43,563 bases of DNA from Acidobacteriota bacterium (lineage in GTDB: Bacteria; Acidobacteriota; UBA4820; DSQY01), in NCBI GenBank assembly GCA_021833665.1, contig JAKBES010000004.1, positions 1 to 43,563 of the forward strand. Reading direction: 5' to 3'. A program made the translations under genes and the position numbers. Below, piece by piece: positions 1-43,563 of this stretch. Under the pieces are notes generated by a model. It did not search any database. It was not told the origin of the DNA and saw only the letters and a program-made list of their open reading frames with translations. Position 1 is the first letter of the stretch. The number at the start of each line of letters is the position of its first letter.

Positions 1-1
1 C

Positions 2-415
2 AACCTGCTCAGCGCCATCCAGCGCGGCCGCCAGAAGCGGGCCATGGGCGAAGTCCGCTCCATCGCCACAGCCGCCCAGGCTTATGCCACGGACGCCCAG
101 ATCTTCCCCATCGGAACGGGCGCCTTCGCGGATCCGACAAACGGCGTTAAGAGCGACCTGACACCGGACTACATCAAGTCCATCCCCGCCACCGACCCTT
201 GGAACAAGGCCTACCAGTACGGCGCTACCACCAAGGGGACGGACTTCGGTACTGCTTCTTTTGGTAAGGACGCGGCCGTTGACCTGGCCGTTTGGGGTAC
301 AGTGAGCGCCAACAGCTTCGTCCCAGTGAACACCGGATGCTTCGAGTGCGACATCGTGTGGTTTGACGATGGCTTCCTCGTCAAGCCCGAAGGCAAGCAG
401 TCCAAGTGCAAGTAA
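2..415 (+). CDS. Type IV pilin / GspG-like pseudopilin, 3' part
   Basis: The reading frame is open from the window edge (first whole codon at 2), so the prepilin leader and most of the hydrophobic N-terminal helix lie outside. The visible part begins in the helix (AIQRGRQKRAMGEVRSIATA) and continues with AQAYATDAQIFP, a C-terminal domain opening with a YIKSIPATDPW segment, and three cysteines near the end. The helix-to-domain transition and the DPW motif match major pseudopilins (GspG) and short pilins of type II secretion/type IV pilus systems, which assemble into a periplasmic or surface fibre. The ATG at 44 in the ORF track is internal, not the start. A strong terminator follows directly. 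It is convergent with the glycosyltransferase cluster, which makes it a possible but unproven glycoprotein acceptor. Pilin and pseudopilin cannot be told apart from this fragment. Confidence 0.85.
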   Translation, partial: NLLSAIQRGRQKRAMGEVRSIATAAQAYATDAQIFPIGTGAFADPTNGVKSDLTPDYIKSIPATDPWNKAYQYGATTKGTDFGTASFGKDAAVDLAVWGTVSANSFVPVNTGCFECDIVWFDDGFLVKPEGKQSKCK

Positions 416-438
416 GTTTGAGCCGCGACTGAATGATC

Positions 439-470
439 AAGGGGCCCCGAGAGGGGCCTCTTTTCTTTTT
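439..470 (+). terminator. Rho-independent terminator of the pilin gene
   Basis: A 10-bp stem (AAGGGGCCCC / GGGGCCTCTT) closes on a GAGA tetraloop and is followed by TTTTCTTTTT. It lies 24 nt past the pilin stop codon. The opposite strand lacks a T-tract after the same hairpin, so it should terminate the plus strand only. Confidence 0.9.
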
Positions 471-510
471 GTTCCCCGGCTTCTCACCCATCCGCCGCAG
501 TTCTTCAGAA

Positions 511-2466
511 CTAGCCACCCTTTTCGGCCTGCTCCTCGCGGGTGGCCACGACCGGCACCCTATCGGTAAGCTTGTAGAGCAACCACCCCCCCGCCCGAGC
601 AACCACAGGAAAGCTGTAAGTTCGTGTCGTCACAATGTAATTCAGGTGGATTTCGCTGTAGCGGCGGCGCAGGCTAAGAAGTGCCCCTTCGTCCATGTTG
701 GGCTCGCCCGTGAACGCCTCATGTCCCAGGTAGGCTTCAGACCCATAGAGCGCTTCGAAACGGGCGCGCCACTCCATGGCGTAGGCGCGGTTGAACTCGG
801 CGGGGATCATATCCTCCAGCGTCACGAAGGAGCTTCGGTGTGTCATGAGCCTGAAGCTGTCCCACCCGGCGGGGATGATGACTGTAGCGTCCCTTGGAAC
901 GTAAGCCGAGACGGCGCGCGCCATGAGCGCCCGGGCAGGCGGGAGAGGCGTGTAGCGGTACCACAACATGGCCTTGGACCGGCTGTACCTATAGAACCAT
1001 CCGATGTCAGGGGTCCGCCCGAGGGTCTCTACAGCGAACCGGCCCGGCTGGACGACACAGAGCGCCATGAAAGCGATGAAGAGCGCCGCGGGCAGGGCAC
1101 GCGCGGGAAACCGCCGTCCGAGCAAGAGAATCCCTATGGCGGCCACCCCTCCGAAGACTGCCGTGCGTGACTGCACTTGAGCACTGGGCTCGGCAAGGTT
1201 GGGAAAAATTCCGAAGTAGTAGTCGAGGGCATAGAGCCCGAGAACGGTCATGACGCCCCCGAGGAGGCCGGGACGCCCCAGAGCCCGGACCCGCCCCGCG
1301 AGTCTCAACGCGGCGGGTCTTGGCTCCTGAACCTCCGCCGCACCCACCGCCAGAGCGGCCCCGGCCACTTGGAACAGTGGATTGTCCGACATCCATGCAC
1401 CCGCCGACAAGGCCCCGAGAAGCACAAAGAGCCAGCGGCGCTCCATGAGGAGCCCGGTGACGAGTGGAACGAGGGCGAGGCTCGCCACCAGGATCAAGTA
1501 GAGACACCCCCGCATGAGGGAGAGCTGGACGGGGAGAACCATCCGAAAGAAGGCCCCCCAAACGCTCACCAGCCCCAAGAGTACGGTGGACAGTACAAGG
1601 AGGAGCCCGACCCGCTCGGCCCGCCCCCACCGGCCTCTCGAACGAAGATACACGGCCATCCCCGTGTAGGCGAGCAGGTAGCCGAAGATATGTTGCCAGG
1701 GACGGGGCGTCCAGCATTCGGGGAAGAGGCACGCAGCACCCCGGGAGGAGATGGCATACCATTGGGAATCGTAGAATCCCTGCATGTCATGCATGCCCGG
1801 CGCCTTGCCGGCCCACCAGAGGAGCAAAAGAATGCACGGCACGAGCCCTAAGACCAGCGCGGCCAGTTTCTTGTACTCCTTCTCCGAAAGATAAAGAAAG
1901 GTTGCGGCCCCGGCGGCTTGGGCCACGGAAAGGAGATGAATCAGAGTCGCGGCGCAGAACGAGAGCACTGCCTTGGTTGTACGGGATCGGATAAGGGCCG
2001 CGAGCCCGAACATGGCCAGCATGTAGGCGATGTTCCGCGTAGTCAGGTACGGGTCCACCGTGTCCTGGCCGCTTCCGGGCAATTCGTAGACGGGGGTCCA
2101 GAGAAGCACCGCCACCCAGGCCGCCCTGCGGTCCTCGAACCAAGCGAGTCCGAGCTTGAAGACCGCCCAAAGGGTCAGGTAGCTTACGGCGACGTTGCCC
2201 CACAGCATGAGCGCTTTGAGATCCATGAAGCGAGCGAGCCAAGCCACTGCCGCCCAGAGGAACGACTCCCTGGGAAACCGGAGCCAGAATAAATAGTCGT
2301 GAGGGAAAAGGGCGGGGTCGTTCCAGTGAAGGACGAAGGGAAGATAGAGGTTCTGGTCACCCACCGCGAAGGCGTAGCCCCTGTAAGCAAGAGCCAGGGC
2401 GGTCCAGGCGGCCAGGGGCAGATGTTCACGAAGGAGGGCGGTCCTCCAGCCTTCCCAGCGCGCCAT
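511..2466 (-). CDS. Polytopic membrane protein, family A copy 1 (putative GT-C glycosyltransferase)
   Basis: Predicted 651-residue integral membrane protein with about a dozen hydrophobic segments and a C-terminal soluble part. After TM1 it carries GDQNLYLPF (Asp37) and FPHDY (55-58). The same signature occurs in two other genes of this cluster (10134-12047 and 14386-16383), as does a C-terminal block of the form VPxxxxVxxPxxWxxFR...RSSFVTxxD. An acidic residue in the first periplasmic loop of a multi-TM protein is typical of GT-C enzymes using polyprenyl-phosphate sugars. The exact family is not certain; DUF6798-type proteins look similar. The track start at 2544 overlaps the upstream gene by 74 nt. 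The ATG at 2466 is preferred because it is preceded by GAGGTG and sits 4 nt after the upstream stop. Last gene of the cluster; no clear terminator follows on this strand. Confidence 0.75.
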   Translation of the reverse strand: MARWEGWRTALLREHLPLAAWTALALAYRGYAFAVGDQNLYLPFVLHWNDPALFPHDYLFWLRFPRESFLWAAVAWLARFMDLKALMLWGNVAVSYLTLWAVFKLGLAWFEDRRAAWVAVLLWTPVYELPGSGQDTVDPYLTTRNIAYMLAMFGLAALIRSRTTKAVLSFCAATLIHLLSVAQAAGAATFLYLSEKEYKKLAALVLGLVPCILLLLWWAGKAPGMHDMQGFYDSQWYAISSRGAACLFPECWTPRPWQHIFGYLLAYTGMAVYLRSRGRWGRAERVGLLLVLSTVLLGLVSVWGAFFRMVLPVQLSLMRGCLYLILVASLALVPLVTGLLMERRWLFVLLGALSAGAWMSDNPLFQVAGAALAVGAAEVQEPRPAALRLAGRVRALGRPGLLGGVMTVLGLYALDYYFGIFPNLAEPSAQVQSRTAVFGGVAAIGILLLGRRFPARALPAALFIAFMALCVVQPGRFAVETLGRTPDIGWFYRYSRSKAMLWYRYTPLPPARALMARAVSAYVPRDATVIIPAGWDSFRLMTHRSSFVTLEDMIPAEFNRAYAMEWRARFEALYGSEAYLGHEAFTGEPNMDEGALLSLRRRYSEIHLNYIVTTRTYSFPVVARAGGWLLYKLTDRVPVVATREEQAEKGG

Positions 2467-2470
2467 CACC

Positions 2471-4753
2471 TCACCCCTTCCTCCGCCTTGGGTCCCGCCG
2501 GCGGGCCACGAAGATTCCAGCCAACAACAAGAGGCCGGTACCACCGCTCACGGCCAAGCCAGCCCAAAACCAGGGCTCATGGTACTCCATCTCCACCACG
2601 TGGGTGCCGCTGGGCACGGCCACCGCCTGAAACGTCGCGTACGCTCTCAAAATGGGGACAGGGTGGCCGTCGAGCGTCGCTCGCCAACCCGGGCGCGTGT
2701 TTTGCAGGACGACAAACACGCTTGGGGCGGCGCCATCAAGCCGCCAGCGCCACCTGTCCGCCCGAGCCTCCAACCAAGTCACGGCCGGAGGGGACCAGGC
2801 ATCGCCCGGAGGTGGGCCGAAAGGGGGCGCGGCGTCGAGGACGACCTTGTCCCGCCAAGTCCCAGAGTCCACCATCCTGAAGGTCGCAGCCAGTTGGCGA
2901 AGATAGAGTGGCTCCACCTGCCATGAGCCCATCGCCCGGGCCCATGGCGCCGAGTCCGCAACTTCCCGAATGGTCAAGTCGCAGGGTTGACGAACGCCCC
3001 ATCCCTTGAGCGACGGCCGAACCGAGTCCCGTACGATCCATTTGACACCTAGAAACGCTAACAGTTCCTCATTTTGGCGCGGCATCCATTGTTGAAACCC
3101 AATTTGGGGTATCTGCCAATGCTGTGCAAAGTCGACGAACGTGGAGAGCACCATCGGATTGTTTGTCCGGATATCCCATATCCCCCAGTTCATTCCTTGG
3201 TTGGGAGATAGGTCGGTCATCCCATCGGAGCGCTTGAGGTACTCGCCTGTAAAACGCCATCGGCCTTTGGCGGCACCTTCATCAAGCATCTTCCGCACCA
3301 CGGGCGGTGCAGTCTCCGGGCGGGTGAAATCCAGGTCCGTGCACAGCCGCCATAGCCGCATGGGCAGAACCAGGGGGAGAACCGCCAACACCGCTGCTGC
3401 GAAGACAACGAGGCTCAACCGAACCTGGTTTGCGAAAGGCTTCCAGACTGCGGCCACGAGGAGCGCCCAGCAGGCCAACTCCGTGATACCTACACCCGCA
3501 TAGCGGACCGGAGCGAACGCTTCGAAGGTCCACTCCGAGGCTAGCCACGCGAGAGTGTAGTACCACCCAGCCCCATAAGAGAGGCCACGGAGCACAAGCG
3601 AGGATCGGCCTTCTTCCCCGCGGCGCGAAAGCTCAAATAGTCCCTCTACGGCGAGCCACGTCAGGCCGAACCTCAGCGCCTCTTCCCCGTAAGCCGCGAT
3701 CAGGTTCCCCCCTAGTGAGAGTACCCAGCGCGCGGGTCCGCCATGGAGCCAAGGCGACATGGTCGCGAAACCGTACACCGCAAGCGCCAAGAAGAACCAG
3801 CGGCGCACCCCTACCCCGCAAGAAATACCCACGACCGCTAGGGCCCAGACAGGCATCGATACATAGACTGTACTGGAGGGATCAGCAAGGTTCCACCACG
3901 GAATGTACGGACCACCATCCCACATCGTCTTGTAGTTCTGATACGCATGGAAGCCGACAAGAAACGGCCAGGCCACGGGGGCGGCCAGAAGAAAGGCGAC
4001 CACCGCCGCTCCGATCCCCAGCCCCAGGCGCCTCCACGCGGGCCAATCTGAGACAGTCCAGTAATAGGCGCCGAGGATTATCAGATAGAACACGCCTACG
4101 ACGGGGTGGCCCGAGAACAGAACGAGCGCGGCGCTCGCGCTCAGGATCGTGAAGCCCCACGGCTTTCCCTTGAGCCACCTCTCACACCCCCAAAAAGACC
4201 ATGCAACACACCAGAGCGCCAGAGAACTAGAAAGCACTAAGGTCTGCTGCGTTAGCGGATTGAAGGCCATCACAAGCCCACCGATGGCTGCCAGCCACGG
4301 ATTCAGGCCTCTCTCGCGCCAGTACAGCGCGAACCCGGCCATTCCGAAGAGGGCCGCCAGCGACAGACCAAGGGAGTAGGTCCAAGCTGAAGGGCTGAAA
4401 AAAAACAGCCAGAAGAAGGGAGAGAATATGTGGTAGTTGGGGTCAGAAGCCACGGGCTGTCCGCACGCGATTTCGGGGTTCCAGAGAGGGAGATGCCCCC
4501 GGGAAAGTTCTCTGGCCAAAAAGGTCTTATAGGGAACGAAGAGGAGGTGAAGCGACGTATCTTCGCGGACGGGCCACCGCCCCATTTTTCGAGGCACATC
4601 GCTCAGCGGCGCACCCGTGATGCGAGGCTCAAGGAGGCGATACCCCATGAGGTTTTTGTGGGCGAAGAGGACAGGCCCGAAGGCCAGCATCCAGAACCCT
4701 AAGATCAAGGCCAGGCCAGCCCACCATGTCCAACTGAGAGGGCTTCGCTTCAT
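2471..4753 (-). CDS. YfhO-like polytopic membrane protein, family B copy 1
   Basis: Predicted 760 residues, with roughly a dozen TM segments followed by a C-terminal periplasmic beta-rich domain and a last TM. The N-terminal loop has EDTSL (Asp65) and GHLPLWNP (87-93), and the C-terminus has PGWRATLDGHPVPIL plus GTHVVEMEY. This loop and C-terminal module are the hallmark of YfhO-family membrane proteins, a GT-C-like group. In Bacillus, YfhO is linked to glycosylation of lipoteichoic acid. The ORF-track start is a GTG at 4771 that overlaps the upstream stop. The ATG at 4753 is preferred because GAGG lies 8 nt upstream. Two diverged paralogs are in the cluster (7921-10137, 12029-14386). Transfer of a sugar from a polyprenyl carrier is inferred, not shown. 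Confidence 0.8.
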   Translation of the reverse strand: MKRSPLSWTWWAGLALILGFWMLAFGPVLFAHKNLMGYRLLEPRITGAPLSDVPRKMGRWPVREDTSLHLLFVPYKTFLARELSRGHLPLWNPEIACGQPVASDPNYHIFSPFFWLFFFSPSAWTYSLGLSLAALFGMAGFALYWRERGLNPWLAAIGGLVMAFNPLTQQTLVLSSSLALWCVAWSFWGCERWLKGKPWGFTILSASAALVLFSGHPVVGVFYLIILGAYYWTVSDWPAWRRLGLGIGAAVVAFLLAAPVAWPFLVGFHAYQNYKTMWDGGPYIPWWNLADPSSTVYVSMPVWALAVVGISCGVGVRRWFFLALAVYGFATMSPWLHGGPARWVLSLGGNLIAAYGEEALRFGLTWLAVEGLFELSRRGEEGRSSLVLRGLSYGAGWYYTLAWLASEWTFEAFAPVRYAGVGITELACWALLVAAVWKPFANQVRLSLVVFAAAVLAVLPLVLPMRLWRLCTDLDFTRPETAPPVVRKMLDEGAAKGRWRFTGEYLKRSDGMTDLSPNQGMNWGIWDIRTNNPMVLSTFVDFAQHWQIPQIGFQQWMPRQNEELLAFLGVKWIVRDSVRPSLKGWGVRQPCDLTIREVADSAPWARAMGSWQVEPLYLRQLAATFRMVDSGTWRDKVVLDAAPPFGPPPGDAWSPPAVTWLEARADRWRWRLDGAAPSVFVVLQNTRPGWRATLDGHPVPILRAYATFQAVAVPSGTHVVEMEYHEPWFWAGLAVSGGTGLLLLAGIFVARRRDPRRRKG

Positions 4754-4763
4754 CTCCCTGACC

Positions 4764-6332
4764 TCAATCACGGCTCGGTCCCCCCTTTTGCCGGCGGTAT
4801 GCCACCGCGTTGCCCACGATGCTGGCCCTCGTGTAGTCTAGCCGAAGAACCCGCCCAACGGGCGAGGCGGGATCCAGGTACTCCAACTCCATGCCGGGGG
4901 TCACCAAGATCCACTTGGGGCGGTTCTTGAGGATCTGCTCGGCCACGATTTGGTGGTCTCCCATGGAATTGTAATCGCGGTCTAATGGCAAAAAATAGGT
5001 GTAGCCCACGGCGGCGGGGGCCGAGTAGAGATAGACTTCGCCCCCCTCCGGAAACGCGGCAATGGTGTCTCCTGGCGCTAGAACACCCGGCGAGTTCAAC
5101 CATCGGTTCACGGCCTGGTCGCGGATGGGACGGTCCACGTCGGTCCACTCCCACGCCTCTGGTGCGTGAGCCCACAGGCCCCGCGTGTGATAGACGGCAC
5201 CGGAGGCCAGCAGGCACGCCAACATGACCTGGCCCGCGATCCGCGCCCCCCGCGGCCAAGCCGCCCAGCCACCCCAGGCCACGAGCCACAGGGGCGCGAG
5301 GATGGCGGAGGCGAAGACCACGTGGAGCCAGTTGGCGCTGCCCCTCGCCGTCAAGCCGAGCATGAGGAAAGTCGCCAGGATAGCCGCGACGGGCCATGGA
5401 TCGCCCAAATTCTTGCGCCGGAGTATCCGCGCGAACTGGACCATCGCCACGGCCACCAGAGCCAGAAGTATGAGCACCAGCGTCCCATACAGCAAAAGGC
5501 CCGCCAGGGACGTCACCACCTGCCCGAAAGAAACGTGCGCCCCCAAAGCGCGCCAGAGATCTCCCACGCGCCAGGGCAGGTCTTGGAGTGCGGCGCCTGC
5601 GTTCTCGTTCCCCTCGCGGCTGTAGTTGCGCATGGGCCAGAGGATGACGTCTCGGATGAGCGCAGGCAGGGCTCCGAGGAGCGTGAGGCCGATCAGCACC
5701 GGCCCCCAGATGGCGGCGATTCCCCCGGCCCAGGCGGCGAGCGCCGGGAACTTGCGGCGAGAGCCTTGCAGGAGCAGAACGAGCGAACAGGCCGCCAGCA
5801 AGAGGCCCGCGGTCTGCGTGAAAAGCCCCCCAAGGCCCGTGCAGAGCCCCGCGCTGAAGGCGGCCATGGCACTCGCCTCCTCGGGCCTAGCGAGAGCCGC
5901 GGCCAAACCCGCGGCACAGGCCGCCGCCATCCAGTGGTGCGAGGGGACGGCCCAGAACCCGAAGAGGGCCACGGGAACCACCGCCGCCCACGGGCAGGAC
6001 GAGCCCGCGCTCCAGCCTCGTCGCCGGAGGGCCCATGTGGTGAGTCCGAAGAAGGCGATCATGCCTAAGCTGGAGGCATAGCGTCCCACCGTCAACGTGG
6101 ATGTCCCCACCGCCTTGAACACGGCAGCCAGGATCAGGAAGATCCCCGGCGGGATGAAGTTGAAGAAATCCCGGTAGGGTATCTGCCCCATAACCACCCG
6201 GTGAGCGTCGTACACGACGATGAACTCGTCCCACTTGGGCGGGTTCATGACGGGGCTGATCTGCGCGGCGAGAACACCCAACACCAACAAGCCCATCCCC
6301 GCGCACGCCGCGCAGTCCATGCGGCGGCTCAT
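4764..6332 (-). CDS. GT39/ArnT-like membrane glycosyltransferase, family C copy 1
   Basis: Predicted 522-residue polytopic protein. The first periplasmic loop has PPKWDE (Asp35, Glu36) followed by YRDFFNFIPPG (53-63), resembling the acidic loop of PMT/ArnT-type GT-C enzymes that bind polyprenyl-phosphate sugars. The C-terminal soluble part contains AAFPEGGEVYLYS and a Rossmann-like stretch ending in RVLRLDY. It is most similar to the adjacent upstream gene (6329-7924), with which it shares both segments, so the two look like an old tandem duplication. The start is taken at the ATG at 6332, not the 45-residue upstream extension in the track. It overlaps the previous stop as ATGA and has GGAAGGGA upstream. 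Substrate unknown. Confidence 0.78.
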   Translation of the reverse strand: MSRRMDCAACAGMGLLVLGVLAAQISPVMNPPKWDEFIVVYDAHRVVMGQIPYRDFFNFIPPGIFLILAAVFKAVGTSTLTVGRYASSLGMIAFFGLTTWALRRRGWSAGSSCPWAAVVPVALFGFWAVPSHHWMAAACAAGLAAALARPEEASAMAAFSAGLCTGLGGLFTQTAGLLLAACSLVLLLQGSRRKFPALAAWAGGIAAIWGPVLIGLTLLGALPALIRDVILWPMRNYSREGNENAGAALQDLPWRVGDLWRALGAHVSFGQVVTSLAGLLLYGTLVLILLALVAVAMVQFARILRRKNLGDPWPVAAILATFLMLGLTARGSANWLHVVFASAILAPLWLVAWGGWAAWPRGARIAGQVMLACLLASGAVYHTRGLWAHAPEAWEWTDVDRPIRDQAVNRWLNSPGVLAPGDTIAAFPEGGEVYLYSAPAAVGYTYFLPLDRDYNSMGDHQIVAEQILKNRPKWILVTPGMELEYLDPASPVGRVLRLDYTRASIVGNAVAYRRQKGGPSRD

Positions 6333-7924
6333 GGCGTTCCCTTCCTTCGGTAGATCACGGCGTCGGCCACGAGGGCGTAGCGCACGTAGTCGCGCCTCAG
6401 GACCGTTGCCACCGGTGAGGAGGAGTCGAGGTAGTCGGTCTCCCGCTCCGCCGTCAGGATGATGCACTTGGGCTTGCGAACCTCAAGCTGGGCCGCCACG
6501 ATCTGGTGATCCGCCATGGTGTTGTAGTGGTCGCACAGGGGCAGGAAGAGGGTGTACCCCACGGCGGCGGGACGGGTGTAAAGATAGACCTGTCCCCCCT
6601 CGGGAAACGCGGCAACCGTGTCCGAGGGCAACAGCCACGGCTGGGCGCGAAGCCATGTATTGACGGGTGCCTCGCGCGTAGGGCGGTCCACGTCGGTGAA
6701 CTCCCAAAGCGCGGGGCGGTGGTAGAGGAGGAACCCCAGATGGAACATCGTAAGGGCCGCGAAGGCACAGGCGAGCGCCGCCGCGCTCGCGCGCCGCCCA
6801 CGAGAAACACCCAGGGCGGCTGGCGGTCCCAGCATGGCCCAAGCCACCGTCACGGGACCCAGCACGTAAACCAAGTGGAGGAAATCGGTCTTCCCGCTGA
6901 GGAATAGAGCCAAGTCGAGAAAGGCTAGTGCCATGGCGGCGATCGCAAGACGTGTCCCCATGCGCCGCTCTCGAACGATCCCCGCGAAGTGCCGTATGGC
7001 CAGCCACAGGGCAAAGAGAGAAACCGCCACAAGGCCCGCATAGACCAGCGTCCCCGAGAGAGCCCAGAGGACCCACGAGAGCCGCCCTACCGCTTCTGGC
7101 CGTTGCCAGAGAGCCCCGAACCGGCTGGGAAGGTCGGCCAGCAACCCTACCGCGTTCGGGCCACCCTCCGCGCCGTAACTTCGGGCCGTCCAAAGAATGG
7201 TATCGTTCCACCAAGCGTTCAGGGCACCTTCGCCTCCAAACCACAGCAGGGAGGCGCCGGCGGTGAGGACCAGGCCGAGGGCCGCCCAAGCGCTGCCTTG
7301 CACGCGCCTCTGGCCGCCGAGGGCCCAGAGAATGCCCCAGTACATTGCCATCTCCACGGCTGTCGTCTGCAAGATCATGAAGGCGGCCCCGCCCAGGGCT
7401 CCGATCCACACCCAGCCCCAGGCCCCCCGCACCTTGCCTTCACCGAAGTCGTAAGCTTCAAGGGATGCGAGCCAGATCAACACCCCGAGCCAGTGATGGG
7501 AGGGCACGGGCCAGAAGGCGAAGAGCCCAAGAGGAAAGAGGCACGCCAGCCCCGCGGCCCACCCGCGCGGCCATGAGGCGCGGCGCAGGGCGCGGGCGCA
7601 CAGCCACGTGCTAAGGAGCGCGACGACCAGGGCCCACCAGCGCCCCAGGGTCAGCGTGGCGGGAGAACCCCACAGGCGGAACCAACCCGCGAGGGCGTAG
7701 AAGATCGCCGGCGGGGTGAAGTTGAAGAAATCCCGGTACGGGACCGCACCGCCCAGCACGCGCTGGGCGTCGTAGACCATGAGGCATTCGTCCCACTTGG
7801 CGGGAGTGGCTACGGGGCTCATCTTGAGCAAGAGCCAGAGGATAATCAGGAGACCCACGGCCGTGCTCAGAAGAATCGTGCGCGCCGGATGTTTCAGGTG
7901 AGCCAGACGGGGGGCCGGAATCAA
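6329..7924 (-). CDS. GT39/ArnT-like membrane glycosyltransferase, family C copy 2
   Basis: About 531 residues, polytopic, with PAKWDE (44-46 acidic) and YRDFFNFTPPA in the first loop, and a C-terminal AAFPEGGQVYLYT block parallel to the downstream copy. The start needs a decision. The ORF track uses an ATG at 7963 with no good ribosome binding site and a 43-nt overlap with the upstream gene. A TTG at 7922-7924 lies within a TTGA overlap with the upstream stop and has GGGGAGG 6 nt before it. That matches the 4-nt overlaps of neighbouring junctions, so TTG is preferred here; 7963 remains possible. Predicted to transfer a sugar from a polyprenyl phosphate on the outer face of the inner membrane. 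Acceptor unknown. Confidence 0.75.
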   Translation of the reverse strand: MIPAPRLAHLKHPARTILLSTAVGLLIILWLLLKMSPVATPAKWDECLMVYDAQRVLGGAVPYRDFFNFTPPAIFYALAGWFRLWGSPATLTLGRWWALVVALLSTWLCARALRRASWPRGWAAGLACLFPLGLFAFWPVPSHHWLGVLIWLASLEAYDFGEGKVRGAWGWVWIGALGGAAFMILQTTAVEMAMYWGILWALGGQRRVQGSAWAALGLVLTAGASLLWFGGEGALNAWWNDTILWTARSYGAEGGPNAVGLLADLPSRFGALWQRPEAVGRLSWVLWALSGTLVYAGLVAVSLFALWLAIRHFAGIVRERRMGTRLAIAAMALAFLDLALFLSGKTDFLHLVYVLGPVTVAWAMLGPPAALGVSRGRRASAAALACAFAALTMFHLGFLLYHRPALWEFTDVDRPTREAPVNTWLRAQPWLLPSDTVAAFPEGGQVYLYTRPAAVGYTLFLPLCDHYNTMADHQIVAAQLEVRKPKCIILTAERETDYLDSSSPVATVLRRDYVRYALVADAVIYRRKGTP

Positions 7925-10137
7925 CGGACGCCTCCCCAGCGAGGGTGCCTGCTCCTCGCCCATGCCACCGCCAATCCTACGAGGGTCAGCAGGGTCAACA
8001 AGGCACCGAAAAAGAAGGACACGGGGCGGTAGCTGAAGGCCACCTCGTGTGATCCCGCACCAAGCGCGACGGCTCTGAAGACCCCGTCGGCGGCGTACAT
8101 GGAGGCGGGACGCCCATCTACGAGGGCCTTCCAGCCCGGATAGTAGAGATCTCTCAAGACAAACCAGCCCGCCGTGGGCGCCTCCACGCGCCAGCGGCTA
8201 TTCGTGGCGTGATCTTCGAGGGAGACGACCGTTCCGCGCGCCGCGGTGTCTCCATTCCTAGGTCCACCCGTAACCGGCCCTTCTATGAATACTTCGTCCT
8301 TCCATGCGGCTCCCTTCAGGGCCCGAGCGGCGCCCTCTTCCGGCGTCGCGACGGCCTCCGCTCGTCCAGCCCAAAAGGCACGGCCCGCTTGGCCTTCCGC
8401 TTCATACGGGACGAGGCCACCTTTCCCTCCGTCCAAGCGCCACGCGGTGGCGACACCCAAGAACGCTGCACGCTCCGGTTCCCAAGCACCGAAGAGGTCC
8501 TTGAGCGGATCCCTCCGAGGGTCAAGGACAGCGAGCCGGCTGGGAGCCAGGGGCGCGCAGTAGCGCACGTCACGGAGCCCCCAGAGGGCCGACAGGTTGG
8601 GAGGGAGGCTGCGCCACAAATCCCTGTCGGGGAACCACATACGCCCAGATTCATGCGCTGCTCGCTTGGAGATGGCGGCGGCGAGTCGCGGCTCGGAGCG
8701 GTTCCAGCACACGTCCAGCCCAGGGTGCACGAAAACTTCGGACGCTAGGGCCAGAGAGGCCAAGGCCACGGCGAGGGTCATAGGGGCGACGCGTTGCCCC
8801 GCACCGACGACGGCGAGCAGGATAGCCAGGAGGCAGAGGGCCGTCAGCCAGCCGAGGATTGGCGCCTGAGATCCCGTGAGGGGTACCAAATGGCGCGCGA
8901 GGAGATCTTGCGCGGACGGCACCGTCACGAGGAGGCCCGCGCCCCACCAGCCTGCGGCCAAAGAGGCGGAGACCCACCGTCCCCTCCGGTCCACCTCGCC
9001 CTTCATCAAGCCGTCCACGCCCAAGGCGGCCCAAATGATCAGTCCAGTCCACACGAGCCCCCGCCCGTAGCGGCCGCTGGCGAAATCGAAGGTAGCGGCA
9101 CGCTGAATCCACAGGGGCCACGGGAATATCATGGCCGTCCCCCAAAGCACCGCGGGCAAAACGGCCAAGGCGATCCCCCGGTGCCGGCGCACCCACCAGC
9201 CTGCCGCTGCCAGCAGGATAAGAACGGGCGACCAGTAGATCTCCGAGCCAGGAATGAAGCACGCCGAGGGGTGATAAGGGAACGGCGTGCTGGCCGCGAA
9301 CCTCGACGACGAGGCATGGAAGAGATATTCCAGAAAGGGCAATACCCACCAAGCCGAGAGGCCAAGCGCCCCGAGGGGGAACACCAGCCACACAGAGCGG
9401 GAGTGTGCCCGACCGCCTTCCCGCCAGCGCCGCACGGCCCAATAAGCGAAAGCCGACACGGCGATGAAGAAGGCCGCCTCCACGTGTCCGCTCATCCCCA
9501 TCAAGGCCACCAGGAGAGCCGCCAGCGCTCCGGAAGAGGATGAGGATAAGGCACCTTCAAGAGCGAAGAGGACCCAAGGAAACCACATGCAGGCCCACAC
9601 GTCCGAATAGCCGCAGAAATTGAGGGTGAACGGGCTAAACGAAAAGAGCAGCGCCCCTAAGGCCTGCGCGGGCGAGCTCAGGCCCACCCGCCGAAGGAAA
9701 AGCGCCATCCCCAGGCCGCCCCACAGGACTTGGAGCACTAGGCATAGGCTGTAGACCCACGGCGTCGGGTGAACCAGAAACGGCGAGAAGAAGGGGGCGA
9801 AAGGCTGGCTGATGCTGTCCGCCAAGAGGGGTACGCCTAAAGCATTGTAGGGGTTCCATAGGGGAAGCTGGCCGGACCGAATGAGGTGGGCGCACAGGCC
9901 CTTCTCCGCATAGAACATGGTAACCGGGGACAGGTCGAAGATCCGCCAGTCGGGACGGTCCGCCGCCAGGTCAATTCCTCTCAGTGCAGGGTCTCCGGCA
10001 AGCACATGGAAGGGCACGAGGTGGGCACCCGTGAGCAGGGGCCAGAAGAATGCCAGCGCGCCCGCCACAAGGGCGGCGAGAGTGAGCCACGAGACCGATT
10101 TAGGCCCGCCTATGGAAGCAATGGCTGGATCGCTCAC
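7921..10137 (-). CDS. YfhO-like polytopic membrane protein, family B copy 2
   Basis: 738 residues with the YfhO layout. The N-terminal loop has GQLPLWNPY (89-97) and LADSIS, multiple TM segments follow, then a C-terminal beta domain with YYPGWKALVDGRPASMY and SHEVAFSY, and a terminal TM. It starts with GTG at 10137, overlapping the upstream stop as GTGA. There is no good Shine-Dalgarno, so expression probably relies on translational coupling. It is clearly related to family B copies 1 and 3 but diverged. It sits between family A copy 2 and family C copy 2. The enzymatic role is inferred from the GT-C-like architecture. Confidence 0.8.
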   Translation of the reverse strand: MSDPAIASIGGPKSVSWLTLAALVAGALAFFWPLLTGAHLVPFHVLAGDPALRGIDLAADRPDWRIFDLSPVTMFYAEKGLCAHLIRSGQLPLWNPYNALGVPLLADSISQPFAPFFSPFLVHPTPWVYSLCLVLQVLWGGLGMALFLRRVGLSSPAQALGALLFSFSPFTLNFCGYSDVWACMWFPWVLFALEGALSSSSSGALAALLVALMGMSGHVEAAFFIAVSAFAYWAVRRWREGGRAHSRSVWLVFPLGALGLSAWWVLPFLEYLFHASSSRFAASTPFPYHPSACFIPGSEIYWSPVLILLAAAGWWVRRHRGIALAVLPAVLWGTAMIFPWPLWIQRAATFDFASGRYGRGLVWTGLIIWAALGVDGLMKGEVDRRGRWVSASLAAGWWGAGLLVTVPSAQDLLARHLVPLTGSQAPILGWLTALCLLAILLAVVGAGQRVAPMTLAVALASLALASEVFVHPGLDVCWNRSEPRLAAAISKRAAHESGRMWFPDRDLWRSLPPNLSALWGLRDVRYCAPLAPSRLAVLDPRRDPLKDLFGAWEPERAAFLGVATAWRLDGGKGGLVPYEAEGQAGRAFWAGRAEAVATPEEGAARALKGAAWKDEVFIEGPVTGGPRNGDTAARGTVVSLEDHATNSRWRVEAPTAGWFVLRDLYYPGWKALVDGRPASMYAADGVFRAVALGAGSHEVAFSYRPVSFFFGALLTLLTLVGLAVAWARSRHPRWGGVR

Positions 10138-12047
10138 GGCAGAGGAATCTTATAAAGGATGAGGCCGTCCACGCGTCCCACTTCCGGGAAATTGAGCGGC
10201 TTCATGGTCACGATGAAATCCAAATTAATTCCCCGATAGGCCTGCGCCAGTGAGACCCATCGGGCTTCGGGAGCTTCCAAGGCGCCGTTCAGCGTCCAGA
10301 TCCCGGGACGAATGGCCCCGATGAGGCCAGCCCTGCGGGTCCATTCCCTATAGAAGCCTTCATCGTAGGCACATCCGCAGAAATCCTTGAAGGTCACGAA
10401 AGAACTTCGCTGGGATTGAAGCCGGAAGGTGCGCCACTGTGGAGGGACGATGACCGTTGCATCGGCTGGCACGGAGCGCCGGACAAGATCCGCCATGCCC
10501 TCCAGAGAGGCTTTCCAGGCCTCGCTTCTTCTCGCCGCCTCGTATCCAACCTCCACCCCGGGAATGACGGATGCGAGGGGCGGCCGGCATGCACAAAGTG
10601 TCATCATGAAGTAAGAGGGGCACAACATGAGCGCCAATCCGAGGCAAGAGCCCAGCACCCAAGGCTTGGCGAGGGCGGCGGGATCCCTGAGGGCCACGGT
10701 GAAGAGCGCCGCCAGCCCCATCAACAGAATCGTTGCGGGCAGAGCGTTAGCGCTCCAGTTCAGGCCTAGCTTGGGCAGCCGTACCATCCACAAGGCTTCC
10801 AGCACCATGAGGGTGAGGACGGCGAGCGCAGCGAGCCATGCCGCCAAGGCCGGGCTGACTCGCCCTGTGCCGGCCTCCTCTGATCTCACGTAGGCAAGGG
10901 CCGAGAGGATCGCCACGGCCAGCGCGAGGGGTTGGGCGGACCCCATGAGGAGAGCCGCGATAAGGAAGAGTCCAAGGGCGGTGGACCATGCCTTTCCGTG
11001 GCTAAGACACTTCGCGATTTCCTTCCCGAACCATAGGGCTAGGGCGTACAAGGCCCACAGGAGACCGCGAGTGAGTGAGAGCTGTGCCAGCAGGGCAATC
11101 CCGGCAAGGGCGCCAAGGGCTCCCAGGACGGCCATAACCACCACGCCCAGAACCACGCCGAGGAGACGGCGCTCCGCCTTGTCCATAGACCCCTTCACCC
11201 AATGAACGAGGAACGCCAATCCCGTTGCTCCGAGATAAAGGGCGACGGCCGTCCGCGCAGAGGCCGGCTGCCCTTGCGGAAACAAATCGGGGAGCCAGCG
11301 CCAGAGGCTCTCGAATCGGGCACCCGTGTAGAGGGCCCAGAGGTCATGCCGGACCCCCAGAATCCGCGTGTAAATCACAAGGCAGGTTCCCGCAATCCCC
11401 AGTACCAGGGTCAGCTTGGCCCAATCCCCCCATCGGCGCTCCAGCAGTAGAGCGAGGCCGATTCCCGCCGCAATGGGGAAGACGTCTATGACGTGGACGA
11501 AAACACCGAGAGAGAGTGCTAGCAAATACAATGTCGACCTTTGCTTCAGGAAATAATAGAGGGCGGCGGCGGCCAGGACGATCCCCAGACACCGGGTGGT
11601 GAAGTACCCATCAAAGGTATTGATCCCCGTGCCTGGGACATCGAACGCCGGGAGCCAAAGGAAGACGCTGATCCACGCCGCTCTGGCATTCTTCCAAAGG
11701 AGTTCGGCAGTCCGGTAGAGAAAATAGAGACCCCAGAAGGTCGAAAGCAGGTACAGGATGAGGAAGAGGGGCGGGAACCCCGTCCATCGTCCGAGAAGGG
11801 CCAGGACCGGCCATGTCAGGGACTCTTTGGCCAACCCCATCGTCAGCAAATAATCGTGGGGGAAAAGGGTGGGCGTGTTCCAGTGATAGAGAAAAGGTAA
11901 GTATAGGGCTTGGTCGTCCAGGCCGAAACCGTACCCGCGAATCAGGACAGCGGCTCCTGTGCACGCTGCCAGGCCGAGCCAGAACAAGAAGCCCGAGACC
12001 CTCGGCCTCGCAACACGGCCCGCTGTCGCTACCGCCCGTCCACCCAT
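10134..12047 (-). CDS. Polytopic membrane protein, family A copy 2 (putative GT-C glycosyltransferase)
   Basis: 637 residues, many TM segments, and the family A signature: GLDDQALYLPF (Asp44/45) then FPHDYL (62-67). The C-terminal block is VPADATVIVPPQWRTFR ... RSSFVTFKDF. The ATG at 12047 is well supported by AAGGAG 5 nt upstream and lies inside the last codons of the upstream gene (19-nt overlap). The C-terminus ends in a segment (GLILYKIPLP) parallel to the ends of the other two family A proteins. Not closely similar to a characterised enzyme that I recognise. A glycosyltransferase or glycan-modifying role is inferred from fold type and context. Confidence 0.78.
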   Translation of the reverse strand: MGGRAVATAGRVARPRVSGFLFWLGLAACTGAAVLIRGYGFGLDDQALYLPFLYHWNTPTLFPHDYLLTMGLAKESLTWPVLALLGRWTGFPPLFLILYLLSTFWGLYFLYRTAELLWKNARAAWISVFLWLPAFDVPGTGINTFDGYFTTRCLGIVLAAAALYYFLKQRSTLYLLALSLGVFVHVIDVFPIAAGIGLALLLERRWGDWAKLTLVLGIAGTCLVIYTRILGVRHDLWALYTGARFESLWRWLPDLFPQGQPASARTAVALYLGATGLAFLVHWVKGSMDKAERRLLGVVLGVVVMAVLGALGALAGIALLAQLSLTRGLLWALYALALWFGKEIAKCLSHGKAWSTALGLFLIAALLMGSAQPLALAVAILSALAYVRSEEAGTGRVSPALAAWLAALAVLTLMVLEALWMVRLPKLGLNWSANALPATILLMGLAALFTVALRDPAALAKPWVLGSCLGLALMLCPSYFMMTLCACRPPLASVIPGVEVGYEAARRSEAWKASLEGMADLVRRSVPADATVIVPPQWRTFRLQSQRSSFVTFKDFCGCAYDEGFYREWTRRAGLIGAIRPGIWTLNGALEAPEARWVSLAQAYRGINLDFIVTMKPLNFPEVGRVDGLILYKIPLP

Positions 12048-14386
12048 GGATCTCCTTGAGGCCCGCCCCCAACGCCCCCCTCTATTCTACCCCTACTCTG
12101 ATGGTAGAGGGCCTTCGCGGCAGCATCTCCCAAGCTCTTCTGTCCCGATCCCACGCGAGGAAACTTCCTCCAGAACACCAGCGACGCCGCGACGAGCCAT
12201 CCCAATCCCGTCAGGATGAGTCCCCCCGTCACGCTGGCCGGCAGATAGCGAAAGTCGACCTCGTGCTCTCCCGACGGGACTTCCACCGCCCGGAAGGCCA
12301 AGTTGGCGGGATAGATGGGCGCCGGGTGGCCGTCCACGGTAACCTTCCAGCCCGAAGCGAAGGTGTCCAGAAGCACGAGGACGCACCCTGCTTCGGAGGA
12401 GGTCTGCAGACGCACCCTGGTGAGTCCATCCTCGATCCACTCCACGTGGTCGGTGGCCGAAGAATGTCCCACCGAGGCCGGTCCCCGCCAACCCTCAAGG
12501 ATCGCGCCGTCTCCGAGGTCTCCGCCGGGGAATTGCGAAGCGAGGTGTGTCAGGAGCCGCTTCGCCTCCTCCTCCCCGGACACGGGCAGAACCTCGTGAA
12601 CCAGGTACGCCCTCGACAAGACCCCCTCCTGGGGAAGCCAGCGGAATGTGGCGGAGGCGGCATTCTGCAGCTCGGCCCGGTAGTCCACGCCGAGGAGGCC
12701 CAAGGTGACGGGTGGAACATCCTCAAACGTGAGCCAGGTGTCGAGCGATCGCCGTGAACCACCGATGGCCATCGGGAGCTCGGCATAGCGCCGGAGGAAC
12801 ACGGGAGACACCATCCGGACATCTCTTACCCGCCAAAGGGTGGCGAGATTCGGTTCCAGCCAGGACCGCTCGCGGTTTCCCCCCGTGCCGGCCACCATCC
12901 TGCCGTGGCTCGCGCCGGGCAGGGCCTTGAACTGTGAAATGGCGGGGGGGCCCCCCTGCAAAGGGTCTAAGGCATTGAAGAGAGGGTATTGAAACCGCTG
13001 GATGGCGAGGGGAACCAGCACAAGCATGAGGGCGGCTCCCCAAAATCCAGCTCTCGCCAACCCTCCATGCCGGGAAACCAACGCCAGCGCCAGGAACAGA
13101 GCCGCCACACCGGCCCAGACGAGAAGGTCCTTTCGGATGAGCAAGAAGGCCATCCCTCCCGACTGGTAGTCCGCCCAGGCCAATACCGCGTAGGCAACGG
13201 CGCCGAGAACCGCGAGCCGGATGCCCTGAAGCCGCAGCGCCTTTGGAGCCTCGGCCAGGCTCTGCATCCCCAGCGCGACGGCGAGGGAAAGGGCCATCCA
13301 AAAAATGCTCCGCGCATAAATCCCTGGCAGGAGGCCTCCTAGAGAGGTAAGGCTCCGGATAAGTCCAAGAAAAGGAAGCCGAACGGCGGCAATCAAGCCC
13401 AGGCCGAAGAGGAGGAGGGCGGGACGCCCCTTTCGCGAGCGCCCCAGCGCGATGAGCCCTAGCAAGGCCAGCGAGAAGAGGACCGGATCAAGGTAGAGTT
13501 CTGAATGGGGATTGAAGAGGGCTCCGAAGGGGTAAAAGGGCCGCCCGGATGGGCCTTGGGATTTATAGGTGGCCGATTCGGCGAGATTTGCCAGCAGAGG
13601 CGCCCAGTGAACCGCCGTAAGCAGGAGGGCGAGAACGCCGGTCAAGGCCACGCTGCCGGCCAGGCTCAAGGCCGGCCGCCGGACATTTTTGTCCTGCGCC
13701 AGCCAAATTGCCAAGGCATAGACCATCGAGCCCGCCGCCAGGAGGAAGGCCGATTCGGGGTGGCCGCAGTACACAGAACCCGCCATGAACACCGCCGGAA
13801 GGACGAAATACCTTCCCCCGCGCTCGATGGCAAGATGCCACGACCACAAGATCCATCCGAGCCACCAGTCGGCCCAGGTGTTGTTGAATCCCAGGCACCG
13901 GACGGTCCAGGGGTTGAAGACCCAGAGCGCCGCGCCCAGACCCAGGGCCCAGCCTGAGACGAACCTCTTCATCCAGAGGGCGGCTCCCAAGCCCGCCCAA
14001 AGGCTTCCCAAGATGAGTCCCAGGGTGAACATCCATGGCGTGGGGTGGCCGTAGAAGGGCCAGAAAAACACAGAGAAGGGGTAGACCTGTCCCCCGCCCA
14101 AGGCAGGCGCACCACACCCGGTATAGGGATTCCACGTAGGGAGTTCGCCCGAACCAAGGCTTTGGGCCGCGAGAACGGCGTTCGGGTAATGGATCACCAC
14201 CGGCGAGTTGTCTTTGAGAAAACGGCCTGCGGTCCGCGGAATCAGCTCTCCTCCTGGGATCCCGGTGCTCGCCGCCTGCTCCAGGTTGAAGGCAACCGCG
14301 TGCTCGCCTCGGAAGAGGAAGGGGGCGAAGTAGATGACCGTAGCCGCGACAAGAACAAGACCGACCAGCGCCCAGGAAGACCTCAT
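12029..14386 (-). CDS. YfhO-like polytopic membrane protein, family B copy 3
   Basis: Predicted 785 residues. The N-terminal loop has KDNSPVV (Asp59) and GELPTWNPY (80-88), TM segments fill the middle, and the C-terminal domain has SGWKVTVDGHPAPIY and GEHEVDFRY. All match the YfhO family plan. The track ORF extends 35 codons upstream, but the ATG at 14386 overlaps the previous stop as TGATG and is the natural start. After the last TM there is a hydrophilic Gly-rich tail (about 45 residues) that overlaps the start of the downstream gene by 19 nt and has no equivalent in the other two family B copies. A GT-C-like role is inferred. Confidence 0.8.
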   Translation of the reverse strand: MRSSWALVGLVLVAATVIYFAPFLFRGEHAVAFNLEQAASTGIPGGELIPRTAGRFLKDNSPVVIHYPNAVLAAQSLGSGELPTWNPYTGCGAPALGGGQVYPFSVFFWPFYGHPTPWMFTLGLILGSLWAGLGAALWMKRFVSGWALGLGAALWVFNPWTVRCLGFNNTWADWWLGWILWSWHLAIERGGRYFVLPAVFMAGSVYCGHPESAFLLAAGSMVYALAIWLAQDKNVRRPALSLAGSVALTGVLALLLTAVHWAPLLANLAESATYKSQGPSGRPFYPFGALFNPHSELYLDPVLFSLALLGLIALGRSRKGRPALLLFGLGLIAAVRLPFLGLIRSLTSLGGLLPGIYARSIFWMALSLAVALGMQSLAEAPKALRLQGIRLAVLGAVAYAVLAWADYQSGGMAFLLIRKDLLVWAGVAALFLALALVSRHGGLARAGFWGAALMLVLVPLAIQRFQYPLFNALDPLQGGPPAISQFKALPGASHGRMVAGTGGNRERSWLEPNLATLWRVRDVRMVSPVFLRRYAELPMAIGGSRRSLDTWLTFEDVPPVTLGLLGVDYRAELQNAASATFRWLPQEGVLSRAYLVHEVLPVSGEEEAKRLLTHLASQFPGGDLGDGAILEGWRGPASVGHSSATDHVEWIEDGLTRVRLQTSSEAGCVLVLLDTFASGWKVTVDGHPAPIYPANLAFRAVEVPSGEHEVDFRYLPASVTGGLILTGLGWLVAASLVFWRKFPRVGSGQKSLGDAAAKALYHQSRGRIEGGVGGGPQGDPWVDGR

Positions 14387-16383
14387 CACGGTGCCGCCCC
14401 TTTCTCGCCAGCAAGGGCAGCCGATGGCGGTATGGATGGGATCCGGTAGAGGCGTAGGTTCCCGGCCCGCCCCAGAAGGGGGAAGCCACAATCTCTTTCG
14501 GTGATGGCGTAGTCCAGATGCGACGAGGCTTCTTTCTGGCTCAAGGCCAGCATTTCCTTATCGGTGAGTTCTGCCGAGGGGTCCAAGACCAGCCGGCCTG
14601 CCGTCCTCTTCACAGCGTGAACCGCAAGCAAACGGTGCAGCCATTCCTCCGCGTAGGCACGGCTGAATTCGGACGGGGCTCCATCCTTGAACGTCACATA
14701 CGGGCTTCGCTGGGTGTCTGTCCTAAAGTCCATCCAATCTGGGGGAACGAGCACCGAGCTGTTCTTAGGGACAGCCTCGTACACCACCGCGGCCATGGCT
14801 AGCCGCTGCGCGGCCTCGCGCTGTCTCGCAGCTCCCTTCACTAAACCAAGGGCTATTCTGGAGCCGTAGAAGGCCCGGATTTCAGCCTTGACGGGAAAGG
14901 GGACCCAAGCCACGAGGGCCTGCGGAGGAACAAGCACGACGGCCATAGCGAAGGCGGCTGAAAGAATGAGAGCAAAGGAAACCCGATGCCCTTTCACGCT
15001 TATCGACCGAAGCAGGGCGAAGAACAACACGAATGCCAAGGCGAACAGCTCTGCCCCTTTCTGATGAAACCATTCCTCAGTGTTGAACCCAAAGAGAGTG
15101 AACAAAAGGTCTCCTCCCCACAGCATCATCGCCATGCCGACGAGGAGGACGAGCAAGCCGCGCATCCCGGCCAAATGGTGCGCGGCCCATCCACTCAAGC
15201 GGGGCCAGCCTCCGGCCGCGACAAGCACGGGAACGCTCAAAACCGCGAGGGTGAAGTGCCCCGAGAGCCAGCTCCCGGCCACCCAAGCAGAGGCCACCGC
15301 AACGGGCCACCGGCTATCCTGAAGCAAGGGCGCCAAAACACCGCCCAGGTAGATGGCCAACAACCACATGAGAAAGAGGAAGCCCCTGAACAGGCAGAGC
15401 TGGACAAGGGGGATCCAGTAAAGCATCGAGGCAAGCCACCCCACGGCCGCGGCCAGGATGATGCCCACGCCAACCCGAAAAACGTCGTCCTCTGAGCTTC
15501 GATACGTCCCGATTCTCTTGCGCCAAGCATAGAGTCCGAAGAAGGCGGCCACATAGACCGCCAAGTCGGGCCAAACCCCGCTCAGCCAAAGGTGAGGGAA
15601 CAGCTCCGAATCGGCCAGCACGACAAGGTCGCGCCACTGGCCCGTATACCGCCACTCGCTCGACACCCCCCCCTTGAGCACCAGCAGCGGCAGAACCGCC
15701 AGGGCAAAGCCCCCGGCCAGCCAAGCGGCCGCGCCCCACCGTCGGCGGGCCAGGGTCGCCAGGACCCCGCCGCCCACTGCGGGAACGATCGAAACCAGAT
15801 GCCCGAGGCCGCCCAGGAAGGCGCTGATCCCGCCGACGATCTTCCGGCGTTGAAGAACGGCGCCAAGTGCGGCCATAGCGAAGATCGTCCCCACGAGCCG
15901 GTGGGTAAAATAGTCGTCGAAGGTGTCGTTGGCGACCCCGGGGACGGGGAACGTCGGAATCCACAGAACCACGGCGAGCCAGGCGGACGGCCGGTCCCCC
16001 CACCAAGCGAGGGCCGTCCTGTACGTAAGCCAGAGGACGAGGTAGCTGGCCAGGATATAAAGCAGCAGACACAGAGTCTGAAGGTCTACAAAGCGCGTAA
16101 GGAGCGAAACGGCGGCCCAAGTGCCGGAAAGCTTGGCGAAGCCTTGTTGCAGAAGAGGGTCGTGAGGGAAGAGCGTAGAGTCGTTCCACTTTAAGACGAA
16201 GGGAAGGTAAAGGGCCTGATCCTCCTTGCCAAAGTAGTATCCTCGGCAAAGAACCGCGGCGCCTGTAGCCGCCAGCAGGGCTCCATGGATCGTGGCAAGT
16301 TCTTTGAGCCGGCGCCCAGAGGGACCTGGATGGGTCCCGGATGCCTCCTCCGCCACGGTCTGGGTGCTTCTAGGCCGCTTCAT
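14386..16383 (-). CDS. Polytopic membrane protein, family A copy 3 (putative GT-C glycosyltransferase)
   Basis: 665 residues with a longer hydrophilic N-terminus (about 30 residues) before TM1. It then has GKEDQALYLPF (Asp55) and FPHDP (72-76), the family A signature. The C-terminal part has VPKNSSVLVPPDWMDFR and RSPYVTFKDG, parallel to copies 1 and 2. The start overlaps the upstream TMTC-like gene stop as ATGA, so translation is probably coupled. It is the first of eight consecutive A/B/C-type genes in transcription order. Function inferred only from topology and neighbours. Confidence 0.78.
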   Translation of the reverse strand: MKRPRSTQTVAEEASGTHPGPSGRRLKELATIHGALLAATGAAVLCRGYYFGKEDQALYLPFVLKWNDSTLFPHDPLLQQGFAKLSGTWAAVSLLTRFVDLQTLCLLLYILASYLVLWLTYRTALAWWGDRPSAWLAVVLWIPTFPVPGVANDTFDDYFTHRLVGTIFAMAALGAVLQRRKIVGGISAFLGGLGHLVSIVPAVGGGVLATLARRRWGAAAWLAGGFALAVLPLLVLKGGVSSEWRYTGQWRDLVVLADSELFPHLWLSGVWPDLAVYVAAFFGLYAWRKRIGTYRSSEDDVFRVGVGIILAAAVGWLASMLYWIPLVQLCLFRGFLFLMWLLAIYLGGVLAPLLQDSRWPVAVASAWVAGSWLSGHFTLAVLSVPVLVAAGGWPRLSGWAAHHLAGMRGLLVLLVGMAMMLWGGDLLFTLFGFNTEEWFHQKGAELFALAFVLFFALLRSISVKGHRVSFALILSAAFAMAVVLVPPQALVAWVPFPVKAEIRAFYGSRIALGLVKGAARQREAAQRLAMAAVVYEAVPKNSSVLVPPDWMDFRTDTQRSPYVTFKDGAPSEFSRAYAEEWLHRLLAVHAVKRTAGRLVLDPSAELTDKEMLALSQKEASSHLDYAITERDCGFPLLGRAGNLRLYRIPSIPPSAALAGEKGAAP

Positions 16384-18548
16384 TTAGGCAACACGCCCTG
16401 GGCGGGACTTTGAGTTCCCTCGGAAAAATGCTTGGCCAGGGCCTCATCCTCCCGCGCTTCGCCGGAGCGGCCACGGGCGGCGGCGATCCGGGCCAGGCCC
16501 AGCCAAGCCTCACCTTGCCTGGGACCGCGGCGGAGAGCTTCCCGATACTCCCCTTCGGCTTCATCGAATCTCTTTTGTCTTTCCAGAATCTCCCCAAGCT
16601 TGAGGTGCGCCAACTCCCCAGCAGGAGTCAGTATCGCTGCCTTCCTAAGGTGAGCCTCGGCCTGCGGGATTTGGCCGGCCCGCAAATCGAGCAGGCCGAG
16701 GTAGTACCATGCCTTTCCCGATTGAGGCTCTGAGGCAACCGCGTGCTCAAAGCTGCGTCGGGCCTCCTGATCGTGCCCTTCCTGCGCCTGAATCCTCCCC
16801 AGTTGGATGGAGTAGGCCACCATCGAAGGCTTCAGGGCAGCCGCTTTGGCGAAGCAGCGTTCCGCTTCCGGGAGACGCCCCTGCCCTTCGCGGACCATGC
16901 CCAGGTTGTTGTATGCTCTGTCGTCCTCGGGAGACAAGACAACCACTCGCTCGTAGCAGGCGGCTGCCTCCTCCGGCTTCCCCTGCCGCTCGAAAAGGTT
17001 TCCAAGATCGCCCCAGGCGTCCACATAATCGGGGGCGAGGCGGACGGCCTCCTTGAGCTGATCCAACGCCCCCCGCAAGTCGCCCTCCTTCTGAAGGGCC
17101 ACTCCAAGCATGGTGTGGGCCAAATAATTGTCGCGAGTGACCTTGGCCGCATGCTCAAAGAGGGTGACGCTAGTCCGCCATGTGCGGGCCTGAACCCAGG
17201 TGGCCGCGCTCAAGGCTACAATCACAAGCGCCGCCCCCGCCGTTGCAGCCACCTTCGCTTTTAGACTGCGCAGCGGAATCTCAACGGCAGCCCAGGCCAG
17301 GATGATGAAAATCCCAATGGCGGGAACGTAGGTGTAGCGGTCCGCCGAGGACTGGCCTCCCACTTGGAGGATGCCGATGACGGGAACGAGCGCGCCAAGG
17401 TACCAGAGCCAGCCCATGAGGACGTAAGGTCGGCGGCGGCGAAGCCGCCAAGCAAGCACCATGACCAGCACAAGGAGTGTCATGGCAAGGAGGGCCTTCG
17501 GAATCGTCACGGCTTGGATATGGAAGGGATAAAAAATCGCCAGGTTGGCCGGAACAAAGAGCTTGGCGAGGTACCCAGCATAAGAGATGAGGGCGTTTTG
17601 ACAGCGCATCAGGAAAGGTATTCGCTCCAGCGGCGTAATGGCGCCGTGCTGCGCAACGATGGTGATCGCCACGAAACCTGCGGATAGGATAAGAAACGGG
17701 ACCTTTTCAGCCAAGAGTCGCCAGGGCGAAAGAAGGCCGCTCTCCCCTTCCTGGACGGGGGGGGCTTTCGAAACCCGCCCCCATCCAAATCCCACTCTTT
17801 CCAGTGGCCAGTAGTCCATGAGCAGCATGAGGAAGGGCGCGGTCACCGTCATGGCCTTGGAAAGAAGGGCGCAAAGGAAGAGACCCAAAACCGCGGCGTA
17901 TCGGCCTAGCGAGGGGTGCTTGGCGTACGCGACATAGGCCAGGAGGGCCAGCATGAGAAAGAAGGTGCTCAGCACGTCCTTTCTCTCTGCAATCCACGCC
18001 ACGGACTCGACGTGCAGCGGGTGCAGTGCGAACAATGCCGCCACAAGGGTGCTTGGCCAAAGGGCACCCGTGGCGCGTCGCAGGACCGCCATGAGGAGTA
18101 GGGCGTTTGCCACGTGGATCAGAAGGCTCGTGAGGTGGTGCCCCCAGGCGTGCAGACCGTAAATCTGGCAGTCCAACATGTGGGAGATGAGGGTCAGGGG
18201 ATAATAAAACCCCATGTGCAGGGTCGTGAAGGCCCACCGCAATCCCTCCCAAGTGAGGCCAGCTTGGACGTGCGCGTTCTCGGTCACGAACATGGGATCG
18301 TCATAATTGATGAAGTCCGCACCAAGAAGCGGTGAGAACGCTAGCAGAGTCAGGGCAGCCAATCCCAGGGTTACAAGAAGCGGCGCTCTGGAGCTTCTAA
18401 TGTTCGGGCCACCGGCGACCGCATGCCCATCGGCATCACTGTTTGGTGGACGGTAGACGGCGGGATCGATCACCCTGGCCTCCCCTTCTCGCTCTAGATG
18501 GCGCGCAGATCTCAGCGCGGGAACGTGACCAAGCGAAACGTCCGTCAC
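16380..18548 (-). CDS. TMTC-like GT-C membrane protein with C-terminal TPR repeats
   Basis: 722 residues. The N-terminal half is polytopic. It has the acidic loop FINYDDP (Asp83/Asp84) and the signature HPLHVESVAWIAERKD (176-191), which is characteristic of TMTC-type proteins and their bacterial homologues. In animals, TMTCs are O-mannosyltransferases of the GT-C class. The C-terminal third (about 470-710) has around seven TPR units of the form LGxxxxxxGxxxxAxxxxxxAxxxxP, likely periplasmic and suited to binding a protein or glycan acceptor. The start is GTG at 18548, overlapping the GT2 stop (GTGA). Adjacent to a DPM1-like GT2, a plausible donor-making partner. In bacteria such TPR-GT-C proteins are candidates for protein O-glycosylation, but the acceptor is unknown. 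Confidence 0.82.
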   Translation of the reverse strand: MTDVSLGHVPALRSARHLEREGEARVIDPAVYRPPNSDADGHAVAGGPNIRSSRAPLLVTLGLAALTLLAFSPLLGADFINYDDPMFVTENAHVQAGLTWEGLRWAFTTLHMGFYYPLTLISHMLDCQIYGLHAWGHHLTSLLIHVANALLLMAVLRRATGALWPSTLVAALFALHPLHVESVAWIAERKDVLSTFFLMLALLAYVAYAKHPSLGRYAAVLGLFLCALLSKAMTVTAPFLMLLMDYWPLERVGFGWGRVSKAPPVQEGESGLLSPWRLLAEKVPFLILSAGFVAITIVAQHGAITPLERIPFLMRCQNALISYAGYLAKLFVPANLAIFYPFHIQAVTIPKALLAMTLLVLVMVLAWRLRRRRPYVLMGWLWYLGALVPVIGILQVGGQSSADRYTYVPAIGIFIILAWAAVEIPLRSLKAKVAATAGAALVIVALSAATWVQARTWRTSVTLFEHAAKVTRDNYLAHTMLGVALQKEGDLRGALDQLKEAVRLAPDYVDAWGDLGNLFERQGKPEEAAACYERVVVLSPEDDRAYNNLGMVREGQGRLPEAERCFAKAAALKPSMVAYSIQLGRIQAQEGHDQEARRSFEHAVASEPQSGKAWYYLGLLDLRAGQIPQAEAHLRKAAILTPAGELAHLKLGEILERQKRFDEAEGEYREALRRGPRQGEAWLGLARIAAARGRSGEAREDEALAKHFSEGTQSPAQGVLPK

Positions 18549-19348
18549 ATGTCCAGACGACGGCCTTGTTGCGAGAAAAGGCGGCTCTTTAAGAACCCCA
18601 TGCGGTTCATTCTATAGGCGACGGCCGTGCCTAAAACGCCGAATCCATAAATCACGCTGCGCTGGAAATTAATGGAGGAGGCCTCCTCCATGTAACGCGT
18701 GGGGCATGAGACCTCACCGATGCGGAATCCGAAGTGAACGGCCTGGGCGATGACCTGGTTATCGAAAACGAAATCGTCCGAATTCTCGGAGAGAGGAAGG
18801 GCCTGCAAAACCTTGCGGGAGTAAGCCCGATACCCAGTGTGGAATTCCGAATATTTGGTGCCGAGAAGGATGTTTTCGAGGAGAGTCAGGCTCCGGTTTG
18901 CGATGTACCGCCACCATGGCATCCGCCCGCTCCTTGCGCCTCCCCCTAAAATCCTCGAGGCGAGAACCATGTCGTACTCATCGGAAGCGATCATCCACGC
19001 CATGGCCCCGCACAGTTTCGGCGAGTACTGATAGTCGGGGTGGACCATGACGACGATGTCGGCGCCGAGCCCCAGCGCTGTCCGGTAGCAGGTCTTCTGG
19101 TTGCCGCCGTACCCTTGATTCCGTTCGTGCTGGATCACGTGTGCCTTCAGCCGCCGCGCGAGGGCGATGGTGCCGTCTTGACTCTGATCATCCACGATGA
19201 CCACCTCGTCGATGATTTCGTGAGGGAGGTCCTCGTAGGTGCGAAGCAACGTCTTTTCCGCATTGTACGCGGGCATGACGACAATAACCTTCTGGTCCTT
19301 GATCACCTGGAACGCTCCCTGGCCATCCGTCCTCCCCCGACGTATCAC
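18545..19348 (-). CDS. Family 2 glycosyltransferase, dolichol-phosphate-mannose-synthase-like
   Basis: 267 residues with a GT-A fold: VIVVMPAYNAEKTL (21-34), VDDQSQDGT (52-60), the metal-site region MVHPDYQYSP (101-110) and a C-terminal hydrophobic stretch near 230-250. These match DPM1/GtrB-type GT2 enzymes, which move a sugar from a nucleotide donor onto polyprenyl phosphate at the cytoplasmic face. The product would be the donor for the GT-C proteins encoded around it. It starts at GTG 19348 with GAGGGGGTGA upstream; a second GTG 14 codons in also has GGAG before it. It is followed by the TMTC-like gene with a 4-nt overlap. The specific sugar cannot be read from the sequence. Confidence 0.88.
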   Translation of the reverse strand: MIRRGRTDGQGAFQVIKDQKVIVVMPAYNAEKTLLRTYEDLPHEIIDEVVIVDDQSQDGTIALARRLKAHVIQHERNQGYGGNQKTCYRTALGLGADIVVMVHPDYQYSPKLCGAMAWMIASDEYDMVLASRILGGGARSGRMPWWRYIANRSLTLLENILLGTKYSEFHTGYRAYSRKVLQALPLSENSDDFVFDNQVIAQAVHFGFRIGEVSCPTRYMEEASSINFQRSVIYGFGVLGTAVAYRMNRMGFLKSRLFSQQGRRLDM

Positions 19349-19412
19349 TCACCCCCTCTACTTTAGGCTTCCACTTCAGATCTCGCAACGCTCGAAAGAC
19401 TAGGAAGGGTAG

Positions 19413-21017
19413 TCACCGGGGAATCGGGTACTGGCTCTTTCGCCGCCACAGCGTATAGGCGCCGTTGGTCCAGGCGGGGGCGTAGTTCGCTTTCAGGTAA
19501 GCCGCGGCGGGATCGCCGGGTTGAAGGGGGAAGGCATGGCTGAAGCCCCACTGGACGGAATCACGGTCCAAGGCCTTAATCCATGCCGATACCTGTCTTG
19601 CGCTGTTGTAGGGCGGGGAAGTTACCATGAGGTTGAAAGGAGTGGGATTAGGATGCTCTGTCAAGAAGTTGACCATGGGGATGTAGCCCCAGCAGAAGGC
19701 AGAGGCACCAGGGGGCACCTCGTGGCCAATGGCGTCGATGAACGCCTGAAGGGCCGTAGCCTGACGGCCGTCAAAAGTTGAAAGACTCCCTGCGGGTGCC
19801 ACAACCGGGTACTGCGCAGACGTGCTTTGATGCCAGAAACCGACCGCTCCGAACGCGCCGAAGACCAAAAGGAGCAGTGCAGCAGTCCCACGGACGGCAA
19901 GACGTACCCAGCGGTGCCTGGCCTCCCAGAGCCCATCGGCGGCGACGGCAACCATAAGCACCAGCCCCGAAGAAGCCCAAGTCAGATTCATGAGCGACCA
20001 TCGGTGGGCGGCGCACCCAAGAAAAGCCGCTCCGATCGCCAAGAGCGCCCCCGCGAGCGGGAGAGAAGGCCAGCGCGTCTTCATACAGAGCGCACCTCCG
20101 GCCACCGCTAAGAAGGGCAGGAGGGATAGAAGTCCATAGCTGATGAGGGTCGCAGAGATATAGTATGGGTATGCGCTAAACTCGCTCCAGGTAAGCCCTC
20201 GGACGATTTCGCTCCACCCTCCACCGGCGGCCCACATGCTGCCCTGTCCACCACCGTACTGAGTCAACGGGAAAACGGCCCAGTCATACCAGAGTTGGTC
20301 GAGTGGCATTTTGGACAAGAGAAGGACTATCGCCGCAAGCCCTGCAGCACAGACCCCGCCGAGCCAACCGAGGCTGAGGCGAAGTCGATGGAGAGGCGGA
20401 AGAGTCGCAGGGAGAAGAATGCTTGCGGCAAGGAGGCCATAGATCCCTTGATCCTCAAGGCTCAGTACCCCCGCCACTGCCACGACTCCGCCCAAGGCCA
20501 ACCAAGACGCTCGGCCCGATCGAATCCCAAGACAGAGGCACCATAGACAGGCCAGTTGGCAGAGATCCACCAACCAATGGTGGCTAGGGAAGGGCCATGC
20601 CCCCACACCAAAAGGGATGAGCGCGGAAAGGGCCGCCGCCCGGAGCAAGGGGTTTCGAAGGAGCACCCCGGCAAGGGCGTATACCAGGGCGATCAGCAGG
20701 AGGCCGTACACAAAGCCCAAGGATCGATCGGCTAGGACAGAAGGGCCGAAGACGTCGAAGGTCCAGCCTTCGACGTAGAAGCTCAGCGGCGTTTCGATTT
20801 GAAAAAAGTCGGCGTTGGGAGTCTCTCCCTGGGAGATGCGCCAACCTCCCATACACACGGCACCTTCATCTCCCAGATAGATGCCCTTGTTGATGCGAAC
20901 CGAGAGGAAGGCCACGGCGAGGAGGCACACGAGCAGAGGGAGGCTCTCGTACGCCCGCCTGCGCAGGCGCTGGCCTGGAGATTCTGCGGTGGCGATGGTG
21001 GAGGCTGCCCCGTCCAT
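19413..21017 (-). CDS. Polytopic GT39-like membrane glycosyltransferase, family C copy 3
   Basis: 534 residues, multi-TM. The first periplasmic loop has YLGDEGAV (Asp50, Glu51) and ADFFQIETPLSFY (69-81), related to the WDE...DFFNF loop of C1 and C2 but more diverged. The C-terminal segment has GASAFCWGYIPMVNF and ends in TLWRRK. No good Shine-Dalgarno precedes the ATG, but an extended -10 (TGCTACAAT) ends 8 nt before it. The gene may therefore be read both from upstream and as a leaderless transcript. It lies 26 nt after the methyltransferase and 64 nt before the GT2. Predicted polyprenyl-phosphate-sugar glycosyltransferase; substrate unknown. Confidence 0.75.
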   Translation of the reverse strand: MDGAASTIATAESPGQRLRRRAYESLPLLVCLLAVAFLSVRINKGIYLGDEGAVCMGGWRISQGETPNADFFQIETPLSFYVEGWTFDVFGPSVLADRSLGFVYGLLLIALVYALAGVLLRNPLLRAAALSALIPFGVGAWPFPSHHWLVDLCQLACLWCLCLGIRSGRASWLALGGVVAVAGVLSLEDQGIYGLLAASILLPATLPPLHRLRLSLGWLGGVCAAGLAAIVLLLSKMPLDQLWYDWAVFPLTQYGGGQGSMWAAGGGWSEIVRGLTWSEFSAYPYYISATLISYGLLSLLPFLAVAGGALCMKTRWPSLPLAGALLAIGAAFLGCAAHRWSLMNLTWASSGLVLMVAVAADGLWEARHRWVRLAVRGTAALLLLVFGAFGAVGFWHQSTSAQYPVVAPAGSLSTFDGRQATALQAFIDAIGHEVPPGASAFCWGYIPMVNFLTEHPNPTPFNLMVTSPPYNSARQVSAWIKALDRDSVQWGFSHAFPLQPGDPAAAYLKANYAPAWTNGAYTLWRRKSQYPIPR

Positions 21018-21025
21018 GCGGGGTC

Positions 21026-21034
21026 ATTGTAGCA
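21026..21034 (-). promoter_or_regulatory. Candidate extended -10 promoter, possibly leaderless, before 19413-21017
   Basis: The minus strand reads TGCTACAAT, then 8 nt, then the ATG of the gene. A start site at the usual distance would fall on or next to the ATG. No convincing -35 hexamer is present and there is no Shine-Dalgarno, consistent with a leaderless mRNA but not proof. Confidence 0.35.
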
Positions 21035-21043
21035 GAGAGGGTC

Positions 21044-21832
21044 TTACTTCGACTGGGGTGCAGGCGATGGCTTACCGGGCTCTCGCGTGGCCACCGTGCA
21101 GACCACGAGGGTGCGCATGGGAAGAAAGGCGTAGGGAAGGCGAACCCAGCGGAGGGGGTTCAATCCCCCCGCCAGGATGACGATCCGCCGGAGGGCTTCC
21201 CGGCTCATGGCGTGGAGGTGCCATTCCTCGTCCATGCGCTGGCTCGGCTTGTAGCTCCAGAAGAGGAGCCGGTCGAGCTTGAGGCCGTAGACCACGGCCT
21301 TGAGGCGGTTGATGAGGGCTTCGTTGGGGGCGGTCACCACGAGAATGCCGCCGGGAGCGAGCATCCGGGCGGCCTCTTGAAGGACGGCGACCTGGTCGGG
21401 GACGTGCTCGATGACTTCCGTGAGGCAGACGGCGTCGAAGGCCCCCTCCCGGAAGGCCAGGGATTCCCCGTCTCCTTGCACCAGACATGCGCCCGAGGCC
21501 CGCAGGGAGGCCTCCCGGAGCGACATCATGGAGATGTCCGCACCGGCGCACGCGGCGAATAGGCCGCTGCGCACCGCCTCGGCAAGGAAGAACCCGTGCC
21601 CGCACCCCACCTCCAAGAAGCGTCCCCCGCGCCCGTGACGGCGCAGGGCACCCAGGATGTGGCGGAATCTCGCGTGTTCGAGGACCCGGATGATGGAGAA
21701 ACGGTAGTATTTGGCCGGGTCGTACCGGCGGATCATCTCGTCGTTCCACGCGTAGTAGTCGCCCCGCGTCGCAAAACGGTCGGCTGGACCGTCGGTGGGG
21801 GTCGGAGTGCCGCCGGGTGTCCTATCGTTCAC
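21044..21832 (-). CDS. Class I SAM-dependent methyltransferase
   Basis: 262 residues. Motif I is FLEVGCGHGF (72-81), the acidic residue of motif II is in GADIS (97-101), and motif IV is VCLTEVIEHVPD, followed by MLAPGGILVVTAPNE. This is the Methyltransf_11/UbiE-like fold. The EVIEHV form is common among methyltransferases of small molecules and sugars in polysaccharide clusters. The C-terminal part has a hydrophobic patch but no clear TM. It starts at GTG 21832 with AGGAG 6 nt upstream. As the first gene of the glycosyltransferase cluster, it may methylate a sugar or a lipid-linked intermediate (inference from context). Confidence 0.85.
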   Translation of the reverse strand: MNDRTPGGTPTPTDGPADRFATRGDYYAWNDEMIRRYDPAKYYRFSIIRVLEHARFRHILGALRRHGRGGRFLEVGCGHGFFLAEAVRSGLFAACAGADISMMSLREASLRASGACLVQGDGESLAFREGAFDAVCLTEVIEHVPDQVAVLQEAARMLAPGGILVVTAPNEALINRLKAVVYGLKLDRLLFWSYKPSQRMDEEWHLHAMSREALRRIVILAGGLNPLRWVRLPYAFLPMRTLVVCTVATREPGKPSPAPQSK

Positions 21833-21883
21833 GAGGTCTCCTAGAAGGGGCGACGGCGAGGCGGCCTGCTGGCCGAAGTAAGT

Positions 21884-21892
21884 AGGATAGCA
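21884..21892 (-). promoter_or_regulatory. Candidate extended -10 promoter of the glycosyltransferase cluster
   Basis: The minus strand has TGCTATCCT about 50 nt before the methyltransferase start. The best -35 at 17 nt spacing is TTCCAG, which is poor. It is offered because this is the only plausible promoter upstream of the first gene. Confidence 0.3.
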
Positions 21893-21963
21893 GGCCTGCG
21901 GGGTGGCTGGAAGGGGAGGGAGATTTGGGATTTCGAATTTAGGATTTGGGATTGGGGGACCAT

Positions 21964-22020
21964 GGAGTGCGGCAGCCTTGCTGCCGCGGTTTTCTAGGCG
22001 GGAGCAAGCTCCCGCACTCC
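21964..22020. repeat. 57-bp palindromic intergenic repeat, copy 1
   Basis: It begins GGAGTGCGGCAGCC and ends AAGCTCCCGCACTCC. The outer arms GGAGTGCGG/CCGCACTCC are inverted, and two inner hairpins (GCGGCAGC..GCTGCCGC and GCGGGAGC..GCTCCCGC) flank GTTTTCTAG. Copy 2 at 42821-42877 differs at only two positions. The rest of the 305-nt spacer 21833-22137 holds an AT-richer GATTTGGGATT stretch and a terminator. Confidence 0.9.
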
Positions 22021-22080
22021 GGAGGTTCGCGGGCTGGGCGCCCGCGCCACAGAGATGAACCCAAAGAGCGGCCTCCTGAA

Positions 22081-22114
22081 CGCAAAACGGGCCGCGGCGT
22101 CGGCCGCGGCCCGT
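22081..22114 (-). terminator. Rho-independent terminator after the small secreted protein gene
   Basis: The minus strand forms a perfect 12-bp stem, ACGGGCCGCGGC / GCCGCGGCCCGT, with loop CGAC, followed by TTTTGCG. It lies just past the stop at 22138, ending the export region before the glycosyltransferase cluster. Confidence 0.85.
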
Positions 22115-22137
22115 GACTGCTTAACCTTGGAGGCGAA

Positions 22138-22614
22138 TCAGGGCCTGGAGGGCGAAGCGGGAGCGGGGGCTCCAGCGGACGAGGCGCCCATGCCCGTGTA
22201 AATGTGCGTGGTCGTGTCGTTGCTGGCGGTACGTGCGCTCACGGGATAGGTGGAGAAGAAATCGTTGAACTGAGCTATCACCGCGTAGGCTTTGCCCCAG
22301 GTCACGAGGCTGTCGGGTTCGGGCGAATAGTAGGGCTGGCCCATGAGCCGGAGGATATGCACCAAGTTGCCGTCATTCATCTTGGCGGCCGGATCCCACG
22401 TCCCGGAAAGAGGGCTGAGCCCGAGGCTGGAGAGGAACGACCCGGCCGACGTGGGGGTCCATCCACCGGCGGGGGCGGGGGCCTTCAGGTTGGAGGCGAG
22501 CAGCACCGCGAAATCGCCCTGACTGATGGGATCGTTCGTGTTGGCCGCCCAAAGCAGGCTGCACGCCATTAACGCGAGACCCGCGAGCGTGAGAACCATT
22601 GTCTTCCTGATCAT
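22138..22614 (-). CDS. Small secreted protein (possible SLH-like domain)
   Basis: 158 residues. The N-terminus is a signal peptide (KTMVLTLAGLALMACSLLWA). LMAC could be a weak lipobox at Cys18; otherwise cleavage near WAA is likely. The mature part has ISQGDFAVLLASNL and a repeat-like KMNDGNLVHILRLMG, which loosely resembles S-layer-homology-type helices. It ends in an Ala/Pro-rich tail. The gene has a canonical promoter and an AAGGAGGG ribosome binding site 7 nt before the ATG, and is closed by a strong terminator, so it is probably well expressed on its own. It sits directly downstream of the BY-kinase gene. I do not recognise a named family; an envelope role linked to the exported polysaccharide is an inference. 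Confidence 0.75.
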   Translation of the reverse strand: MIRKTMVLTLAGLALMACSLLWAANTNDPISQGDFAVLLASNLKAPAPAGGWTPTSAGSFLSSLGLSPLSGTWDPAAKMNDGNLVHILRLMGQPYYSPEPDSLVTWGKAYAVIAQFNDFFSTYPVSARTASNDTTTHIYTGMGASSAGAPAPASPSRP

Positions 22615-22647
22615 CGCCTAACCCTCCTTGGCCTACGTCTAACCTAG

Positions 22648-22676
22648 AATGTAGAGCACCACTTCGGGGCTGTCAA
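22648..22676 (-). promoter_or_regulatory. Sigma70-type promoter for the small secreted protein
   Basis: Minus-strand TTGACA, 17-nt spacer, TACATT, about 33 nt upstream of the start codon and just outside the BY-kinase gene. The -35 is a perfect consensus. Confidence 0.75.
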
Positions 22677-22711
22677 TACCCGTCTAAACTTCCATGGTGT
22701 GCATCGTACGC

Positions 22712-24865
22712 TCAGTCCGGGTAAGTTCGGCCCCGGCGTTTACCACCGACCATCTCCTTCCAGCCTCCGACTTTGCCCATGATCCAGGGCAAACGCTTGG
22801 GCTCGGTACCGGTGGAGTAGTAGTAGTGATTATAGTAGTAATAATCGTAATAGTACGAGCTTTGGGTCTCCACTGCGTTGAGCACGACCCCAGTGATCTG
22901 GATGTTCGCACGCTTCAGGGTCACGAGAACCCGTTCCAGAAGGGGTTTCTGGGTCTTCTTGTACCGGGCCACCAGAATGGCCCTGCTGGACATGCCGCCC
23001 AGTATGAGGGCGTCGGAGATGGACAAACACGGGGGTGAGTCAATGATGACCCAGGCATATTCCTTCTGGAAGCGATCCAGCAGGTCCTTGAAACGCTTCA
23101 TGGAGAAGAGTTCGGGCGGATTGGGCGGCGTGGGGCCCGAATAGAGCACGTGAAGGTTGGGCTGTGGTCCGGCCACGACGTATTCCTCAATGAGGGCACT
23201 GCGCTCGGCCAGGTAGTTGGTGAGGCCCTTCACCCCGGGTGGGGCCTTGAGGATGCGCTGGATGCTCGGCTTGCGCAGGTCGCAGTCCATGAGCAGAACC
23301 CGGTCCCCCGCGGAGGCGAGGGTCTTGGCAAGGTTGGCCGCGACGCTCGTCTTGCCCTCCTTGGGACTGGCGGAGGTGACGAGGATGATGTTCTGGTGGT
23401 TTTCGGCGCCGAAGACCAGGGCCGTGCGCAGGGTCTGAAAGGCCTCCGCCCCCACCTTCTCCGTCGTTGCCATGAACTTGGGAATCATGGTCAGAAGGGG
23501 GACCCCCATGCGCGTCTCCAGATCCTCCACGGATTTCACGGTGGTGTCCAGGTACTGCCATCCCACCACGCTCCCCACCGAGAGCATGAGCCCGAAGAGG
23601 AGCCCCATGAGGAGGTTCATGCGCTTGTTGGGCTTGACCGGCGCGCCGGGGGTCTGGGCCGGTTCCACGAGGCGGATGTTGCTTGATAGGAGCGAGCTGC
23701 TCACGTTCAACTCGCGCATCTTGTCGTAGAGCAGGTCCATGTACTTCTTGATGGCGGCGCTGCTGGTGTTGAGGCCCTCGCCCTTGGAGGCCCCTTCGAC
23801 GAACTGGAGGCCCTCGCGTCTCGCGCCGTCCAGGTCCTGCATGAGGTTCGCCTTCTCGGCGCGGAGGGCCGCGAGCTGGTTCTTATAGGTGCCGAGGACG
23901 ATCTGCGCCTGCTGGCTGATGCGGTCCTTCAGCGCCCTGATTTCATCCTGCTTCTTGAGGACGTCGGGATGCTTGGGGGTGAACTTGGCCAGGAGGCGGC
24001 CCAGCTCTCGGTTCAGGTCGTTGTACTGCTTGGCCAGGTCCTGCACGGACGGGTCCTGGGCCACGGCGGGGACGCTCAGCGGGTCGCCCCCCGAGCGCTG
24101 CCAGCTCTCGAGCTGGGAGGCGATGGCGGCCACCTCGCTCTCCTTCACGCCCACTTCCGTGAGGCGCTCGCTGAGGGAGCCGATCTGCTTGTCCAGGATG
24201 TCCTTTTGGTTCTGCGGGAAGTAGGAGCCGGACGCCTCGAGGGAGTTGGTCATGGTGGTCTGCTGCCGGGAGTACTCGTCCTGCATCTTGCGCGCCTCGC
24301 CCAGCATGACGCTGTTGGCTTTGGAGATGTAGTCGAGGGCGTCCCGGAGCTGCTGGTCGGCGTACACGGCGGCGATGGTGTTGGCCCACAGGGCCACGTC
24401 GTCCTTGTAGGGGGCCATGACGGTGATCCGGAAGAGGGCGCTGTCCCGGACGTTATCCACCTTGGTCATCCCCGCCAGAACCGCCGCCGGGTCCTTGCTC
24501 CCTTGAAAGGCCGGGTGGTTCTGGAGCTTGAGGCGGTCCACCACTTCCTGCATGACGGTGCTGCTGGTCATAATCTGCTGCTGCGAGTTGTAGAACTTCT
24601 GCTCTTCCATCCAGGAGCTCGCGCCCATGGGGTTGAACCCGCTCATGGGCTGGCGGCTGTAGCTCTGAACGTAGACCGTGGCCGTGGCCGAATAGATGGG
24701 AGTCGCCAGGAACGTATAGAGGGCCACGAGGATCAGCACGGCCAGCGTGACTCCACCGATCCAAAACCGCTGGTCCCAAAGGATCTGCACCCAGTGAAGG
24801 AGATCCAGATCCTGGGCGGGGGCGAACTCCTGCTGGAGGGGCGGGGATGGGGTGTTGTCGGGCAC
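22712..24865 (-). CDS. Wzc-like polysaccharide co-polymerase / BY-family tyrosine kinase
   Basis: 717 residues. TM1 is near 34-53, followed by a Wzz-type domain, a long coiled-coil periplasmic part and a GNVR-like region, then TM2 after PNKRMNLLMGLLFGLML. The cytoplasmic kinase has Walker A ASPKEGKTS (499-507), Walker A' LLMDCDLRKP (524-533) and Walker B VIIDSPP (606-612). The tail has a dense tyrosine cluster YYYDYYYYNHYYY (671-683), the autophosphorylation site type of BY-kinases. These proteins control chain length and export of capsule or exopolysaccharide with a Wza-type exporter. The start is GTG 24865, overlapping the upstream OPX stop by 1 nt (TAGTG). The tail continues 34 residues beyond the cluster with several Lys/Arg, which is less usual. 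No Wzy, Wzx or priming transferase is in the window. Confidence 0.93.
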   Translation of the reverse strand: MPDNTPSPPLQQEFAPAQDLDLLHWVQILWDQRFWIGGVTLAVLILVALYTFLATPIYSATATVYVQSYSRQPMSGFNPMGASSWMEEQKFYNSQQQIMTSSTVMQEVVDRLKLQNHPAFQGSKDPAAVLAGMTKVDNVRDSALFRITVMAPYKDDVALWANTIAAVYADQQLRDALDYISKANSVMLGEARKMQDEYSRQQTTMTNSLEASGSYFPQNQKDILDKQIGSLSERLTEVGVKESEVAAIASQLESWQRSGGDPLSVPAVAQDPSVQDLAKQYNDLNRELGRLLAKFTPKHPDVLKKQDEIRALKDRISQQAQIVLGTYKNQLAALRAEKANLMQDLDGARREGLQFVEGASKGEGLNTSSAAIKKYMDLLYDKMRELNVSSSLLSSNIRLVEPAQTPGAPVKPNKRMNLLMGLLFGLMLSVGSVVGWQYLDTTVKSVEDLETRMGVPLLTMIPKFMATTEKVGAEAFQTLRTALVFGAENHQNIILVTSASPKEGKTSVAANLAKTLASAGDRVLLMDCDLRKPSIQRILKAPPGVKGLTNYLAERSALIEEYVVAGPQPNLHVLYSGPTPPNPPELFSMKRFKDLLDRFQKEYAWVIIDSPPCLSISDALILGGMSSRAILVARYKKTQKPLLERVLVTLKRANIQITGVVLNAVETQSSYYYDYYYYNHYYYSTGTEPKRLPWIMGKVGGWKEMVGGKRRGRTYPD

Positions 24866-26004
24866 TAGAAGAACTTCCTCTCTCGAACCACGACCTGGTC
24901 GTTGGGGAGCAGGGGAACATCGGGGATTTTCCCCCGTTCCACATCTCCCGCATCCACGTGGATGACTTTGGTCTTGCCTCCGTTTTCCCTCAAGATGTCC
25001 ACTTTGCCCTTGTTGGCCCAGTCCGTGAAGCCTCCCGCGCGGGTGATGGCCCTCAGGAGGGTCATGTCGCGGCTGTAGGGAAAGGGCCCCGGGCTCTTGA
25101 CCTCCCCGTTCACGTAGACCGACTTGATCATCTGAACGTTGATCACGTCCTGGTCCCGCACGTAGATGTTCACCTTTTCGCTGTTCCCGGTGAGGAGCTC
25201 CTCCTTGGAGAACACCTTGCTCTGGAGCTGGCCCGCGGAGTCCCGCCGCTGGATCTCCACGTCCCCCGAGCTGTCCGTAAACCCTCCGGCCTGGCTGATG
25301 GCGTCAAGCACCTTAAAGGTTCCCTTGAGAGGAATGCGGCCGGGCATGCGGACCTGGCCCAGGACGTTCACGAAGCGGCTCCCGTACTCGATGAGCTGAA
25401 TGCTCACCTGGGGCGATTTAACGAACTGGGCGAGCTGGTCCTCGAACTTCTTCTGGAGATCGTTCACGGAGAGGCCCTGGACCAGCACTTTGTCGAGGAC
25501 GGGGAAGGTGATGTAGCCGGCCGGGTCCACGGTCACGGTCTGGTTCATGTCATCCACGTTGTACACGGTGATCTGGAGCTTGTCGCCGGGCCCTAGGGGA
25601 TAGGCCGGGGGCGTGTCCACGGCGAAGGCGTCGCCGCCGCGGCTGGGCCGACCCCCCCCGCCGGCGGACCACTTGGCCCTCAGGATGTTGCCCTCCCAAG
25701 TGACGACGGGTCCGGCGCTCAGGGGCAGCTCGATGACCAACCCACCCGAAGCGGGCGTGACGATACCCTCCAGGCCCTTGGGAACCTGGACGCCACCGGC
25801 GGTGGAAAGGAACCACCGGACGGTATCCTTCCCGACCTCATTCCGGACCCCAAGGGGCGTTTCCGACGAGATGGTCAGGTCGCCCGGAACTCCCTTGACG
25901 GCCGGATCCGCCGTGGCGGCCCCGGCAGGCAAAGGCGCGCCCAGGACCAACGCCCCGAGCGCCAAGACTCCGAAGAACGCAGAACACCGGCTGCGACACC
26001 GCAT
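24865..26004 (-). CDS. Wza-like outer-membrane polysaccharide export (OPX) protein, lacking the C-terminal helix
   Basis: About 379 residues from the ATG at 26004, which has GGGGAG 5 nt upstream (the track start 26040 is less likely). It has a Sec signal peptide (FFGVLALGALVLGAPLPAGA) with no lipobox Cys. An N-terminal beta domain (about 30-110) may be AMIN-like. The Poly_export domain begins YPLGPGDKLQITVYN, and two SLBB-type repeats follow (FVNVLGQVRMPG and SVYVNGEVKSPG). The protein stops at LLPNDQVVVRERKFF. E. coli Wza continues there into the amphipathic helix that forms the outer-membrane pore. Without lipid anchor or helix it should be periplasmic and need a separate outer-membrane conduit, which the preceding beta-barrel gene could supply. 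Co-transcribed with the BY-kinase. Confidence 0.92.
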   Translation of the reverse strand: MRCRSRCSAFFGVLALGALVLGAPLPAGAATADPAVKGVPGDLTISSETPLGVRNEVGKDTVRWFLSTAGGVQVPKGLEGIVTPASGGLVIELPLSAGPVVTWEGNILRAKWSAGGGGRPSRGGDAFAVDTPPAYPLGPGDKLQITVYNVDDMNQTVTVDPAGYITFPVLDKVLVQGLSVNDLQKKFEDQLAQFVKSPQVSIQLIEYGSRFVNVLGQVRMPGRIPLKGTFKVLDAISQAGGFTDSSGDVEIQRRDSAGQLQSKVFSKEELLTGNSEKVNIYVRDQDVINVQMIKSVYVNGEVKSPGPFPYSRDMTLLRAITRAGGFTDWANKGKVDILRENGGKTKVIHVDAGDVERGKIPDVPLLPNDQVVVRERKFF

Positions 26005-26070
26005 GGGTCTCCCCATCAAAGGTGAAATACTATAAACCATGGGAGCTCAAAGCGCATTTCCTCGTCACGC

Positions 26071-26111
26071 GAAAAGAAAGAAACCGGGCGCCCCTTGAAG
26101 CGGCGCCCGGT
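26071..26111 (-). terminator. Terminator/attenuator between beta-barrel and OPX genes
   Basis: The minus strand has a 10-bp stem ACCGGGCGCC / GGCGCCCGGT followed by TTTCTTTCTTTTC. It lies just after the beta-barrel stop and before the OPX gene, so it may set the ratio of barrel to OPX/kinase. A weak TATAGT lies between it and the OPX start. Confidence 0.8.
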
Positions 26112-26133
26112 CTTGCCGCTTGTGTCCAGCGCT

Positions 26134-27435
26134 CTACCAGCCGAACTGGGCCTGCACGGCGATTCGGTTCTCCGTATAGCTGTAGGGCCGGTGGATGCCC
26201 GTAAGGTCGTAATACTTGATGGTGCTGTTCCGGTCTTCATATTGATAGTTGGCCTTCAGGCTGAGCTGCTTGCTGAAGTGGTAACCCAGCTCGGCGAAGG
26301 CGCGGTTGATCTTGTCCTTGCGCGTCTGTCCCCCCGTGAGGAGGAACTCGTAGGTCGTGGGAGACATGGGCCCCAGGGGGTACATTTCAGTCCGGTCCGG
26401 ATAGGCGTTCTCCTGGTAATGGTAGCCCGCCGACCAGAAGACGTACCGGGAGAGCTGGTGGTGCAGGGCCAGATCGCCGCCCGTGGAGGTGTAATAGTTG
26501 TTCACGTTGTAGGCGGACTGATAGGGCATGCGGTTCAGGTCGAGCTGAACCTGGAAGAACTCCGTGGCGCTGTAGGTCAGCCCCGCATCGGCCACGAAGC
26601 CGTTGAAATTGGAGAAGCCGTTGTCGAATTTAAGGCGGGACCAGCCGGCCTTGGCAAAGCCCGTCAAGCGGCTGCCCAGCGCCCCGTCTACGCCCGTGAG
26701 GACCTGCACCGAGTCGTACTTCTTGCCGTTCACGTTGGTGTACAGCGCGTAGTCCCACACCTGTGTGTCCGGCGTATTCTTAAGATACCGGCCGTCCAAG
26801 AGCCAAACGGCGTTGGGCCTGAAGCTGTACTTCCACACGAGGCCGCCGCCCGCCTGGTGATAATCGAAGAAGGGGGTCTGGTACGTCGTGTTTACATCCG
26901 TGAAATGGACCTTGTTGTACAGCCCGTACACCCCGATGGTGTTAAGTTTGCTCACGGAGAAGTCCAGGCCGACCCTCAAATTGTTGTTGTTGAAAGGGGT
27001 GTTGCTGTAGTACTGCTCGCCGCCCGGATCGAACTTGTTCACCTCTTGCACGCCGCGGATGAAGTTGTCTTGGAGGGTCAGGGTCGTGGTGCTGCCGAGC
27101 TTGAAGACGCCCTTGATGTCCGCTGTGTACGTGTCGTGCGTGGCGAGGTTGTAGTTGTTGCTGTAGTCCTGGTACTGGTACCCCAAGTCCACCCTGAAAT
27201 AGCTCTGCTGGAAGGGGAACTCGAAGCCCACTGCGGGGCGGATCGCCCAGAAGTGGCCGCTGATGTTCCCGAAGGGCATGGATTTATCTTGCAGATACAG
27301 GTTGTCCGTGTGGGTATACACCGCCTCGATGGAGGGATAAAACACGGCGCTGCCCATAGGGATGCCATCTCCTGCCCAAACCGAGCACGCAAGCCCCACT
27401 GCGAACGCTACGGCAAGCACCTTCCTCATGTCCAT
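26134..27435 (-). CDS. Outer-membrane beta-barrel protein of the polysaccharide export operon
   Basis: 433 residues. It has a signal peptide (MDMRKVLAVAFAVGLACSVWA), then alternating hydrophobic/aromatic beta strands throughout (for example FRVDLGYQYQDYSN and LSLKANYQYEDRNS). The C-terminus QAQFGW ends in an aromatic residue, as in BAM-inserted barrels. The size would fit roughly 16-18 strands. It starts at ATG 27435 with GAGGAGG 5 nt upstream, behind a near-consensus promoter. It is followed by the helix-less OPX and BY-kinase genes. In Myxococcus-type composite systems, an outer-membrane barrel of this kind partners a periplasmic OPX. The same role is inferred here. Confidence 0.88.
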   Translation of the reverse strand: MDMRKVLAVAFAVGLACSVWAGDGIPMGSAVFYPSIEAVYTHTDNLYLQDKSMPFGNISGHFWAIRPAVGFEFPFQQSYFRVDLGYQYQDYSNNYNLATHDTYTADIKGVFKLGSTTTLTLQDNFIRGVQEVNKFDPGGEQYYSNTPFNNNNLRVGLDFSVSKLNTIGVYGLYNKVHFTDVNTTYQTPFFDYHQAGGGLVWKYSFRPNAVWLLDGRYLKNTPDTQVWDYALYTNVNGKKYDSVQVLTGVDGALGSRLTGFAKAGWSRLKFDNGFSNFNGFVADAGLTYSATEFFQVQLDLNRMPYQSAYNVNNYYTSTGGDLALHHQLSRYVFWSAGYHYQENAYPDRTEMYPLGPMSPTTYEFLLTGGQTRKDKINRAFAELGYHFSKQLSLKANYQYEDRNSTIKYYDLTGIHRPYSYTENRIAVQAQFGW

Positions 27436-27485
27436 TCCTGCCTCCTCATGAATCCAAGGCTAACTAATACACCTTATATTTCCGT

Positions 27486-27514
27486 TTTATAGCGCCTTTA
27501 TTCAACCGTGTCAA
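27486..27514 (-). promoter_or_regulatory. Sigma70-type promoter of the export operon
   Basis: Minus-strand TTGACA, 17-nt spacer, TATAAA, giving a leader of roughly 45 nt before the beta-barrel ATG. The remainder of the 360-nt spacer 27436-27795 shows no gene, repeat or clear terminator. Confidence 0.85.
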
Positions 27515-27795
27515 GGGCATGGCTTCCGTTCCCCGTCCTCCATGATGGCATATGGAGCTGAACTGGGTGAGCCTCTATACGCGCTGCAGAGAGGGAACGG
27601 CGCGAAACCCTATATATGCCACCACCTCGCCAATATACCGCCAAACATAGGCGCACCCAATGCCCTCCCAAGGAATGGTCGTCCGGTTGTTCCTGAGGAA
27701 CGCTCTCGCCCGCGGCGATTATTCCATGGCTCAATTTCCCGAGCGCGGGAGACGGAACGGACCAGCGCCCCGCGTTCTTGGCCCGTTCTCTCCCC

Positions 27796-29838
27796 TCATC
27801 GCGTCGTCGCGTCCCGTGCCGCGTCCCACTCCTCGACCAGCGCCCGGCGGTAGGCTTCGGCGCTCCACCTCGTCCGGTCCATCTTCCAATATTCGCCTGA
27901 AAGGGCCGCCGCGACGTCCGGGAACCGATCGTCCACTTGGCCAGTATCCGCTCCCAGCGCCTCCCGAAGGCGGGAGTCCAAAAGGCCTTCTCGGAGGGCT
28001 TCCCACTCCACGGTCTGGATCCGCGTGCCCCCTGGCCCGTTCTCCACGCAGACGTCGTGGCGCAGATAGGGATGGCTCCAGTCGGTGTCTCCCTCCACCC
28101 CTGCGGCGTAGCAAAAGACCCAGAAGCCCGAAAGACCGAAAGCGTGCGAGAAGATCCCCGCCCAAATGCGGTTGAAAAAGGGGTCCTCGCGCAGGCCTTG
28201 CACGTAGGTCCATCGGCCTTTCGCAAGCCCCCGGGGCCCGGCCAGGGGCACGAGGTTGGGATCCAGGGCGTAACCGTCCAGAACCTTGGCCAGGCTCAGG
28301 GAGTTGGGCCAGCAGAGGGCGGTCCACGCCTTGAACCCCCGGGCCCGCAGCTCGGGGGCTATGCGCCGCACCCGGGCCAAGGCTTGGGGCGACGTGGGCT
28401 CATCCACCGTGTAGGCCCACGCGCCGGGGAGGGCCTTGAGTCCCGCCGTGTCCATGGCGAAGGCCCCGTCCATGCCCGCTTCCCTGGCTGCGGCCACGAA
28501 CCGCTCCCAGGCCGCCTCGCCGCGGGCATAGCACGTGGCGGCGTTGAAGCCGTGGTCTGCCATATCTCGCAAGTCGGTGGTCCAGCGGGCCGGTTCCCTG
28601 TCGAGGTAGTACATGCCGGCCACGCGCCGCGTCGGCGGCAGAGGGGGCGCTACCTCAATGCTCCACGCCAGTTCGCCCAAGCTTCGTCTTCCCTCGGCGA
28701 CCTGGATGGAGGAGGCCATGGCACCCGGGGGGGCGCCCGAAGGCACGCGCGCCCGGAGATAGACCCTCGTGGGCCACCGGCTGGGGGGAAGCCCGGAGGC
28801 TCCGGCGGGGAAAAGGCGCTCGGCCACCAGCACGTCTCCGGCCCCCAAGGCCACGCGGGCAGGGAAGAGCGCGTCCTGCTCCTCACGGGTCCCCGCCTGC
28901 CACCAGAAGTCCACGCGGAAGACCTCGGCCCCGGCCAAGGGCCCCGACACCGTCACCTGGATGGGATCGGCCGAGGCCGGGCACTCCAGCCACGCGGTGA
29001 CGAACTCGCCGGCCGGCGAGGCCTCCTCGCAGGCGGGGCGGCCGGCGCCATCAGGAAGGAAGGGCCTCACCTCGAAGGGAACCAGGGCTTCAGGAGAAGC
29101 GAGGGGCGAGGGGAAAGACGCTGGGATGAGGAAGGACGGCCCGTCCCCGCCCCACCGGGAGGAGGAGGGCTGGGGAGAGGACGTGTTGAGCACTTCGAGG
29201 GACATGCCGCCGGCCACCAGCTTGCGGCCTCTCAGGGCCGAGAGCCGGAACGTGTCCCCGGCCTTGAGGCCCAGGACGCTCCAGGGGACCAGCCACTCCC
29301 CCGCCCATGTGTGGCCGAAGTGCGACTCCGCGGCGCACCAGCTCAGGCCGGACAGCCCCGAAGCATCGCCCTCTTCGTCCAGGGACACGATGCGTCCTTC
29401 GGGATCCAGCACGAAGAGGACATCCTTCGCCCCCTGCACCCGGACCGCCATCCAGTCTCGCAGCAAGGCCTGGCCCGGTGATGCTGGAGGCATGGCAGGC
29501 GGGGGCGCTTTGCCTTTGGGGACGGCAGGCGAGGGCGTTTGCCCCACGGGGGTTGTTCCCCCCAGGCACACGGACTCCGTGGAGAGGATGGCCACATAGA
29601 GGCCGTCCCTCACGGCCAGGGCGTAGGCGCGCACGCTGCCATCCCGCGCCCCCGACACGGCGTCGTATTGGAGCAGGGGCGCCGCCCCCAGCAGGAAGGC
29701 CTCCCGAGGATCCCCGTCCACGTGCACGGCGTAAGGGGATGCGGGCAGGGGCCGAGCCGCGCCCAGGGCACCCGCGCTCAGAAGGATAGAAAGCACGGCA
29801 CACAGGCTTCGGATGATGGCTGGCCTCCTGAAGATCAT
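27796..29838 (-). CDS. Secreted multidomain glycoside-hydrolase-like protein
   Basis: About 680 residues from the ATG at 29838; the 26-codon track extension lies in repeat-like sequence. It has a signal peptide (SLCAVLSILLSAGALGA). The N-terminal third looks like a CBM9/DOMON-type beta-sandwich (YAVHVDGDPREAFLLG ... EWLVPWSVLGLKAGD). A middle beta domain follows, then a C-terminal TIM-barrel-like region with VAGMYYLDREPARW, GFNAATCYAR, AYTVDEPTSP and GFWVFCYAAG. The DEP motif is reminiscent of DUF4091/GH123-type putative glycosidases, with Asp-Glu as possible catalytic pair. There is no clear Shine-Dalgarno. It lies upstream of the export operon in the same orientation and could trim or degrade the exported glycan (inference). 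Family assignment is tentative. Confidence 0.65.
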   Translation of the reverse strand: MIFRRPAIIRSLCAVLSILLSAGALGAARPLPASPYAVHVDGDPREAFLLGAAPLLQYDAVSGARDGSVRAYALAVRDGLYVAILSTESVCLGGTTPVGQTPSPAVPKGKAPPPAMPPASPGQALLRDWMAVRVQGAKDVLFVLDPEGRIVSLDEEGDASGLSGLSWCAAESHFGHTWAGEWLVPWSVLGLKAGDTFRLSALRGRKLVAGGMSLEVLNTSSPQPSSSRWGGDGPSFLIPASFPSPLASPEALVPFEVRPFLPDGAGRPACEEASPAGEFVTAWLECPASADPIQVTVSGPLAGAEVFRVDFWWQAGTREEQDALFPARVALGAGDVLVAERLFPAGASGLPPSRWPTRVYLRARVPSGAPPGAMASSIQVAEGRRSLGELAWSIEVAPPLPPTRRVAGMYYLDREPARWTTDLRDMADHGFNAATCYARGEAAWERFVAAAREAGMDGAFAMDTAGLKALPGAWAYTVDEPTSPQALARVRRIAPELRARGFKAWTALCWPNSLSLAKVLDGYALDPNLVPLAGPRGLAKGRWTYVQGLREDPFFNRIWAGIFSHAFGLSGFWVFCYAAGVEGDTDWSHPYLRHDVCVENGPGGTRIQTVEWEALREGLLDSRLREALGADTGQVDDRFPDVAAALSGEYWKMDRTRWSAEAYRRALVEEWDAARDATTR

Positions 29839-29879
29839 TGTACAACGGACGCGGCGAGGGAGAGGGGGGAAATGGGGAA

Positions 29880-29902
29880 GGAGATTTCGGATTTGGGATT
29901 TG
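29880..29902. repeat. 23-nt AT-rich intergenic repeat, inverted copy at 37769-37791
   Basis: GAGATTTCGGATTTGGGATT here reappears exactly on the other strand at 37769-37791. A related but looser stretch (GATTTGGGATTTCGAATTT) lies near 21930. All are intergenic and AT-rich against the GC-rich background. Confidence 0.8.
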
Positions 29903-29942
29903 GGAAACGAGATCACCGGATCACCCGATCACCCGGTCGTCT

Positions 29943-30048
29943 CCCGCGTCTCACGTCTCGCTCAATGAATCAGGAACCTGAGCGCCATCTAAAGAAGGCC
30001 CCTCGGGTTAGGTGGTCTTTCACTTTTTCACTTTTCACTCCCCGCTCC
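29943..30048. repeat. Imperfect ~100-bp direct repeat, copy 1 (3' flank of the GGDEF gene)
   Basis: It shares with 33209-33322 the order: CGTCT..CGCTC, ATCAGGAA, GGCCCCTCGGGTTAGG, GGTCTTTCACTTT, and CACTCCCCGCTCC. This copy runs into the end of the GGDEF gene, so its last codons (GSEK-stop) are repeat sequence. Confidence 0.75.
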
Positions 30049-32925
30049 AACAACCACCCTGTCCCTGCCCTCCTGCTTGGCCCGGTAGAGGGCTTCGTCG
30101 GCGGCGGCCACCAGGTCACGGGATGCATCCTGATGTGCGGGCCGCCGCGTGGCGGCGCCGATGCTGACGGTGACGTGGTCCGCCACGGATGATTTCGGGT
30201 GGAGCAGGGCCATGGCCGCCACGGCGGCACGGATGTCCTCCGCGACGGCGCGAGCACCCTCCGCTCCCGCGCCGGGCAGGACCACCACGAACTCCTCGCC
30301 CCCGTATCTCGCCGCCAGGTCGCCGGGGCGTTCGGCGTGCGCGGCCACGGCCGCGGCCACCCGCCGCAGGCCCTCGTCTCCCTGCTGGTGTCCGAGGGCG
30401 TCGTTGTATGCCTTGAAAAAATCCACGTCGATCATGAGGAGGGATAGGTCCGTTCCGGCTCGCAATGCCCTGTTCCACTCCCCTTGGAGATGGTCTTGAA
30501 AGACCCGGCGATTGGCGATCCCCGTCAGGCCATCGGTGGCGGCGAGGAGCTCCAGGCGCTGGTTGGCTTTGGCGAGGAGGGCCGTCCGCTCCGCCACCTG
30601 CCGCTCAAGCTGTTCGTTGCGCGTGCGGACGCGCCGCGTGCGGACCCCGGACACGGCCCACGCCGCGGCGGCCGTGAGCACCACCAATGTGCCCAAGGCG
30701 GCGAAGGCCAGTCCCCAGGGCACCTCCACCTCAAAGGGCACGCGGGCCGGCTCCAGGCTTCCCCGTCCGTCGGGAGCGACGGCCCGCACTTCGAAGACGT
30801 ACGAGCCCGGGAAGAGGTTCGTGAAATGGGCCTTCCTCTCCCACTGCGGATCCGACCAGCGCTCGTCGTACCCGGCAAGCCGGTAGAGGAACCGGGTCGT
30901 CTCTTCGGCGTGGTAAGTGGGCGAGAAGAAGGAAACGGACAGATCGTGGATGGGGAAGGCCAGCCGGCCGCCCGGCGCCACCCGCCGCCCCTCACCGTCC
31001 AGCGCCGCCAGAACCCCCACGGCCGGAGGAGGCGGCAGGCGGACTGCCGCGACGGCGTCGGCCTCAGAAAAGCCCCCCGCCATGCCCACCCACAAGCGCC
31101 CCGGTTCGGCCAGGAGGCAATGTTCCGCCGTCGTGGAAGGACCGGCCAGCCCCCGGGAGTGATCCAGGATGGCTTCCACCCGCTCCCCGCGCACGCGCAC
31201 CACACTGTACGAGCACGCCACCCATACCGCGTCTGATTGTGCCTCGGCCGCGAGGGCGACGATGTAGCGGTCGCCCAGGGTTGAATTGACCGTATCCATG
31301 GCCTCGGCCCTTCCGCCCGACAGCCGCCACAGTCCTTTGTCGGTGCCCACCCACACGCCTTCGGGGCGAGCGAGTACGGCGCGGCACACGAGGCTCGGCA
31401 ACCCCTCCGCCAAGCCGAAGCGCCGAAGGCCTCCTTTGGAAAAGGCCAGCACGCCCTGGCCGTCGGTTCCGATCCAGACGGTCCCGTCCTTCGCGATGGA
31501 AAGCCCTCGGGCTTCGCAGGCCGAACAGTCCTCGTCCGAACCGGGCACCATGCGCTCCAGGTCCGCCGGCGCGTGCCGGGCCCTGTCCCAACGAAAGCGC
31601 GTCACGCCTCCGAGGGCAGCCACCCAAACCCGCCCCTGAGGATCGCTCGCCAAACCGAAAATGCGCCGGCCGCCCAGTTCGGGTGGAACGCGAAGCCTGC
31701 GAGCACGTCCCCCTTCCACCACGGCGAGGCCGTCGGGCGTCCCCACCAGGAGGGTGCCGCCGGGGAGCGCGAGGAGGGCCCACGCCTCGCCCACGTCCCT
31801 GCCCGAGGCCATGGGAACCAGCCGCCCGTCCGCTTCAAGCCGTGAGACCCCGTCCGTGTGTCCCACCCACAGCGGGCCGCCGAACTCCCGCGCGAAGGAG
31901 AGGACCATGCCGCCGAGGCCCCCGCGCTGGGTGAGCCAAGAACGCAACCGCAGGTTCAGGACTTTCACCAAACCGTCTTCGGTGGCCAGCCAGATGAGTC
32001 CGTCCCGGTCTACGATGGCCCCCATGGCCCCATTGCCTGGAAGGCCGTGGTCGCCGTCGATCACGACGGTGGCCTTTCCCTTCTCAAGGACGGCCGCGCC
32101 CCGGGTTCCGGAGGTAAGCACGAGGCAATCCTTTCCCGCCGAGGCGGCCTCAGCCGCGAAGCCTTCAGGAACTCGCCAGGCGGGATCGAGCGCAAAGCCG
32201 CTGCCCTCACCGCGCGCCACGCCCCGCTCGCCTACAAGGAGAACCGCCTCCCCGAGGGAGACCACCCCAGCCACGGCCCCCACGCTCGCGGGTACCGCGA
32301 CGGGGGTAGGCGCCAACCCTTTCACCCGGAAGAGGCCCGAGTCCGTGGCAACGAATGCATCCTCCGCTCCGATCGGGTATACCCCCCTCAGGTTGCCGGT
32401 GATGCCCGCCACCACCCTCTCAAGGCGCCCTCCGCGCCAGCGCAGGACCTCTTTCCCTTCCGCGAACCATACGGCCCCCCGCCCGCCGGCCATGGACGTG
32501 AACTTCCGGCCCGCGAGACTTCGAGCCCCCTCGGGCAAGGGGACGACCAGGGGAGACCCATTGGAGGCGTCCGTGGCACGGAGGACGGCGGGACCCTCCT
32601 GGGTCAGGACCCAGATGAGGCCCTCGCCGTCTTCCGCGAAGGCCTTCACGGAGTCGTGAGGCAAGCCCTCGCCGGTCGTGAGGTTGGCGAAGGCCCTGCC
32701 GTCATATCGTCCCGTGCCGTAGGAGGTGCCCGCCCAAATGAAGCCGCGCGAATCTTGGAAGACCGCGAAGACCTGTGAGAACTTGAGGCCGTCGTCGATG
32801 GTGTAGACCCGGAGGGCGGGCCGCTGCGCCAGGGCCGCGCTCGCGAGCCCGGCGCCAAGGAGCGCCGCGAGCCACCAGGCACGGAGCGCGTGCCACCAGC
32901 GCCGAGTCTGAAGAAGTCCCTTCAT
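30028..32925 (-). CDS. Propeller (Reg_prop/Y_Y_Y) membrane-anchored diguanylate cyclase
   Basis: 965 residues. It has a signal peptide (AALLGAGLASAALA), then Reg_prop-type beta-propeller blades across about 35-620 (YTIDDGLKFSQVFAVFQDS, GLIWVLTQEG, GLIWLATEDGL), which form a periplasmic sensor. A Y_Y_Y domain follows (FLYRLAGYDERWSDPQ ... FTNLFPGSYVFEVRA), then one TM near 740-760, a coiled coil and a GGDEF domain (796-965). The catalytic motif is GGEEF (875-879). An RPGD I-site (866-869) lies 5 residues upstream, predicting feedback inhibition by c-di-GMP. It makes c-di-GMP from GTP in response to an extracytoplasmic cue. It has its own promoter. It is encoded between a putative glycosidase and a sensor kinase, near an exopolysaccharide operon, a typical c-di-GMP target. 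Confidence 0.93.
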   Translation of the reverse strand: MKGLLQTRRWWHALRAWWLAALLGAGLASAALAQRPALRVYTIDDGLKFSQVFAVFQDSRGFIWAGTSYGTGRYDGRAFANLTTGEGLPHDSVKAFAEDGEGLIWVLTQEGPAVLRATDASNGSPLVVPLPEGARSLAGRKFTSMAGGRGAVWFAEGKEVLRWRGGRLERVVAGITGNLRGVYPIGAEDAFVATDSGLFRVKGLAPTPVAVPASVGAVAGVVSLGEAVLLVGERGVARGEGSGFALDPAWRVPEGFAAEAASAGKDCLVLTSGTRGAAVLEKGKATVVIDGDHGLPGNGAMGAIVDRDGLIWLATEDGLVKVLNLRLRSWLTQRGGLGGMVLSFAREFGGPLWVGHTDGVSRLEADGRLVPMASGRDVGEAWALLALPGGTLLVGTPDGLAVVEGGRARRLRVPPELGGRRIFGLASDPQGRVWVAALGGVTRFRWDRARHAPADLERMVPGSDEDCSACEARGLSIAKDGTVWIGTDGQGVLAFSKGGLRRFGLAEGLPSLVCRAVLARPEGVWVGTDKGLWRLSGGRAEAMDTVNSTLGDRYIVALAAEAQSDAVWVACSYSVVRVRGERVEAILDHSRGLAGPSTTAEHCLLAEPGRLWVGMAGGFSEADAVAAVRLPPPPAVGVLAALDGEGRRVAPGGRLAFPIHDLSVSFFSPTYHAEETTRFLYRLAGYDERWSDPQWERKAHFTNLFPGSYVFEVRAVAPDGRGSLEPARVPFEVEVPWGLAFAALGTLVVLTAAAAWAVSGVRTRRVRTRNEQLERQVAERTALLAKANQRLELLAATDGLTGIANRRVFQDHLQGEWNRALRAGTDLSLLMIDVDFFKAYNDALGHQQGDEGLRRVAAAVAAHAERPGDLAARYGGEEFVVVLPGAGAEGARAVAEDIRAAVAAMALLHPKSSVADHVTVSIGAATRRPAHQDASRDLVAAADEALYRAKQEGRDRVVVGAGSEK

Positions 32926-32980
32926 GGTGCCGCGAGTAATTCAGGCCGGTCGTCCAAGGCTTCCCCCCGCAGTCCCTTTG

Positions 32981-33009
32981 AACATAAGGTGCGGGCCCGA
33001 TGCGGTCAA
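32981..33009 (-). promoter_or_regulatory. Sigma70-type promoter of the propeller-GGDEF gene
   Basis: Minus-strand TTGACC, 17-nt spacer, TATGTT, with an expected leader of about 50 nt. No clear Shine-Dalgarno precedes the ATG at 32925. Confidence 0.7.
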
Positions 33010-33061
33010 GGGGAAGGGGAAATTTGAAGATGTCGTGATGAAGGGATGAGGGGATGAGGAA

Positions 33062-33109
33062 ATGCCGAGATGCCGAGATGCCGGGATGCCGGGACCCCGG
33101 GATGCCGAG
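33062..33109. repeat. 8-bp tandem repeat (ATGCCGRG)
   Basis: Six consecutive 8-bp units of the type ATGCCGAG/ATGCCGGG, one of them altered to ACCCCGGG. It lies in the 494-nt spacer 32926-33419 between the divergent GGDEF and histidine kinase genes. No coding sequence is apparent there. Confidence 0.85.
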
Positions 33110-33208
33110 CCGTGCGGCGGAGGTGAGGCATTCACCACCAAGACACGAAGGACACCGAGATAGAGATTGAGGCGTTTTCCTTGCCGCGTTTCGCGTTTCG
33201 CGTCTCGC

Positions 33209-33322
33209 GTTTCGCGTCTTCGCTCGATGGATCAGGAAGCCGGGAGCTGGAAGCTGAGATCGGCCGAAAGTAGGCCCCTCGGGTTAGGCGGTCTTTCACT
33301 TTTCACTCCTCACTCCCCGCTC
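33209..33322. repeat. Imperfect ~100-bp direct repeat, copy 2 (5' flank of the GGDEF gene)
   Basis: Partner of 29943-30048. It has GGCCCCTCGGGTTAGG and GGTCTTTCACTTTTCACTCC in the same orientation, about 3.3 kb away. The two copies bracket the GGDEF gene and its promoter. Confidence 0.75.
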
Positions 33323-33352
33323 CCCGCTCCTCGCTCCTCGCTCCCCGCCCTC
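33304..33352. repeat. 7-bp tandem repeat (CRCTCCY)
   Basis: About seven 7-bp units drifting from CACTCCT through CGCTCCC to CGCTCCT. The strand asymmetry is strong, with one strand pyrimidine-rich. It lies immediately upstream of the histidine kinase promoter. A TTTCGCG-rich stretch lies just before it at about 33187-33220. Confidence 0.8.
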
Positions 33353-33368
33353 TCCCCAATCCCCATCC

Positions 33369-33377
33369 TGCTATACT
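33369..33377 (+). promoter_or_regulatory. Candidate extended -10 promoter of the hybrid histidine kinase gene
   Basis: TGCTATACT, about 42 nt before the ATG at 33420, without a clear -35. The ribosome binding site AAGGAG lies 7 nt before the ATG. Confidence 0.5.
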
Positions 33378-33419
33378 CGCCTCTTCAAACCGTGCAGAGC
33401 GCGGCAAAGGAGAGGGTGT

Positions 33420-36400
33420 ATGAGGGACGACCAGGCAGCCGAACCCAGGCAAAGATCCTGGATCATTTTGACCTTGGTCCTGGCGGTCTTGATGGCTCTG
33501 GGCGGCTACGGCGTCAACCGCCATGAAGTGGCCGCCATCCGGGCGGACAAGGCCCAGGATCTGGCAAGCATCGGCCGCCTCAAGGTCGAAGCCATCCAGG
33601 CCTGGCGGGAAGAACGCCTGGCGGACGTGTCCGAGCTGAGCCACTCGCCTCTTTTCCGGGCGGCCGTGGTTCGATTGATCCAGACTCCCAAGGACGCTTC
33701 CCTCGAAGCGGTGATCGCCGACCGCCTGCGCGTCGCGGGCTCGGGCAGTTCGCACGCCGCGGCTTTTCTGGCGGCGGCTGGCGGACGGATTCTCGCTGCA
33801 TGGCCCGCCCAGGCCCCGCCGCTGGACCCCCTAGAGCAGGCGGCCGTGCGCCAGGCTCTGGTCGCGACACGGCCGTTCTTTTGCGATCTTCACCGCGCGC
33901 CCGAGCCTCCCCTTCTCCGCATGGATGCCGTCTGTGCCGTAGGCGGGAACGGCGAGGAAGATCGGGCCGTGCTGGTGATGCGCATTGATCCGGCCAAGAC
34001 CCTCGATCCCCTCGTCCAGTCGTGGCCCGTATACCGGAAGAGCGCCGAGAGCCTCATCGTCCGGCGGGACGGGGACGCGGTCGTCTCCCTCAATGACCTC
34101 CGTTTCAAACCCGATTCGGCCTTGAGCTTCAGCGTGCCCCTCTCGCGGACCGATCTGCCCGCCGTGCAGGCGGTGCTGGGACGCACGGGGGCATTTGAAG
34201 GCCTCGACTACCGGGGGGTCAAGATTCTCGCGTACATCCAGCTCATTCCCAGATCGCCCTGGTTTCTCGTGTCCAAGGTGGATCGGGCCGAAATCTACGC
34301 CGGGGCGGACCGCTGGACCTACGCGCTCACCGCCCTCACGATGCTCCTCGTCCTTCTCGCGAGCTTGGGAACGGGTTACCTGTACAAGCACCAGGGCAAG
34401 CGCGTGTTTCAGCGTCTCTACCGCTCCGAGCGCGAGCGCCGGGAGTCACTGGAGGAGTTAAGCGCCATCCTGCGCGGCATCGGCGACGGCGTCATCGCCA
34501 CGGACGTGGGCGGGCGCGTGCGCCTCATGAACCCCGTGGCCGAAACGCTCACGGGCTGGAACGAAGCGGAGGCCCAGGGCCGTCCCCTCGCGGAGGTGTT
34601 CCCCATCATCAACGAGCACTCCCGCGCCGAGGTTGAAAGCCCCGTGGAAAAAGTTCTTCGAGAAGGCTCCGTGGTGGGCCTGGCCAATCATACCCTCCTC
34701 ATCGCCAAGGGCGGGAAGGAGCGCCCCATCGCCGATAGCGGCGCCCCCGTGCGCAGCGAGGACGGAACGCTCTTCGGTGTCGTCCTCGTCTTCCGCGACC
34801 AGACGAAGGAACGGGAGGCCCGCGAGGCGCTCCGTGAAAGCGAGGAGCAGCACCGCTCTCTCTTCGAAGGCGCTCCCGTGGGTATCTTCATTACCACGAT
34901 CGAGGGAAAGGTGCTCTCCGTCAACCCTGCCCTCGCCCGAATGCTTGGCCTCGGATCCCCCCGGGCGGCTCAAGCCTACTACACGGATCTCGGAAGCCAG
35001 CTCTACGTCCACCCCGAAGCGCGCCAGGAGTTCCTGCGGCGCCTGAAGGGCGCGGGCCGCGTGGAGGACTTTGAATACGAGGCGCGCACGGCGGACGGCC
35101 GAACCACCTGGCTGGCCATGAACGCGCGCCTGACGGGAAGCCGGGAGGACGGCACCCTGCGCATCGAAGGGTTCACCACCGACGTGACGGCGCGCAAAGA
35201 GGCGGAGAAGGCGCTGCAGGACCGGGAGGAGCTCTTCCGCCACCTCTTCACCGACGGCCCCGCGGCGAAGCTGATCCTCGATCCGGAAGACGGCCACATC
35301 GTGGACGCCAACAAGGCCGCCGAGCGCTTCTACGGCTGGTCCGCCGACCAGCTGAAAACCATGAGCGCCTTCGACCTCAACACCCTCCCGCCCCATGAGG
35401 TGCGGCTCAAGATGGCGCACGTGCGGGACGGGCAGGAGGACCACTTCTATTTCCGCCACCGGCTGGCCTCGGGCGAGGTGCGCGACGTGGAGGTCTTCTC
35501 GGGCCCCATCCGGGTGAGCGGCAGAACCCTCTTCTTCTCCATCATCCACGACATCACGCAGCGGCGGCTGGCCGAAGAAGCCCTGCGCGAAAGCGAGGAG
35601 CGCTTCCGCGGCCTCTATGAAAACCTCTCCCTGGGCCTGTACCGGAGCACACCCGAGGGGCGCATTCTGATGGCCAACCCCGCCCTCCTGCGCATGCTCG
35701 GTTACGGCTCCTTCGAGGAACTCGCCAAGCGGAACCTGGAGACCGAGCAGGCCTACGAGCCGGACTACCCGAGGCTCATCTTCAAGGAGACGATCGAGCG
35801 CGACGGCGCCGTGCAGGGCCTTGAATCGGCATGGAGACGCACCGACGGCACCACCCTCTTCGTGCGGGAGAGCGCCCGGCTGGTGCGTGACGAGAAGGGC
35901 CGTCCCCTCTTTTACGAGGGTGTGGCCGAGGACATTACGGCCCGGGTCAACGCCGAGGCGGAGAGCCGCTGGCTGGCGTCCGTCCTGGAGCAGAGCCTGA
36001 ATGAGATCTACGTCTTCGACGCCTGGACCTTGCGGTTCACCTATGCCAACGGCGGAGCCCTTGCGAACCTGGGCTACTCGCTGGAGGAGCTTCAGGCCAT
36101 GACCCCCGTGGACATCAACCCCGCTGATCAGCGCGAGGCCTTCGGCGCCAAGCTCCAGCCCGTCCGCCTGGGAAGGGCTGCCCACGTCAGCATCGAGACG
36201 GTGCACCGGCGAAAGGACGGGTCCGTGTATCCCGTCCTGCTCACCCTTCAGCGCGGCACCCAGGGCCGGCGGGAGGTCATCGTCGCCGTCGGAAACGACA
36301 TCAGCGACCGCCAGCACCTGGAAGACCAGCTTCGGCAGGCGCAGAAGATGGAATCGGTGGGCCGCCTGGCGGGCGGCGTGGCTCACGACTTCAACAACAT

Positions 36401-37466
36401 GCTCAACATCATCATGATTTACACGGAGCTGGCCCTTCGCAAGCTGGGCCCCGGCGAACCCATGCGAGCCGATCTGGACGAGGTCCAGAAGGCGGCCAAG
36501 CGGTCCGCCACCCTCACCAAACAGCTCCTGGCCTTCGCGCGCAAACAGCAGATCCTCCCCAGGGTCCTGGACTTGAACTCCACCGTCGCCGAGATGGTGA
36601 AGATGCTCTCACGCCTGCTGGGTGAGGACATCACGTTCAGTTTCTATTCGGGGGCCGGCCTCTGGCCCGTCAAGATGGACCCGGGGCAGGTGGACCAAAT
36701 CCTCGCGAACTTGGCCGTGAACGCCCGGGACGCTATCGAGGGGGCGGGCACCGTTACCTTGGAAACCTCCAACCTCACCGTGGACGAGGCCTATCTGGCC
36801 GCCCATCCCTACTCCGAGCCGGGCGACTACGTCCTCATGACCTTCAGCGACACGGGCCAGGGCATGGACCGGGAGACGCTGGACAAAATCTTCGAGCCCT
36901 TCTTTTCCACCAAGGGAAGCCTGGGCACGGGGCTGGGCCTCGCCACCGTCTACGGCATCGTCAAGCAGAACCACGGCTTCATCAACGCCTACAGCGAGGT
37001 GGGCCGGGGGACGACCTTTAAAATCTACATCCCGAGGTGGACGGGACAGGACGAGGCCGGCGAGCGTGACTCCGAGGACTACGTCCCCACGGGAACCGAA
37101 ACCGTCCTCGTGGCGGAAGACGAGGAGGCCATCCTGGCCCTCGCCGAGCGGCTGCTCAAAGAACAGGGGTACACGGTCCTTTCGGCTCCGTCACCGGGCG
37201 ACGCCCTCCTGGCCGCCCAGCGGTACGAAGGGCCCATTCACCTCCTGCTCACCGACGTGGTCATGCCCATCATGAACGGCAAGGAACTTGCCGAAAGACT
37301 CACGGCCCTCCGGCCGGGCCTGAAGATCCTCTACATGTCCGGCTATACCGCCAACGTGGTGGCCCACCGGGGTGTCCTGAACGAGGGCGTCCACTTTCTC
37401 CAGAAGCCCTTCACCGTAGAGAGCCTCGCCCGCGCCGTCCGCGACGCCCTCGACGGGAAGGGGTAG
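33420..37466 (+). CDS. Hybrid sensor histidine kinase: Cache-like sensor, five PAS, HisKA, HATPase, receiver
   Basis: 1348 residues. TM1 (about 14-30) and TM2 (about 300-318) bracket a ~270-residue periplasmic dCache-like sensor. Five PAS domains follow, starting near 349 (ILRGIGDGVIATD), 477 (LFEGAPVGIFITT), 604 (HLFTDGPAAKLIL), 727 (LYENLSLGLYRST) and 850 (VLEQSLNEIYVFD). The HisKA motif GGVAHDFNNML has phospho-acceptor His989. The HATPase has NLAVNARDAI, DTGQGMD and GTGLGLATVYG. The C-terminal receiver (about 1225-1345) has VAEDEE, the phospho-acceptor Asp1279 in LLTDVVMP, and KPF. There is no DNA-binding output and no neighbouring response regulator, so the signal presumably passes to a distant partner or phosphotransfer protein. 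Divergent from the GGDEF gene across a repeat-rich spacer. Confidence 0.95.
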   Translation: MRDDQAAEPRQRSWIILTLVLAVLMALGGYGVNRHEVAAIRADKAQDLASIGRLKVEAIQAWREERLADVSELSHSPLFRAAVVRLIQTPKDASLEAVIADRLRVAGSGSSHAAAFLAAAGGRILAAWPAQAPPLDPLEQAAVRQALVATRPFFCDLHRAPEPPLLRMDAVCAVGGNGEEDRAVLVMRIDPAKTLDPLVQSWPVYRKSAESLIVRRDGDAVVSLNDLRFKPDSALSFSVPLSRTDLPAVQAVLGRTGAFEGLDYRGVKILAYIQLIPRSPWFLVSKVDRAEIYAGADRWTYALTALTMLLVLLASLGTGYLYKHQGKRVFQRLYRSERERRESLEELSAILRGIGDGVIATDVGGRVRLMNPVAETLTGWNEAEAQGRPLAEVFPIINEHSRAEVESPVEKVLREGSVVGLANHTLLIAKGGKERPIADSGAPVRSEDGTLFGVVLVFRDQTKEREAREALRESEEQHRSLFEGAPVGIFITTIEGKVLSVNPALARMLGLGSPRAAQAYYTDLGSQLYVHPEARQEFLRRLKGAGRVEDFEYEARTADGRTTWLAMNARLTGSREDGTLRIEGFTTDVTARKEAEKALQDREELFRHLFTDGPAAKLILDPEDGHIVDANKAAERFYGWSADQLKTMSAFDLNTLPPHEVRLKMAHVRDGQEDHFYFRHRLASGEVRDVEVFSGPIRVSGRTLFFSIIHDITQRRLAEEALRESEERFRGLYENLSLGLYRSTPEGRILMANPALLRMLGYGSFEELAKRNLETEQAYEPDYPRLIFKETIERDGAVQGLESAWRRTDGTTLFVRESARLVRDEKGRPLFYEGVAEDITARVNAEAESRWLASVLEQSLNEIYVFDAWTLRFTYANGGALANLGYSLEELQAMTPVDINPADQREAFGAKLQPVRLGRAAHVSIETVHRRKDGSVYPVLLTLQRGTQGRREVIVAVGNDISDRQHLEDQLRQAQKMESVGRLAGGVAHDFNNMLNIIMIYTELALRKLGPGEPMRADLDEVQKAAKRSATLTKQLLAFARKQQILPRVLDLNSTVAEMVKMLSRLLGEDITFSFYSGAGLWPVKMDPGQVDQILANLAVNARDAIEGAGTVTLETSNLTVDEAYLAAHPYSEPGDYVLMTFSDTGQGMDRETLDKIFEPFFSTKGSLGTGLGLATVYGIVKQNHGFINAYSEVGRGTTFKIYIPRWTGQDEAGERDSEDYVPTGTETVLVAEDEEAILALAERLLKEQGYTVLSAPSPGDALLAAQRYEGPIHLLLTDVVMPIMNGKELAERLTALRPGLKILYMSGYTANVVAHRGVLNEGVHFLQKPFTVESLARAVRDALDGKG

Positions 37467-37480
37467 CACCGAAGCGGCCT

Positions 37481-37498
37481 GCCGGTACAGAGGTCTCC
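37481..37498. repeat. 18-bp direct repeat, copy 1
   Basis: GCCGGTACAGAGGTCTCC is repeated exactly at 37732-37749, 251 bp away. The pair brackets the tandem GC-rich hairpin repeats in spacer 37467-37804, which holds no gene and no canonical terminator. Confidence 0.9.
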
Positions 37499-37543
37499 TC
37501 CCCACCTCTTTTCAATTCGCAAACTGCCCTTGGTGCCATGACG

Positions 37544-37652
37544 ACCACGGGCGGCCACGGTGGGCCGCCCCTACGGAATCTCCACCATGATCGCCGTGGG
37601 AGCGGCCACGGTGGGCCGCCCCTACGGAATCTCCACCATGATCGCCGTGGGA
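37544..37652. repeat. Tandem 51-bp hairpin repeat (two full units plus 5' flank)
   Basis: Two identical 51-bp units lie at 37551-37601 and 37602-37652. Each contains the inverted pair GGCGGCC ... GGCCGCC around ACGGT, then CCTACGGAATCTCCACCATG and ATCGCCGTGGGA. The first 32 nt (37544-37575) recur exactly at 42748-42779. The 'GGGCGGCC..GGGCCGCCC' type is a familiar intergenic palindrome in several phyla. Confidence 0.92.
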
Positions 37653-37670
37653 GCCGTCGCCGACGGCGAA
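37651..37670. repeat. 20-bp palindromic repeat, second copy at 43177-43196
   Basis: GAGCCGTCGCCGACGGCGAA contains the hairpin GCCGTC-GCC-GACGGC. The identical 20 bp occurs at 43177-43196 in the toxin-side spacer. Confidence 0.88.
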
Positions 37671-37714
37671 GGGTTGATCCCCATCCCCACCCCGTGGCGC
37701 AGGCACCCCGCCTG

Positions 37715-37749
37715 TGGCCGGTCAACGATCGGCCGGTACAGAGGTCTCC
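37715..37749. repeat. GGCCG(R)TCAACGAYCGGCCG palindrome plus 18-bp repeat copy 2
   Basis: GGCCGGTCAACGATCGGCCG is an inverted repeat around TCAACGA. Its near copy lies at 41469-41490. It is fused to the second copy of GCCGGTACAGAGGTCTCC (37732-37749). Confidence 0.85.
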
Positions 37750-37804
37750 GCCCCGATCTTTATCCCTTCAAATCCCAAATCCGAAATCTCCCTTTTTCGC
37801 CCCT

Positions 37805-38722
37805 TCATTCACCGCCTATCTCGCAGGCGACGCCCCTCTCTCTAAAGATCCTCAGCGCCGCCTCGATCCGCGCGGATAGCGGGTGCGGGCCTTGAGGGGC
37901 CATCGGGTACGGCCTGCCCAGGCCCTCGTATTTGTCACGGCCCAGCTCGTGGTAGGGCATGAGTTCGGCCTGGGCGATGCCCAGCGCGGCGGTGAGTGAG
38001 GCGATGGCCGAAAGGTTCTCTTCGGTATCGGTATAACCGGGGACCAGGGGGACGCGCACGATGATCTTGGAGGCGTCTCTCTCGGCCAGGGCGCGAAGGT
38101 TTTGGAGGATCAGCTCGTTGGATGCCCCGGTGCAGCGCTCGTGGAGGTTGGGGGCCACGGCCTTCACATCGAAGAGGAAGAGGCCGATGAGCGGTTCGAG
38201 CTCTAGGAGGGTCTGCGCCGGGACGTGGCCGCAGGTCTCCACCGCCGAGCGGATGCCCAGGCGCTTGCAGCGCAGCAGGAGGTCCTCCAGAAATTCGGGC
38301 TGGGCGAAGGGCTCGCCGCCGGAGAAGGTCACGCCTCCCCCGGAGTTCTCGTAGAAGGCCGCGTCGGCCGCGACCCTGGCCGCGACGTCCTCGGCGGTCA
38401 TGGCCCTCCCCATGACGGCCAGGGCTCCCTGGGGGCAGGCCTCCACGCAGGGCCAGGTCTTGCAGACCCTGCACGCCTCGCGGTCCATGAGGGGGCCCGT
38501 CTGCCCCTCGCGGATCGCCCCGGAGGTGCAATGGTCCTTGCACGCGTAGCACGCCCGGCAGCGGGCCGCGCTGCGGCGCAGTTCGGGCCCGAAGTTCTGG
38601 GATTCGGGGTTGCAGCACCAGAGGCAGCGCAGCGGGCAGCCTTTGAAAAAGACGAGCGTCCGGATCCCCGGCCCGTCGTGCACCGCGTAGTGCTGGATGT
38701 CGAAAATCATCCCTTCAGCCAT
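37805..38722 (-). CDS. Glycyl-radical-enzyme activating protein (radical SAM)
   Basis: 305 residues from the ATG at 38722, which has AAAGGA 6 nt upstream (the track start 38746 is less likely). The radical SAM motif is C29-x3-C33-x2-C36 in FKGCPLRCLWCCNP. It is preceded by HDGPGIRTLVF, the classic activase N-terminus. Two extra cysteine clusters (CRACYACKDHC and CRVCKTWPCVEAC) are ferredoxin-like inserts. These are typical of activases for non-PFL glycyl radical enzymes and absent from short PflA. Later motifs are TFSGGEPFAQPEF, ETCGH and DVKA. It uses SAM and electrons to install the glycyl radical on the enzyme encoded directly upstream (38898-41420). The two genes are separated by a 175-nt hairpin-forming spacer. 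Oxygen-sensitive chemistry implies anaerobic or microaerobic expression. Confidence 0.95.
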   Translation of the reverse strand: MAEGMIFDIQHYAVHDGPGIRTLVFFKGCPLRCLWCCNPESQNFGPELRRSAARCRACYACKDHCTSGAIREGQTGPLMDREACRVCKTWPCVEACPQGALAVMGRAMTAEDVAARVAADAAFYENSGGGVTFSGGEPFAQPEFLEDLLLRCKRLGIRSAVETCGHVPAQTLLELEPLIGLFLFDVKAVAPNLHERCTGASNELILQNLRALAERDASKIIVRVPLVPGYTDTEENLSAIASLTAALGIAQAELMPYHELGRDKYEGLGRPYPMAPQGPHPLSARIEAALRIFRERGVACEIGGE

Positions 38723-38753
38723 GGAGTCCTTTAAAGATAACCACAAACGATTG

Positions 38754-38836
38754 AACCGCGAAGGCGCGAAGATCGCAAAGATTTCTTCTGGTAGAAATGA
38801 ATTTGTCCCCTTTGCGCGCTTAGCGTCTTAGCGGTT
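38754..38836. repeat. Long imperfect inverted repeat between glycyl radical enzyme and activase
   Basis: The 27-nt arms (AACCGCGAAGGCGCGAAGAT... and ...CGCTTAGCGTCTTAGCGGTT) match at 22 of 27 positions across a 29-nt AT-richer loop. The AACCGC-AAG-CGC-AAG type is a recurrent intergenic hairpin in many genomes. In the mRNA it would fold between the two cistrons. Confidence 0.88.
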
Positions 38837-38897
38837 AAGGGCTTATCACCTTAATACCTCTTAGCAGTTCAGCGGTCATGGCTCGCGCGGCCCGTGG

Positions 38898-41420
38898 TTA
38901 CAGCCCGTGCTCGGTGCGCCAGATGACCTGGTCCTGGAGGGCCTTGCTCATCTCGACCCAGTAGGCGGAGAAGCCGGCCACGCGCACGACGAGGTCGCGG
39001 TAGTGCTCGGGGTGGGCCTGCGCATCCTTGAGCATGGCCGAATCCACCACGTTGAACTGCACGTGAAAGCCGGGACCGTCGAAGTAGGTCTTGATGAGGG
39101 CCAGGAGGTTGCTCGATCCGCGATCCCCGCGCAGGGAGGAGGGGTGAAATTTGAGGTTCAGCAGCCCGCCGCGGATCTTCGTGTGATCCACCTTCAGGGA
39201 GGAGCGCACGACGGCCGTGGGGCCCTGCGTGTCCGTCCCCGGGTAAGGCGAGGTCACCCCGTCCGCCAGGGGCTCCCCGGCGCGCCGCCCCTCCGCCGAC
39301 GCGGCGCACGCCTTGCCGAAGGGCACCGGCGTGGAGATGGCCAGCATGGAGGGGTCGTAGGGCTTCCCGAGGTAGTTCTCCTGCCCCTTCACCCAGCCGC
39401 AGTACTCCTCGAACAGCCTGAGGAAGATGGCGTCCACGAACTCGTCGTCGTTCCCCCACTTGGGCACCGAGAGGGCCTTGTGACGCAGGGCTTCGTGGCC
39501 CTCCCAGTTCGCGTCCAGGGCCGCCTTCAGCTCCTGAAGCGTGCATGCCTTCTCCTCGAACACGAGCCGCTTGATCACGGCCAGGGAGTTGGCCACGTTC
39601 ACGAGACCCGAAGAGAGGGTCGTGGGCGTCCCGTTGTGCACCGCGCCCCCGTCGTCCATGCAGCGCCCGCGCCCGATGCAGTCCTTCACGAAGGCCGAGC
39701 AGAAGACCAGGGGCACCGTCTGCCGGTGGGCCGCCATGACGTAATTCCAGTACTGCTGCCAGTGGCGGACGGCGGGGCGCATCTTCTCCAGATAGGAGCG
39801 CTCCACGTCCTCGTAGGTCTCCAGGGGCCGGGGCGAGAAGAGGCGGACGCCCGTGACCGGGTCCGCGCCGTCGTTCATGACCAGGTCCATGAGCTTGCCG
39901 TGGTTCACGAACCCCGCCTGGACCACGCCGTAGGACATGCCTCCCAGGACGGGTTCTGTGCAGCCGCCCATGGCGGCGTGCTTGCGGATCGTCTCCACCC
40001 CCAGCCCGCTCGCCGCCAGCTCGTGCGCCACGAAGGTCTTCAGATTGAAGAAGGCCGGGTAGCCCACCCCCGTCTTCACGCATTCCGCCGCCTTCATGAG
40101 GAAGGGCCGTGAGAGCGCGTCGTCGTACCAGACGGAGAGCGTCGGCTGGGTCATCTGCATGTTGATCTGGGCCTGGAGGATGGCGAGCGAGGTCTCGTTG
40201 TCGGCCCCGCTGCCGTGTTCGTCAAGCCCGCCCAGGATGCAGTTCTGGTAGAGGTTCCCGTGGCCGAGCCCCTGCCAGCTCAGGCTGGCGATGTACTCCA
40301 CCTGGGTCATCTTGACGAAGAGCTCCTCGAACCACCCCACCGCTTCGTCCCATGAAACTCCCTCGTCTCGGACGAAGTAGGGGTGCAGGATCTGGTCGAG
40401 GCGACCCGGGGAGAAGCCCAGGTGGGCGCCTTCCAGGTGGCCGAGGATGTAGGTGAACCAGTAGGACTGGACGGCTTCCCTGAATGTGCGCGGAGGCAGG
40501 GCGGGCACGCGCCGGCAGGTTTCGGCGATGTCCAGGAGCTCCTTCTGCCTCGCGGGGTCGTGCTCGCTGGCGGCGAGCCGCTTGGCCTCCGCCGCGTAGT
40601 TCTCCGCCAAACGCAGGGCCCCTTCGAGCACGCGCCGGGCCCCTCGCCAGAAATGGAGCTTGGCGCCGTCCTTCAGGCCGCCGGGCCTGAAAGCCGCGAT
40701 CTTCTGGCTGATCTCCTCGATGATGGCCCGGTAACCTTTGCTCAGGGCGGTCTCGAAATCCAGGATTAGGCGCCCCTCGGGGCAGGGGTCGTGGGGGGCC
40801 GTGTAGAGGTTGATGGTCCAGCCGTCCTCAATGAACCGGGCCTGCGGGAACTCCTTCTTCCAGAGCCGGTCCCCCACCTCCATCATGCATTTGTCTTCCC
40901 AGTACTCGCAGAGGCCCTTGAAGCACTCCATGTCCTGGTCGGAGATCAAGAATTTGCCCGACAGGACCTGGTACCCCTTCTCGCCCGCTTCCTCGCGGGC
41001 CCTGGCGATGCCGCCGCCTTGGCCCTGGTCGATGTTCTTCTGCTGGGCGTCCTGCTCCTGCTTGCGGATCTCCCTCAGGAAGGGCCCCGCGGCGTAGTTC
41101 AGGTAGGGCACGGCGCCTCGGATGAACCGCGTCTTGTTGGCCACGATCCTGTCGCCCGCATGGATGACCGGCGTGAGGCGCTCCAGGGCGAAGGCGTGGT
41201 CCTCCGCGCGGCGCTCCAACACTTCCATGCCGTCCGTCCGCCGGTGGGATTCGGTGAGGAGGCTGATGTACTCCAAGTCCACCACGAGGGGCGCGTCGAG
41301 GTACCGCCTCTTGAGGAAGGCCGACCGCTCCGTGGAGGGCGAGCTCTTGACCTCGCGGGGCGTAAAGGCCTGGGGGGTGACAAGTTCGGTCGTCGGGTCC
41401 TGGGGCTCGTTTGGCAACAT
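38898..41420 (-). CDS. Glycyl radical enzyme, Cys-x-Glu lyase/dehydratase type, substrate unknown
   Basis: 840 residues, full length for the PFL/glycerol-dehydratase family. The active-site thiyl motif is GGCTEP with Cys487 and Glu489. The glycyl radical motif RVAGFSAYW has Gly816, near the C-terminus. The Cys-x-Glu pattern is that of eliminating or decarboxylating members (diol dehydratases, choline lyase, HypD, isethionate lyase), not of pyruvate formate-lyase, which has Cys-Cys. Well-known members have Val at the middle position (GCVEP). Here it is Thr, followed by VLGGMSYG rather than the KTEGW-like stretch I associate with dehydratases. The substrate therefore cannot be named. It is expressed with its activase downstream. 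There are no microcompartment shell genes or dehydrogenase partners in the window. Confidence 0.93.
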   Translation of the reverse strand: MLPNEPQDPTTELVTPQAFTPREVKSSPSTERSAFLKRRYLDAPLVVDLEYISLLTESHRRTDGMEVLERRAEDHAFALERLTPVIHAGDRIVANKTRFIRGAVPYLNYAAGPFLREIRKQEQDAQQKNIDQGQGGGIARAREEAGEKGYQVLSGKFLISDQDMECFKGLCEYWEDKCMMEVGDRLWKKEFPQARFIEDGWTINLYTAPHDPCPEGRLILDFETALSKGYRAIIEEISQKIAAFRPGGLKDGAKLHFWRGARRVLEGALRLAENYAAEAKRLAASEHDPARQKELLDIAETCRRVPALPPRTFREAVQSYWFTYILGHLEGAHLGFSPGRLDQILHPYFVRDEGVSWDEAVGWFEELFVKMTQVEYIASLSWQGLGHGNLYQNCILGGLDEHGSGADNETSLAILQAQINMQMTQPTLSVWYDDALSRPFLMKAAECVKTGVGYPAFFNLKTFVAHELAASGLGVETIRKHAAMGGCTEPVLGGMSYGVVQAGFVNHGKLMDLVMNDGADPVTGVRLFSPRPLETYEDVERSYLEKMRPAVRHWQQYWNYVMAAHRQTVPLVFCSAFVKDCIGRGRCMDDGGAVHNGTPTTLSSGLVNVANSLAVIKRLVFEEKACTLQELKAALDANWEGHEALRHKALSVPKWGNDDEFVDAIFLRLFEEYCGWVKGQENYLGKPYDPSMLAISTPVPFGKACAASAEGRRAGEPLADGVTSPYPGTDTQGPTAVVRSSLKVDHTKIRGGLLNLKFHPSSLRGDRGSSNLLALIKTYFDGPGFHVQFNVVDSAMLKDAQAHPEHYRDLVVRVAGFSAYWVEMSKALQDQVIWRTEHGL

Positions 41421-41468
41421 AGCCTACCCTTTCCTTTTAGCGTCCTGCCGTTGGCAGGCCGTTCTCCC

Positions 41469-41490
41469 CGGCCGATCAACGACCGGCCGC
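41469..41490. repeat. Palindromic repeat CCGGCCGATCAACGACCGGCCG
   Basis: Inverted arms CGGCCG around ATCAACGAC, similar to 37715-37737. The 116-nt spacer 41421-41536 also holds TCTTTTCAATTCGCAA, shared with the spacer near 37508. It contains no gene. Confidence 0.8.
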
Positions 41491-41536
41491 TGTTAAGACC
41501 CCCTCACCAATCATGATCTTTTCAATTCGCAATTTT

Positions 41537-42730
41537 CTATTTTCTCCCCCCACCCTGCCTCTGCACCGCCCCCTTAGCCCGAACGACCCTGAACACCTTC
41601 CTCGCCTGGCCGGCCCACCGGTAGGGATACAGGGCCCACAAGGGCCAGCGGTGCTTCAGGGGATACCGCGCTCTCATCCAGGCCCTCGGGGGGAAGACCA
41701 TGTGGCCAATGACGCTCGCCTTGGCGCCCCAGGATTCCCCGTGCAGGACGGCTTGAATGAACATGGCGTTGGTGTAGTCGTCGCCGGACAGGCTGGCCCC
41801 TGAGCCGTCCTCGCCGGCTGTCTCTCCCAATTCATCGGCAAAGCCCGCCGGAACGGCGCCGCCCAGGAGATCTTCCGTCCACGCCAAACCGCGGGACACG
41901 GCGCGCGCAAAGCCCGTGGCGACGGACAGATCCTTGAGCCTGTCCCACCGGAAGTCCGTCCCCGCCACCTTCAGCACTTGGGCCACATCCACGATGGCCT
42001 GAAACTTGGGCGGCTCCGCCCCGTGCGCCACGAGGGCGTGGGCAAAGGTGATGACCACGAAGGCCTCCGGGCAGAGGCCGCGCGCCGTGCGGCCGTCCAC
42101 GTCCACCTCGGCCATCTCCTCCCACAGGCATGAAAGCGCGGGGGCCCGTTTATCCTTGGGCGGATAGATCATGGACCCGTGAACCTCCACGGTGAATTTC
42201 GAGGAGGCGTTCATGAGCGCCGTGAGGTGGTGATGCGTCGCCCAGGAGTCTCCGCCCAGCTCCATGGCGGTCTCTGCGTACCCCATGGATTTTAGAATCT
42301 CGAAGGCCCGCTCCGCCTCTTTCAGATCGGTGAACAGGGCGTCCACATCGGACATGGGCCGCAGGTACGGCGCTGGATAGAAGGCCCGAGCCGCGTGCGC
42401 CCCCTTCAAGAGGCACGGCGTGAGCCCCGCCTTCGCCCAGCGCTCCAGGATGCCCTCGAACTCCGTCCAGGTCACCGCGGCCGCCGCCTTGTAGCGCCCT
42501 GTTTCCCTGGCCAAACGCTCCCGGCGATCCTCGGGCAAGGCAAGCCAAAGGCCGCCCTTCCCGAGCCCCCAAAGGACCATGGGCAGCGCCGCATGGGCAC
42601 GCAGGAGGTCCACACGGGCTTGGAAGGCCCCATCCTCCAGCTCGGCCAGCGACTCGGGCCTGCACACGGATTCGGCCAGTTCCGTCCAGATCACAGGGAA
42701 GGTATCTCTCAACAGCGCCTGCACCTCCAA
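41537..42730 (-). CDS. Putative nucleotidyltransferase (NTP_transf_5-like)
   Basis: 397 residues. Central motif: CLLKGAHAARAFYP followed by RPMSDVDALF (Asp128 and Asp130), then a C-terminal helical part. The LKG...RxxxDxD pattern is that of the uncharacterised nucleotidyltransferase family NTP_transf_5, part of the pol-beta superfamily, where the two Asp bind metal. The usual GS motif of the superfamily is replaced by KG. The start is uncertain. The track uses TTG at 42730 with a weak site. A GGAGGTG a few codons in could serve a TTG at 42712. Members of this family often lie near polysaccharide or exosortase loci in other genomes. Here it is 116 nt upstream of the glycyl radical enzyme gene in the same direction; a functional link is unproven. 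Confidence 0.78.
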   Translation of the reverse strand: MEVQALLRDTFPVIWTELAESVCRPESLAELEDGAFQARVDLLRAHAALPMVLWGLGKGGLWLALPEDRRERLARETGRYKAAAAVTWTEFEGILERWAKAGLTPCLLKGAHAARAFYPAPYLRPMSDVDALFTDLKEAERAFEILKSMGYAETAMELGGDSWATHHHLTALMNASSKFTVEVHGSMIYPPKDKRAPALSCLWEEMAEVDVDGRTARGLCPEAFVVITFAHALVAHGAEPPKFQAIVDVAQVLKVAGTDFRWDRLKDLSVATGFARAVSRGLAWTEDLLGGAVPAGFADELGETAGEDGSGASLSGDDYTNAMFIQAVLHGESWGAKASVIGHMVFPPRAWMRARYPLKHRWPLWALYPYRWAGQARKVFRVVRAKGAVQRQGGGRK

Positions 42731-42747
42731 CCTATTGTGCCATAAAC

Positions 42748-42779
42748 ACCACGGGCGGCCACGGTGGGCCGCCCCTACG
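42748..42779. repeat. Distant single copy of the GC-rich hairpin repeat
   Basis: The 32 nt beginning ACCACGGGCGGCCACGGTGG are identical to 37544-37575. The next ~25 nt are a degenerate match to the rest of the 51-bp unit. Confidence 0.9.
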
Positions 42780-42820
42780 TAACCTGCACAATCATCGTGG
42801 TGTAGGCTCCCCCGCCTAGC

Positions 42821-42877
42821 GGAGTGCGGCAGCCCTGCTGCCGCAGTTTTCTAGGCGGGAGCAAGCTCCCGCACTCC
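42821..42877. repeat. 57-bp palindromic intergenic repeat, copy 2
   Basis: Same element as 21964-22020 with two substitutions, both in the first hairpin region. The substitutions fall in a loop and at a stem edge, so the fold is preserved. Confidence 0.9.
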
Positions 42878-42947
42878 GGCGGTCTTTTCCTAATATGGCG
42901 GGCGCGGCGTCCGCCCCGCGGATGAAAGGCCAACCCCTTTCCATTCT

Positions 42948-43085
42948 GTCACTGCGAGGGAGTGAAGCGACGAAGCAGTCTCGCCCTATGGCCTGCAAAC
43001 GGCGAGATCGCCACGGGCCTTTCGGCCCTCGCGATGACACCAACCTTGTCACTGCGAGGGAGCGCAGCGACCGCGGCAGTCTCGC
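42948..43085. repeat. GTCACTGCGAGG-type inverted repeat element plus a third arm
   Basis: The left arm GTCACTGCGAGGGAGTGAAG starts at 42948. The right arm, ending CCCTCGCGATGAC at 43038, is its imperfect reverse complement. A third arm, in left orientation, lies at 43048-43085 (GTCACTGCGAGGGAGCGCAG). This resembles the widespread 'GTCATTGCGAGG...GAAGCAATCTC' MITE-like repeat. Together with the neighbouring repeats it fills the 509-nt gene-free spacer 42731-43239. Confidence 0.88.
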
Positions 43086-43130
43086 GTCTAGCCTCTCGCG
43101 TCTAGCCTCTCGCGTCTCGCCTCTCGCTCT
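43079..43130. repeat. 14-bp tandem repeat (CTCTCGCGTCTAGC)
   Basis: About three units of CTCTCGCGTCTAGC with drift (TCTCGC in the third), followed by CTCTCGCTC. It is similar in style to the CGCGTTTCG/CGCTCC tracts near 33.2-33.35 kb. Confidence 0.8.
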
Positions 43131-43176
43131 TTCTTCCCCATTCGCCATTCGGCATTCGACATGTCTTTTCTTGTGT

Positions 43177-43196
43177 GAGCCGTCGCCGACGGCGAA
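43177..43196. repeat. 20-bp palindromic repeat, copy 2
   Basis: Exact copy of 37651-37670 (GAGCCGTCGCCGACGGCGAA), 44 nt beyond the 3' end of the toxin gene. Confidence 0.88.
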
Positions 43197-43239
43197 CCTT
43201 CGAAGGTCTTCATTCATGATCTTCCCTTCCGCCTTCCCA

Positions 43240-43518
43240 CTACCTGTACACCTCGTCGTGAGAACCGATGTCGAGAAGGATGATTTCATTCGATGTCACG
43301 CGGATGAGCGCCACGACCCGGAAGCTGTAGGTGAGAGACACGGCGTGTGTCCCCTTGTGGCGCCCCTTCAGCGGATGTGTCCTCAGGCGGGGGACCAGAG
43401 GGTCCTCGTGCAATTGCTCTAAGAGATCAGCGAACTCGCCCTTCAGTTCAGGGTGCCGCCGGAAGAACTTGCGCGCCGTGGCCAGGAAGGTCTCGGTGCG
43501 CGCAAGCGCCCAGCTCAT
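43240..43518 (-). CDS. RelE/YafQ-family type II toxin (mRNA interferase)
   Basis: 92 residues, the usual size. The helical N-terminus ETFLATARKFFRRHPELK, the central HPLKGRHKGTHAVSL and the C-terminal LDIGSHDEVYR are characteristic of RelE/YafQ-like toxins that cut mRNA on the ribosome. The C-terminal His fits the YafQ-type active site. The ATG at 43518 overlaps the stop of an upstream reading frame as ATGA, the usual antitoxin-toxin arrangement. It starts next to a cluster of intergenic repeats. Confidence 0.88.
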   Translation of the reverse strand: MSWALARTETFLATARKFFRRHPELKGEFADLLEQLHEDPLVPRLRTHPLKGRHKGTHAVSLTYSFRVVALIRVTSNEIILLDIGSHDEVYR

Positions 43519-43563
43519 GTCTCGATTTCGGCCAGGAGCTTGCCGGGGGTCGTTTTGCGCACG
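43515..43563 (-). CDS. Antitoxin, 3' end only
   Basis: The minus-strand frame from the window edge reads RKTTPGKLLAEIET-stop and overlaps the toxin start by 4 nt (ATGA). Position and coupling argue for the cognate antitoxin. Too little is present to name its family. Confidence 0.6.
   Translation of the reverse strand, partial: VRKTTPGKLLAEIET

Follow-up and report, generated by a model that had tools for sequence, protein, structure and literature searches.

The 43,563-nt stretch of Acidobacteriota DNA analyzed here (the window) carries on its minus strand a set of genes for a predicted polysaccharide export system, transcribed in the order barrel, OPX, PCP and 158-aa protein:

26134–27435, minus strand: barrel gene; 433 aa, outer-membrane beta-barrel of the BBP2_2 family
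24865–26040, minus strand: OPX gene; 391 aa, Poly_export and two SLBB domains
22712–24865, minus strand: PCP gene; 717 aa, Wzc-like polysaccharide co-polymerase with a fused tyrosine autokinase
22138–22614, minus strand: gene for a conserved exported protein of 158 aa, probably the last of the operon
22087–22114, minus strand: intrinsic-terminator-like hairpin of 12 pairs, 11 of them G-C, directly 3' of the 158-aa gene

The barrel and OPX genes are separated by 93 bp, the PCP gene start overlaps the OPX stop codon by one base, and 97 bp lie between the PCP and 158-aa genes. The hairpin is the strongest stem in the region and sits at the expected place, as a consensus match only, such matches numbering five in the region against 5.5 expected in shuffles. 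With this hairpin following the 158-aa gene, the operon probably comprises four genes, from the barrel to the 158-aa protein. A promoter-like match at 22676–22648 could also drive the 158-aa gene. The earlier note had placed a barrel of about 430 residues first in an operon. The 433-aa barrel was found as described, and its first position is likely, with the qualification that another conserved gene on the same strand (27796–29916) ends 360 bp upstream and that a simple promoter scan gave no match in this 360-bp gap.

The 706-aa product of that upstream gene is without a family match, and a PDB profile search with it returned nothing meaningful. Its gene keeps this place upstream of the barrel throughout the family, and a second family has proteins of weak similarity. 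A nucleotidyltransferase-like protein (41537–42730, minus strand; NTP_transf_5, 1.5e-34) is encoded about 14 kb from the area of the barrel and 706-aa genes in the window; in three genomes (G001, G002 and G008) relatives with 35–37% identity lie between these two genes. Also upstream is a two-component-propeller protein with a GGDEF domain (30028–32925, minus strand), for which a c-di-GMP link to polysaccharide control is possible. A glycyl-radical enzyme and its activating enzyme (37805–41420, minus strand) are apparently unrelated to the export operon. Downstream, a row of large membrane proteins (511–14491, minus strand) includes three YfhO and two DUF6798 matches, and a GT2 at 18545–19348 resembles polyprenyl-phosphate sugar synthases; together they possibly serve periplasmic sugar decoration. 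The gene at 16380–18548 (minus strand) encodes a membrane protein whose C-terminal half is of TPR type, and similar membrane-TPR proteins are found downstream of the same block in the relative L081.

The barrel matched Pfam BBP2_2 (PF10082) over residues 23–410 with an E-value of 4.6e-22 and 78.8 bits, exceeding the gathering cut-off of 23.7 bits. The closest curated barrel family was EpsL (TIGR03014; 5.5e-9), at 35.5 bits under its cut-off of 275 bits. The protein carries a signal peptide and ends in ...AVQAQFGW, the terminal ...GW being kept in all 11 aligned barrel sequences. Such an end is expected of an outer-membrane barrel recognized by the BAM machinery. Our own topology model, based on an 11-sequence profile, was run with three penalties, of which the strictest favored 18 strands and the two weaker ones 22 and 26. 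With 18 strands as the best or a near-plateau solution, this is the probable strand number. In the 18-strand solution short turns face the periplasm and long loops the exterior, and the first strand starts soon after the signal peptide, so the barrel appears to have no Wzi-like N-terminal helical plug. A PDB profile search detected no relative of solved structure. The barrel of 'Acidobacteria bacterium isolate WY4.bin4' shares 99% identity with the one in the window. AlphaFold, run with two sequences (the window's and one 99% identical relative), gave a mean pLDDT of 26.5, too low for interpretation.

In the OPX protein, Pfam recognized Poly_export at residues 143–216 (7.7e-22) and two SLBB stretches, the last of which (SLBB_2) covers residues 306–385 of 391. 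As the earlier note had claimed, the protein ends at NDQVVVRERKFF right after the SLBB part, without an amphipathic C-terminal helix: Wza_C was not matched in Pfam, and the six residues beyond the last domain leave no space for a helix of the Wza type. Its further claim that a lipobox is lacking was borne out by a scan of the first 60 residues in this protein and six relatives; the N-terminal signal is type-I-like. The C-terminal pattern VVxxRKxF is kept in the six relatives, and we therefore consider the protein complete and not truncated. GfcC is absent as well, which places the protein in Class 3 of Saidi 2022 (Poly_export plus 1–7 SLBB, no Wza_C, no GfcC).

The Poly_export-SLBB-SLBB core accounts for about 250 aa, and the remaining length consists of the signal peptide and an N-terminal extension of about 100 aa. 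This extension is a conserved feature of the family, with weak conservation also in the order's second family. AlphaFold with the single OPX sequence gave a mean pLDDT of 39, again too low for interpretation. An AMIN identity of the window extension was rejected (no Pfam match; hhalign probability of 0.1% against AMIN domains). The extensions of four other barrel-coupled OPX proteins elsewhere in Acidobacteriota (L052:5208–6380, L050:2977–4272, L057:2362–3309 and L068:2485–3636) resembled AMIN as a set, with an hhalign probability of 48.9% and a best shuffled control of 3.8%; taken singly, they showed no AMIN resemblance by hhalign and none in Pfam.

The PCP matched Wzz (4.7e-17) and GNVR (2e-10) in Pfam, TIGR01007 over its cut-off (1.1e-46) and the Wzc model PRK11519 (1.2e-59), and its tail, YYYDYYYYNHYYY, is rich in tyrosine. 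At 717 aa it is about as long as the E. coli Wzc model (720 positions) and so not obviously extended. The 158-aa protein had no match in Pfam or NCBIfam, and a PDB profile search gave nothing meaningful. An SLH-like repeat was considered for it and discarded, since the hhalign probability of 0.2% did not exceed that of shuffled controls. Five relatives, drawn from two families, also have its gene beside that of the PCP, and it is the last operon gene in two families; the protein has a conserved tail, TTTHxxTGxG...PASPxxP.

Poly_export (OPX) and BBP2_2 are each encoded only once in the window genome, by adjoining genes. Within the order, the barrel and OPX genes are adjacent in 11 of 13 genomes, that is, in all 11 with both genes on one contig; in G008 both genes sit at contig ends, which fits a break, and one genome (67% complete) has neither. 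We also sampled 80 genomes across Acidobacteriota. Here 26 of the 32 BBP2_2 matches were no more than about 1.1 kb away from an OPX gene, and in all 26 pairs the barrel gene was directly 5' of the OPX gene on the same strand. The 16 coupled OPX proteins inspected elsewhere in the phylum all end at most 15 residues past the SLBB-end profile match, and thus none of them carries a Wza_C segment.

Wzx, Wzy and an initiating transferase were not recognized within the window; all three are present in the window genome, on other contigs. In genome G012 the block shares a single co-directed cluster with Polysacc_synt_2 (a polysaccharide nucleotide-sugar dehydratase), Wzy (3.7e-17) and Wzx (5.3e-21). 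The export operon likely serves a Wzx/Wzy-dependent pathway.

A composite OPX/beta-barrel arrangement was described in 2022 with experimental work on M. xanthus and reported from many phyla (Schwabe 2022, PMC9601211; Saidi 2022, PMC9603273); the main texts of these two papers do not mention Acidobacteria or BBP2. EpsX and EpsY of M. xanthus bind and stabilize each other (PMC9601211), and Saidi 2022, which names the coupled porin Wzp, describes an 18-stranded open-channel barrel for Class 3 (PMC9603273). The window OPX protein lacks the outer-membrane-spanning D4 helix, as do the D1D2 and D1D2D2 types of Schwabe 2022, and the BBP2_2 gene 93 bp upstream corresponds to the porin near the OPX gene of Saidi 2022.

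EpsY/EpsX (WzaX/WzpX) shares with the window system an OPX confined to the periplasm, an adjoining barrel, which in the window too would probably have about 18 strands, and a PCP in the pathway. The M. xanthus OPX proteins are only about 190–217 aa long, whereas the window protein has 391 aa, two SLBB domains and an N-terminal extension, and it has no lipobox while nearly all myxobacterial OPX proteins are lipoproteins. The barrels also differ, the window barrel being BBP2_2/EpsL-like and homologues of MXAN_7418/3226/1916 being found only in myxobacteria (Saidi 2022, PMC9603273). VpsN/VpsM of Vibrio cholerae, likened here by description and from another phylum, is a short OPX with a coupled barrel needed for the VPS polysaccharide (PMC9601211). 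In Sphingomonas LM7, the barrel gene prmC directly precedes the SLBB OPX gene prmD, as the barrel gene does in the window; the LM7 pair lies in a Wzx/Wzy locus, and mutants of either gene lose the polysaccharide. The host is alphaproteobacterial, and PCP and kinase are separate genes there (PMC11340318). The OPX and PCP of the window also match their counterparts in the EpsL/EpsE/EpsF/EpsG loci of XrtB/PEP-CTERM systems (TIGR03014, TIGR03028, TIGR03017 and TIGR03029), all four matches being under the curated cut-offs; unlike in these loci, chain-length protein and kinase are fused in the window. With Wza of E. coli, a Class 1 OPX, the window protein shares Poly_export, SLBB and a Wzc-like partner, but it lacks the C-terminal helix and the lipobox.

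Taken together, the operon would encode the last, exporting part of a polysaccharide pathway that is probably Wzx/Wzy-dependent. In the inner membrane, the PCP/tyrosine kinase would set polymer length and pass the chain to a ring of OPX protein in the periplasm, presumed to be octameric like that of Wza. Unable to cross the outer membrane, this ring would dock onto the 433-aa BBP2_2 barrel, which would be the pore. We give this composite export route a probability of roughly 85%, because the OPX protein is complete without Wza_C, the barrel has the family match and C-terminal signature of its kind, the sole genes for the two adjoin with conserved adjacency, and EpsX/EpsY, VpsM/VpsN and prmC/prmD provide precedents. 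The ring, its docking onto the barrel and the passage of polymer through it are inferred from sequence. At that level the composite principle proposed in the earlier note is supported by the helix-less OPX, the adjoining barrel, the PCP/kinase in the operon and the conserved pairing.

The barrel could instead be an accessory surface protein, a polymer-binding anchor like Wzi, with the OPX ring passing the polymer to another outer-membrane protein. Wzi does form a barrel of 18 strands, is associated with capsule loci and is dispensable for export (PMC9601211), but the window barrel matches BBP2_2 and not Wzi in Pfam, the early first strand leaves no room for an N-terminal helical plug, and the sole BBP2_2 gene adjoins the sole OPX gene, whose product has no membrane part; we find this role improbable. 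Even less probable is that the barrel acts alone as an AlgE-like translocon with the OPX protein as a periplasmic scaffold or regulator and no ring beneath the barrel. M. xanthus EpsX has AlgE as its closest structural homologue, and the AlgE pathway is without an OPX (PMC9601211); however, OPX and PCP are kept beside the barrel across the order, and a Wzc-like PCP normally partners an OPX ring, as established for Wza-Wzc. The draft genome that contains the window is split into 408 contigs, and a frameshift or assembly error could have shortened a Wza-like protein with its own helix. This artefact was ruled out by the conserved C-terminus, the ...VVxxRKxF end being kept in six relatives and 16 further coupled OPX proteins stopping at the same point, and its likelihood is negligible.

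Compared with the published composite systems, the composite export route proposed here departs in its OPX above 280 aa, the missing lipid anchor, the N-terminal extension, the apparently ordinary-length PCP and the conserved 158-aa companion. At 391 aa the OPX protein exceeds the limit of 280 aa for short coupled OPX proteins in Schwabe 2022, which is an empirical search cut-off and not a mechanistic criterion; 93% of the coupled barrels in that study had an OPX of at most 280 aa (PMC9601211). The same authors proposed an extra-long periplasmic PCP part for composite translocons (PMC9601211), whereas here the PCP is not obviously extended and the OPX is longer instead. Some of these features could make up a variant translocon, in which a non-lipidated OPX with a beta-rich N-terminal extension is joined by the 158-aa protein as a fourth, undescribed subunit. 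Within such a variant, which we regard as rather unlikely, the extension would possibly be AMIN-like in some relatives of the phylum and bind the wall.

The composite OPX/barrel principle is already published, and the window operon is a further and essentially ordinary instance of it. It adds a well-conserved case, in another lineage, of the secretion principle from 2022. BBP2_2, a Pfam family without an assigned function, is linked to polysaccharide export in Acidobacteriota by the adjacency of 26 out of 32 matches to OPX genes. The length of the OPX protein further suggests that N-extended, barrel-coupled OPX proteins escape searches limited by size (OPX up to 280 aa).
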